Source: Solirubrobacteraceae bacterium (GTDB lineage Bacteria; Actinomycetota; Thermoleophilia; Solirubrobacterales; Solirubrobacteraceae). Taken from it: a DNA stretch of 41,059 nucleotides. The position numbers and the translations under genes are program-made. This document shows positions 1 through 41,059 of the stretch, piece by piece. The DNA lies in assembly GCA_025934395.1 (NCBI GenBank), contig JAICYC010000022.1, positions 1-41,059 of the forward strand. The letters run 5' to 3'. Every line of letters starts with the position of its first letter. The first letter of the stretch is position 1. The notes under the pieces were generated by a model. The model was not told the DNA's origin, did not search any database, and worked only from the letters and a program-made list of their open reading frames with translations.

Positions 1-1319
1 GCTACGGCTCGCCGGATGACTTCAAGAATTTCGTGGACACGCTGCACCGCGCGGGAATCGGCGTCATTCTCGATTGGGTGCCCGCGCACTTTCCCAAGGA
101 TGACTTCGCGCTTCGCCGCTTCGATGGCACCGCGCTCTACGAGCACGAGGATCCGCGGCTGGGCGAGCATCCGGACTGGGGCACGCTGATCTTCAACTTC
201 GCGCGCAACGAGGTGCGCAACTTCCTGCTCGCGAGCGCGCTGTGGTGGCTGCGCGACTACCACGCCGACGGCCTGCGCGTGGACGCGGTTGCGTCGATGC
301 TCTACCTCGACTACTCCCGCCGCGAGGGCGAGTGGATCCCCAACGAGTTCGGCGGACGCGAGGACACCGATGCGATCTCGTTCCTGAAGGACCTCAACGA
401 GCTGCTGCACGCGCGCGTGCCCGGCGTGATCAGCGCCGCGGAGGAGTCCACCGCGTGGCCCGGCGTGTCGCGACCCACCTACGTGGGCGGCCTGGGGTTC
501 GGCTTCAAGTGGAACATGGGCTGGATGCACGACACCCTGGAGTACTTCTCCAAGGACCCCGTCTACAGGCGCTACGCACATCACCAGCTCACGTTCAGCC
601 TGATGTACGCGTTCACCGAGAACTTCATCCTGCCGCTCAGCCACGACGAGGTCGTGCACGGCAAGCGCTCGCTGCTGGAGAAGATGCCCGGCGACCGCTG
701 GCAGAAGATGGCCAACCTGCGCGCGCTGTTCGCGTACATGTGGGCGCACCCCGGCAAGCAGCTCCTGTTCATGGGCCAGGAGTTCGCCCAGGAGCGCGAG
801 TGGAGCCATGAACGCTCGCTGGACTGGCACCTGCTGGAGAGCGCCGACCACGCGGGCGTGCAGACGCTCGTCCGCGACCTGAACCGCGTCTACCGCGATA
901 CGCCCGCGCTGTGGGAGCGCGACTCCGAGAACGAGGGCTTCTGGTGGCTGGAGCCCAACGACGCGGACGCCAACGTGGTGGCCTTCGGGCGCGCCGACCG
1001 CTCGGGCACGCCGCTCGTGTGCGTGTGCAACCTCTCGCCGGTCCTCCGCACCGGCTACCGCGTGGGGCTCCCGCGCGGCGGGGTCTGGGAGGAGCGCCTG
1101 AACACCGACTCCACCTTCTACGGCGGCTCCGACGTGGGCAACGGGGGCAGCGTCACGGCCGAGGCCCAGCCGTGGCACGGACAGAGCCACTCCGCCGCGC
1201 TCACGCTCCCGCCGCTCGCGGTGCTGTGGCTGGCGCCCGGTCCCGATCCCGCGCCGGCGAGCACGCCAACGCCCGCTGCCCGGCGCGGCGCTTCCGGCCG
1301 CGGGCGCGCCCGGGGTTGA
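1..1319 (+). CDS. glgB: 1,4-alpha-glucan branching enzyme GlgB (5' partial)
   Basis: GH13 branching enzyme that cuts alpha-1,4 chains and re-attaches them as alpha-1,6 branches in glycogen. The frame is open from base 3, so the N-terminal CBM48 region and the first part of the barrel lie outside the window. Visible GH13 blocks, in order, are [26 protein letters not shown] with the nucleophile Asp, [14 protein letters not shown] with the acid/base Glu, and [12 protein letters not shown] with the transition-state His-Asp. The C-terminal all-beta domain follows. The last roughly 25 residues are a Pro/Ala/Arg-rich tail that looks non-catalytic. The stop codon overlaps the TTG start of treZ, so this gene is the upstream member of the treZ-glgX-treY operon visible here. 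Family assignment is certain; only the 5' end is missing. Confidence 0.96.
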
Positions 1320-3061
1320 GCCCAGCTCCCCAGCACGGCTATCCGTGGGAACGGCCGCTGGCCGCAACCCCGGATCGCCACGGGACGGGCTTCCGCGTGT
1401 GGGCGCCCGAGGCGGAGGCGGTCGCGGTGGTGCACCGCGGGGGCAGCACCGAGATGCGCAGCGCGGGGTACGGCATCTGGGAGGCGCACGCGCCGGTGCA
1501 GGCCGGGGGCGACTACCGCTACGCGCTGACCGGCGCGGACGGTCGCGTGCGCAGGCTCCCCGACCCGTGCTCGCGCTGGCAGCCGCGTGGGCTGCGCGGC
1601 CCTTCGCGCGTGTTCGACGCGACCGCCCATCGCTGGGAGGACGGCGGCTTCCGGGCCAAGCCCCTGCGCGAAGCGGTGCTGTACGAGCTCCACGTCGGCG
1701 CCTTCACACCCCAGGGCACGTTCGCCGCGGTCGTGCCGGAGCTGGAGCGGCTCGCACGCCTCGGCGTCACCGCGATCGAGCTGATGCCGGTCGCCGAGGG
1801 TCCCGGCGAGCGGGGCTGGGGCTACGACGGGGTCTACATCTCCGCCGCGCATCACGCCTACGGAGGGCCGCACGCGCTGCAGCAGCTCGTCGACGCCGCC
1901 CACCAGCACGGGATCGCGGTGATCCTCGACGTCGTCTACAACCACCTCGGCGCGTCCGGCGTGCGCGCGATCGAGGCGTTCGGCCCCTACTTCACCGAGC
2001 GCTACAAGACGTTCTGGGGCAAGGCGATCAACTACGACGACGAGGACTGCGACCCCGTGCGCGAGTGGGTGCTGCAGAGCGCGTCCGGTTGGGTCCGCGA
2101 CTTCCACGTGGACGGGCTGCGCGTCGACGCGGTGCATGCGATCTTCGACCAGAGCCCGCGTCACATCGTCGCCGAGGTCGTCCAGCGGGTCGCCTCGGCG
2201 CAGCGCCGCGCGGTCGTGATCGCCGAGTCGGGCTTGAACGATCCGGCCGTCATCCGCCCGCCCTCACGCGGCGGGTGGGGCTGTCACGCCCAATGGGCAG
2301 ACGACTTCCACCACGCCCTGCGCACGCTCGTGAGCGACGAGCGCGAGGGCTACTACGAGGAGTTCGGCAGGATCGCGGACCTCGCCAAGGCGATGCACCG
2401 TCCGTTCGTGCACGACGGGCAGTACTCGCGCTTCCGCCGGCGGCGCTTCGGCGCCCCCGCCGGCGACCGGCCGCCCGAGCAGTTCGTGGTGTTCTCGCAG
2501 AACCACGACCAGGTGGGGAACCGGGCGCTCGGAGACCGGCTCCCTGCGCGGGCACGGCGCCTGGCCGCCTTCTGCGTGCTGCTCTCGCCGTTCGTGCCGA
2601 TGCTGTTCATGGGCGAGGAGTACGGCGAGCCCAACCCGTTCCAGTTCTTCACCGACCACATCGACAAGCGCATCGCGCGTGCCACGCGCAGGGGGCGGCG
2701 GGAGGAGTTCGCTGCGTTCTCCGCGTTCTCGGGCGAGGACATCCCCGACCCGCAGAGCGCCGCCACCTTCGAGGCGTCGAAGCTGTCCCGCCGCCGCGAC
2801 CCCGCGCTGGAACGCCTGTACGCTGACCTGATCCAGGTGCGCGGAACGCTGTCGGGGGAGGCCGAGCTGGCGGGGCTCGACGAGCAGGGCCGATGGCTGC
2901 GCGTGCGGCGCGGTCCGCACGAGATGATCTGCAACTTCGCCTCCCGCACGCGCACGTTCGCGGTCGCGGGGGCACGGATCGTGATCGCCACCGCGCCGGA
3001 AACGGCCAAAACGGGGCGCGAGCTGCGCCTCGCCCCGATGAGCGGGGTGCTGCTCGGGTGA
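1316..3061 (+). CDS. treZ: malto-oligosyltrehalose trehalohydrolase TreZ
   Basis: Hydrolyses the alpha-1,4 bond next to the terminal trehalose unit that TreY makes, releasing free trehalose. The 581-residue length is normal for TreZ. The N-terminal CBM48/E-set domain begins near [14 protein letters not shown]. The barrel carries [24 protein letters not shown] (nucleophile about Asp271), [10 protein letters not shown] (acid/base about Glu304) and [10 protein letters not shown]. The [18 protein letters not shown] segment is typical of TreZ and branching enzymes, and the full combination fits TreZ. I chose the TTG at 1316 because it gives [12 protein letters not shown], overlaps the glgB stop as TTGA, and matches the junction style of the next two genes. 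Longer in-frame readings run through the glgB tail and are implausible. Confidence 0.95.
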
Positions 3062-5202
3062 GGGACATCTGGCGCGGAGACCCGTATCCGCAAGGGGCGA
3101 CGTGGGACGGGCGGGGGACGAACTTCTCGCTCTACACCGCCAACGCCGACGGGGTGGAGCTGTGCCTGTTCGACGAGGACGGCTCCGAAGAGCGGATCCG
3201 GCTGGGCGAGTGCACGATGAACAACTGGCACTGCTACCTGCCCGGCGTCGGCCCCGGCCAGCTGTACGGCTATCGCGTGTTCGGTCGCTGGACCCCCGGC
3301 GAGGGCCTGCGCTTCAACCCGGCCAAGCTCCTGATCGACCCCTACGCGAAGGCGATCCGCGGCGGCGTGGACTGGGCGGCGGCGAACACCCTGCCCTACG
3401 TCCCCGATGCAGAGAACGAGGATGCCGACCTCGAGCCCGACGACGAGGACTCCGGCCCTGCGATGCCGCGCTGCGTGGTGATCGACGACCGCTTCGACTG
3501 GGGCGGCGATCGCCACCCGCGGCGTCCCTGGACCGACACGGTCATCTACGAGACCCACGTCAAGGGCTTCACGAAGCTGCATCCCGAGGTGCGCGAGGAC
3601 CTGCGCGGGACCTACGCGGGCCTGGCGAGCGACACCGCGGTCCAGTACCTCTGCGATCTCGGCGTCACCGCGGTGGAGCTGCTGCCGGTGCACCACATCA
3701 TCGACGAGAGCTTCCTGACCGACCGCGGCCTCACGAATTACTGGGGCTACAGCAGCATCGGCTACCTCGCGCCGCACTCGGGCTACGCCGCCACCGGCGA
3801 GCGGGGCGAGCAGGTGAGCGAGTTCAAGGGGATGGTCAAGGCGCTGCACGCAGCCGGCATCGAGGTGATCCTCGACGTCGTCTACAACCACACCGCCGAG
3901 GGCAATCGCCTCGGTCCGATGCTCGGCTTCAAGGGCGTGGACAACTCGACGTTCTACCGGCTGATGGAGGACGACCCGCGTAACTACCGGGACTTCACCG
4001 GCACGGGCAACAGCCTCGATGCGACCAGCCCAGCGGTGCTGAGGCTGATCATGGACTCGCTCCGCTACTGGGTGACCGAGTGCCACGTGGACGGCTTCCG
4101 TTTCGACCTCGCGACCGTGCTCGCGCGCGAGCACTACGACTTCGACCGCCGCTCGGGCTTCTTCGCGGTGATCGGGCAGGACCCCGCGCTGTCGCAGGTC
4201 AAGCTGATCGCCGAGCCGTGGGACGTCGAGCCCGGTGGCTACCAGGTGGGCAACTTCCCCGCGCCCTGGTCGGAGTGGAACGGTCGCTACCGCGACACGA
4301 TGCGCGACTTCTGGCGCGCGCAGCAGGGGGTCGGCGAGTTCGCCTCGCGCTTCACCGGCTCGAGTGACCTGTACGACTCCGACGGACGCGACCCGTTCGC
4401 GTCGATCAACTTCGTCACCGCGCACGACGGCTTCACGCTGCACGACCTGGTCAGCTACGACCGCAAGCACAACGAGGCCAACGGCGAGGACAACCAGGAC
4501 GGCTCCGACGACAACCGCTCGTGGAACTGCGGCGTCGAGGGCGAGACCGACGACCAGGACGTGCTGGCGCTGCGCTTCCGGCAGCAGTGCAACATGCTCG
4601 CCACACTGCTGCTCTCACAGGGCGTGCCGATGCTGCTCGCCGGCGACGAGTTCGCCCGCACCCAGCAGGGCAACAACAACGCGTGGTGCCAGGACAACGA
4701 CATCTCGTGGGTGGGCTGGGATCACGGCACCCGGGAGCGCGCGCAGCGGGAGTTCGCGCGCCGCGTGATCGCGTTGCGCAGGGAGCACCCCGCCTTCCGG
4801 CGCTCGCGCTTCTTCGCGGGCGCCGGCGGCGGTGAGGGGCTGCCGGACGTGTGGTGGTTCCGCTCCGACGGCCGGCGCATGACCCAGCGCGACTGGCGCC
4901 GCGACGACGCGCGATCGCTCGGCGTGTTCCTCAACGGCGCGAAGCTCGAGGAGGTCGACGCGGAGGGGCGGCCGCTGCTGGACCGCTCGTTCCTCGTGAT
5001 CTTCAACGCCCACCACGAGGAGGTCGAGTTCAGGCTCCCGAGCGCCTCCTACGGCAAGCGCTGGAGCCTCTGTCTGTCGAGCGCCGAGCCCGAAGCCCCG
5101 CGAGGCGCATGGGCCCGCGGGCCGCGAGACGCGGTGGCGCTGACCGCCCGGTCGCTGCTCGTGCTGGAGGGCGAGGAGCAGCCGCGCCGCGGGACGCCGT
5201 GA
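3058..5202 (+). CDS. glgX: glycogen debranching enzyme GlgX/TreX
   Basis: Isoamylase-type GH13_11 enzyme that hydrolyses alpha-1,6 branch points of glycogen, giving linear maltodextrins for TreY. The 714 residues match the usual length. The start [23 protein letters not shown] is the classic GlgX N terminus (CBM48). Further blocks are [26 protein letters not shown] (nucleophile about Asp350), [19 protein letters not shown] (acid/base about Glu386) and [17 protein letters not shown], followed by the family-specific [10 protein letters not shown]. The GTG start at 3058 overlaps the treZ stop as GTGA, implying translational coupling. Next to treY and treZ this is functionally the TreX of the TreXYZ pathway; I keep the glgX name because the protein family is the same. 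Confidence 0.96.
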
Positions 5203-7214
5203 GCGACGAGCTGATCGCCACCTACCGGCTGCAGCTCGGTCCCGGGCTGGGGTTCGCGCAGGCGCGCGAGCTCGTGCCGTACCTGCGCCGGCTCGGCGTG
5301 AGCCACCTGTACCTGTCTCCTTCGCTGCAGGCGCGCACCGGCTCGACCCATGGCTACGACGTCGTCGACCCCACGCGCATCAGCGCCGAGCTGGGCGGAG
5401 AGGCGGGGTTCCGCGAGCTCGCCGCAGAGGGCATGCCGATCATCCTCGACATCGTCCCCAACCACATGGGCACCGGCGAGGAGAACCGCTGGTGGAGCGA
5501 CCCGCAGGCGCGTGAGCGCTGGTTCGACCTCGACCCCGCGGGCGGCTACCGGCGCTTCTTCGACATCGACGACATGGCGGCGATCCGCCAGGAGCGCGAG
5601 GAGGTGTTCGAGACCTCCCACCGCAAGGTGCTAGAGCTGTATCGGGAGGGGCTGCTGGCCGGGCTGCGCGTCGACCACCCCGACGGCCTCGCCGATCCCG
5701 CCGCGTACCTGCGGCGGCTGGCGCGCGAGGGCGTCGGGAGGGTGTGGGTCGAGAAGATCCTCCACCCCGGTGAGCCGCTGCGCGACTGGCCGGTGAGCGG
5801 CACGGTGGGCTACGAGTTCCTCAACGACGCGTGCGCGGTGTTCGTGGATCGCTCCGCGCGCGAGCCGTTCACCGAGCTGCTAGCGACCGTCACCGGAGAG
5901 CGAAGGACGTTCGCCGAGGTGGCGCTGGAGGCCCAGCTCGAGCAGGCAACCGGACCGTTCGCCCGCGAGCTCGCGCGGCTGGCACGCCTCGGGCCGTTCG
6001 ACGAGCGGTCCCTCGCGAACGCCCTCGCGTCGCTGCCCGTGTACCGCACCTACGTCGAGCCGCTGAGCGGGCGCGTAGAGGAGGCGGACCGGCTCGCCAT
6101 GCGCCAGGCGGGTGTCGAGCCCGCGCTGGAACGGGCGCTGCTGCTCGAGGAGCCGCCCGCGGATCCCGAGCTCGTGATCCGCTTTCAGCAGACCTCGCCC
6201 GCGATCGCCGCCAAGGGCGTCGAGGACACCGCCTACTACCGCCACCTGCGGATGCTCGCACTCAACGAGGTGGGCGGCGATCCCGAACGGTTCGGGCTCT
6301 CGATCGACAGCTTCCACGCCGCGAACATCGAACGGGCCGAGCGCTTCCCCGAGGGGCTGCTGGTGACCCAGACCCACGACACGAAGCGCTCCGGCGATTC
6401 GCGCGCGCGGATCGGCGCCCTGACCGCGATGCCGGCCGGGTGGGCCGAGCACGTCCAGCGATGGCTTGCGATCGGCGAACGGCTCAGCGTCCCGGCCCCG
6501 CCCGCCGCGGTCCAGTACCTGATCCACCAGAGCCTCGTGGGCGTGTGGCCCGTAGAGCTCGCGCGGCTGCAGGCGTACGTGTGCAAGGCGCTGCGCGAGG
6601 CAAAGCAGCAGACCTCGTGGACGGACCCCGACGAGGATTTCGAGGCCCGCGCCCTCGACTTCACGGCCGCGCTCATCCGCGACGAGGAGTTCCTCGAGGA
6701 CTTCGACCCGTTCGTCGCGCGCGTCGCGCGCGTGGGCGAGCTGCACGCGCTGGGACAGCTGCTGCTGAAGCTCACCTGCCCGGGCGTGCCCGACATCTAC
6801 CAGGGCGACGAGCTCTGGCGGCTGTCGTTCGTCGACCCCGACAACCGCAGGCCGGTCGACTGGGCGCGGCGGCGGGCCGCGCTGGAGGGGCTGCGCGACG
6901 AGGGACCCGCGGATCGCGAGACCGCCAAGATGCACACGATCGTCCGCGCGCTCGAGCTGCGCCGCCGGCGCCGGGACTGCTTCGCCGGCGCATACGAGCC
7001 GCTCGCCGCCGGCGAGGGCGTGTGCGCGTTCCTGCGGGGCTCGCGCGTGATGACGCTCGTCGCAACCGGCCCCTGCGCCCACGCCCGTCTCGCGGACCCT
7101 CCGCCCGGCTCCTGGCGCGACGTGCTGAGCGGCGCGCACCTCGAGCCGCGGCGCGACCCCGCGATCGGGGCCCTGCTCGCGCACAGCGCGACGGCTCTCC
7201 TGGAACGGATCTAG
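5199..7214 (+). CDS. treY: malto-oligosyltrehalose synthase TreY (compact form)
   Basis: Intramolecular transglycosylase that turns the reducing-end alpha-1,4 bond of a maltodextrin into an alpha,alpha-1,1 bond. The signature blocks are LYLSPSLQARTGSTHGYDVVDP, ILDIVPNHMG, LAGLRVDHPDGLADP (nucleophile about Asp159), RVWVEKILHPGEPLRDW (acid/base about Glu185), QTSPAIAAKGVEDTAYYR and PGVPDIYQGDELW. At 671 residues it is shorter than typical TreY proteins, which usually exceed 700. The shortfall is concentrated between ENRWW (about residue 99) and YRRFFDID (about 117), where the family normally has a loop domain of several tens of residues. Catalytic blocks are intact, so I expect activity. The GTG start at 5199 overlaps the glgX stop as GTGA. 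Confidence 0.94.
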   Translation: MSDELIATYRLQLGPGLGFAQARELVPYLRRLGVSHLYLSPSLQARTGSTHGYDVVDPTRISAELGGEAGFRELAAEGMPIILDIVPNHMGTGEENRWWSDPQARERWFDLDPAGGYRRFFDIDDMAAIRQEREEVFETSHRKVLELYREGLLAGLRVDHPDGLADPAAYLRRLAREGVGRVWVEKILHPGEPLRDWPVSGTVGYEFLNDACAVFVDRSAREPFTELLATVTGERRTFAEVALEAQLEQATGPFARELARLARLGPFDERSLANALASLPVYRTYVEPLSGRVEEADRLAMRQAGVEPALERALLLEEPPADPELVIRFQQTSPAIAAKGVEDTAYYRHLRMLALNEVGGDPERFGLSIDSFHAANIERAERFPEGLLVTQTHDTKRSGDSRARIGALTAMPAGWAEHVQRWLAIGERLSVPAPPAAVQYLIHQSLVGVWPVELARLQAYVCKALREAKQQTSWTDPDEDFEARALDFTAALIRDEEFLEDFDPFVARVARVGELHALGQLLLKLTCPGVPDIYQGDELWRLSFVDPDNRRPVDWARRRAALEGLRDEGPADRETAKMHTIVRALELRRRRRDCFAGAYEPLAAGEGVCAFLRGSRVMTLVATGPCAHARLADPPPGSWRDVLSGAHLEPRRDPAIGALLAHSATALLERI

Positions 7215-7234
7215 GCGGTGACGTGCGGGAGCTG

Positions 7235-7912
7235 CTAGGTCCTGCCCGTCTCGCGCTGGGCGGGAGCGGCTTTCTCGCCGCGCGCGCCCATCACCGCGAC
7301 GATCAGGAACCAGAGCAGCGGCAGCACGAGCGGGAAGAAGGCGACGGCTGCGATCGCTCCGAGCGCAGCGACGTAGCCCGCGTACGCGACCCACCGCGGC
7401 AGCGCTCCGGTCCTGGCCACCGCTGCGCTGAGCGTGCCGATTATGCACGCGCTCGCCAGCCCGAAGAGCACGAACAGCAGCGGGAAGAAGAGTTCGGAGA
7501 TCGCGCGCATCGTGTCGCCGCTCGCGGGCAGAGGGCTTTCGCCGAATTCGACCGCGCCCGCGAAGCTCGCGCCGCCGACGAGCGCGCCCACCCCGATCCC
7601 CGCCGCAGCCAGCACGCTGAGGCCCGAGACCGCGCGGCCCCAAGTCTGGTCGAGGGCGAGCCATCCGCGCAGCCCGTCACAGAACCAGACGAACGCGATC
7701 GCCGCGATCACCAGCAGATAGGCGCTGATGATCACGCCCACCCGATGTCCGCTCGTGGACATTTCGGTCACCCACTTCTGCGCCGCCGTGGCGGCGGTGT
7801 CGGTGGATTTGATTTCGGGCGTGTTGCCGAAGTAGACGAACACGCCCGCGACGAAGAACACGACGAACAGAACACCGGCGAGCATCGCTCGCCGCTGCGG
7901 CCCCGTACCCAT
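7235..7912 (-). CDS. five-helix integral membrane protein, unknown function
   Basis: 225 residues with five hydrophobic segments. Helix 1 begins right after the basic N terminus (RRAMLAGVLFVVFFVAGVF). An extracytoplasmic stretch of about 35 residues (TPEIKSTDTAATAAQKWV) follows, then four more helices ending in a short charged tail (GARGEKAAPAQRE). I recognise no catalytic motif and no named family. The start is the ATG at 7912 because AAAGGGGAG lies six bases upstream. The in-frame ATG at 7933 would place that Shine-Dalgarno inside the gene. The gene is convergent with treY (20 bases between stops) and divergent from the GH63 enzyme. Nothing ties it functionally to either neighbour. Confidence 0.8.
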   Translation of the reverse strand: MGTGPQRRAMLAGVLFVVFFVAGVFVYFGNTPEIKSTDTAATAAQKWVTEMSTSGHRVGVIISAYLLVIAAIAFVWFCDGLRGWLALDQTWGRAVSGLSVLAAAGIGVGALVGGASFAGAVEFGESPLPASGDTMRAISELFFPLLFVLFGLASACIIGTLSAAVARTGALPRWVAYAGYVAALGAIAAVAFFPLVLPLLWFLIVAVMGARGEKAAPAQRETGRT

Positions 7913-8067
7913 TGCTGACTCCCCTTTTGTCATATCCGCTCGCCCACGGCGAACCCCGCGTGGCGATCGTAGATAGGAGGGAGGACGTGGTCGATGCCGG
8001 CCGGTGAGGCCCCCTCGGCGAGGGCGCTCGGGGCCAACCGCGCGTTCCGGGATGCTCCCGCTGTCCC

Positions 8068-9297
8068 ATGAGCGACGCCCCGACCGAGATCGAGACGATC
8101 CGTGACCTCTGCGAGGCCACGCTCCGGGCCAACTGGCGCGAGGGGGAGCGCGGCACCGACGGCGCGAGGTTCGCCTACACCAGCCCGAGCCCCGGACGCT
8201 ACCCGTTCCAGTGGTACTGGGACTCGTGCTTCGCCGCGATGGTGTGGCGCCGGTTCGATCCCGCGCGCGCACGCGCGGAGCTCGAGTCGTTGCTGGCCGC
8301 CCAGCGCGAGGACGGCTTCATCGGTCACACGATCTTCTGGGACGGCGCCCTGAACCTGCGCCAGCGCCTCACCTACAACGTCAGCTCCCAGCACGCCGCG
8401 ATGACGTCCACGATCCAACCGCCGGTGCTGGCGTGGGCCTGGAGCGTCGCGGTGGGGGATCCCGCCGGCGTGCCCGCGATCGAGCGCCATTACGACTGGC
8501 TCGCGCGGCACCGAGACCTCGACGGCGACGGGCTGATCTGGATCATCCAACCCGACGAGTCCGGTCTCGACGCCTCGCCCCAGTTCGACGCGATCTGGCG
8601 CACGCGGGCGGACGGGCTCCCCGGGTTCCTGGTGCTCGTCTACCGCAATCGTCGCCGCGAGTTCGACCTCCGCCGCGTGGCCGCGGACGGAAAACCCGTC
8701 TGCTGCGAGGTCGTCACCAACGTGCTCTACGCGCTCTCGCTGATGGCGCTGGGGCGCCCGTCGCTGACGGGAACGATCGTCGAGCGGATGTACGACGAGC
8801 AAGCGGGGCTGTTCCGACCCCTCGCGCGCCCCGCACCCCGACGCGAGCCCACCGTGACCTGGGCGTCGCTCGCGCCGCTCGCGCTGCCCGACCTCCCCGA
8901 CGCGATCGCCACACGCCTGATCGAGGAGCACCTCCTCGACGCCGCCCGCTTCTGGACCCCCGTCCCGCCGCCGTCGGTTCCCGTCGACGATCCGAAGTTC
9001 TCGCGGAAGGAGTCGACGCTCGGGATCCGCCGGTACTGGCGCGGGCCGACCTGGGTGAACTCCGCCTGGCTGCTGTGGCTGGGCCTGATCCGGACGGGCT
9101 ATCGCGAGCAGGCTGACGCGCTCCGCGATCGGATCGTCGGCGCGGTGCTGCGCGGCGGCCTGCGCGAGTACTACGACCCGTTCGACGGGCGCGGGATGGG
9201 CGCCACCGGATTCGCGTGGTCGACGCTCGTGATGGAGATGCTCGAGCCCGACCCGCTCGCCACGACGAGCCTGCTGCCGCGCCGCGCGCAAGCCTGA
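8068..9297 (+). CDS. GH63-type glycosidase, probable glucosyl/mannosylglycerate hydrolase
   Basis: A 409-residue (alpha/alpha)6-barrel enzyme without a signal peptide, hence cytoplasmic. Motifs fit the short bacterial GH63 branch: FQWYWDSCFAAM near residue 47, QPDESGLDASPQFD near 161 with the likely catalytic acid Asp168, YWRGPTWVNSAW near 325, and GGLREYYDPFDGRGMGATGFAWS near 363 with a candidate base Glu (about 367). Known members of about this size include the mannosylglycerate hydrolases of Thermus and Rubrobacter and the mycobacterial glucosylglycerate hydrolase. These mobilise organic solutes during growth or nitrogen recovery. The position beside trehalose/glycogen genes supports a solute-turnover role. 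The exact substrate cannot be read from sequence; a generic GH63 alpha-glucosidase is the alternative. Confidence 0.8.
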   Translation: MSDAPTEIETIRDLCEATLRANWREGERGTDGARFAYTSPSPGRYPFQWYWDSCFAAMVWRRFDPARARAELESLLAAQREDGFIGHTIFWDGALNLRQRLTYNVSSQHAAMTSTIQPPVLAWAWSVAVGDPAGVPAIERHYDWLARHRDLDGDGLIWIIQPDESGLDASPQFDAIWRTRADGLPGFLVLVYRNRRREFDLRRVAADGKPVCCEVVTNVLYALSLMALGRPSLTGTIVERMYDEQAGLFRPLARPAPRREPTVTWASLAPLALPDLPDAIATRLIEEHLLDAARFWTPVPPPSVPVDDPKFSRKESTLGIRRYWRGPTWVNSAWLLWLGLIRTGYREQADALRDRIVGAVLRGGLREYYDPFDGRGMGATGFAWSTLVMEMLEPDPLATTSLLPRRAQA

Positions 9298-9315
9298 CGC
9301 GGCCGTCGAGCCGCG
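9298..9315. terminator. possible hairpin after GH63 gene
   Basis: Six-base perfect inverted repeat CGCGGC / GCCGCG with a six-base loop immediately after the GH63 stop and before the convergent cyclic-nucleotide-binding gene. There is no U-tract, so a terminator role is only plausible. Confidence 0.35.
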
Positions 9316-9354
9316 GGGCGGGAAGCGGCCGGAACGAGGTGCAGCGCCGGGCGC

Positions 9355-9759
9355 CTACGAGGACGGCGCCGGCTGTCCTTCGCCGCCCTGGCGCTCCTCC
9401 ACGAGCTTTTCCAGCTGCTCGCCGATCTCCCCGGAGATCCGCCTCAGGTCCCATTTGCTCAGCGTGATGAGGCGCATCGGCGAGGTCGCCACGACGTCGG
9501 CCGTGCGGCGGCCGCCCGACAGCATCCCCATCTCGCCGAAAACGTCCCCGGGGCCGAGCGAGCCGACGACCTCGCCTGCCTTGAGCACGTCCGCAGTGCC
9601 GCTTTCGATCACGATCAGGTCGTAGGAGTAGTCGCCTTCGTGCACGAGCCGCTTGCCTGCGGACACCGAGGTCTCGCTCGCGAACACCGCAACCGTGTTG
9701 AGGGCTTTCTCAGACAGCCCGGAGAACAGCGGGATGGCCTTCAGGTGATCGGGATCCAT
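9355..9759 (-). CDS. single-domain cyclic nucleotide-binding protein
   Basis: 134 residues that are essentially one cNMP-binding beta-barrel of the CRP/PKA type. The N-terminal helix (LFSGLSEKALNTVAVFA) is followed by the barrel and the phosphate-binding cassette GDVFGEMGMLSGGRRTADVV (about residues 70-90), which keeps the Glu of FGE and the Arg that contacts the cyclic phosphate. There is no DNA-binding HTH, kinase or channel domain. The protein is therefore a stand-alone sensor module, or uses the fold without the ligand. The C-terminal helix is charged (ISGEIGEQLEKLVEERQ) and could mediate partner binding. No cyclase or obvious partner is adjacent; the nearest K+ channel gene, at 11655, already has its own RCK domain. 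Confidence 0.88.
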   Translation of the reverse strand: MDPDHLKAIPLFSGLSEKALNTVAVFASETSVSAGKRLVHEGDYSYDLIVIESGTADVLKAGEVVGSLGPGDVFGEMGMLSGGRRTADVVATSPMRLITLSKWDLRRISGEIGEQLEKLVEERQGGEGQPAPSS

Positions 9760-9936
9760 AGCGCCTCAGTCTTTCGAGATTGCGGTCGAAAACCGTCACG
9801 TTCCGATGCGCGCTGCAGCGCTCCCGGGACGAACGTCCTGCAGACTAACGCCCGCGGCCACCCGCGCGCCACCGCACCCCGCCCGGGGGGGCCCGCCACG
9901 GTCGCGCAGCCGCCCGCCGCCGGCGCTGTCGAGGAG

Positions 9937-9942
9937 TAGAGT
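9937..9942 (+). promoter_or_regulatory. -10 box of P450 gene
   Basis: TAGAGT ends seven bases before the GTG at 9950, placing the expected transcription start on or next to the start codon. This supports a leaderless mRNA and decides the start. Confidence 0.55.
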
Positions 9943-9949
9943 CGAGAAC

Positions 9950-11215
9950 GTGGCCGCCCCGGAGGCACCGCACTCCCCCCGCGTGGACCTCGGCTCGCTC
10001 GAGTTCTGGGGCCGGCCGGCCGAGGAGCGCGATGCGAGCTTCGCCGAGCTGCGCCGCGACTCGCCGCTGTCCCGGCACGAGCCGCCCGAGGACATCCTGG
10101 GGCTGGCAGACCAGGAGCTCCACCGCTACTGGGCGATCGTCCGCCACGAGGACATCAGGCGCATCTCCCGCGACCCGCAGACCTTCTGCTCCGGCGAGGG
10201 CACCCAGTTCGGCGACGCGCCGCCCGAGATCCTCGAGGCCTCGCAATCGTTCCTCGCGATGGACGCGCCGCGCCACACGAAGCTGCGCGGCCTGGTCTCG
10301 GCGGCCTTCACCCCACGCCAGGTGGCGCGGATCGAGGAGGGCATCCGCCTCAACGCCAAGCGGATCGTCGAGGAGGCCGCGCCCACGGGCGGCGGGGACT
10401 TCGTCGAGATGGTCGCCAGGCGCCTGCCGCTCGTGACGATCTCGGACATGATCGGGGTGCCCGAGCCCGACCGGGAGCGGATCGTCGCCGCCGCGGACAT
10501 GCTCGTGTCGGTCGCCGATCCCGAGGTGTTCGGCGAGCGCCAGCCGCTCGAGCTCCTCGGGGAAGCGCTGTGGACGCTCACGCAGTTCGCCACCGAGCTC
10601 GCCGCCCACCGGGAGCAGAGGCCTGGCGAGGACCTCATGACCGCGTTGGTGCAGGCCGAGGTGGACGGCGAGCGGCTCACCCACGCGGAGATCGCAGCGT
10701 TCTTCGTGCTGCTGTCGGTCGCCGGCAACGACACCACGCGCCACACCACCTCGCACGCGATGCGCGCCCTCACCGTCAACCCCCACCAGCGCGCGATCCT
10801 GATCGACGACCTCGAAGCCCGGCTCCCCGCCGCGGTGGAGGAGTTCGTGCGCTGGGCCTCGCCGGTGCTCACGTTCCGGCGCACCGTCACGCGCGAGGTC
10901 GAGCTCCACGGCGAGCAGCTGGTGCCCGGCGAACGCGTCGTGCTCTTCTACCACTCCGGCAACCGCGACGAGCGCGCGTTCGAGGAGCCGTGGCGCTTCG
11001 ACGTCACGCGCGAGCCGAACCGCCACCTCGGCTTCGGGGGCGGCGGTCCCCACTACTGCCTCGGCGCCTCGCTCGCTCGCACCCAGCTGCGCTCGATCTT
11101 CTACGAGCTGCTGCGCGTGATCCCCGACATCGAGGCCGAGCCGCCCGAGATGCTGCGCAGCGCGTTCATCCACGGCGTGAAGCGCATGCAGGTCAGCTTC
11201 ACCGCTCGCGGGTAG
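9950..11215 (+). CDS. cytochrome P450, CYP125/CYP142-like
   Basis: Soluble 421-residue bacterial P450. Visible hallmarks are the I-helix AGNDTTRH, the K-helix ExxR (EEFVRW), FRRTVTREVELHG, the NRDERAFEEPWRFDVTREPNRHLGFGGG stretch and the heme loop FGGGGPHYCLGASLAR with the Cys ligand. PRHTKLRGLVSAAFTPRQV and the heme-loop form resemble CYP124/125/142, which oxidise terminal methyls of sterol side chains or branched lipids. Substrate inference stops at 'hydrophobic, branched'. The GTG at 9950 gives VAAPEAPHSPRVDLGSLEFW. An upstream in-frame ATG would add a Pro/Arg-rich, non-P450 leader, so I rejected it. No ferredoxin or reductase gene is adjacent. Confidence 0.93.
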   Translation: MAAPEAPHSPRVDLGSLEFWGRPAEERDASFAELRRDSPLSRHEPPEDILGLADQELHRYWAIVRHEDIRRISRDPQTFCSGEGTQFGDAPPEILEASQSFLAMDAPRHTKLRGLVSAAFTPRQVARIEEGIRLNAKRIVEEAAPTGGGDFVEMVARRLPLVTISDMIGVPEPDRERIVAAADMLVSVADPEVFGERQPLELLGEALWTLTQFATELAAHREQRPGEDLMTALVQAEVDGERLTHAEIAAFFVLLSVAGNDTTRHTTSHAMRALTVNPHQRAILIDDLEARLPAAVEEFVRWASPVLTFRRTVTREVELHGEQLVPGERVVLFYHSGNRDERAFEEPWRFDVTREPNRHLGFGGGGPHYCLGASLARTQLRSIFYELLRVIPDIEAEPPEMLRSAFIHGVKRMQVSFTARG

Positions 11216-11241
11216 GCTCCTGGCGTGGGGGATCCGCACCG

Positions 11242-11565
11242 ATGAGCCGCGTGGTCGGCGCGCTGCGCCTGCCGCACCTGCTCGGGATCGGCCTCGTGGT
11301 GGCCGTGCTCGGCGGCGGCATCCCCAGCAACTGGTTCGGGCTCGCGAGCTCGAAGATCACCGAGGTGGAGCGCCTGCAGTCGTGCATGGCGCGCCACAAA
11401 GTCGAGCTCGCCACGCTCGTCACGAGCCTCGGCGACCCGCACTCGCTGCTCGCGAAGACGCCCAGGCAGCGCGCCCACGAGGTTCGCGCCGCCGAGCGCC
11501 GCGGCCGCCTCCAGCGGCGCGAGGCGCACGCGATCGAGGCGTGCGCGCGCACGGTCGCGCGATGA
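11242..11565 (+). CDS. small membrane-anchored or exported protein, unknown
   Basis: 107 residues with one N-terminal hydrophobic segment (LPHLLGIGLVVAVLGGGI, residues 11-28). A mainly helical, Arg/Glu-rich region with two Cys (SCMARHK near 47 and EACARTVAR at the C terminus) follows. No family is recognised. The ATG at 11242 overlaps the TGA of a six-codon reading frame that starts with GTG at 11225 (see findings). Coding status rests on frame continuity, the signal-like N terminus and the fit between neighbours. The opposite strand is also open here, so caution is due. Confidence 0.55.
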   Translation: MSRVVGALRLPHLLGIGLVVAVLGGGIPSNWFGLASSKITEVERLQSCMARHKVELATLVTSLGDPHSLLAKTPRQRAHEVRAAERRGRLQRREAHAIEACARTVAR

Positions 11566-11654
11566 CCGGCGAAACGCTCACCGGCGCGACCAACGCAGGC
11601 TTCTCCGGGTGCGGTGGATCGACTGTGTCGTTCCCCGCGCGCCCCGGCTGACGC

Positions 11655-12653
11655 TCAGGCGGGCGCCTCCAGCATCCTCTCCAGTCGCTCGAGGGCCACG
11701 GGCGCGCCCATCGCGACGACCACGTCGAGCGCCTGGAGCGCGGTGTCACCGGGTGGCTGGGGCTGGAACACCGAGCCGCGCCGCAGGCCCACGATCGTCA
11801 GGCCGCCCCTCACCGCGCCGATCGTGCTGCCCACGCCCGCGCTGCGATCGGCGACCTCGATCTCCTCGATCCGATACTGGGCGTCCACGTCGAGCACACC
11901 GCTCAGCTGGCGATGCAGCGCGAGGCGCGCCATCTCGGTGCCGCTGGACTTGTAGGGGGAGATGACCCGGTCGGCACCGGCGCGCTTGAGCTTCTTCTCG
12001 GTGTCCTCCACCGCCGCGCGCGCCACGATCGTGATGTCCGCGCGCAGCTCGCGCGCTGTCAGCGTGATGAACACGTTGTTCGCATCGGAGTCCGCGCACG
12101 CCATGATCGACTGCGCACGGGCGACGCCCGCGGACCGCAGCACCGCGTCGTCGGTCGCGTCGCCTTCGATGAACGACAGCCCCAGTGCCTCGGCCCCTTC
12201 GCGATGGTTGGCGTCGGTGTCGACCACCACGCAGCGGGCCTCGGCGGCGACGAGGTCGCGGGCCACCTGGCGACCCACGCGGCCGAACCCGCACACGATG
12301 TGGTGGCCGGAGAGCGAGTCGATCGTGTGCTGCATCCGACGAGATCTCAGCAGGTCGGAAAGATGGCCTGCCACGAACAGGTCCGCGACGACCGCGAGCG
12401 CGTAGAACAGCACGCCCACTCCGACCAGCACGAGCGCGACCTGGATGACCTGTCCGCCGGTGGTGTGCGGCTGCGGGAACCCGCCCACGGTCGCTGCCGT
12501 GTCGAGCGCCCACCGGAACCCGTACCAGAAGCCCACGCCCTCGCTGCTCTCCAGGCCCAGCGCGCCCAGCACGAGCAGCACGAGCACGAACATGCCCACG
12601 AGCGCGATCCGCCGGGCGTAGCGCTCCAGTTCGCGGCGTGCTGCGCTCGGCAT
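11655..12653 (-). CDS. two-helix K+ channel with cytoplasmic RCK (TrkA-N/TrkA-C) domains
   Basis: About 332 residues. The order is helix 1 (IALVGMFVLVLLVLGALGL), pore loop DTAATVGGFPQP, helix 2 (VIQVALVLVGVGVLFYALAVVADLFVAG), RCK_N Rossmann domain with HIVCGFGRVGRQVA (GxGxxG), then an RCK_C regulatory domain (IEEIEVADRSAGVGSTIG). The architecture matches MthK/Kch-like ligand-gated channels. The selectivity filter reads TVGGF instead of TVGYG; ion preference is therefore uncertain. Start choice is open: ATG at 12653 (used), 12677 or 12734. The last would overlap the divergent SRPBCC gene, and none has a clear Shine-Dalgarno. Confidence 0.9.
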   Translation of the reverse strand: MPSAARRELERYARRIALVGMFVLVLLVLGALGLESSEGVGFWYGFRWALDTAATVGGFPQPHTTGGQVIQVALVLVGVGVLFYALAVVADLFVAGHLSDLLRSRRMQHTIDSLSGHHIVCGFGRVGRQVARDLVAAEARCVVVDTDANHREGAEALGLSFIEGDATDDAVLRSAGVARAQSIMACADSDANNVFITLTARELRADITIVARAAVEDTEKKLKRAGADRVISPYKSSGTEMARLALHRQLSGVLDVDAQYRIEEIEVADRSAGVGSTIGAVRGGLTIVGLRRGSVFQPQPPGDTALQALDVVVAMGAPVALERLERMLEAPA

Positions 12654-12722
12654 CGCCGCATCATCGCCTACGCCCATGCTGGACCCGGCGCGCGCTGCGG
12701 CGTAGGATCGCAGCGACGCTGC

Positions 12723-13169
12723 ATGGCGATCCACGGCGAAGCCACCACCACGATCGACCGCCCCATCGCGGACGTGTTCGCGATCGCTGCCGACGTCGAG
12801 GGCTCCCCGCGCTGGCAGCCGGAGATCAAGGACGTGGAGGTGCTCGAACGCGACGCGGACGGGCGCCAGGTGCTCGTCCGCACGCTCACCAACGGCGGCG
12901 TGCGCGACCTCAAGGCCGACCTCGAGTTCAGCTACGAGGAGCCCACCGGGATCAGCTGGCGCCAGTCCAAGGGCGACCTGAAGTCGATCGACGGCTCTTG
13001 GGAGTTCGAGGACCTCGGCGACGGCACCACGCGCGCCACCTACGAGATGACCGTCGACCTCGGCCGCGTGCTGGGCACGCTGATCCGCGGCCCGATGGTC
13101 GCGCTCCTGCGCAGGCAGATCGTCGAGTCGATGCCGGGGAAGCTGAAGGGCTACATGGAGGAGGGCTGA
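12723..13169 (+). CDS. SRPBCC-family (START/polyketide cyclase-like) protein
   Basis: 148 residues with the helix-grip pattern of the START/Bet v1 superfamily. A beta-strand opening GEATTTIDRPIADVFAIAADVEGSPRWQPEIKDVEVLE is followed by a central sheet (GISWRQSKGDLKSIDGSWEFEDL) and a long C-terminal helix (RRQIVESMPGKLKGYMEEG). Such proteins bind hydrophobic ligands; no substrate can be inferred. TAGGAT at 12703-12708 lies 14 bases before the ATG, giving at most a short leader. The gene is divergent from the K+ channel gene, and its stop lies one base from that of the convergent subtilase. Confidence 0.82.
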   Translation: MAIHGEATTTIDRPIADVFAIAADVEGSPRWQPEIKDVEVLERDADGRQVLVRTLTNGGVRDLKADLEFSYEEPTGISWRQSKGDLKSIDGSWEFEDLGDGTTRATYEMTVDLGRVLGTLIRGPMVALLRRQIVESMPGKLKGYMEEG

Positions 13170-13170
13170 C

Positions 13171-16100
13171 TCACGGCACTTTCGCCGTGACCGCCTGCCC
13201 CACGTTGCCCGCCTCGTCGACCGCCTGCAGCAGCAGCGTCCGCGATCCTTCGGGGAGCGTCACTTCGCCCGAGAACGCGCTGCCGCCCGCGGCGGGCGTG
13301 AGCCCGAGGCTCGTCGCTCTGCCGTTGACCTTCGTCACGTAGCGCGCCGGCGTCCCGCACGGCCCGTCGTCGCCCGGCGCGGTGAACCGGATGCTGTAGT
13401 GCCCGCCGCCGAGCGCGGTCAGGCTGAGCCCTTCCGGCGCGTCGGGGGGCGTGCCATCGTGGTTGTAGTTGCCGCTGTCCTGCTGGTCGTGCCGGAACGT
13501 GGGCCATTGCGACTGGCACGCGGGCGCTTCGGTCTGCCACTGGAACAGCCACCCTTCGCGGGTGATGTCGGCCATCCGCCCGTCCAGCGCGAACGTCGCG
13601 GGTGCGTAGAGCCAGCCGCCCGTCTGCTTGGGGAACCCCGGCGCGTCGAGGCCGGTCACGCCGTCGTAGGCGTGCAGCTGGCCGAGCCCGGTGCCGACGA
13701 CGATCTGGTTCTCCGGCAGCGTCGGGTCGACCTTGGCGATGTCGTCGGAGGACAGCAGCTGGTAGTCGTCGGTGACCGTCGGGAACGCCGGCAGCGACAG
13801 CCCGGTTTCGCCGTCGAAGGCCCCGATCAGGTGGTTGTAGGGGAAGTTCTGCCCCACCAGCAGCAGGTTCGCGGCCTGGCTCAGCGACAGCTCGTACTTG
13901 ACGACCGCGGGGCGTCCCGCGCCGAGCACGTCGCCGACCGACGCCGACTCGAACAGGTTGATCGCGCCGCTGCGGTCGGTGGCGTCGGAGGCGGCGCCGT
14001 AGGCCTCGGGGCCCGCCTGCTGGATCGTTCGCACCAGCTTGCCTTCGGTGCTGAGCTCCTCGAGCGCGCCACCGGTGCTCGACGCGACGATCACCTTCTG
14101 TCCGCCGATCGTCGCGATCGCGGCATCCTGGCCGGGCCCGATCAGCGGCAGCGTGCTCTGGATGATCCCCGGCATCTGCGCGGGCCAGCCCGGCATGATC
14201 TTGCCGGTCGCACCGTTGATCGCGTACAGGCGCCCGCTCGACCCCGCCGCCGACGCGGTCACGCCGGCGAAGGACAGCGTTTCGCTGTTCAGCGGCCCGG
14301 CGCCGTAGACCTCGTTGCTGGCGACCACGATGTCGTCGTGGCCGTCTCCGTTCAGGTCGCCGATCGCGGCGTCGTTGATCGACTCCGCCACCATCGCGCG
14401 GCCGGCCGCGGCTTCGGTCGGGTCGACGAGCTGGACGGGGAACCCCTTCACGGGCGTGCCGTTGCCGTGCCAGGCGTACAGGTGCCCGTCGAGGCTCGGC
14501 TCGACGATGTCGGGCGGCTTGCCGATGCCTTCGAGGTGCGCGAGCGAGGGCGCGGCGAAGAAGCCGCACTTGGGGTGGCTGTTGCCGTTCTCGAGCGCCG
14601 GGCCGCAGAACGCGGGGTTCTCAGCGACGGGGAAGCCCGTGACGGGTTTGCCGTTGGCGTGCCACGCGTAGATGTGGACCCCCGCGGCGACGATCACCTC
14701 GGGGGCGCCGGTGGCGGTGAAGCTCGCGATCAGCGGCCCGCGCGGCGGCTCGCGGGGGATCCCCAGGGCGGCAAGCCCCGGCGATCCGCTGTGACCGAGG
14801 GCGGACTGCTGGCTGCCGGTGGACACCGGCCAGCCTTTGAGCTCGGTGCCGTTGGGGAGATAGGCGTGCACCTGCCCGTCCTCGGTGGGGACAACCAGCT
14901 CCTGCACGTTGTTGCTCGTCAGCGCCGCGTAGCGCAGCGCCGATTCGCCGCCCGATCCGACCCGCTTGGGCGCCCCGTTCACGAGCGTCGGGTCGGTGAA
15001 CGTGCTGAACACACGGCGGTCGATGCCCGTGAGCGGGATCGCCTGTCCGTTGACCTCGAGCTGCACCGTGAATTCGTGCTGGAACGGGTTGGGCTCGCCC
15101 GCCGCGAACGTGGGCCCGCCTGCGTCCGGCGGCACGACGTAGGTGGCGAGCGCTTTGCGCACCGCTTCCAGGTCGATCGACCCGAAGTCGGTCACGGTCC
15201 CGTTCGATTCGCCTTCGCCTGCGGTGGTCCACGAGGACGGCGCCTGCCCCGCTCCCCACATGAGCTTCCAGTGCAGGTGTTGGCCCGCGGCGAACCGCGC
15301 TCGCGCGCGCCCGGTGATCTCGACGCTCGACCCCGTGAGCGGCGCGTACCAGTCGGGCGAGTCGATCGCCGCCTCCGGCGGGATGTCGCCGCTCATCACC
15401 GCGCCCACGGCCGCGCCGACGTTCGCGCGCCCCCAGCCGAAGTGCGTCGTCCACTGCTGATCGGGCGGCAGCGTCGGGTCCGCGCCGGGGTCGGGCACGC
15501 CCGCGCCGGTCGTGTTGCCCGTCAGGACGCGTTCGGCCGTCTGCTCGAGCAGCTCGCGCGTCTCGTCGGGCGTCAGCGCGACCCCGCGGTCCAGGCCCGC
15601 GCTCACCACCAGGCCGGCCGCGCCCGAGGCCTTGCTCGTGTTGACCGAGCCGGTCGGCCCCTGCATCGCGATCGAGCTCTTGCCGCCGTACTGGGTCGTG
15701 TTCGCGCCGCGGAAGAACGTGCTCACGGGCAGGTTGGACCCGAGGCAGGACTGCAGGCCTGCGGTGCCGCACAGCTTCTCCGCTTCCACCCACTGGCTCG
15801 CTTCTTCGCCGAGTCCTTCGGTGTCGGTCACGGTGCCCTGGATCAGCATCGCGTGGCCGTAGTCGGCGGGGTAGTTGTGGTCGGCCGTGTTGAGGTCGTC
15901 GCCGGAGTAGGTCTGCACGACGCCGTGGTCGTATGCGTACTGCGAGGCCGCTTCGGCGAATGCGGAGTGATAGAGGCTGCCGTTCGCACCCTCGAGCACC
16001 TTCGCGCCGTTGTCGGTCGCGTAGACCATCCCGAGCGCGAAGTCGTTGGCGTCGGAGACGAACGTGTCCCACGTCCGGATCGGCATGATCTGGCAATCGG

Positions 16101-17034
16101 GGCACACCCCGATCGAGCCTTCGCCGTCGTTGCCCTGTTCCGCCGCGTCGGCCGCGCGCCCGGTCCCGTGGTGGAACGCCGCGAAGTAGCTCGACAGGTC
16201 GGCGGGTTCGTTGTTGTTGTCGAAGAAGTTCCACCCCGCGATGTCGTTCGCGTACCCGTTGCCGTCGTTGTCGGAGTGCGAGCCGCTCGCGCACTGCACG
16301 ACGAGGTGGCTGGTCTCGTCGATCTGGCAGTCGCCGAAGGCGTGGATCAGGTCCTGCGCGGTGATCAGCCCGCCGGGGCCCGCGCGGCCCGCGTAGGACA
16401 GGCTCACGCGCGGGTCCTGCGCGAAGTCTTCGACGTTCACGATGCCGTCGCCGTTGCAGTCGTAGGCCCCGCACGAGCTCCCGTCCGCGCGCTCCGGGTA
16501 TGGCAGCTCGCCCGTGTTGAGGTGGATCTGGCGGCGCAGGCCGCGGTTGCCCCAGTCGATGCCGTCGTCGAGGATCGCGATCACCACGTCACGACGCCCG
16601 CGCTCCGCCTTCCACGCGCCCGATGCGTTGAACCCGGCGACCATCGGCTTGCCCGCGTGCGGGCCCACCGTGTAGATCGCGTTCGGCGTGAGCTGCGAGG
16701 GGAAGCCGAACAGGTCGAAGCGCTCGGAGTAGAAGTTCGACGAGCGCCGTTCAGGGGGCTGCTGCGTGTCGGGCTCGGCCTGGTCGTAGTCGGGGTCGTT
16801 CGGCGTGTCTTCGCGCTGCACGCTGCCCGCCGAGAACTGCTCTTCGGTTTCCTGCGAGCACGGGCTTTCGAACCCACCGCAGGACGCCGCGCTGGCCTGC
16901 GCCGGTGCACCCGAGGAGAGCAGCGCACCGGGAACGCCCGCGAGCGCGCACACGCCCGCGAGCGTCAGCACCGCGCACACCCCGCGCACACGGCCGGCCC
17001 CGGCAATTTCCCTGCCCCCATGCCCCACGGGCAC
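13171..17034 (-). CDS. secreted subtilisin-family (S8) protease with C-terminal beta-propeller
   Basis: 1287 residues starting with a signal peptide (VCAVLTLAGVCALAGVPG, cleavage probably near ASA at about 48). The triad is Asp156 in AILDDGID, His289 in FHHGTG and Ser467 in NTSKAS, with the oxyanion Asn351 in EGANGSL. The serine box deviates from the usual GTSMAAP. A DxNxDGxVNxxD Ca loop sits at 192-203, and SDNDGNGYANDIAGWNF at about 254 is a normal subtilase segment. After about residue 540 come Ig-like strands and repeated GQVHAY / HIYAWHANGKPVTGFPV / HLYAWHGNGTPVKGFPV units with AIGDLNGDGHDDIVVAS. This is an FG-GAP/PQQ-like propeller. An FN3-like end follows. GTG start. Probably an extracellular protease with a substrate-binding propeller. 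Confidence 0.93.
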   Translation of the reverse strand: MPVGHGGREIAGAGRVRGVCAVLTLAGVCALAGVPGALLSSGAPAQASAASCGGFESPCSQETEEQFSAGSVQREDTPNDPDYDQAEPDTQQPPERRSSNFYSERFDLFGFPSQLTPNAIYTVGPHAGKPMVAGFNASGAWKAERGRRDVVIAILDDGIDWGNRGLRRQIHLNTGELPYPERADGSSCGAYDCNGDGIVNVEDFAQDPRVSLSYAGRAGPGGLITAQDLIHAFGDCQIDETSHLVVQCASGSHSDNDGNGYANDIAGWNFFDNNNEPADLSSYFAAFHHGTGRAADAAEQGNDGEGSIGVCPDCQIMPIRTWDTFVSDANDFALGMVYATDNGAKVLEGANGSLYHSAFAEAASQYAYDHGVVQTYSGDDLNTADHNYPADYGHAMLIQGTVTDTEGLGEEASQWVEAEKLCGTAGLQSCLGSNLPVSTFFRGANTTQYGGKSSIAMQGPTGSVNTSKASGAAGLVVSAGLDRGVALTPDETRELLEQTAERVLTGNTTGAGVPDPGADPTLPPDQQWTTHFGWGRANVGAAVGAVMSGDIPPEAAIDSPDWYAPLTGSSVEITGRARARFAAGQHLHWKLMWGAGQAPSSWTTAGEGESNGTVTDFGSIDLEAVRKALATYVVPPDAGGPTFAAGEPNPFQHEFTVQLEVNGQAIPLTGIDRRVFSTFTDPTLVNGAPKRVGSGGESALRYAALTSNNVQELVVPTEDGQVHAYLPNGTELKGWPVSTGSQQSALGHSGSPGLAALGIPREPPRGPLIASFTATGAPEVIVAAGVHIYAWHANGKPVTGFPVAENPAFCGPALENGNSHPKCGFFAAPSLAHLEGIGKPPDIVEPSLDGHLYAWHGNGTPVKGFPVQLVDPTEAAAGRAMVAESINDAAIGDLNGDGHDDIVVASNEVYGAGPLNSETLSFAGVTASAAGSSGRLYAINGATGKIMPGWPAQMPGIIQSTLPLIGPGQDAAIATIGGQKVIVASSTGGALEELSTEGKLVRTIQQAGPEAYGAASDATDRSGAINLFESASVGDVLGAGRPAVVKYELSLSQAANLLLVGQNFPYNHLIGAFDGETGLSLPAFPTVTDDYQLLSSDDIAKVDPTLPENQIVVGTGLGQLHAYDGVTGLDAPGFPKQTGGWLYAPATFALDGRMADITREGWLFQWQTEAPACQSQWPTFRHDQQDSGNYNHDGTPPDAPEGLSLTALGGGHYSIRFTAPGDDGPCGTPARYVTKVNGRATSLGLTPAAGGSAFSGEVTLPEGSRTLLLQAVDEAGNVGQAVTAKVP

Positions 17035-17139
17035 TCTCTACCCGCGCCCGCGCATCGGAAACACGGCCGATCGGACGGCTCAAATCGGGCGGCCACCGCG
17101 GCGCCCCGGCCCGGCGGGCGCCGGCGGCGTGGCCGGCGG

Positions 17140-17145
17140 TACGGT
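17140..17145 (+). promoter_or_regulatory. -10 box of exonuclease III gene
   Basis: TACGGT ends six bases before the GTG at 17152, consistent with a leaderless transcript and with choosing 17152 over the GTG six bases later. Confidence 0.45.
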
Positions 17146-17151
17146 GCGCGT

Positions 17152-18015
17152 GTGCGCGTGGCGACCTGGAACGTGAACTCGCTCAGGCAGCGCATGCCCC
17201 GGTTCCTGCCGTGGCTCGACGAGCGCAGGCCGGACGTGGTCTGCCTGCAGGAGACGAAGCTCGCCGACGGCGCGTTCGACGCGCTGCTCGGCGATGAGCT
17301 CTCCTCGCGCGGGTACGAGGCGGTGCGGCACGGGGAGGGTCAGTGGAACGGCGTGGCGATCCTCTCACGGGTCGGCTGCGGGGATCCCGTGCTCGGCTTC
17401 GACGGCGCGCCGGGTTTCCCGCACGCGGAGGCACGGGCCGCCTCGGCGACGTGCGCGGGCGTGCGGGTCCACTGCCTGTACGTGCCCAACGGGCGGGAGC
17501 CGGGCTCGGAGCACTACCGCTACAAGCTCGCGTGGCTGGCGGCGCTGCGCGAGGTGCTCGCCGCGGGCCCCCGCGACGTGGTGGTGTGCGGCGACGCGAA
17601 CATCGCGCCCACCGACGCGGACGTGTTCGACCCCGCCGCGTACGTGGGCGAGACGCACGTCACGCCGCCCGAGCGCGCAGCTCTCGGCGAGCTGCTCGCG
17701 CTCGGCCTGCACGACGTGGTCCGCGAGCGCTGGCCGCACGATCGCGTGTTCACCTACTGGGACTACCGCGCGGGGATGTTCCACAAGGACCTCGGCATGC
17801 GCATCGACCTCGTGCTCGCCGGCGATCCCGTGGCACAGCGTGTGCGCGCGGCATGGGTGGACCGACAGGCGCGCAAGGGGAGCAAACCGAGCGATCACGC
17901 GCCCGTGATCGTCGACCTCGACGAGGCGCCCGACGGCGACATCGGGCCGGTCGTGCCGCCGCCGTCGGCTCCCGCAGCCGCGCCCGGAACCGTCAAGCTC
18001 CCCCAGGCACGCTGA
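17152..18015 (+). CDS. xth: exodeoxyribonuclease III / AP endonuclease
   Basis: 287 residues of the exonuclease-endonuclease-phosphatase fold, acting in base-excision repair at abasic sites. Metal and catalytic blocks are present: TWNVNSLRQR near the start, VVCLQETK with the metal-binding Glu, CGDANIAPTDADV, TYWDYRAGMFHKDLGMRIDLVLA, and SDHAPVIVDL with the Asp-His pair. The last roughly 30 residues (Pro/Ala-rich, after VDLDEAPDG) extend beyond the fold. The GTG at 17152 gives VRVATWNVNSL, the standard beginning. It is divergent from the subtilase gene and convergent with a VOC gene, separated by a strong hairpin. Confidence 0.94.
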   Translation: MRVATWNVNSLRQRMPRFLPWLDERRPDVVCLQETKLADGAFDALLGDELSSRGYEAVRHGEGQWNGVAILSRVGCGDPVLGFDGAPGFPHAEARAASATCAGVRVHCLYVPNGREPGSEHYRYKLAWLAALREVLAAGPRDVVVCGDANIAPTDADVFDPAAYVGETHVTPPERAALGELLALGLHDVVRERWPHDRVFTYWDYRAGMFHKDLGMRIDLVLAGDPVAQRVRAAWVDRQARKGSKPSDHAPVIVDLDEAPDGDIGPVVPPPSAPAAAPGTVKLPQAR

Positions 18016-18016
18016 T

Positions 18017-18053
18017 GCGGAGGGCGAGGCGCGAAGGCGCCCCCGCCCTCCGC
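18017..18053. terminator. bidirectional hairpin between xth and VOC gene
   Basis: Perfect 10-base inverted repeat (GCGGAGGGCG / CGCCCTCCGC) with a nested GGCGC/GCGCC stem in the loop. It lies between two convergent stop codons, so it can terminate both transcripts. Confidence 0.7.
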
Positions 18054-18066
18054 GGGGGCGCGAGGG

Positions 18067-18465
18067 CTACTCGCTGAGCTCGACGACCAGCAGGCTGTTG
18101 CCGTCCTGGTCGCGCAGGAACACCATCGGCGGGACGGGGTCGCCCATCCGCGAGACCTCGGCGTCGACGTCGACGCCCTGCGCCTGCAGCTCCGCGTGGA
18201 GCGCGTCGATGTCTTCGGTGGAGAACGCGATGCGGGTCTGCACGCCGACCGGTTCGCCGGGCCGCGGAGGCACGATCGCGACGGTGGTGTCCGCGCCGGG
18301 AGGCGCGACTTCGATCCAGCGCATCTCTTCGCCCATGGGGACGTCGGCGCGCTTCTCGAAGCCGAGCTTCTCGGTGTAGAAGGCGATCGCGGCGTCCTGG
18401 TCGCTCACCGGGACGATCACGGTGGAGACGTGCTTGATGCGCGTGCTGGTGCTCGTGTCAGCCAT
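18067..18465 (-). CDS. VOC-family (glyoxalase/dioxygenase fold) protein
   Basis: 132 residues with two beta-alpha-beta-beta-beta modules. The first is KHVSTVIVPVSDQDAAIAFYTEKLGFEKRADVPMG and the second IAFSTEDIDALHAELQAQGVDV, ending in VFLRDQDGNSLLVVE. The final Glu of the LVVE strand is the usual metal ligand; the expected first His is present in KHVS. It is probably a small-molecule lyase, isomerase or binding protein; substrate unknown. The ATG at 18465 has AGGAGGAT five bases upstream, which settles the start against the longer in-frame reading to 18525. Confidence 0.88.
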   Translation of the reverse strand: MADTSTSTRIKHVSTVIVPVSDQDAAIAFYTEKLGFEKRADVPMGEEMRWIEVAPPGADTTVAIVPPRPGEPVGVQTRIAFSTEDIDALHAELQAQGVDVDAEVSRMGDPVPPMVFLRDQDGNSLLVVELSE

Positions 18466-18625
18466 CTTCGATCCTCCTGTGGGGGGTCGGGTGATCTCGT
18501 GTGCAACTGAGACCGGCGGGGTCACCGAGACTCATCGCTCGGGAACGGAGAAACCGGCGCGGACGGGACACTGGGCGGGGGCGCGGGACCGACGATGCGC
18601 CGGAGCGGGACGGACGTGTGAGGAA

Positions 18626-18648
18626 GGGCCGCGCTCAGCGCGCGGCCC
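18626..18648 (-). terminator. hairpin terminator of secreted Cys protein gene
   Basis: Nine-base perfect stem (GGGCCGCGC / GCGCGGCCC) with a five-base loop, just downstream of the stop at 18655. On the minus strand the following bases are TTCCTC, a weak pyrimidine run. Confidence 0.65.
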
Positions 18649-18654
18649 CGCCCC

Positions 18655-19482
18655 TCATTCTTTGACCTGGGCTTTGATCTCGACCTTGCCCGCGTTTTCG
18701 CCTTCGTAGGTGTTTTTCATGATCCCGAACGTGGCGGTGTCGGTTTCGGTTTCGAGCCCGTTGAGCCAGCTGGCTCCGGCGACGTCTTCTTCGCCTTCGA
18801 CGAATTTCGTGTACTGCTGTTTGCCTTTGATCGTCTGCAGCCAGATGATCTGTTTGAGGGTCATCGCGTTGATCGGATGGACCTGGGCGATCAGCGAGCC
18901 TTCGATGCGCGTCTCTTCGAGCACCCCACCGCCGCATTCGTAGGCGAACAGGACGGTGTTGACGCCCGAGGGCTTGAAGTCGAACCCGGCTTCGACGATT
19001 TCTTTGCCGGTCGCCGAGATCCGTTTGGAGACGAGCCCGAGCGTGGCCGGGAATTCGCCGTTGATTTCAGATTTCGCTGCGCCCGTCTGACACTGCACGC
19101 CTTCGCCGTTGGTGCAGCCCTGGAGTTCGAAGTGCAGGTGCGCGGTGTGGCGGCCCGTGTATTCGCCCTTGATGTTCGTGGCGATGCAGCTGACGCTGCG
19201 CAGCGGGTTGTTGGTGACGGTGAGCAGCGTGGTCCCGCCCGCCCCGCCGAATTTCAGGTGTTCTTCTTCCTTGGCGGGCAGCCAGTTGAATTCGCCGCCG
19301 TGGATGCCCTTGACCTGGATGCATTTGCCGCCGAGGTATTCGCCCATGCCCTTTTTGACTTTCACGCAGCGCCCGGCTTCGGGAAGCCCCGGCGGTTCGT
19401 ATTCCGCCGCCGACGCGCCCGCGGTGAGGACGACGGCGAGCAGCAGCAACGAAACCACCCCCACGATCCCTGTACGCCTCAT
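18655..19482 (-). CDS. secreted protein with six cysteines, unknown family
   Basis: 275 residues. A clean signal peptide (RRTGIVGVVSLLLLAVVLTAGASA, cleavage near residue 27) precedes a soluble domain rich in beta-strand-like segments. It has six Cys (RCVKV, KCIQV, SCIATNIKGEYTG, GCTNG, QCQTG, YECGGG), consistent with three disulfides outside the cell. No enzyme motif is visible. The ATG at 19482 has GGAGG five bases upstream; an in-frame GTG at 19506 is an alternative. Codon choice differs from the neighbours, with many AAA/AAG Lys, GAA Glu and T-rich codons and visibly lower GC, pointing to a different history or expression class. It has its own promoter and terminator and appears monocistronic. 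Confidence 0.85.
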   Translation of the reverse strand: MRRTGIVGVVSLLLLAVVLTAGASAAEYEPPGLPEAGRCVKVKKGMGEYLGGKCIQVKGIHGGEFNWLPAKEEEHLKFGGAGGTTLLTVTNNPLRSVSCIATNIKGEYTGRHTAHLHFELQGCTNGEGVQCQTGAAKSEINGEFPATLGLVSKRISATGKEIVEAGFDFKPSGVNTVLFAYECGGGVLEETRIEGSLIAQVHPINAMTLKQIIWLQTIKGKQQYTKFVEGEEDVAGASWLNGLETETDTATFGIMKNTYEGENAGKVEIKAQVKE

Positions 19483-19555
19483 CTCCGCCTCCGTCTCCTT
19501 GCCCACACAGGAAATCCCCGCAAATCCAGAGCTTCAAGGCCCCTGCCGGCTGAAA

Positions 19556-19583
19556 TGCGTACAGCGGGGCTGGCTCGTGTCAA
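19556..19583 (-). promoter_or_regulatory. sigma-70-like promoter of secreted Cys protein gene
   Basis: On the minus strand TTGACA (19583-19578), a 16-base spacer and TACGCA (19561-19556). The predicted leader is about 65 bases, ending in the Shine-Dalgarno. The -35 overlaps one arm of the inverted repeat at 19581-19622. Confidence 0.6.
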
Positions 19584-19622
19584 CCGATGCTCGCACATCG
19601 ACAACGTGTAGTCAATCGGTTG
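19581..19622. repeat. CAACCGAT...ATCGGTTG inverted repeat
   Basis: Perfect eight-base arms at 19581-19588 and 19615-19622 separated by 26 bases, located upstream of and touching the -35 box. This may be a regulator-binding pair. Confidence 0.45.
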
Positions 19623-19650
19623 CCGCTCGCGGGCCCTCCACGCGCGGGCG

Positions 19651-19682
19651 GGCTGCGCGGGCCGGCGGCTGCGCGGGCCGGC
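19651..19682. repeat. 16-base tandem duplication
   Basis: Two exact, directly adjacent copies of GGCTGCGCGGGCCGGC immediately after the epimerase stop codon at 19684. It is a short tandem repeat with no coding consequence. Confidence 0.85.
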
Positions 19683-19683
19683 G

Positions 19684-20649
19684 TCACACGCGCGCGCGGA
19701 GGTGCTCGGCGACGTCGGTGATGACTCGGTCGAGACCGAGCCGGGGCTCCCAGCCGAGCAGCGCGCGCACCTTGGAGATGTCGGGGATCCGCCGGTGCAT
19801 GTCCTCGAACCCTTCGCTGTAGGCCTCGGCGTAGGGGATCAGGCGGATCTCCGAGGAGGAGCCGGTGACGCTCACGATCCGCTCGGCGAGCCCCTCGATG
19901 GAGATCTCGGTGGTGGCGCCCACGTTGAACACGTTGCCGGCGGCGCCGGGGTGCTGCAGGAGGCCCGACAGCGCGCGCACGACGTCGGCGACGTGGCAGA
20001 AGCAGCGCCGCTGGGTGCCGTCGCCGAACACCGAGAGCGGCTCGCCGGCGAGCGCCTGCCCGACGAGCGTGGGCACGACCATCCCGTAGCTGCCCGTCTG
20101 GCGCGGGCCGACCGTGTTGAACAGCCGCACGACGGTGACGGGCAGCTCGCGCTCGCGCCAGTAGGCCATCGCGAGGAACTCGTCGATCGCCTTCGAGCAC
20201 GCGTAGGCCCAGCGGGACTTGTCGGTGGCGCCCATCTGCAGGTCGCCGTCCTCGCGGAACGGCAGCGCGGCGCTCTTGCCGTAGACCTCGCTCGTGGACG
20301 CGAGCAGCACGGGCTTGCGGTGCTCGTCTGCGCGCGCGAGCACGACCTCCGTGCAGTGGACGTTGGTCTCGATCGCGCGCACGGGGCTCTCGACGACGAG
20401 CCGCACCCCGACGGCGGCGGCGAGGTGCACGATCGCGTCGGCCTCCGCGACGAGCCGGTCGAGCACGTCGTCGTCGGCGACAGAGCCCACGGTCAGCTCG
20501 AACGCGGCGTTGCCCTCCAGCTGGGCCAGGTTCTGCAGGCCGCCCGTGGAGACGTCGTCGAGCGCGTGCACGGTGTGCCCCTCGGAGACGAGCATGTCGC
20601 ACAGGTGCGAGCCGATGAAGCCCGCGCCGCCGGTGACGAGCACCCGCAC
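19684..20649 (-). CDS. NAD-dependent nucleotide-sugar epimerase/dehydratase (SDR)
   Basis: 321-residue extended SDR. VRVLVTGGAGFIGSHL is the Rossmann GxxGxxG motif at the N terminus. Further features are IVHLAAAVGVRLVVESP, STSEVYGKS (catalytic Ser/Thr) and RWAYACSKAIDE, the YxxxK catalytic pair in the form YACSK. Sugar-binding segments RLFNTVGPRQTGSYGMVVP and FGDGTQRRCFCHVADVV follow. The pattern is closest to UDP-glucuronate decarboxylase or UDP-glucose 4-epimerase-like enzymes; the product cannot be fixed. It likely supplies a sugar donor to the adjacent glycan genes. GTG start at 20649, 13 bases after the stop of the Gly-rich protein gene, so probably co-transcribed. Confidence 0.9.
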   Translation of the reverse strand: MRVLVTGGAGFIGSHLCDMLVSEGHTVHALDDVSTGGLQNLAQLEGNAAFELTVGSVADDDVLDRLVAEADAIVHLAAAVGVRLVVESPVRAIETNVHCTEVVLARADEHRKPVLLASTSEVYGKSAALPFREDGDLQMGATDKSRWAYACSKAIDEFLAMAYWRERELPVTVVRLFNTVGPRQTGSYGMVVPTLVGQALAGEPLSVFGDGTQRRCFCHVADVVRALSGLLQHPGAAGNVFNVGATTEISIEGLAERIVSVTGSSSEIRLIPYAEAYSEGFEDMHRRIPDISKVRALLGWEPRLGLDRVITDVAEHLRARV

Positions 20650-20662
20650 TAGCCGGCCCGGG

Positions 20663-21205
20663 TCACTGCGTCGGCCGGGGCCCACGGCGATGGCGCAGCA
20701 CCGTGCCACCGAACCCGGCGAGCACGAGGATCGCGACCCCTCCGCCGATCAGCACCAGCAGCGAGGAACCCCCTGACGAGCTGTCGCCGGCGCCGTGCAG
20801 CACCGCCGCGGGCGTGGCCCCGCCGCCGGCGCCTCCGCCGCTCGCCGAGCCCCCCGACGACGCGCCGGGGCCGGTCGCGCCACCCGTGCCGGTGCCGCCG
20901 CCGGATGCCCCGGCACCGGACCCGCCGTGCCCCGACCCGGAGCCGTGGCCCCCGCCCCCGTGACCGGAGCCGCTGCTCGGCGGCGTGATGCCGGTGCCGA
21001 ACAACGCCGCTTCGGTGCCGGAGGACCCCCCGCCACGGCCGCCTTCGCGCGCCTGGCTGAGCGGGATCGCGTATTCCTTGGCAGCCGGCGAGCCCGGGTC
21101 GATGTGCACGCCCGGTTCGACCGCGAGCGCGGGCGTCGCGCCGGCGATCAGACCCACTGCGAGAACCGCGAACGCCCCCTGTTTCCGGCTCCGCACGGAG
21201 CGCAT
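20663..21205 (-). CDS. exported Gly/Ser-rich protein with C-terminal membrane anchor
   Basis: 180 residues. The order is a signal peptide (RKQGAFAVLAVGLIAGATPALA), a short conserved-looking segment (HIDPGSPAAKEYAIPLSQAREGG), then about 80 residues almost entirely Gly, Ser, Ala, Thr and His. A C-terminal transmembrane helix (SLLVLIGGGVAILVLAGFGGTVL) ends in RHRRGPRPTQ. The topology is a type I surface protein held by a C-terminal helix with a basic stop, like a sortase substrate but with no LPXTG. The Ser/Thr-rich linker is a plausible O-glycosylation target. The ATG at 21205 is supported by a -10 box six bases upstream. It lies between the epimerase and the polymerase fusion on the same strand. 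Confidence 0.82.
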   Translation of the reverse strand: MRSVRSRKQGAFAVLAVGLIAGATPALAVEPGVHIDPGSPAAKEYAIPLSQAREGGRGGGSSGTEAALFGTGITPPSSGSGHGGGGHGSGSGHGGSGAGASGGGTGTGGATGPGASSGGSASGGGAGGGATPAAVLHGAGDSSSGGSSLLVLIGGGVAILVLAGFGGTVLRHRRGPRPTQ

Positions 21206-21211
21206 GGCTTG

Positions 21212-21217
21212 ACGATA
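21212..21217 (-). promoter_or_regulatory. -10 box of Gly/Ser-rich protein gene
   Basis: TATCGT on the minus strand, six bases before the ATG at 21205, consistent with a leaderless transcript. No convincing -35 is visible. Confidence 0.45.
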
Positions 21218-21265
21218 GAGCGTTGACAATCAATTCAGAAGCGGTGGGAATGCGCGTGCGGCGCC

Positions 21266-24253
21266 TCAGCGTGCGGGACCCCGGGGCGGTGCCGCCAGGC
21301 CCGCGAGCCCTGCGTCGCGGGGGTTGAGCACGTGGGCGCGCGCGTAGTAGGCGCGCGCCGCCGCGGGCCGGCGCAGACGCTCGGCGACGTCGCCGAGCAG
21401 CGCCCAGGTCACGAAGTTCCGGGGCTCGAGGGCGATCGCACGGCGCAACGCGGCCTCCGCGGCGGCGGCCTGGTCGTAGCGGGCGAGCGCAGCGGCCTTC
21501 GCGTAGTAGGTGGTGACCGCGTCCGAGTCGATGCTGAGCGAGCGGTTCGCGTCCGACAGCGAGGCGGCGGGATCGCGCGCGAGCTCGTGCTGCGCGCGTT
21601 CGCGGTAGATCTGCGCCAGCCCCTGGCGGCTGAGGCTCGCGCCGGCGACGATCAGCACGATCAGGACCGCCGCCACGGCGGCGGCGGCGAGCGCGCGTCG
21701 GGGCGTGCGGCGCGGGTCGGCCTGCGCGGGCTCCAACAGGCGCGTGGGCGCGGGGCGCTGCCACACGAGCACGCACGCGGCGATCAGCGCGACGGCGGTG
21801 AGGCCGGGGAGCAGCGCCATCCAGTCGACGCTCGCCTGTACGAGCCACGCGCCGAAGGCGCCGAGGCCCGCCGTCAGCAGCCCGCGCCGCAGCGGCATCC
21901 GCGCGGCTCCCTCACGCATGCGTGCCGCTCCCCACAGCACCCCCGCGACGAAGGCACACAGCAGCAGGAACCCCGCGAGCCCGAGCTCGGAGAGCGTCTG
22001 CAGCCAGATCGAGTGGGGCTGATCGACGTCCTCGACCGTGGCGCGCCGTTCGTAGTAGGGGCGCGCGTAGTTGCCCGCGCCGACACCCGCGAACGGATGG
22101 TCGCCGAACACCCGCCACGCCACGCGCCAGTAGTCGTAGCGATTGCCGCCGCCAGACAGCAGCCGGGTCTGGCCGGCTGCGGCCGAGCGCCCCGCTTCGC
22201 CCGGTTCGCCGAGGTGCACGAACGCGTGCCACTGCCCGCTCACCTCGCGCGAGACGCGGTGCGCCGAGGCGATGCCGACGCCCACCGCCGCGAGCGCGGC
22301 GAGCGCGAGCGCGAGCGCACCGGCACGCCGAGCGCGGGCGCGCAAGGGCGCGGGGGCCGCGAGGCGCGAGAAGCCGGCCACGAGCGCCGCCCACACGACC
22401 CCGACGGCGAGGGAGGCGATCAGCGCGGCGCGCCCGGCGGCGTGCCCCACGCCCGCGGGGAGCGCCGCGTCGGCGCGATGCTCGTAGACGTGGAGCAGGT
22501 CCGTGCCCGCGAGCGCGACCCCCGCGGCCACCACCAGCAGCCCGTATGCGCGCGGCAGGCGTCCGGGGACGAGCGCCATCACGAGCACGAGCGAGCCGAG
22601 CAGCGCGAGCGCCGTGCCGCGCGACTGCGTGAGCAGCGCGAGGCATGCGAGCAGCGTCGCGAGGCCGGCACCGGCCCCCGCGACCGCGGCACGGCGGTGC
22701 TCGAGCAGGGCTGCGCACGGCCACAGCGCGACCGCGAACAGGCAGCCCTCGCCGTTGATATAGCCGAGCGGCGACTCCAGGCGCCCGCCGAGGAACAGCG
22801 AGCCCGGGTCCGAGCCGAGCAGGCGCACGAGCACCGACACCGCGACGGCGAGGATCCCCACCTCGGCGGCCCCGAGCAGCACCGCGGCGCGCCGATCGTG
22901 GCTCACGAGCGCGATCGTGAGCACGAGCAGGGCGCCGTAGGCGAGCCAGCGGTTGCCCGAGACGACCGCGTTCTCGACCGATTCGGCCCACGCGCTCGAC
23001 GCGAGCGACCACGCGCCGAGGCCGAGCAGGCCCGCGACGCACAGGATCGCGGGGGCGGTGAGCCGCGGCGGCGCCAGCACGACCGCGATCGCCCCCACGA
23101 GCGTGACCCCGAGCCCGGCGGGGACCCACACGGCGGTGTCGAAGTAGGCGAAGAAGAACGGGCTGACGCCCGTCCCCAGACCGAGCACCACGAGGCACGC
23201 GAGCGCGCGTTTGCTCAGCCGCGGCGGCGGTGCGGGCGCCTGGGTCGATGGCGCCGGGAAGGTCTGCGTGTCGAGCACGATGATCGCGGCGCCGGCGGCG
23301 AGCAGGTAGGCGCTCGCGCCGAGCACCACGAGCGCCGCTTCGCCGCGGCGGGCGAGGACGGCTAGCACCGACAGCGCGGCCTGGGCCACGCCGAGCGCGA
23401 GCGCCACCGCACGCGGGTTGGACAGGTAGCGGAGCGTCCGATGGGTGAGATGGTCGCGGCCGCCCTGCAGCACCGACACGCCTCGGCGCCGGCGCGAGAC
23501 GATCACGAGGCTCGTGTCGAGCGCGGGGATCCCCACGAGCAGCAGGGCCACCAGCAGCGAGCGCCACGCGGCGGTGCTGGTGCCGGCGGCGGCCATCACG
23601 AACACCGCGACGACGAAGCCGAGCGGCATGCTGCCGCCGTCGCCGAGGAAGATCCGCGCGGGGACGGCCATGTTGCGCGGCATGAAGCCCGCGCACGCGC
23701 CGCACAGACACGCGGCGCCCGCCGCGATCCAGACCTCGCCCTGCACCACCCCGATCACCGCGGCGCCGCCGGCGACGACGAGCGCCATCGCGCTCGCGGC
23801 GCCGTCCATGTTGTCGAAGAGGTTGAACGCGTTCACCACCCCCAGCACCCACACGCACGTGAGCACGAGGTCGACGAGGGTGCCCGCATGCAGGTCCCAG
23901 CCGAGGTCCACCGCCCACATCAGCGCCCCGAGCGCCAGCTCGACCGCGATGCGCAGCAGGGGCGAGAGCGAACGGCGGTCGTCGAGCGTCCCCAGCGCGC
24001 ACAGCGCGATCGCCGCCGAGAGCAGCGGGGCGGTGCGATCCCACGAACCGGCCACGATCGCGGTTGCGAGGACGAACGCGCCCAGCACGGCGATGCCGCC
24101 GAGGTAGGGCGTGGGCCGGCCGTGGCCCTTGTAGCCCACGGGCTCGTCGTAGAAGCGCATGCGGCCCGCGAGCCGGATCGCGTACGGCGTCGCGGCGAAC
24201 GCGAGCCCGGCGGCGATCGCGAAACCCGCGGCCACCCGCTCGGCGAGCGTCAT
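21266..24253 (-). CDS. fusion: WecA/MraY-type phosphoglycosyl transferase + O-antigen ligase/polymerase-like domain + TPRs
   Basis: 995 residues in one frame. Residues 1 to about 310 are a polytopic polyprenyl-phosphate sugar-1-phosphate transferase: GTLDDRRS (Asp91-Asp92), NAFNLFDNMDGAAS (about 141-154), RIFLGDGGSMPLG (about 200-212) and GRDHLTHR (about 265-272). Residues about 345-850 are a second polytopic unit with O-antigen ligase/Wzy features: LTQSRGTALALL (about 541), and GDHPFAGVGAGNY with DVDQPHSIWLQTLSELGLAG (about 717-761) in the large periplasmic loop. After a further helix (about 856-875), residues 880-985 form tetratricopeptide-like helices. GGAGG five bases before the ATG fixes the start. 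The frame is unbroken, with no frameshift or internal stop. It likely primes a lipid-linked glycan and later polymerises or transfers it; coupling of the steps is inference. Confidence 0.92.
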   Translation of the reverse strand: MTLAERVAAGFAIAAGLAFAATPYAIRLAGRMRFYDEPVGYKGHGRPTPYLGGIAVLGAFVLATAIVAGSWDRTAPLLSAAIALCALGTLDDRRSLSPLLRIAVELALGALMWAVDLGWDLHAGTLVDLVLTCVWVLGVVNAFNLFDNMDGAASAMALVVAGGAAVIGVVQGEVWIAAGAACLCGACAGFMPRNMAVPARIFLGDGGSMPLGFVVAVFVMAAAGTSTAAWRSLLVALLLVGIPALDTSLVIVSRRRRGVSVLQGGRDHLTHRTLRYLSNPRAVALALGVAQAALSVLAVLARRGEAALVVLGASAYLLAAGAAIIVLDTQTFPAPSTQAPAPPPRLSKRALACLVVLGLGTGVSPFFFAYFDTAVWVPAGLGVTLVGAIAVVLAPPRLTAPAILCVAGLLGLGAWSLASSAWAESVENAVVSGNRWLAYGALLVLTIALVSHDRRAAVLLGAAEVGILAVAVSVLVRLLGSDPGSLFLGGRLESPLGYINGEGCLFAVALWPCAALLEHRRAAVAGAGAGLATLLACLALLTQSRGTALALLGSLVLVMALVPGRLPRAYGLLVVAAGVALAGTDLLHVYEHRADAALPAGVGHAAGRAALIASLAVGVVWAALVAGFSRLAAPAPLRARARRAGALALALAALAAVGVGIASAHRVSREVSGQWHAFVHLGEPGEAGRSAAAGQTRLLSGGGNRYDYWRVAWRVFGDHPFAGVGAGNYARPYYERRATVEDVDQPHSIWLQTLSELGLAGFLLLCAFVAGVLWGAARMREGAARMPLRRGLLTAGLGAFGAWLVQASVDWMALLPGLTAVALIAACVLVWQRPAPTRLLEPAQADPRRTPRRALAAAAVAAVLIVLIVAGASLSRQGLAQIYRERAQHELARDPAASLSDANRSLSIDSDAVTTYYAKAAALARYDQAAAAEAALRRAIALEPRNFVTWALLGDVAERLRRPAAARAYYARAHVLNPRDAGLAGLAAPPRGPAR

Positions 24254-24266
24254 CCCCTCCTCCGTG

Positions 24267-24944
24267 TCAGGGCTTGGTGGCGCTCCTGCGCGCTTCGCGC
24301 TCCACGCGTTCTCGGTAGACGCCCTGCAGGAACAGCGCGTTCGTCCCCTGGCGCGCCGCTTCGCGCGAAGGCTTGGTGGCGAGCGGTTCGATCTGCGCCT
24401 GGGTCCTGGCCTGGGCGACGCGCTGGAGCGCGGGGTTCAGCAGCGAGAAGTACGACACGAGCCATTCGCCGTGCTTGCCCTTTTCGAAGGAGATCGAGGC
24501 CGGCGTCACCGACCCGGTTTCGTCGCGCGCGAGGAACGTCACCGCCGCCCCCGAGGCGCCCGCGCGGGCGGTCACGATGTGCGGCTTGGTCGACTGCCAG
24601 ACGATCACGTCGGAGGCGAGCGACTGCGTCAGCAGCGCGCTGCCGATCTGTTCCACGAGCCCCGGCTCGAACAGCGTGGCGGCCTGGTCCCACGCCTGAT
24701 ACTGCAGCAGGGACCACAGTCGCAGGAACGTCTGCTGGCCGGCTTCGTCGCTGGTCCGCGCGATTTCGGACTGCTTGACGAGGCGGTCGCCGAGCGGCGC
24801 GGTCCTTGCGAGGATGCTCGCGCCCTGGAGCTCCTGCGCCTGCTGCTTCTGGGCGCTGCCCCCGCATCCCGCGAGCACGAGGACCGCCACCACGGGCCCG
24901 AGCGCGGCGAGCGCACGGGATCGGCTGCGAGCGAGCACCCCCAT
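24267..24944 (-). CDS. lipoprotein of unknown function
   Basis: 225 residues with a lipoprotein signal peptide (ALAALGPVVAVLVLAGC, lipobox LAGC, Cys about 27). The mature part starts with a Gln-rich helix, then an NTF2/SnoaL-like pattern: EAGQQTFLRLWSLLQYQAWDQAATLFEPG, later AAVTFLARDETGSVTPASISFEKGKHGEWLVSYFSLL. This suggests a cone-shaped binding fold on the outer face of the membrane; I infer the fold only from the pattern. It ends 13 bases before the start of the large fusion gene on the same strand, so it is probably the first gene of that operon and an accessory to the glycan machinery. Confidence 0.83.
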   Translation of the reverse strand: MGVLARSRSRALAALGPVVAVLVLAGCGGSAQKQQAQELQGASILARTAPLGDRLVKQSEIARTSDEAGQQTFLRLWSLLQYQAWDQAATLFEPGLVEQIGSALLTQSLASDVIVWQSTKPHIVTARAGASGAAVTFLARDETGSVTPASISFEKGKHGEWLVSYFSLLNPALQRVAQARTQAQIEPLATKPSREAARQGTNALFLQGVYRERVEREARRSATKP

Positions 24945-25039
24945 CTCGCCGCGATTGTCACACGTCCGCAGGCGTCGCGTCGGCTATCTCGGACGCACGC
25001 GCGCGGGTGTCGCATTTGCCTGGATCGGCCGGTGGATGC

Positions 25040-26368
25040 ATGCTTGCAGTCACCGTGAGCTCGATCCTGCCAGCGATCGTCGCCTGCGCGGCCCTCGCGC
25101 TGTGCGCTTGGCGCCTGCAGATCCTGCACCCCGTGACGCTGTGGTCGGCCTCGTGGGCAGCGTCGACGCTGCTGTACGCGCTGCGCCTGCTGCCCTACCG
25201 CGACCTCGGCTGGCTCACCACGCTGCTGATCTGCGGGTCGATCGCCGTGTTCGCCGCGGCGGTCCCGCTCGGCGCGCGGCTCGCCGGAAAGCTCGCGCGG
25301 ACCCGCCCCGGCCCGCCTCCGCAGGCCGGGCTCCGAACGCCGGATGACCGTCGGGTCGAGGTCGCGGCGGCGCTGGCGATCGGCCTGCTCGCGGTCACGC
25401 TCGCCGCGTTCCTGGCCCGCCTGATCGCGAAGTTCGGGGTCAGCCACGCGCTGCGGATCTCCGCCGAGGTGAAGGTGTACCTGTCGAGCAACGAAGCGCC
25501 CGCGTCGGGCATCTACGTCGAGTTCGCGATCGCCGCGGCGGCGCTGTGCGGCCTCGCGTGGGCGCGTGCGCGGACGCGGCGCGGCAGGCGCGGCTGGCTC
25601 GTTGCGGCACTGGCGTGCGCGGCGTCCGTGTACTTCTCCACGAGCCGCGGCTTCATCGCGGTCGCCCTCGCCTCGGCGCTGGTGGCGGCGGCGCTCGGGC
25701 GCGGCGCGATGCCGAGGCGCCGCATGATCGCGAGCGCGCTGGCGGCAGGCGTCGTCGTCGTCGCCCTGTTCGTGGGCCTCGGCGCGGTGATCGGCAAAAC
25801 CTACGGCAACAGCTCGATCGGCCAGTTCGACAACTTCTTCTCCAGACACCACGCTGCGAGCTCGCTCGCCCTCCCCTACCAGGATGCGACCGCGAGCATC
25901 CCCGCGCTCGACCTGCTCGTGCGCTACTCGCCCACGTTCGGCGTCGCGCACGGCTGCGCGACCGCGCCGATCGTCTGCGGCGCGCTCAGGAAACTGGGAC
26001 TGCACGTGGTGCGGGTGCCGGTGGCGGGGCAGTTCACCGCGCTGCCGCTGCAGTGGAACGCCTACACGTTCCTCGACCGCTTCCTGATCGACTGGGGTCC
26101 CGCGCTCACGCTCGTGCTGGTCGCGATCACGGGACTGATCGCCGGCTTCGTGTGGGCGCTCGCGCGCGCGCGGTCAACGGTGGGCATCCTGCTGTACGCG
26201 ACATGCGCACCCGCGCTCGTCGCCGCATATCGCCAGAACCTGATCGAGCTGGTAGCGCTCGCCGCGGGGCTCGCGATTGTGGCGCTGCTCGCGGGCGGGC
26301 GCCTCGCGCGCTCGGAGCCGATCGCGAGCCGTCTCTCGGCGATGCGCTCGGCCACGCGCGCGCTCTGA
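25040..26368 (+). CDS. polytopic O-antigen polymerase (Wzy)-like protein
   Basis: 442 residues with about 10-11 hydrophobic helices. A large extracytoplasmic loop around residues 250-350 carries GKTYGNSSIGQFDNFFS, VAHGCATAPIVCGALRK and FTALPLQWNAYTFLDRFLIDWG. The STSRGFIAVALASALV segment (about 195) resembles the SR-G motif of polymerases of the oligosaccharide-repeat-unit polymerase group. No RfbX/Wzx pattern is present, so polymerase is more likely than flippase. The ATG at 25040 follows GGTGG. It is divergent from the lipoprotein-fusion operon and converges on a glycosyltransferase gene. A polymerase-like domain also exists in the fusion protein, so roles may be divided between chain growth and chain transfer. 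Confidence 0.82.
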   Translation: MLAVTVSSILPAIVACAALALCAWRLQILHPVTLWSASWAASTLLYALRLLPYRDLGWLTTLLICGSIAVFAAAVPLGARLAGKLARTRPGPPPQAGLRTPDDRRVEVAAALAIGLLAVTLAAFLARLIAKFGVSHALRISAEVKVYLSSNEAPASGIYVEFAIAAAALCGLAWARARTRRGRRGWLVAALACAASVYFSTSRGFIAVALASALVAAALGRGAMPRRRMIASALAAGVVVVALFVGLGAVIGKTYGNSSIGQFDNFFSRHHAASSLALPYQDATASIPALDLLVRYSPTFGVAHGCATAPIVCGALRKLGLHVVRVPVAGQFTALPLQWNAYTFLDRFLIDWGPALTLVLVAITGLIAGFVWALARARSTVGILLYATCAPALVAAYRQNLIELVALAAGLAIVALLAGGRLARSEPIASRLSAMRSATRAL

Positions 26369-26376
26369 GGGCGCCC

Positions 26377-27333
26377 TCACGCCCGGCGGGGGTCAGGGCC
26401 ACGGCCGCGGCCCCGCACGAGCGCGCCGTCGAGCAGCTCGCACGAGCCCGCGCGCAGCCGCCGGCGCTGCGCGAGCAGCCTGGGAGCGGCCCGGATCGCG
26501 GCGAGGGCGCCCGCGAGCGCCGCCCGCGCGGTGTGGCGAAACGGGCTCGCGGCCAGCGTGCGCGCGGTCAGCGCGAGGGCCCCCGCGACGCCGCCCGGCG
26601 GGAGCACCTTCAGCGCCGTGGCGAGACGGTTGCGCACGGTCCGCTCGACGTTCAGGATCCTCCCGCCGTCGCTGCCGCCCCACCCGGCGTGGCCCACGTG
26701 AACCGCGCGCGCGTCGGGCACGTACGCGAAGCGCCACCCCGCGAGCCGCGCGCGGGCGTTCAGGTCCACGTCCTCGTAGAAGGCGAAGTACGTCTCGTCG
26801 TAGCCGCCGAGGTCGGCGAACAGCTCGCGGCGCAGCAGGCATGCCGCTCCCGAGACGCCGAAGACCTCGCCGCCGTCGTCGAAGTCGGCGCCGTCGGGCT
26901 CGCCCCACCCGCGCTCGAACGCCGAGCCGTGCCGCGTGAGCAGCTGCCCCGCGCTGTAGAGCACCGGCGGACCGGGGCCGGCCTGCACGATGCGCGGCTG
27001 CGTCCCGCCGAGGCCGGGGTCGGCGGCGAGCGCCTGCGAGAGCGCGAGCGCGCACCCGGCCGCCAGGAAGCAGTCCGCGTTCAGCACCAGCACGAAGGGC
27101 GCCCTGGTCCGGGCGGCACCGAGGTTCACCGCGCGCGCGAAGCCGACGTTCTCCTGCAGCTCGAGGAGCGGCACGCCGAGCTCCCGCAGGACCTCGCTCG
27201 ACCCGTCGCGCGAGCCGTTCTCGACGACGAGGAGCTCCACCTCCACCCCCTCCTGCGAGACCGCCGCGGCGACGCACCGCTCGATGTGGGCGGCGGTGTT
27301 CCAGCTCGGGATCACCACGGCGATCTCGGTCAT
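26377..27333 (-). CDS. family 2 glycosyltransferase (rhamnosyltransferase-like)
   Basis: 318 residues of GT-A fold. Blocks are IAVVIPSWNTAAHIERCV at the N terminus, LLVVENGSRDGSSEV (nucleotide contact), FARAVNLGAARTRAPFVLVLNADCF (the DxD-like NAD), VFGVSGAACLLRRELFADLGGYDE, and FYEDVDLNARARLAGW with the catalytic ED. The C-terminal region has Ala-rich amphipathic helices that may touch the membrane. The profile resembles WbbL/RfbF rhamnosyltransferases. The start ATG at 27333 overlaps the stop of the upstream glycosyltransferase gene as ATGA, so both are one translationally coupled unit. Confidence 0.92.
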   Translation of the reverse strand: MTEIAVVIPSWNTAAHIERCVAAAVSQEGVEVELLVVENGSRDGSSEVLRELGVPLLELQENVGFARAVNLGAARTRAPFVLVLNADCFLAAGCALALSQALAADPGLGGTQPRIVQAGPGPPVLYSAGQLLTRHGSAFERGWGEPDGADFDDGGEVFGVSGAACLLRRELFADLGGYDETYFAFYEDVDLNARARLAGWRFAYVPDARAVHVGHAGWGGSDGGRILNVERTVRNRLATALKVLPPGGVAGALALTARTLAASPFRHTARAALAGALAAIRAAPRLLAQRRRLRAGSCELLDGALVRGRGRGPDPRRA

Positions 27334-28217
27334 CGAGCCCTCCGCGCGAGGACCCCGCGCACCCCCACGGCGAGCAGTTTGAGGACGCAGCGAGCGCCGA
27401 GCGCGAGCGCCGCCGCCGCAACCGAGAACGGCGAGCGCGCGACGTGCTTGCGCCAGTAGCGGAGCGCGCTGCGATGGAACGCGATCGTGGTGGCGGCGGG
27501 ACGCTCGCGGCTGCTGGCGCCCTGCGCGTGGCGCACGACGAGCGCGGGCTCGTAGACCACGGCGAGCCCGAGGTCGTGGGCGCGCCTGCACCAGTCGGCG
27601 TCCTCCCAGTACATGAAGTAGCCCTCGTCGAGCGGCCCCACCTCGGCCATGCGCGCCGCGGGGACGATCAGGCACGCGCCCGAGACCCAGTCGACGCGCC
27701 GCGCGCCGCCCTCGGCGCCGGCCCGCAGCTCGCGTCGCAGTAGCGGGCTGCCCGGCCGCAGGCGCGCGAGCAGCGAAGAGCGGCCGAGCAGCGCGGTCCG
27801 TGCGCGTGGGAAGCCGCGCGCGGACTGCTCGGTGCGACCGTCGGCCCCGACCACCAGCGGGCCGCGCGCGCCGAGGCCGGGCGGCCAGTCGAGCATGGCG
27901 AGCCGGGCGAAGAAGTCCTCTGCGACCTCGACGTCGGGGTTCAGGAGCACGATCAGCTCGCATCCGCGCAGGCGCTGCACCGCCACGTTGGCCCCCGCCG
28001 CAAAGCCGCGGTTGCGTGCCAGCTCGACCACGTCGGCCCACGGCGCGTGCTCGCGCACGCGCGCAGCGGTGCCGTCCCCGGAGGCGTTGTCCACGACGGC
28101 CGCCCGCACCTCGCCGGCGAAGCCCGCGGCGCCGCGGGCGCGCTCGATCGCCGCGAGCGCGCGCACGGGCTCATCCCCGCCTCTGAACGTGACCATCGCG
28201 ACCCCGAACACGGCCAC
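27330..28217 (-). CDS. family 2 glycosyltransferase
   Basis: 295 residues. VFGVAMVTFRGGDEPVRALAAI opens the GT-A domain. AAVVDNASGDGTAARV, FAAGANVAVQRLRGCELIVLLNPDVEV (metal motif region), VDWVSGACLIVPAARMAEVG and YFMYWEDADWCRRAHDLG (catalytic ED) follow in the usual order. It is a paralogue of the gene downstream and of the one across the divergent promoter at 28274. GTG start at 28217 with TAGCCT six bases upstream, suggesting a leaderless message. It is first gene of a two-gene unit with an ATGA overlap. Confidence 0.92.
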   Translation of the reverse strand: MAVFGVAMVTFRGGDEPVRALAAIERARGAAGFAGEVRAAVVDNASGDGTAARVREHAPWADVVELARNRGFAAGANVAVQRLRGCELIVLLNPDVEVAEDFFARLAMLDWPPGLGARGPLVVGADGRTEQSARGFPRARTALLGRSSLLARLRPGSPLLRRELRAGAEGGARRVDWVSGACLIVPAARMAEVGPLDEGYFMYWEDADWCRRAHDLGLAVVYEPALVVRHAQGASSRERPAATTIAFHRSALRYWRKHVARSPFSVAAAALALGARCVLKLLAVGVRGVLARRAR

Positions 28218-28223
28218 GCGCCC

Positions 28224-28229
28224 AGGCTA
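28224..28229 (-). promoter_or_regulatory. -10 box, minus-strand glycosyltransferase unit
   Basis: TAGCCT on the minus strand, six bases before the GTG at 28217. With the plus-strand -10 at 28261-28266 it makes a compact divergent promoter region of about 56 bases. Confidence 0.5.
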
Positions 28230-28260
28230 CCCGCTCGGGATCGCGCTCCGCTTCTGCGGA

Positions 28261-28266
28261 TACCGT
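28261..28266 (+). promoter_or_regulatory. -10 box, plus-strand glycosyltransferase unit
   Basis: TACCGT preceded by GGA and ending seven bases before the ATG at 28274, the optimal spacing for transcription to begin at the start codon. Confidence 0.55.
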
Positions 28267-28273
28267 CTGTGCG

Positions 28274-29215
28274 ATGAGCGCGGGCCCGCGGGTGTCGGTG
28301 GTGGTGGTCACCCACAACAACAGCCTGCTGATCGGCGACTGCCTGCGGGCGATCTCCGCGTCGCTCCCCGACGGCGGCGGCGGCGAGGTGATCGTGGTCG
28401 ACAACGCCTCCGGCGACGACACGATCGCCGCGATCGAGCGCACCGGGCTCGCGGTGGAGGTGGTCGCGCTGCAGCACAACGTGGGGTTCGCCGGAGGCGT
28501 CAACCGCGGGCGCGAGCGCGCGCAGGGCGCCTGCGTGGCGCTGGTCAACAGCGATGCGTTCCCCGACCCGGGCTGCATCGCCCGCCTGCTGGAGCGGCTC
28601 GAGCGGGACCCGAGGGCGGGCATCGTGGGCGCGGGCCTGCGCTACCCCTCCGGCGAGCTGCAGCCGTCCGCGGGCACGTTCCCGTCGCTGCTCGGCGGAT
28701 TGTGGGTGGCGCTGTTCCTGCACCGCGCGCCGGGGCTCTCCCGGATCGGGATCGGGTACCTCGCCGTTCCCGGCCTCTACCGCCGCGCGCGGCGGGTGGA
28801 CTGGGTCTCGGGCGCCGTGTGCGCGGCGCGAGCCGACCTCCCGGCGCTGCCGGAGACGACGTTCATGTACGGAGAGGACGTGCGCTGGGCGGCGGCGTGC
28901 CGGGATGCCGGCCTGGAGGTGTGGGTCGAGCCTGCGGCCACGGCGGTCCACATCGGCCGGGCGAGCGTGGACGCCAGCCAGGATCCTGGCTTCGCGCAGC
29001 GTCAGCGTGTCGCGTTCGAGCTCGCGTGGTTCGCGCCGCGGGGCGCTGCCGCCGTGCTGGCCGCACGCGGCGTGCTCGTCCTGCACGCGCTTGCGCGGAT
29101 CGTCGTGTTCGGCGCGCTCGACGCGGCGCGCGGTCGCGGCGGTGGGCGGGTACGCGAGTACGGCGCGCTCGCACGCGCGGCCGTGACGATGAGCATCCCG
29201 GCGGCGCGAACATGA
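28274..29215 (+). CDS. family 2 glycosyltransferase
   Basis: 313 residues. The GT-A domain shows PRVSVVVVTHNNSLLIGDCL, VIVVDNASGDDTIAAI, FAGGVNRGRERAQGACVALVNSDAFPD, VDWVSGAVCAARADL and TTFMYGEDVRWAAACRDAG. A C-terminal hydrophobic segment (AAAVLAARGVLVLHALARIVVFGAL) may anchor it to the membrane. Like its two neighbours it resembles rhamnosyl/galactofuranosyl transferases of surface polysaccharides; acceptor and donor are unknown. The stop overlaps the start of the next glycosyltransferase as ATGA, so the two are coupled. Confidence 0.92.
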   Translation: MSAGPRVSVVVVTHNNSLLIGDCLRAISASLPDGGGGEVIVVDNASGDDTIAAIERTGLAVEVVALQHNVGFAGGVNRGRERAQGACVALVNSDAFPDPGCIARLLERLERDPRAGIVGAGLRYPSGELQPSAGTFPSLLGGLWVALFLHRAPGLSRIGIGYLAVPGLYRRARRVDWVSGAVCAARADLPALPETTFMYGEDVRWAAACRDAGLEVWVEPAATAVHIGRASVDASQDPGFAQRQRVAFELAWFAPRGAAAVLAARGVLVLHALARIVVFGALDAARGRGGGRVREYGALARAAVTMSIPAART

Positions 29216-30285
29216 GCGGCGCCCCGCGCCGTGTCCTGTTCGACGCGCTCGCTGCACGCTTCGGCGGCGGCGCGCACGCGGCTGCCCAGATCGCGTTGCA
29301 CCTCGCCCGAACCCCCGCCGTCGCGGCGATCACGGTGGTCGCACGCCGCGACTCGATCGTCGCGGAGCGGCTCGCGGGCGCGGAGGGCGTGAGCGTGGTG
29401 CAGCTTCCCGCCGCCGCCGCGCTCGAGCTGCCGCGCCGCGTTGCGTGGGAGGCCTTCCGCCTGGGCGCCCTCGCGCGCCGCGAGCGAAGCGACGTGCTCC
29501 TCACGATGACGGCGCTGCCCGCTCGCGTCCGCGACGCCCGCCTGGTGTGCGTCTTCGCCAACCCGGTGATGTACGAAACCGACACCGCGGCCAACCGGCT
29601 GCGCCGGCGGGCCACGCGACGCACCGTACGCGACGCCTCCTATCTCGCAGCCCCGTCGTCGATGATGGCGGGGCTCGTCTCCGACTACCTCGGACGGCCG
29701 TGCGCGGTGCTGCCGCTCGGGGTCGATCACCAGGCCTTCACCCCCGCCGATCCCCCGGGAGAGGAGGTCCTGTGCGTGGCGGACTTCTACGCGCACAAGC
29801 GCCACGACGTGCTGCTCGATGCGTGGGCGTCGCTGCCGGCGCCGCGCCCGCGCCTGCGGCTGATCGGCGACCCCGCGGTGGACCCGGGCACGTTCGCGCG
29901 CGTACGCGAGCGCGTGGCGCTCCTCGGTGAGGGCGCCGGCGAGGTCTCGATCGAGCACCGTCTGCCCATGGCGCGGCTCGTCGAGGCCTACCGCGCGGCG
30001 CGCGTGTTCGTGATGCCCTCCGAGCGCGAGAGCTTCTGCATGCCGCTCGCCGAGGCGATGGCCTGCGGCGTGCCGGCAGTGGCGCGCTCGATCGAGAGCC
30101 TGCGCGAGACGGGCGGCGAGGGGGCCCTGTACGTGCGGGACGCCGACCCCGCCGTCTGGAGCGCGGAGATCGCTCGCGTGCTGGGCGACGGCGGCGTCCA
30201 CACGCGACTGCGCGCCGCGGCGATCGCCGCGGCCTCCCGCTTCTCGTGGGAGCGCGGCGCAGCGCAGCTCTCCGAGCAGCTGTAG
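29212..30285 (+). CDS. GT-B glycosyltransferase (GT4 family)
   Basis: 357 residues. N-terminal acceptor domain with FDALAARFGGGAHAAAQIALHLAR. A linker leads into the C-terminal donor domain: AVLPLGVDHQAFTPAD, VLCVADFYAHKRHDVLLDAW, RLRLIGDP, and FVMPSERESFCMPLAEAMACGVPAVAR with the E-x7-E nucleotide-sugar site. This is a retaining GT4 enzyme of the kind that extends lipid-linked oligosaccharides. The ATG at 29212 overlaps the preceding stop by four bases, which rejects a much longer in-frame reading that runs back through the previous gene. Confidence 0.92.
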   Translation: MSGAPRRVLFDALAARFGGGAHAAAQIALHLARTPAVAAITVVARRDSIVAERLAGAEGVSVVQLPAAAALELPRRVAWEAFRLGALARRERSDVLLTMTALPARVRDARLVCVFANPVMYETDTAANRLRRRATRRTVRDASYLAAPSSMMAGLVSDYLGRPCAVLPLGVDHQAFTPADPPGEEVLCVADFYAHKRHDVLLDAWASLPAPRPRLRLIGDPAVDPGTFARVRERVALLGEGAGEVSIEHRLPMARLVEAYRAARVFVMPSERESFCMPLAEAMACGVPAVARSIESLRETGGEGALYVRDADPAVWSAEIARVLGDGGVHTRLRAAAIAAASRFSWERGAAQLSEQL

Positions 30286-30300
30286 GCCGGACGGCGCATC

Positions 30301-30306
30301 TAGCAT
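30301..30306 (+). promoter_or_regulatory. -10 box of methyltransferase gene
   Basis: TAGCAT abuts a GTG at 30307 and ends six bases before the GTG at 30313. Only the latter can be translated from a transcript started by this box, so it decides the start. Confidence 0.45.
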
Positions 30307-30312
30307 GTGCGC

Positions 30313-31122
30313 GTGGCGGACGCCGCCCCCACTCCGTCGCTCGCGGACCGCGTCGCGGCGGTGGACTGGTACCACACGCTCTCGCTGCCGGGCGGGGTCG
30401 TCACCCCCGGCAGCTTCGACACCGCGGACGAGCTGACCCGCATCCCCTTCCCGGAGTCGCTCGCAGGACGACGCTGCCTGGACGTCGCCACCGCGGACGG
30501 GTTCTGGGCCTTCGAGATGGAGCGCCGCGGGGCCGCGGAGGTGCTCGCGATCGACCTCCGTCACGAGCGCCTGGACTGGCCCGCCGATCGCGTGGACCAG
30601 CCGGGCGACGGGCTCTCGCGCTCGCGCTCGGGGTTCGAGCTCGCACGCGAGGCGCTGGGGTCCAGCGTGACTTGGCGCGAGCAGTCGGTCTACGAGCTGG
30701 ACCCCGGGGAGCTGGGGGAGTTCGACTTCGTGTTCGTCGGCAGCCTGCTCGGCCATCTCCGCGATCCGATCGCGGCGCTCGCGGCGCTCGCGGGCGTGCT
30801 GCGGGGGGAGCTGCTGTCGGTCGACTTCATCTCGGCGCCGCTCACACTCAGGCACCCGCGCGCGCCGGTGGCACGCCTGGAGGGACACGACTGGCCGCTG
30901 TGGTGGGTTCCGAACCTCGCCGCCTACCGGTCGATGTTCGGGGCTGCGGGGCTGCGCGTGCTCGCCGCCGGCCGCCCGTTCTTCGTCAAGCGGGGGCTGG
31001 GCTACAGCGGCGCCTACGGCCTCGAAGGGGCGCGCGTGCCGCTCCACCGGAGGCTGCGCCACGCCGCGACGGCGTCGCTGGGCAACATGCACGCGTGGGT
31101 GCGCGCGGAGGCGCGTCGCTAG
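30313..31122 (+). CDS. SAM-dependent methyltransferase, CmoB/DUF1698-like
   Basis: 269 residues. The N-terminal segment VAAVDWYHTLSLPGGVVTPGSFDTADEL followed by GRRCLDVATADGFWAFEMERRGAAEVLAIDL (SAM site) is the pattern of the CmoB-like methyltransferases often found in glycan clusters. FDFVFVGSLLGHLRDPIAAL is the post-II motif. A true tRNA CmoB would be longer and lie elsewhere, so sugar methylation or a related carboxymethyl-type reaction is more likely. The stop TAG shares a CTAG with the stop of the convergent gene. The next upstream gene ends 27 bases away. Confidence 0.87.
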   Translation: MADAAPTPSLADRVAAVDWYHTLSLPGGVVTPGSFDTADELTRIPFPESLAGRRCLDVATADGFWAFEMERRGAAEVLAIDLRHERLDWPADRVDQPGDGLSRSRSGFELAREALGSSVTWREQSVYELDPGELGEFDFVFVGSLLGHLRDPIAALAALAGVLRGELLSVDFISAPLTLRHPRAPVARLEGHDWPLWWVPNLAAYRSMFGAAGLRVLAAGRPFFVKRGLGYSGAYGLEGARVPLHRRLRHAATASLGNMHAWVRAEARR

Positions 31123-32057
31123 CGCCGCAGGACGGCGAGCGCGTGCAGCGTGTCGCGCTCGCCGCCCGCCCCGTCGAGCGCCCACGTCAGCGGGTAACAC
31201 ACGCAGCACACGGCGGCGAGCGCCCGCAGCTTCAGGCCACCCGGCGCGATGCACCGCCCCACGAGGGCGTACTGGAGGCTCGCGGGCAGCCCGAGCACGC
31301 TCGTCGAGCTCCACATCCGCAGCGGTTCGAGCCCGGCTGCGCGGAGGGCGCGGGCGAGCGCGTCGCCGCCGAGGTGCGTGCGATGGCGTGGGAGGTCGAG
31401 GTGGAACCAGCGGCCGCGGAACGCCCGCCGCTGCCACGAGGCGTAGTTCGGGAGCGAGACCGCCACCCGCCCGCCCGCGGCGAGCGCCTCGCGCACGCGG
31501 CGCAGGTCGGACACGGGGTCGGCGAGGTGCTCCAGCGAGTGGCGCATGATCACCAGGTCGTAGCTCCCGGGGCGCAGCGGCGCGCGCGAGAGCGTGGGCG
31601 CGAGCACCTCGACGCCGTTCGTGCCCGCGACGGCCGCAGCCTGCGCGGAGGGCTCGATCCCCGCGACGCGCCAGCCGCGGGCGATCAGCGCGCCTGCCAG
31701 CTCTCCGCGGGCGCAGCCGACATCGAGCGCCACGCCGGGAGCCCCGGCGAGCGCGTCTGTGAACGGGCGCGAGCGCAGGATCGCCCCGGCCTGCAGGCGC
31801 TTGAGCGCGGCCAGCGCGCGTCCGAGGACGCCCGCGGAGCCGTCGGCGTGCGAGCCGTAGCCCTCGGGGTAGAGCGCCGCGAGCTCCTCCTCGGCGAGCT
31901 GCGGCTCGGTCGTGCCCGCGCCGCAGCGCGAGCACGTGCGCACCTCGAAGCGTCCGGGGAGGCCGAGCAGGCGGTCCCCGCCGACGATCGAAGGGCGCAC
32001 GGGCAGCTCGCCGTCGCAGAACGGGCAGCGCCGCAAGCTCGCGTCGGGCGTGGTCAC
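31119..32057 (-). CDS. class I methyltransferase with N-terminal zinc-ribbon
   Basis: About 312 residues. Two CxxC knuckles (RRCPFCDG near residue 11 and RTCSRCGAGTTEPQ near 43) form a zinc ribbon. A SAM fold follows: VALDVGCARGELAGALIARGWRVAGIEPS, YDLVIMRHSLEHLADPVSDLRRVREAL and GRVAVSLPNYASWQRRAFRGRWFHLDLPRH. This is the architecture of many polysaccharide-associated methyltransferases. A hydrophobic C-terminal stretch containing CCVCY may be membrane-peripheral. GTG at 32057 is my choice; an in-frame GTG at 32075 adds MCKCPC and would back into the divergent promoter. Confidence 0.88.
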   Translation of the reverse strand: MTTPDASLRRCPFCDGELPVRPSIVGGDRLLGLPGRFEVRTCSRCGAGTTEPQLAEEELAALYPEGYGSHADGSAGVLGRALAALKRLQAGAILRSRPFTDALAGAPGVALDVGCARGELAGALIARGWRVAGIEPSAQAAAVAGTNGVEVLAPTLSRAPLRPGSYDLVIMRHSLEHLADPVSDLRRVREALAAGGRVAVSLPNYASWQRRAFRGRWFHLDLPRHRTHLGGDALARALRAAGLEPLRMWSSTSVLGLPASLQYALVGRCIAPGGLKLRALAAVCCVCYPLTWALDGAGGERDTLHALAVLRR

Positions 32058-32067
32058 GCACGGACAC

Positions 32068-32097
32068 TTACACACGGCCGGGCGGCGGACCTATACT
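32068..32097 (+). promoter_or_regulatory. promoter TTACAC-N18-TATACT
   Basis: TTACAC (32068-32073), 18-base spacer, near-consensus TATACT (32092-32097), 11 bases before the ATG at 32109. The leader would be only a few bases. Confidence 0.6.
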
Positions 32098-32108
32098 GCC
32101 GCCGCCGC

Positions 32109-32945
32109 ATGGCCAGACGCCTACGCCGCCGCCTCAAAGACGCGATCCTGCGCTCGCGCCTGCCCTTCAAGCGCCCGCTTGCGCGGGCGTACCTGCGCGC
32201 GGTGGAAGCCCGCCGGGCACGCGCCGTGCGCGGACCCGACGGCGCGGATCACGGCCTCCCGGTGCCGCCCGCACGGCTCCGTGTGCTCGTCGCGGGAAGC
32301 GCCGACCGCGACCGCTTCCTGCGCTCTGGCGAGGTCCAGGCGAGGCACCTGAGGCAGCTCCTGCACGACGCGGGCACACCGATCGAGGAGATGCACGCGA
32401 TCCTCGACTTCGGGTGCGGCTGCGGGCGGATCGCGCGCTGGTTCGCCGAGCTCGAGCGGCTGCAGGTGCACGGCTGCGACTACAACCGCGAGCTCGTCGA
32501 ATGGTGCGCGGCGAACCTCCCGTTCCTGAACGCGCGCACGACCGAGCTCGAGCCGCCGCTGCCCTACGCGCCGGGGGCGTTCGACTTCGTGTACGCGTTC
32601 TCGGTGTTCACGCACCTCTCCGTCGGGCTCGCCGAAGCCTGGATCGCGGAGCTGGCCCGGGTGGTGCGCCCGGGCGGGATGCTGTGGTTCACGATCCACG
32701 GAGAGAGCTACCGCGAGCGCCTGCTGCAGGAGCAGGCCGCGCGCTTCGACGCGGGCGAGATCGTCGTGTGGCTGCCGGAGGTCCAGGGCACGAACCTGTG
32801 CGGCGCCCACTGGCCCGAGCCCGCGGTGCGGCGCATGTTCGGCGGCCCCTTCGACGTGGTGGCGCACTTCGACCCGCGCGCCGAGCCCGAGATCGCCGAG
32901 CGCACGGTCCTCGCGCACGACGCCTACCTGCTGCGCCGCGTGTAG
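32109..32945 (+). CDS. class I SAM-dependent methyltransferase
   Basis: 278 residues. A basic N-terminal helix (ARRLRRRLKDAILRSR) leads into the SAM fold: MHAILDFGCGCGRIARWFAELERLQVHGCDYN, then FDFVYAFSVFTHLSVGLAEAWIAELARVVRPGGMLWFTIHGE. The C-terminal half (GEIVVWLPEVQGTNLCGAHWPEPAVRRMFG) is typical of methyltransferases paired with glycosyltransferases. It lacks the zinc ribbon of its divergent neighbour and is not a close copy of it. Probably O-methylates a sugar of the surface glycan. Confidence 0.88.
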   Translation: MARRLRRRLKDAILRSRLPFKRPLARAYLRAVEARRARAVRGPDGADHGLPVPPARLRVLVAGSADRDRFLRSGEVQARHLRQLLHDAGTPIEEMHAILDFGCGCGRIARWFAELERLQVHGCDYNRELVEWCAANLPFLNARTTELEPPLPYAPGAFDFVYAFSVFTHLSVGLAEAWIAELARVVRPGGMLWFTIHGESYRERLLQEQAARFDAGEIVVWLPEVQGTNLCGAHWPEPAVRRMFGGPFDVVAHFDPRAEPEIAERTVLAHDAYLLRRV

Positions 32946-32993
32946 CGCCCCCGGAGCAACGTCGCGTCCTCCCTGCGCCCGGCGACCCCCGCC

Positions 32994-32999
32994 TATACT
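32994..32999 (+). promoter_or_regulatory. -10 box of acyltransferase gene
   Basis: Near-consensus TATACT, eight bases before the ATG at 33008, in the 62-base gap after the methyltransferase gene. No clear -35 is visible; leaderless translation is expected. Confidence 0.6.
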
Positions 33000-33007
33000 C
33001 GCGCCCG

Positions 33008-33628
33008 ATGGACGCGACGGGACCGGCGCCCGAGCCCGTGCCCTGGTGGACCCGCCTTGCACGGCGCGTGCGCGAGCACCCGCCTGAGCTCCCCCCCGGC
33101 GTGACGGTGGGACGGCACTCCTACGGCTACGACGCCGACACGTTCCCGATCTACACCGAAGGGGCGCGGATCGAGGTGGGCGCGTTCTGCAGCATCGGCC
33201 CCGGCGCACGCATCCACGGCGGGGGCGAGCACGTGATGACGCGCGCGAGCACTTTCCCGCTCAACGCGCTCCTGTTCGACCCGGCGCGCCGCAACGCCCT
33301 CGACGACCTCGCCACCGGCCCGACGGTGATCGGGAACGACGTGTGGGTCGGCAGCGGCGCGACCGTGCTCGCCGGCGTCACCGTCGGCGACGGCGCGGTG
33401 GTGGGCGCGGCAGCCGTGGTCACCAGCTCGGTGCCGCCGTACGCGGTCGTCGTCGGGAACCCCGCGCACGTGATCCGCTACCGCTTCGAGGCCCCCATCC
33501 GCGAGCGCCTGCTGGCGCTGCGCTGGTGGGAGTGGAGCGACGAGCAGATCCGCGCGCTGCGCGACGCGTTCATGTCGGACGTCGAGTCCTTCCTGGGCGC
33601 AGTCGAGCGGGAACAACCGAGCCGGTGA
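33008..33628 (+). CDS. hexapeptide-repeat (left-handed beta-helix) acyltransferase
   Basis: 206 residues of the CatB/Vat xenobiotic-acyltransferase type. The N-terminal segment VTVGRHSYGYDADTFPIYTEGARIEVGAFCSIGPGARIHGGGEHVMT contains the conserved start of the helix. Repeats follow (VIGNDVWVGSGATVLAGVTVGDGAVVGAAAVVTSSVPPYAVVVGNPAHVI), then the C-terminal RYRFEAPIRERLLALRWWEW. In a glycan cluster it most likely O-acetylates a sugar rather than an antibiotic. The last 59 bases overlap the 3' end of the convergent flippase gene. Confidence 0.92.
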   Translation: MDATGPAPEPVPWWTRLARRVREHPPELPPGVTVGRHSYGYDADTFPIYTEGARIEVGAFCSIGPGARIHGGGEHVMTRASTFPLNALLFDPARRNALDDLATGPTVIGNDVWVGSGATVLAGVTVGDGAVVGAAAVVTSSVPPYAVVVGNPAHVIRYRFEAPIRERLLALRWWEWSDEQIRALRDAFMSDVESFLGAVEREQPSR

Positions 33629-35081
33629 CCTCGTCGGGCAGCGCCCCGGTGAGCGCGAGCACCGCGAAGTAGATCGCGCTCGCAACCAGCGCGCGCCCGA
33701 GCGATCCGATCGGCGCGAGCAGGACGAGCGCGGCGAGGCCACATGCAAGGAGCGCGGCGGGCGCGAGACGAAGCGACACGCGCTGCCCCGGCAGCGAGCG
33801 CAGCAGCGCGCCCGTCAGGGCGATCGCGGCCAGCGCCTCCGTGGCCACGTCCGCGATCGCGCCGCCCTGGGCGCCGAGTGGGGGCACGAGCGCGAGCCCG
33901 AGGGCGACGTTCAGCGCCAGCGCGCCAGCGGTGATCGCGATCAACGGGCGATACCGGCGCAGCGTGACGAGCCCCAGCGCGCTCGAGGTCGACACGAAGC
34001 TCACGAGGAAGATCAGCCCCTGGATGCGCAGCACCGGAGCGGCGGGATCGCCGTGCACGCCCGCGATCACGCGCACGACGAAGTCCGCCCCGAGCGCCGT
34101 GGCGAGCGACATCCAGACGCCGAACAGGAGCGCGACCGTGAGGATCTTCCCGAGCGCGTCGCGCAGCTCCGAGGTCTCGCCCTCCTCGCCCGAGCGCGCG
34201 AGCAGCGGGAACACGGCCGTCAGCAGCAGCGCGGGGACCGCCAGAGCGGCCTGCGTGACGCGGAAGGACGTCGCGAACAGCCCCGTCTGCGTGGCGCTCG
34301 CCACCAGCGACATCACGATCACGGTCACGTACAGGTAGACCGCGGCGAGCGACAGCGCCACCGCGTACGGCAGCGTCTCGGCGAACAGCGCCCGCCACGC
34401 CGCGATGTCGGCTCGAACGCGAACGCCCACGAGCCCCCGCACCGCGGCGAGCATCGCCGCAGCCGCCACGAGCGCCGCCACGCTCGTGGCCGCCACGAAC
34501 GGCAGCAGGCCCGCGCCGAGCAGGGCGAGCGCCACCACCAGCAGGAGCATCGCCGCGCGCCGCGCCAGTTCGACCGCGGTGAGCCTGGCGAGCAGCAGCT
34601 CGGCCTGCAGCGCCACGGACGCGACGTCTGCGGCAACCTGCGCGAGCAGCCCCGCGCCCGCGATCAGCGTGGCCAGCACGAGCACGTGACCGTATCCCGC
34701 GACCAGCGCGAACACCGTCGCGCAGACGACCCCGCCGAGCGCGAGCGCGAGGCGCAGGCCGAGCAGGTTGGCGATCAGCGCGGGGCGCTCCTCCGGCGAC
34801 TGGGCGCCCCATGCGCGGATCCCGTAGACGACGATCCCCGCCTCGGTGACGCCCCCCACGAGCGCCACCAACGACGTCGCGGTCACGTAGCGCCCGAAGC
34901 CGGGCACGCCGAGGTGGCGCACGATCACCGCCGCGGCCGCGAGCGAGACGAGCACGCCGGCCGCGTAGCCGAGGACGCGCACCGCCCCGCCGCGGATCGC
35001 GACGCCGGACTGCGGCGGGTGGCGATCCCGCTCCGCCCCCCCGCGGGCGCGCTCGCGCTGATGTGACCGCTGCTCGCTCAT
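33570..35081 (-). CDS. Wzx-type oligosaccharide flippase (MATE/MOP superfamily)
   Basis: 503 residues with about 12-14 transmembrane helices. The first begins near VRVLGYAAGVLVSLAAAAVIVRHLGVPGFGRYV, the standard start of polysaccharide exporters. ATSFRVTQAALAVPALLLTAVFPLLAR and LRRYRPLIAITAGALALNVALGLALVPPLGAQGGAIADVATE are typical MOP segments. It would translocate the lipid-linked repeat unit made by the neighbouring transferases. The ATG at 35081 (MSEQRSHQRERARGG) has GGGGTG upstream; an in-frame start 132 bases earlier adds a low-complexity Arg-rich leader. The C terminus is encoded antisense to the acyltransferase gene. Confidence 0.92.
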   Translation of the reverse strand: MSEQRSHQRERARGGAERDRHPPQSGVAIRGGAVRVLGYAAGVLVSLAAAAVIVRHLGVPGFGRYVTATSLVALVGGVTEAGIVVYGIRAWGAQSPEERPALIANLLGLRLALALGGVVCATVFALVAGYGHVLVLATLIAGAGLLAQVAADVASVALQAELLLARLTAVELARRAAMLLLVVALALLGAGLLPFVAATSVAALVAAAAMLAAVRGLVGVRVRADIAAWRALFAETLPYAVALSLAAVYLYVTVIVMSLVASATQTGLFATSFRVTQAALAVPALLLTAVFPLLARSGEEGETSELRDALGKILTVALLFGVWMSLATALGADFVVRVIAGVHGDPAAPVLRIQGLIFLVSFVSTSSALGLVTLRRYRPLIAITAGALALNVALGLALVPPLGAQGGAIADVATEALAAIALTGALLRSLPGQRVSLRLAPAALLACGLAALVLLAPIGSLGRALVASAIYFAVLALTGALPDEVTGSVVPARLRPGRTRRPT

Positions 35082-35245
35082 TGCACCCCAGACCGGGACG
35101 GCGCCCGGGCGCAGCATGACAGTCGCCCCGCCGTCCCCGCTCGCCTGCGTCGCCACCGCGTCCGTGCGCGGGCGCCCGGCCAGGCGCGGCTGCCGGCGCG
35201 TGCGGCGCCGCACGCGGGCTACCCTGGGTAGGGCAAGGGGGTTCT

Positions 35246-36340
35246 GTGACTTTGGGCAAACGCGGTCTGCACGGATGCATCGCCACGCTGACGGCCGTGG
35301 TGCTGATGGGCGCGCTCGCGCTCGGTGGCGCCCCTGCGCGCGCGGACGCGGTCAAGGCGATGTGGGGTCCCTACCGCCACAACGGCGTCTCCCAGTTCCC
35401 CGTCTACAAGGAACTGGGGATCTCGATCTACGAGGACGACCTGCACTGGGACGAAATCGCGCCCACCAGGCCGCGCGACGCGCGCAACCCCCGGGACGCC
35501 GCCTATCACTGGCCCGAAGAGGTGGACGACGCGGTCGCAGAAGCCAACGCGAACGGCATCCGGGTCGCGCTGCAGATCATCGGCGCGCCGCGCTGGGCGA
35601 ACGGCCGCCACCCGTCCAACTGGGCGCCGAATCGGGTGCACGACTACTCGAACTTCGCGATCGCGGCAGCGCGCCGCTACCCCGCGGTCCACCTGTGGAT
35701 GGTGTGGGGCGAGCCCGTGCGCAGCAAGGACTTCGAGCCGCTCACGCCGGCCGGCCCGTATCTGCGGCTGAACGCCCGGCAGCGGCGCGCGCCCCACCGC
35801 TACGCACGGATGCTCGATGCGACGTGGCTGGCGCTGCACCACGAGAGCGGTGCGAACGTGGTGATCGGGGGGATGACGGACACGGCAGCGGACATCACCA
35901 CGCGCCAATGGATCGAAAACCTGCGCATGCCCGACGGGCGCGCCCCGCGGTTGGATCTGTACGGTCACAACCCGTTCAGCGTGCGGGCGCCGAACCTCGC
36001 CAACCGCCCCGCGCCGGGGCAGCAGTTCGACTTCTCCGATCTGCGCCGGCTGTCCGCGGTCGTGGCCCGTTTCCTCGGCACACCCGCGAACCCGGCGCCC
36101 CGCCTGTTCCTGAGCGAGTGGACCGTCCCGACGTCCGTTGACAAGGAGTTCGACTTTTACGTGTCGCCGCTGGTGCAGGCGCAGTGGATCACGGCGGGCC
36201 TGAAGGTGGCCGCCGAGCTTCCGCAGGTCTACGCGGTGGGCTGGATCCACCTCTACGACAACCCGCCGGCGTCGATGGGCGGGCTGATCGCGGCGAACGG
36301 AGCCCGCAAGCCGGGCTTCGCCGCCTTCAGCGGCGGCTGA
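35246..36340 (+). CDS. exported clan-A (GH5/GH39-like) glycosidase
   Basis: 364 residues with a signal peptide (RGLHGCIATLTAVVLMGALALGG, cleavage after ARADA near 35). The TIM-barrel order is KELGISIYEDDLHWDEIAP, ANGIRVALQIIGAPRWANG, then AVHLWMVWGEPVRSKDFEP with the acid/base Glu156, LDLYGHNPFS, and PRLFLSEWTVPTS with the nucleophile Glu291. The normally invariant Asn before the acid/base is Gly here (WGEP rather than WNEP). The protein probably trims or releases an extracellular glycan; substrate unknown. AAGGGGG four to five bases before the GTG fixes the start. It stands at the end of the glycan region on its own promoter. Confidence 0.86.
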   Translation: MTLGKRGLHGCIATLTAVVLMGALALGGAPARADAVKAMWGPYRHNGVSQFPVYKELGISIYEDDLHWDEIAPTRPRDARNPRDAAYHWPEEVDDAVAEANANGIRVALQIIGAPRWANGRHPSNWAPNRVHDYSNFAIAAARRYPAVHLWMVWGEPVRSKDFEPLTPAGPYLRLNARQRRAPHRYARMLDATWLALHHESGANVVIGGMTDTAADITTRQWIENLRMPDGRAPRLDLYGHNPFSVRAPNLANRPAPGQQFDFSDLRRLSAVVARFLGTPANPAPRLFLSEWTVPTSVDKEFDFYVSPLVQAQWITAGLKVAAELPQVYAVGWIHLYDNPPASMGGLIAANGARKPGFAAFSGG

Positions 36341-36345
36341 CGCAC

Positions 36346-36705
36346 TCACGCCTTCCACTGCCAGAACGCGAGCTCCGCGCCCGCACGGGTGGCGATGACC
36401 GAGCGCCACCCGGCGGGGCCCTCGCGAGGGCCGAGCAGCACCGCCGCGCCGTGCTCGCGGGCGCGGTCGGTGGCGCTGTGGACGTCGTCGACGGCCACGT
36501 AGGGCAGCCACAGCGAGCGCTGCGTCGGGCACTCCACGAAGCCGCCGCCCATCGTGCCGAGCTCGACCGCCTGATAGGCGCCGTGGCGGGTGAGGATCCG
36601 CTCCTGGCGCCACCCGCAGACCTGCGCGTAGAACGCACGCGCCTGCTCGGCGTCGCTCGTGTGCAGCTCGAGGTGCACGACCCGGTTGGGCACGGCTCTG
36701 CTCAT
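36346..36705 (-). CDS. VOC-family (glyoxalase-like) protein
   Basis: 119 residues. RVVHLELHTSDAEQARAFYAQVCGWRQERI is the first VOC module and YVAVDDVHSATDRAREHGAAVLLGPREGPAGW the second, ending in GAELAFWQWK. The metal ligand expected at the end (usually an Asp or Glu in the last strand) is present as E in GAELAFW. It is similar in size to, but not a close copy of, the VOC gene at 18067. It is divergent from an ECF sigma gene with a palindromic stretch between them, and members of this family often accompany such sigma factors. Confidence 0.88.
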   Translation of the reverse strand: MSRAVPNRVVHLELHTSDAEQARAFYAQVCGWRQERILTRHGAYQAVELGTMGGGFVECPTQRSLWLPYVAVDDVHSATDRAREHGAAVLLGPREGPAGWRSVIATRAGAELAFWQWKA

Positions 36706-36741
36706 CTCCGGAACCTGTGACCGCCGGGCGCGCGGAAACTA

Positions 36742-36782
36742 ATCGGTGACCGATCGGTTGCGGCCCTGCGGAGGTCTAGTGT
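36742..36782 (+). promoter_or_regulatory. promoter of ECF sigma gene with overlapping palindrome
   Basis: ATCGGT-G-ACCGAT (36742-36754) and the 10-base palindrome ACCGATCGGT (36749-36758) interlock. A possible -35 (TCGGTT, 36754-36759) lies 17 bases before TAGTGT (36777-36782), which ends seven bases before the ATG at 36790. A repressor or activator bound here would cover the -35. Confidence 0.45.
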
Positions 36783-36789
36783 GCGGATG

Positions 36790-37905
36790 ATGTCGACGCG
36801 CCAGGCCGGCGAAGCCAACCGTGAGCGCGAGCTGCTCGAGCAGGCCCGAGCAGGCGGCGAGCAGGCGTTTGCGGATCTCGTGGAGCCCCACCGCCGTGAG
36901 CTGCACGCGCACTGCTATCGCATGCTCGGCTCCGTGCACGACGCAGAGGACTCGCTCCAGGACGCGATGCTGCGCGCCTGGCGCGGGCTCGCGCGCTTCG
37001 ACGGGCGCGGGTCGTTGCGCTCGTGGCTGTACACGATCGCCACGAACACATGCCTCGACGCGATCGGCCGGCGGCCGAAGCGCGTGCTGCCGATCGACTA
37101 CGGCCCCGCCACGGACCCGCACGTGGGGCCCGGCGAGCCGGTCGTGGAGTCGGTCTGGATCGAGCCGTACCCGGACGAGATCCTCGGCGTGCAGGACGGG
37201 TACGCCGCCCCCGAGGCGAGCTTCGAGCAGCGTGAGGGGGTGGAGCTGGCGTTCGTGGCGGCGCTCCAGCACCTGCCCGCAACCCAGCGCGCCGTGCTGA
37301 TCGAGCGCGAGGTCCTCGGCTTCTCCGCGAAGGAGGTCGCCAACTCGCTCCAGACCACCGTCGCTGCGGTCAACAGCGCGTTGCAGCGCGCTCGCGCGGC
37401 CGTGCAGGAGCGGGTACCGGAGCGCACCCAGCAGGCGACCCTGCGGGCGCTGGGCGAGGACCGCACGCGAGAGCTCGTGGACCGCTACGTGGATGCGTGG
37501 GAACGCCAGGACGTCGAGGCGTTCGCGGCGATGCTCGCCGAGGACGCCACGTTCGCGATGCCGCCGCTGGCGAGCTGGTTCGGCGGGCGCGAGGCGATCG
37601 CGGCGTGGGCGAAGGGCTGGCCGCTCTCCGGCGCCTGGCGCTGGCGCGCGGTTCGCACGTCGGCGAACGGGTCCCCCGCGCTCGGCTTCTACTCGTGGAA
37701 CGAGGACGACGGCGCCCACCGGCCGTTCGCGCTCAACGTGCTCGAGCTGCACGGCGAACAGGTGTCCGCCGTCACCGCCTTCATCGCGCGCTCCGCCGAG
37801 CCGCGGGAGCGCGAGGTGTTCGAACGCTACCCCGACCAGCCCGCCGACGCGGGCAAGGTCGACGACGTGTTCGCGCGCTTCGGGCTGCCGAGGGAGCTCG
37901 CCTGA
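36790..37905 (+). CDS. ECF sigma factor with C-terminal SnoaL-like domain
   Basis: 371 residues. Region 2 is LVEPHRRELHAHCYRMLGSVHDAEDSLQDAMLRAWRGLARFDGRGSLRSWLYTIATN; region 4 is LPATQRAVLIEREVLGFSAKEVANSLQTTVAAVNSALQRAR. From about 220 an NTF2/SnoaL_2 domain follows (LVDRYVDAWERQDVEAFAAMLAEDATFAMPPLASWFGG). This is the sigma-70 subgroup with a fused SnoaL tail (SigX5/SigJ-like), in which the tail replaces or supplements an anti-sigma factor. ATG at 36790 is supported by a -10 box seven bases upstream; 36781 and 36787 are in-frame alternatives. No anti-sigma gene is adjacent. Confidence 0.92.
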   Translation: MSTRQAGEANRERELLEQARAGGEQAFADLVEPHRRELHAHCYRMLGSVHDAEDSLQDAMLRAWRGLARFDGRGSLRSWLYTIATNTCLDAIGRRPKRVLPIDYGPATDPHVGPGEPVVESVWIEPYPDEILGVQDGYAAPEASFEQREGVELAFVAALQHLPATQRAVLIEREVLGFSAKEVANSLQTTVAAVNSALQRARAAVQERVPERTQQATLRALGEDRTRELVDRYVDAWERQDVEAFAAMLAEDATFAMPPLASWFGGREAIAAWAKGWPLSGAWRWRAVRTSANGSPALGFYSWNEDDGAHRPFALNVLELHGEQVSAVTAFIARSAEPREREVFERYPDQPADAGKVDDVFARFGLPRELA

Positions 37906-38216
37906 GCAGAACGTACGCGACGGCGCTCGGGATCGCCGCCGCGCACGAGGACCACCGCTACCCGCGGCCGGGGCGCCCAAACGCGCCGCGGTACGGTGTT
38001 TATGCGGTTGTGGCGGCGGGTACCCAATCATCGAGTCGGTCCGTAGGTGACACGACCGAGGTTTCCCGAGATGGCGTTCAGCGCTTCACATATCCGCGAT
38101 AGACATCCCTCGCATGCGACGGGTGTCCACGCTGCGCTGACGCACGGGTTGATCGGCCGAGCCGCCACGAGACCCGCATCGCGTCGCAGCAGCACCCGCT
38201 GCTAGAGGACGGCGCG
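37906..38216 (+). other. 311-base non-coding region before stress sigma gene
   Basis: No reading frame here has coding character. It contains a possible weak hairpin (CCGCGGC 37962-37968 / GCCGCGG 37985-37991), a GTTT-N16-GGGTAC box, and a leader of about 185 bases up to the next start. TAGAGG (38203-38208) may act as a second -10 or simply as the Shine-Dalgarno. Confidence 0.6.
37998..38023 (+). promoter_or_regulatory. SigB/SigF-type promoter (GTTT-N16-GGGTAC)
   Basis: GTTT at 37998-38001 and GGGTAC at 38018-38023, spacer 16. This fits the published consensus for the actinobacterial SigF and Streptomyces SigB family. It lies upstream of a gene for a sigma factor of that family, so autoregulation is the natural reading. 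Confidence 0.6.
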
Positions 38217-39086
38217 ATGACGCCCACGACGACCCGGACCCGTGCTCCCCACGCGGGAGCGGTGAGACGTCCCCGCACGCCCGCCCGCGCCCTCGCGCTC
38301 GTACCCGAGCGCGGCGGGGCCTCCGAGCGCACCGCGCGTGCTCGCGAGATCGACCGTCTCCTGGTGCGCTACGTGTGCACGCGAGACGAGCGCACCCGCG
38401 ACATCCTCGTGGCGGAGTTCCTGCCGCTCGCGCACAAGCTCGCCCGCCGCTACCTGCGCTCCTCCGAGCCGACCGAGGACCTGATGCAGGTCGCGAGCCT
38501 CGCGCTCCTGAAGGCGATCGAGCGCTTCGACCCCGGCCGCGGCGCGAGCTTCGTCTCCTACGCGATCCCCACGATCCTCGGCGAGCTGCGCCGCTACTTC
38601 CGCGACTCGACGTGGGCGCTGCACGTGCCCCGCCGCGCGCAGGAGCGGATCCAGGCCGTCGAGGCCTGCCGCGAACGACTCACCAACGCCGAGCGCCGCT
38701 CGCCGACGGTCCAACGGATCGCCGAGGAGCTCGAGCTGAGCGAAGAGGACGTGATCGACACGCTCCTCGCCAAACGCGCCTACGAGGCGGAGTCGCTCGA
38801 CGCGCCGCGCCCCGGTGGCGAGGAGGACAGCGGCGCGGAGGCGATCGAGGCTGTCGGGGCGGAGGATCCCGGCTTCAACCGCGTCGATGAGCGGACCACC
38901 GTCGAGCCCGCGCTCGACGCGCTGACCGAGAGCGAGCGAGAGCTGCTGGAGCTGCGCTTCATCCGCGAAATGAGCCAGACGCAGATCGCCGCCGAGCTGG
39001 GGGTCTCGCAGATGCAGGTATCGCGCCTGCTCGCTGCGACGATCGGCAGGATGCGCGATGTGTCGGGCATCGAGCCGGCCGCCTAG
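38217..39086 (+). CDS. SigB/SigF/SigG-family RNA polymerase sigma factor
   Basis: 289 residues. Region 2: LVAEFLPLAHKLARRYLRSSEPTEDLMQVASLALLKAIERFDPGRGASFVSYAIPTILGELRRYFRD. Region 3 begins at VPRRAQERIQAVEACRERL. Region 4: LTESERELLELRFIREMSQTQIAAELGVSQMQVSRLLAATIGRMR. It lacks region 1.1 and has a 60-residue Arg/Ala-rich N-terminal extension. These sigmas control general stress or sporulation-like programmes and are usually held by an RsbW-type anti-sigma; no such gene lies next to it in this window. Regulation is probably autogenous through the box at 37998. AGAGGA about nine bases upstream serves the ATG at 38217. Confidence 0.94.
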   Translation: MTPTTTRTRAPHAGAVRRPRTPARALALVPERGGASERTARAREIDRLLVRYVCTRDERTRDILVAEFLPLAHKLARRYLRSSEPTEDLMQVASLALLKAIERFDPGRGASFVSYAIPTILGELRRYFRDSTWALHVPRRAQERIQAVEACRERLTNAERRSPTVQRIAEELELSEEDVIDTLLAKRAYEAESLDAPRPGGEEDSGAEAIEAVGAEDPGFNRVDERTTVEPALDALTESERELLELRFIREMSQTQIAAELGVSQMQVSRLLAATIGRMRDVSGIEPAA

Positions 39087-39104
39087 CCGCCCGGCCGCGG
39101 AAAG

Positions 39105-39125
39105 GGGCCCTGGCTTCAGGGTCCC
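39105..39125 (+). terminator. hairpin between stress sigma and DUF2294 genes
   Basis: Stem GGGCCCTG / CAGGGTCCC with one bulged T and a GCTT loop, 19 bases after the sigma stop. No U-tract. It precedes the -10 box of the next gene, so it likely separates the two transcripts. Confidence 0.55.
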
Positions 39126-39131
39126 GTTGGC

Positions 39132-39137
39132 TACGCT
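39132..39137 (+). promoter_or_regulatory. -10 box of DUF2294 gene
   Basis: TACGCT ends six bases before the GTG at 39144, the leaderless arrangement. Confidence 0.45.
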
Positions 39138-39143
39138 CATCCG

Positions 39144-39566
39144 GTGAGCACGCCCGAGAGCACTTCCGAGCTCCACGAGAACGAGTCCGCGCACGGCTCG
39201 ACCCTTGCCGCGATCTCGCGGCGGATGGTGGGGCTGATCAAGGACTACTACGGCAAAGGGCCCAGCAACGCGCGCACCTACCACTGGGGCGAACTCGTGG
39301 TGGTGCTGCTCAGCGGGGGCAGCACGTCGGTCGAGAAGACCCTGATCGCCGACGGGCAGGAACAGGCCGTGATCGACCAGCGGACCGCCTTCCAGGACGC
39401 GATGCGCCCTCGCTACAAGCGCGTGATCGAGGAGGAGATGCAGCGCGAGGTGATCGCGTTCATGAGCGCCTACCACAACGATCCCGACATCAACGCGGAG
39501 ATCTTCGTCCTGGCACCCCGCGACGGCGCAGAGGAGCCCTCCGCACCCGGCAGCGAGCAGGACTAG
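39144..39566 (+). CDS. DUF2294-family protein
   Basis: 140 residues. The pattern ISRRMVGLIKDYYGKGPSNARTYHWGELVVVLLSGGSTSVEKTLIADGQEQAVIDQRTAFQDAMRPRYKRVIEEEMQREVIAFMSAYHNDPDINAEIFVL matches DUF2294 along its whole length. This small cytoplasmic family is of unknown role, common in stress-responsive Gram-positives. I infer no function. It follows a stress sigma gene but has its own -10 box. The stop TAG shares CTAG with the stop of the convergent acetyltransferase gene. Confidence 0.88.
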   Translation: MSTPESTSELHENESAHGSTLAAISRRMVGLIKDYYGKGPSNARTYHWGELVVVLLSGGSTSVEKTLIADGQEQAVIDQRTAFQDAMRPRYKRVIEEEMQREVIAFMSAYHNDPDINAEIFVLAPRDGAEEPSAPGSEQD

Positions 39567-40081
39567 ACGATCTCGGCCGGCTCCTCGCCGGCGCCGCCCA
39601 GCTCGAGCTGCATCCACTCCACGTCGTGCCAGCGGCCGAGCTTGTAGCCGATGTTCCGGTAGGTCCCCACGGGCTCGAAGCCCAGCGCCCGATGCAGCCC
39701 CTCGCTGGCGTCGTTGGGCAGCGTCATGCCGGCGATCGCGTTGCGGTAGCCGCGCGCCCGCAGCCGCTCGAACAGCATCTCGTACAGCGCGCGGCCGGCG
39801 CCGGTGCGACGCCGGTCCCTCTCCACGTAGACGCTCACTTCGCACGACCACCGGTACGCGGCGCGCTTGTTCTGGACGCCGCCGTAGGCATACCCGGCCA
39901 CGCGCCCCCCGTCGTCGAGCACCAGCCAGCAGTGCTTCTCCTGGGCCACGGCGATCCGCCGGGCGAACTCCTGCTCGGAGGGCGACTCCAGCTCGAAGGT
40001 GATCGCCGTGTGGAGCACGTAGGGGGCGTAGATCGCCGCGCACGCCGCGGCGTCGGCCGAGGTCGCCTCGCGCACGGTCAC
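39563..40081 (-). CDS. GNAT N-acetyltransferase (phosphinothricin acetyltransferase-like)
   Basis: 172 residues. TVREATSADAAACAAIYAPYVLHTAITFELESPSEQEFARRI at the N terminus and YRWSCEVSVYVERDRRRTGAGRALYEMLFERLRARGYRNAIAGMTLPNDASEGLHRALGFEPVGTYRNIGYKLGRWHDVEWMQ are the hallmarks of the Pat/YncA group. The acetyl-CoA loop reads RRTGAGRAL. Substrates in this group include phosphinothricin, methionine sulfone and similar amino acids, so the name is a family label only. The GTG at 40081 has AGGCGA upstream. The last bases overlap the DUF2294 stop. Confidence 0.92.
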   Translation of the reverse strand: MTVREATSADAAACAAIYAPYVLHTAITFELESPSEQEFARRIAVAQEKHCWLVLDDGGRVAGYAYGGVQNKRAAYRWSCEVSVYVERDRRRTGAGRALYEMLFERLRARGYRNAIAGMTLPNDASEGLHRALGFEPVGTYRNIGYKLGRWHDVEWMQLELGGAGEEPAEIV

Positions 40082-40143
40082 CTGGTCGCCTGCGTGCAAG
40101 CGTCGGATGCTAGACGGCGCCGATCCGCGGCGCCTCTGATGGG

Positions 40144-40581
40144 TCAGTCCAGCAGGCCCACCTGGCGCAGGATCGAGACCGAGTCCGAGTAGACGTCCTT
40201 GCGCTTGACGAGCCCGTCCTCGAACGGGATCACGTCCATTCCCTTCCACTCGATCCGCTCGCCGCTGGCGGGTGCGATCAGATCGCCGCGGCGCAGCTCG
40301 GTCTGATGCGTGGCGCTCGCGGTCCACTCCTGCACGACCAGGTCCTCGCGCACGTACAGGCGCCGCGTCGCGAACGTCAGGTCGGGCCACGCGTCGAAGA
40401 TCCGTGCGATGTGCCCGCCGACATCGGCCCCCTCGGCGCGCTCCCCGGCGGTGTGGTTCTCGAACACCATGTCGGGCGCATGCATCGCCACGATCGCGTC
40501 CACCGCGTGGCGGTTCCACGCATCGTTGTAGCGGTCGATCGCGGCGCGCAGGTCCTGCTCGGCCCCTGCCGCCGCGCTCAT
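40144..40581 (-). CDS. SnoaL-like ester cyclase-family protein
   Basis: 145 residues of the NTF2-like fold. LRAAIDRYNDAWNRHAVDAIVAMHAPDMVFENHTAGERAEG, VGGHIARIFDAWPDLTFATRRLYVREDLVVQEWTASATH and GERIEWKGMDVIPFEDGLVKRKDVYSDSVSILRQVGL fit the polyketide-cyclase/SnoaL group, including the His and Asp positions that line the pocket. A small hydrophobic substrate is likely; the reaction is unknown. The ATG at 40581 overlaps the stop of the cupin gene as ATGA, so the two are coupled and may act on the same compound. An ATG at 40587 is the alternative. Confidence 0.88.
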   Translation of the reverse strand: MSAAAGAEQDLRAAIDRYNDAWNRHAVDAIVAMHAPDMVFENHTAGERAEGADVGGHIARIFDAWPDLTFATRRLYVREDLVVQEWTASATHQTELRRGDLIAPASGERIEWKGMDVIPFEDGLVKRKDVYSDSVSILRQVGLLD

Positions 40582-40955
40582 GCCCATTCCATCGGCTCGT
40601 AGCCGCTCGTGGAGGGCGCGGAGACGATCAGCACCGTGGCGGGCGCCTGCTCGTCGTTGCGCACGGTGCGCCTGTGGCTGGGGTCGAGCCGCGCGAACGT
40701 GCCTTCGGGCGCCGCGTGGTCGGCCCCGTCGATCACGATCACGGCGTTGCCCCGCAACACCGCGAACACCTCCTCCTGGTCGCGGGCGAGCTCGTCGTGT
40801 TCGGGTATCTGCTCGCCCGGCATCACGTCGACCAGGTTCACCCCGAACGAGCGAACCGCGAGCGAGCGTCGAACGAGGTGCCAGTTGCCGGTGCGCTCGA
40901 CGTCGTCGTCGTGGACGATCGTGAACCCCGGTCCGGACTCTACGCTCACGCCCAT
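40578..40955 (-). CDS. cupin-domain protein
   Basis: 125 residues. One small beta-barrel: FGVNLVDVMPGEQIPEHDELARDQEEVFAVLRGNAVIVIDGADHAAPEGTFARLDPSHRRTVRNDEQAPATVLIVSA. The first cupin motif has His and Glu ligands (PEHDELARDQEEVF); the second has a His (PSHRRTV). It is therefore likely metal-binding or at least metal-capable. Its function with the coupled SnoaL protein is unknown. The ATG at 40955 is preceded by AAAAGGGGGG. It is driven by the promoter at 40985-41013. Confidence 0.88.
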   Translation of the reverse strand: MGVSVESGPGFTIVHDDDVERTGNWHLVRRSLAVRSFGVNLVDVMPGEQIPEHDELARDQEEVFAVLRGNAVIVIDGADHAAPEGTFARLDPSHRRTVRNDEQAPATVLIVSAPSTSGYEPMEWA

Positions 40956-40984
40956 CCCCCCTTTTGGATCGACTGCTCCCAGCC

Positions 40985-41013
40985 GTTCTATCCCCTGCCC
41001 GCGCCGTTGTCAA
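40985..41013 (-). promoter_or_regulatory. near-consensus sigma-70 promoter of cupin-SnoaL operon
   Basis: On the minus strand TTGACA (41013-41008), a 17-base spacer and TAGAAC (40990-40985). Expected start near 40978, leaving a leader of about 22 bases with a strong Shine-Dalgarno. This is the best -35/-10 pair in the window. Confidence 0.72.
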
Positions 41014-41059
41014 CGCCCGCGCGGTGCGCGGTCTCGACGCCCGCGGTGTGCGGCCCCGA

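What the first reader, a model, noticed from the sequence alone, without database searches (positions are those of the whole stretch)
21266..24253. One polypeptide combining glycan-priming transferase, O-antigen ligase/polymerase-like module and TPRs
Residues 1-310 carry the WecA/MraY motifs (DD, NxxNxxDNMDG, LGDGG, HLTHR). Residues 345-850 carry an O-antigen ligase-like core with a periplasmic loop motif, and 880-985 look like TPRs. Priming (cytosolic face) and ligation or polymerisation (outer face) are normally separate proteins. A fusion would physically couple the first and last steps on one undecaprenyl-phosphate pool. With the co-oriented lipoprotein, Gly/Ser-rich anchored protein and epimerase, it could be a self-contained glycan-priming and transfer system.
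Basis: partly seen in the sequence, partly recalled or inferred. Interest (0 to 1): 0.75.

Follow-up and report, generated by a model that had tools for sequence, protein, structure and literature searches.

The report
Fused glycan-starting and glycan-attaching membrane enzyme
In a group of environmental actinobacteria, one giant membrane protein joins an enzyme of the type that starts a surface sugar chain inside the cell to one of the type that attaches or extends such chains outside, and it travels with a small tethered surface protein that may be its partner or target.

Summary
Window 21266-24253 (-) is one 995-aa frame: a polytopic phosphoglycosyltransferase (PGT) half (PF00953, 88.7 bits, cut-off 27), a Wzy_C half (PF04932, 60.7, cut-off 31.7) and a C-terminal TPR. 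It is no artefact: 13 of 101 genomes of the window's order, its own included, have both halves in one frame, and motif residues of both halves are invariant in 12 aligned members. The AlphaFold model (pLDDT 90.5) and loop charges put PGT motifs inside, Wzy_C loop and TPR outside. Split versions exist. Best reading: priming enzyme fused to an O-oligosaccharyltransferase/ligase of Wzy_C+TPR (WsfB/PglL-like) architecture; hardly a WaaL (no LpxC found), probably not the repeat-unit polymerase, since the window has a separate one (TIGR04370). New here: a small TM-anchored protein with a conserved N-terminal motif occurs in 12 of 13 fusion genomes, 35-134 bp away in 9 of 12 whole fusion copies, and a PslG-like hydrolase in 11 of 13. 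Activities, acceptor and coupling are inferred. A new architecture of known parts.

The parts
21266..24253 (-). Fusion protein, 995 aa: PGT + Wzy_C + TPR
23270..24253 (-). Residues 1-328: polytopic phosphoglycosyltransferase half (WecA/MraY family), 11 TM helices drawn from the model, motif loops cytoplasmic
   Evidence: PF00953; MraY chains TM-score 0.61-0.78 by target length; conserved motifs; topology
23213..23269 (-). Residues 329-347: low-confidence, variable linker, predicted cytoplasmic
   Evidence: pLDDT blocks 59-76; variable in the alignment
21629..23212 (-). Residues 348-875: Wzy_C/O-antigen-ligase-like transferase module, large predicted extracytoplasmic loop 663-748 with R705, R710, H747
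   Evidence: PF04932; WaaL 7tpg is the only fold match with E <= 0.001 for this half alone; invariant residues
21269..21628 (-). Residues 876-995: TPR domain, predicted extracytoplasmic
20663..21205 (-). Small exported-looking Gly/Ser-rich protein with a conserved N-terminal motif and a C-terminal hydrophobic helix; conserved partner
   Evidence: no Pfam or NCBIfam family
19684..20649 (-). Extended SDR NDP-sugar epimerase/dehydratase, neighbour in most fused loci
   Evidence: PF01370 183 bits; nearest solved relatives UDP-glucuronate decarboxylases, E 2e-50
24267..24944 (-). Lipoprotein-like gene directly upstream, not generally conserved
25040..26368 (+). Separate oligosaccharide repeat-unit polymerase (Wzy type), divergent neighbour
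   Evidence: TIGR04370 48.6 bits, cut-off 40; relatives in 3 of 101 genomes, own included
26377..28217 (-). Two GT2-like glycosyltransferase genes (about 26377-27354 and 27330-28217)
28274..29215 (+). GT2 glycosyltransferase
27649..30285 (+). ORF whose C-terminal part (residues 703-858) is a GT1-type glycosyltransferase; the true gene probably starts downstream
30307..32075 (.). Two methyltransferase genes (30307-31122 +, 31119-32075 -)
33570..35213 (-). Wzx-like flippase
   Evidence: PF01943 35.8 bits, cut-off 28.2; Wzx_EPS E 1e-13, below its cut-off
35246..36340 (+). Secreted PslG-like glycoside hydrolase, found with the fusion and also with a stand-alone Wzy_C gene
   Evidence: profile A3 hits PslG, E 6.1e-9; 24 of 101 genomes, 11 of 13 fusion genomes; L029

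Best explanation
The protein is a bifunctional initiating-and-transferring enzyme. [quoted passage not shown] Cluster glycosyltransferases extend the unit, a Wzx-like flippase turns it over, a separate Wzy-type protein (25040-26368) polymerises it where needed, and the Wzy_C half of the fusion, with its extracytoplasmic TPR, transfers the lipid-linked glycan to a cell-surface acceptor, working like the Wzy_C+TPR O-oligosaccharyltransferases PglL and (putatively) WsfB. The small tethered protein encoded next door is the best candidate for that acceptor or for a TPR-docked adaptor. Fusing first and last steps could match priming to release and keep undecaprenyl phosphate from being trapped. Shown: one conserved frame, family membership of each part, invariant motif residues, a confident model with a consistent predicted topology, conserved partners. 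Inferred: the enzyme activities, ligation rather than polymerisation, the acceptor, and any coupling.
For: Both families over cut-off; motif residues invariant in 12 fusions; MraY and WaaL fold matches; loops assigned inside carry 16.7 Lys+Arg per 100 residues, outside 6.2, TPR tail left out. The genome also has an MraY and another WecA-like enzyme, so this is a third PGT. Split relatives lie as overlapping frames or in the same cluster, so the halves probably serve one pathway. A separate repeat-unit polymerase sits beside it; relatives of that are in G004 and on the contig of one G060 fusion, and G032 has a separate Wzy_C protein near its fusion. No LpxC was found. WsfB and PglL carry Wzy_C plus a C-terminal TPR (PMC2943079, passages). 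The tethered protein is in 12 of 13 fusion genomes against 5 of the 88 others or 6 of 88 (Fisher p 2e-10, relatedness not corrected).
Against: PF04932 is used for polymerases as well as ligases (recalled), and the hits to ligase/OTase models are weak (PEP_O_lig_1 24.5 of 188 bits, TfpM 18.5 of 600). The WaaL match is loose (TM 0.60 by target, rmsd 12 A). A relative of the window's separate polymerase was found in only 3 of 101 genomes, and three of ten other many-TM neighbours tested gave nothing decisive. The PslG-like hydrolase fits an exopolysaccharide too, and it also sits by a stand-alone Wzy_C gene (L029). The tethered protein has no invariant Ser or Thr, its linker varies from Gly/Ser-rich to Thr-rich to Lys/Arg-rich, it is 16-20 kb away in G057 and G067, and it was not found in G080. 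In 88 of 101 genomes no one-frame fusion was seen (some are incomplete, cut or split), so coupling is not generally needed.
Confidence: 0.5

Rival explanations
1. The fused Wzy_C half is the repeat-unit polymerase of a Psl-like exopolysaccharide pathway; the fusion joins priming and polymerisation, and the product is released or trimmed by the PslG-like hydrolase.
For: PslG-like hydrolase in 11 of 13 fusion genomes; Wzx-like flippases in the window and near two other fusions, L040 and L072; the 15 TM helices I drew for the second half are near the 10-14 reported for Wzy (PMC12004945, passages); no relative of the window's separate polymerase in 98 of 101 genomes.
Against: A separate repeat-unit polymerase stands beside it in the window; fusion proteins stay 42-63% identical to the window's over their length while Wzy polymerases are described as sharing low identity; Wzy_C+TPR is the architecture named for WsfB and PglL.
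Confidence: 0.3
2. The halves are merely co-translated: a fusion of operon neighbours with no functional coupling, selected for stoichiometry or not at all.
For: Split forms persist, including rows nested in the fused clade (G245, G408), so the link can be lost; the linker is variable.
Against: Fused form kept in two families of the order over 42-63% identity, with both halves conserved; the same 13 fused rows form one clade (with one split row) in both half-trees.
Confidence: 0.15
3. Assembly or annotation artefact.
For: The window genome is a 151-contig draft; the Svornostia copy has a frame break near residues 62-69.
Against: 13 of 101 genomes and 15 of 80 named loci (sets that overlap) carry both halves in one frame.
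Confidence: 0.01

Closest known systems
WsfB (Paenibacillus alvei S-layer O-oligosaccharyltransferase, putative) and PglL (Neisseria)
   Same: Wzy_C domain plus C-terminal TPR, transfer of a lipid-linked glycan to protein (PMC2943079 passages); WsfB is from a Gram-positive
   Different: Priming is by a separate protein there (WsfP, WbaP-type); here a WecA/MraY-type polytopic PGT is the N-terminal half of the same chain. Their sequences were not compared here; WsaB, the Geobacillus counterpart, lacks the TPR.
WecA / TagO / MraY polytopic PGTs
   Same: PF00953, motifs, MraY fold
   Different: Table 1 of a 2024 research paper lists polytopic PGTs as 'PGT only' (PMC10942596 passages); here fused to a transferase and TPR
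WaaL O-antigen ligase
   Same: PF04932; only solved fold matched at E <= 0.001 by the second half alone
   Different: No LpxC found in the genome, so no lipid A-core acceptor expected; extra TPR and PGT
Bifunctional monotopic PGTs (Bi-PGTs)
   Same: Initiating enzyme fused to another functional domain (PMC10942596 passages)
   Different: Different PGT superfamily; the partner here is predicted to act on the other face of the membrane
Psl pathway of Pseudomonas (PslG)
   Same: Neighbouring secreted hydrolase is PslG-like
   Different: No fused PGT-Wzy_C known to me there (recalled)

Membership tests
Polytopic phosphoglycosyltransferase (PF00953, WecA/MraY) | Profile score over the curated cut-off | tested here: met
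   88.7 bits against 27
Polytopic phosphoglycosyltransferase (PF00953, WecA/MraY) | DD, NxxNxxDxxDG, LGD and HxxHR-type motifs | tested here: met
   Key positions invariant in 12 fusions; motif names recalled
Polytopic phosphoglycosyltransferase (PF00953, WecA/MraY) | MraY fold | tested here: met
   5jnq TM 0.78 by target; ranks 1-30 are MraY or DPAGT1 chains, E <= 1.7e-4
Polytopic phosphoglycosyltransferase (PF00953, WecA/MraY) | Sugar-1-phosphate transfer to undecaprenyl phosphate | not testable with these tools
   needs an assay
WecA equivalog (TIGR02380) or MraY equivalog (TIGR00445) | Score over the curated cut-off | tested here: not met
   95.0 of 326 and 26.3 of 192 bits for the PGT half
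Wzy_C / O-antigen ligase superfamily (PF04932) | Profile score over the curated cut-off | tested here: met
   60.7 bits against 31.7
WaaL O-antigen ligase | Organism makes a lipid A-core acceptor | tested here: not met
   No LpxC match in the own genome (91% complete); 4 of 14 control genomes ring
Wzy_C+TPR O-oligosaccharyltransferase (WsfB/PglL type) | Wzy_C with C-terminal TPR | tested here: met
   predicted outside; architecture from PMC2943079
Wzy_C+TPR O-oligosaccharyltransferase (WsfB/PglL type) | Score over an O-glycosylation ligase/OTase cut-off (PEP_O_lig_1, TfpM) | tested here: not met
   24.5 of 188 and 18.5 of 600 bits
Wzy_C+TPR O-oligosaccharyltransferase (WsfB/PglL type) | Transfers glycan to a protein | not testable with these tools
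   needs glycoproteomics
Repeat-unit polymerase (Wzy) | Only polymerase candidate of its cluster | tested here: inconclusive
   Not met in the window (TIGR04370 at 25040-26368), G004, one G060 cluster and G032; other clusters not settled
PslG-like hydrolase (neighbour 35246-36340) | Similarity to PslG | tested here: met
   profile E 6.1e-9 to 5bx9, profile positions 50-193; no Pfam family

The most novel reading that the evidence does not exclude
A dedicated surface-glycosylation module in which one polypeptide both starts the glycan on the inner face and attaches it on the outer face to, or with the help of, a purpose-built tethered peptide protein; occupancy of the outer TPR/acceptor site feeds back through the same chain on the priming site, a built-in version of the ligase-to-initiator control that Hong and Reeves proposed for WaaL and WbaP.
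Probability: 0.25. Interest if true: 0.85.

Novelty: new variant of a known kind. Interest (0 to 1): 0.6.

Why it matters
How cells match the start of a lipid-linked glycan to its release, so that undecaprenyl phosphate is not trapped, is an open question: a 2024 paper says that understanding of the regulation of these pathways 'remains limited' (PMC10942596 passages), and a 2025 review describes the harm of trapped undecaprenyl phosphate (PMC12826051 passages). Hong and Reeves proposed that the last enzyme (WaaL) signals to the first (WbaP) within a protein complex whose existence they listed as an open question (PMC4863624 passages). A natural first-plus-last-step fusion gives a single gene in which that idea can be tested by cutting the linker or killing one site. 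The tethered partner, without a Pfam or NCBIfam match, gives a concrete candidate acceptor or regulator in bacteria where the product of such clusters is unknown to me.

Tried and rejected
Artefact or frameshift: rejected on 13 of 101 genomes with one frame. WaaL-type LPS ligase: made very unlikely by the lack of LpxC. Lipoprotein as a conserved partner: one relative (L040) among the gene calls of 21 stretches. Plasmid-borne spread: tblastn against the plasmid collection gave 3 records, each matching only part of the PGT half. Fusions elsewhere in the phylum: the 396-genome phylum draw (E <= 1e-45) gave fused matches only in G000 and G030, both of this family; Planctomycetota loci L107 and L130 have the two families as adjacent separate genes. 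L085, first taken for adjacent separate genes, has a run of N at the junction and is undetermined; it is still labelled 'adjacent' in the tree, and its Wzy_C piece is in A2, A4 and the tree. A scan with motif variants for the tethered protein printed no hit, not even the known one, so its filters were at fault and it was dropped. Papers on this fusion: the listings (open-access PMC only; one search listed 20 of 21, one search listed 10 of 163, one search listed 10 of 189) showed none by title or abstract start; one search found no paper with 'Svornostia abyssi'. Of papers cited I saw passages only; all others in listings.
Full report
WHAT IS THERE. The window's minus strand holds one 995-codon frame at 24253-21266, with an ATG behind a GGAGG-rich stretch, 13 bases after the stop of the upstream lipoprotein-like gene. 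Pfam finds Glycos_transf_4 (PF00953, residues 77-221, 88.7 bits, cut-off 27) and Wzy_C (PF04932, residues 605-765, 60.7 bits, cut-off 31.7), both over their cut-offs, and TPR repeats under theirs. A profile of 12 fusion proteins matches consensus TPR structures strongly near residues 900-992, and MraY structures over the first part. Codon-position composition shows no break between the halves.

IT IS CONSERVED. Among 101 genomes (own included), 13 have both halves in one open frame: G000 (own), G004, G007, G009, G030, G032, G049, G050, G053, G057, G060 (two copies), G067 and G080; they belong to two families (f1, f2) of the order. G004 and G007 are cut by contig ends after residue ~746-759, and G053 lacks the first ~68 residues in that frame. 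In a draw of 399 genomes of the class (E <= 1e-70), 12 have one frame over both halves (G000, G004, G009, G030, G032, G050, G053, G057, G060, G067, G080, G241); in a draw of 396 genomes of the phylum (E <= 1e-45) only G000 and G030 do. In the scan of named GTDB genomes, 80 loci were kept of 170 relatives; 15 of the 80 have both halves in one frame (L059-L072 and L081; L060 and L070 cut by contig ends). Many are the same genomes as. Their titles name Solirubrobacterales, Solirubrobacteraceae, Solirubrobacter, Thermoleophilaceae or just Actinobacteria, and one isolate, Svornostia abyssi J379, which NCBI places in Thermoleophilia, Solirubrobacterales. The Svornostia copy has a frame break near residues 62-69. 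The scan used two peptides from the PGT half, so it is blind to fusions with a different PGT.

BOTH HALVES KEEP THEIR MOTIFS. In 12 aligned fusions (identity to the window's 42-63%; one lacks its first ~68 residues) D91, D92, N141, N144, D147, D150, G151, the LGDGG block, H268, H271 and R272 of the PGT half, and R545, R705, W709, R710, H747, Q752 and E756 of the second half are invariant. That the latter are the WaaL-type working residues is recalled, not tested. The own genome also has an MraY (TIGR00445, 314.5 bits over 192) and another WecA-like enzyme, so the fusion is its third PF00953 protein.

STRUCTURE AND TOPOLOGY. AlphaFold2 on an alignment of 45 sequences from the window and the GTDB loci gives mean pLDDT 90.5 and pTM 0.84, with low confidence in the linker and parts of two loops. 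The whole model matches MraY and DPAGT1 (5jnq TM-score 0.78 by target length) and, at E 3.6e-4, WaaL 7tpg. The second half modelled alone (pLDDT 89.1) has WaaL as its only match with E <= 0.001, at TM 0.60 by target length and rmsd 12 A, a loose match. From the model's helices I drew 11 TM helices for the PGT half and 15 for the rest, taking the N terminus as outside, as described for WecA (recalled). Under that assignment inside loops (with 4 residues on each side) carry 16.7 Lys+Arg per 100 residues and outside loops 6.2, averaged over the 12 fusions, TPR tail left out; the reverse orientation would break the positive-inside rule. This puts the PGT motifs and the linker inside, and the big Wzy_C loop (663-748) and the TPR outside.

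SPLIT FORMS. In L073 and L074 the PGT and Wzy_C proteins are in separate overlapping frames in the same order, with a candidate ATG of the second before the stop of the first; in L075 and L079 they lie 3-4 kb apart on opposite strands. Planctomycetota loci L107 and L130 also have the two families as adjacent genes. L085 cannot be judged because of a run of N. Trees of each half put the same 13 of 16 fused rows in one clade together with one split row (G245 in the PGT tree, 100/100; G408 in the Wzy_C tree, 89/100), and L066, L068 and L071 outside it. So the fusion arose more than once or has been lost, or both.

NEIGHBOURS. (1) Epimerase: a relative (E <= 1e-10) lies within 3.1 kb of the PGT half in 13 of 16 fused loci, though in three of these at only 32-34% identity; the misses are L060 and L070 (cut contigs) and L069. 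It is within 120 bp of the stand-alone PGT in 14 of 18 actinobacterial loci of that list, so this link is probably older than the fusion. Its nearest solved relatives are UDP-glucuronate decarboxylases; its substrate is unknown. (2) Tethered protein: searched with the window protein, 18 of 101 genomes match at E <= 0.001; with a profile of 11 members, 17 of 101 at E <= 1e-5. The same 12 of the 13 fusion genomes are in both sets; G080 is in neither. Of 12 fusion copies not cut by a contig end, 9 (G000, G009, G030, G032, G049, G050, G053, G060 twice) have it on the same strand 35-134 bp away, downstream in 8 and upstream in G050; in G067 and G057 it is 16-20 kb off, beside the hydrolase; G080 has none. 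In G004, G007 (twice), G013 and G015 it lies 42-134 bp downstream of contig-cut pieces of the gene. The profile's other hits, G045, G079 and G082, lie beside a Wzy_C-type gene (G045, G079) or on the contig of the PGT gene of a split pair (G082). Some profile members came from the genomes searched, so those hits are not independent. The protein has a signal-peptide-like start, a conserved stretch (consensus GVTVDPGSPAAKEYAxPLxxAR, then LFGxGI), a variable low-complexity linker and a C-terminal hydrophobic helix, mostly with a basic tail. (3) Hydrolase: profile A3 hits PslG (E 6.1e-9); 24 of 101 genomes have a relative at E <= 1e-30, 11 of 13 fusion genomes (not G004, G030) against 13 of the other 88; in 10 of the 11 it is on a fusion's contig within about 21 kb. 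It also sits 99 bp from a stand-alone Wzy_C gene (L029). Fisher p-values (2e-10 for the tethered protein, 9e-7 for the hydrolase) ignore relatedness. (4) The window also has GT2 and GT1 transferases, methyltransferases and a Wzx-like flippase.

LIGASE OR POLYMERASE. The divergent neighbour at 25040-26368 is a TIGR04370 repeat-unit polymerase (48.6 bits, cut-off 40; no Pfam match). Relatives occur in 3 of 101 genomes: here, in G004 and on the contig of one G060 fusion; three split or PGT-only loci (L075, L079, L080) show weak ones (25-27%, E about 4e-7). Of eleven other many-TM genes listed outside the window, ten were tested: G032's is a separate Wzy_C protein (68.2 bits), one on the contig of the other G060 fusion scores 27.6 against the Wzy_C cut-off of 31.7, L075's is TIGR04370 (69.6 bits), three are Wzx-like, one is an antiporter and three gave nothing decisive. 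This makes the polymerase role of the fused half less likely in at least some clusters. The Wzy_C+TPR architecture is that named for the O-oligosaccharyltransferases WsfB (putative) and PglL (PMC2943079 passages), and O-OTases recognise serines in low-complexity regions rich in Ala and Pro (PMC9239064 passages). Against this, scores to O-glycosylation ligase and OTase models are far below cut-off, and the tethered protein has no invariant Ser or Thr. Its Tyr44 is invariant in the 11 members, and tyrosine-linked S-layer glycans are known, which is only a lead. With no LpxC found an LPS ligase is very unlikely.

MECHANISM. I favour priming plus O-transfer on one chain (0.5), with priming plus polymerisation next (0.3). 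Physical coupling of the two ends is an attractive but untested idea: Hong and Reeves proposed that WaaL reports to the initiating enzyme WbaP (PMC4863624 passages), and trapped undecaprenyl phosphate is harmful (PMC12826051 passages).

NOVELTY. Parts are known. A polytopic PGT joined to a Wzy_C+TPR transferase was not seen in the paper listings named in Tried and rejected (open-access only, some listings partial), and a 2024 paper tabulates polytopic PGTs as 'PGT only' (PMC10942596 passages). I file it as a new variant of a known kind.

Noticed in passing
L129:9848-11818 and L120:4919-6727: Two other PGT fusions: Glycos_transf_4 followed by a CoA_binding_3 domain (PF13727, 49-55 bits; recalled as an accessory domain of large monotopic PGTs), in Gemmatimonadetes and Omnitrophota MAGs.
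   Followed up: no
L127:9890-11938: A Glycos_transf_4 frame that runs on into a porphobilinogen deaminase domain; could be an odd fusion or an assembly join.
   Followed up: no
L069:9990-10300 (Svornostia abyssi): Frame break near residues 62-69 of the fusion in an isolate chromosome: a decayed gene or a sequencing error.
   Followed up: partly
L043 (G080:C2) 6817-18107: Apparent repeat of the cluster: a second epimerase, a Wzy_C remnant and a hydrolase fragment beside the intact set.
   Followed up: no
L070 10001-13132 (G007): The first ~123 residues of the PGT half are repeated about 2 kb upstream of the fusion.
   Followed up: no
L073 and L074: Close relatives titled Actinomycetota and Proteobacteria, together in both half-trees; one record title is probably a binning or naming error.
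   Followed up: no
window 18655-19506 (-): Secreted-looking protein without Pfam match, with a relative near the epimerase in G013 (L049 949-1785).
   Followed up: no
window 13171-17034 (-): 1287-aa subtilase with FG-GAP repeats.
   Followed up: no
L035, L040, L042, L044, L046, L050: Asparagine-synthase-like genes recur near these loci (cluster c4, identity judged by their start sequence, not by a family search); wsfA of P. alvei is also listed as an asparagine synthase homologue.
   Followed up: no
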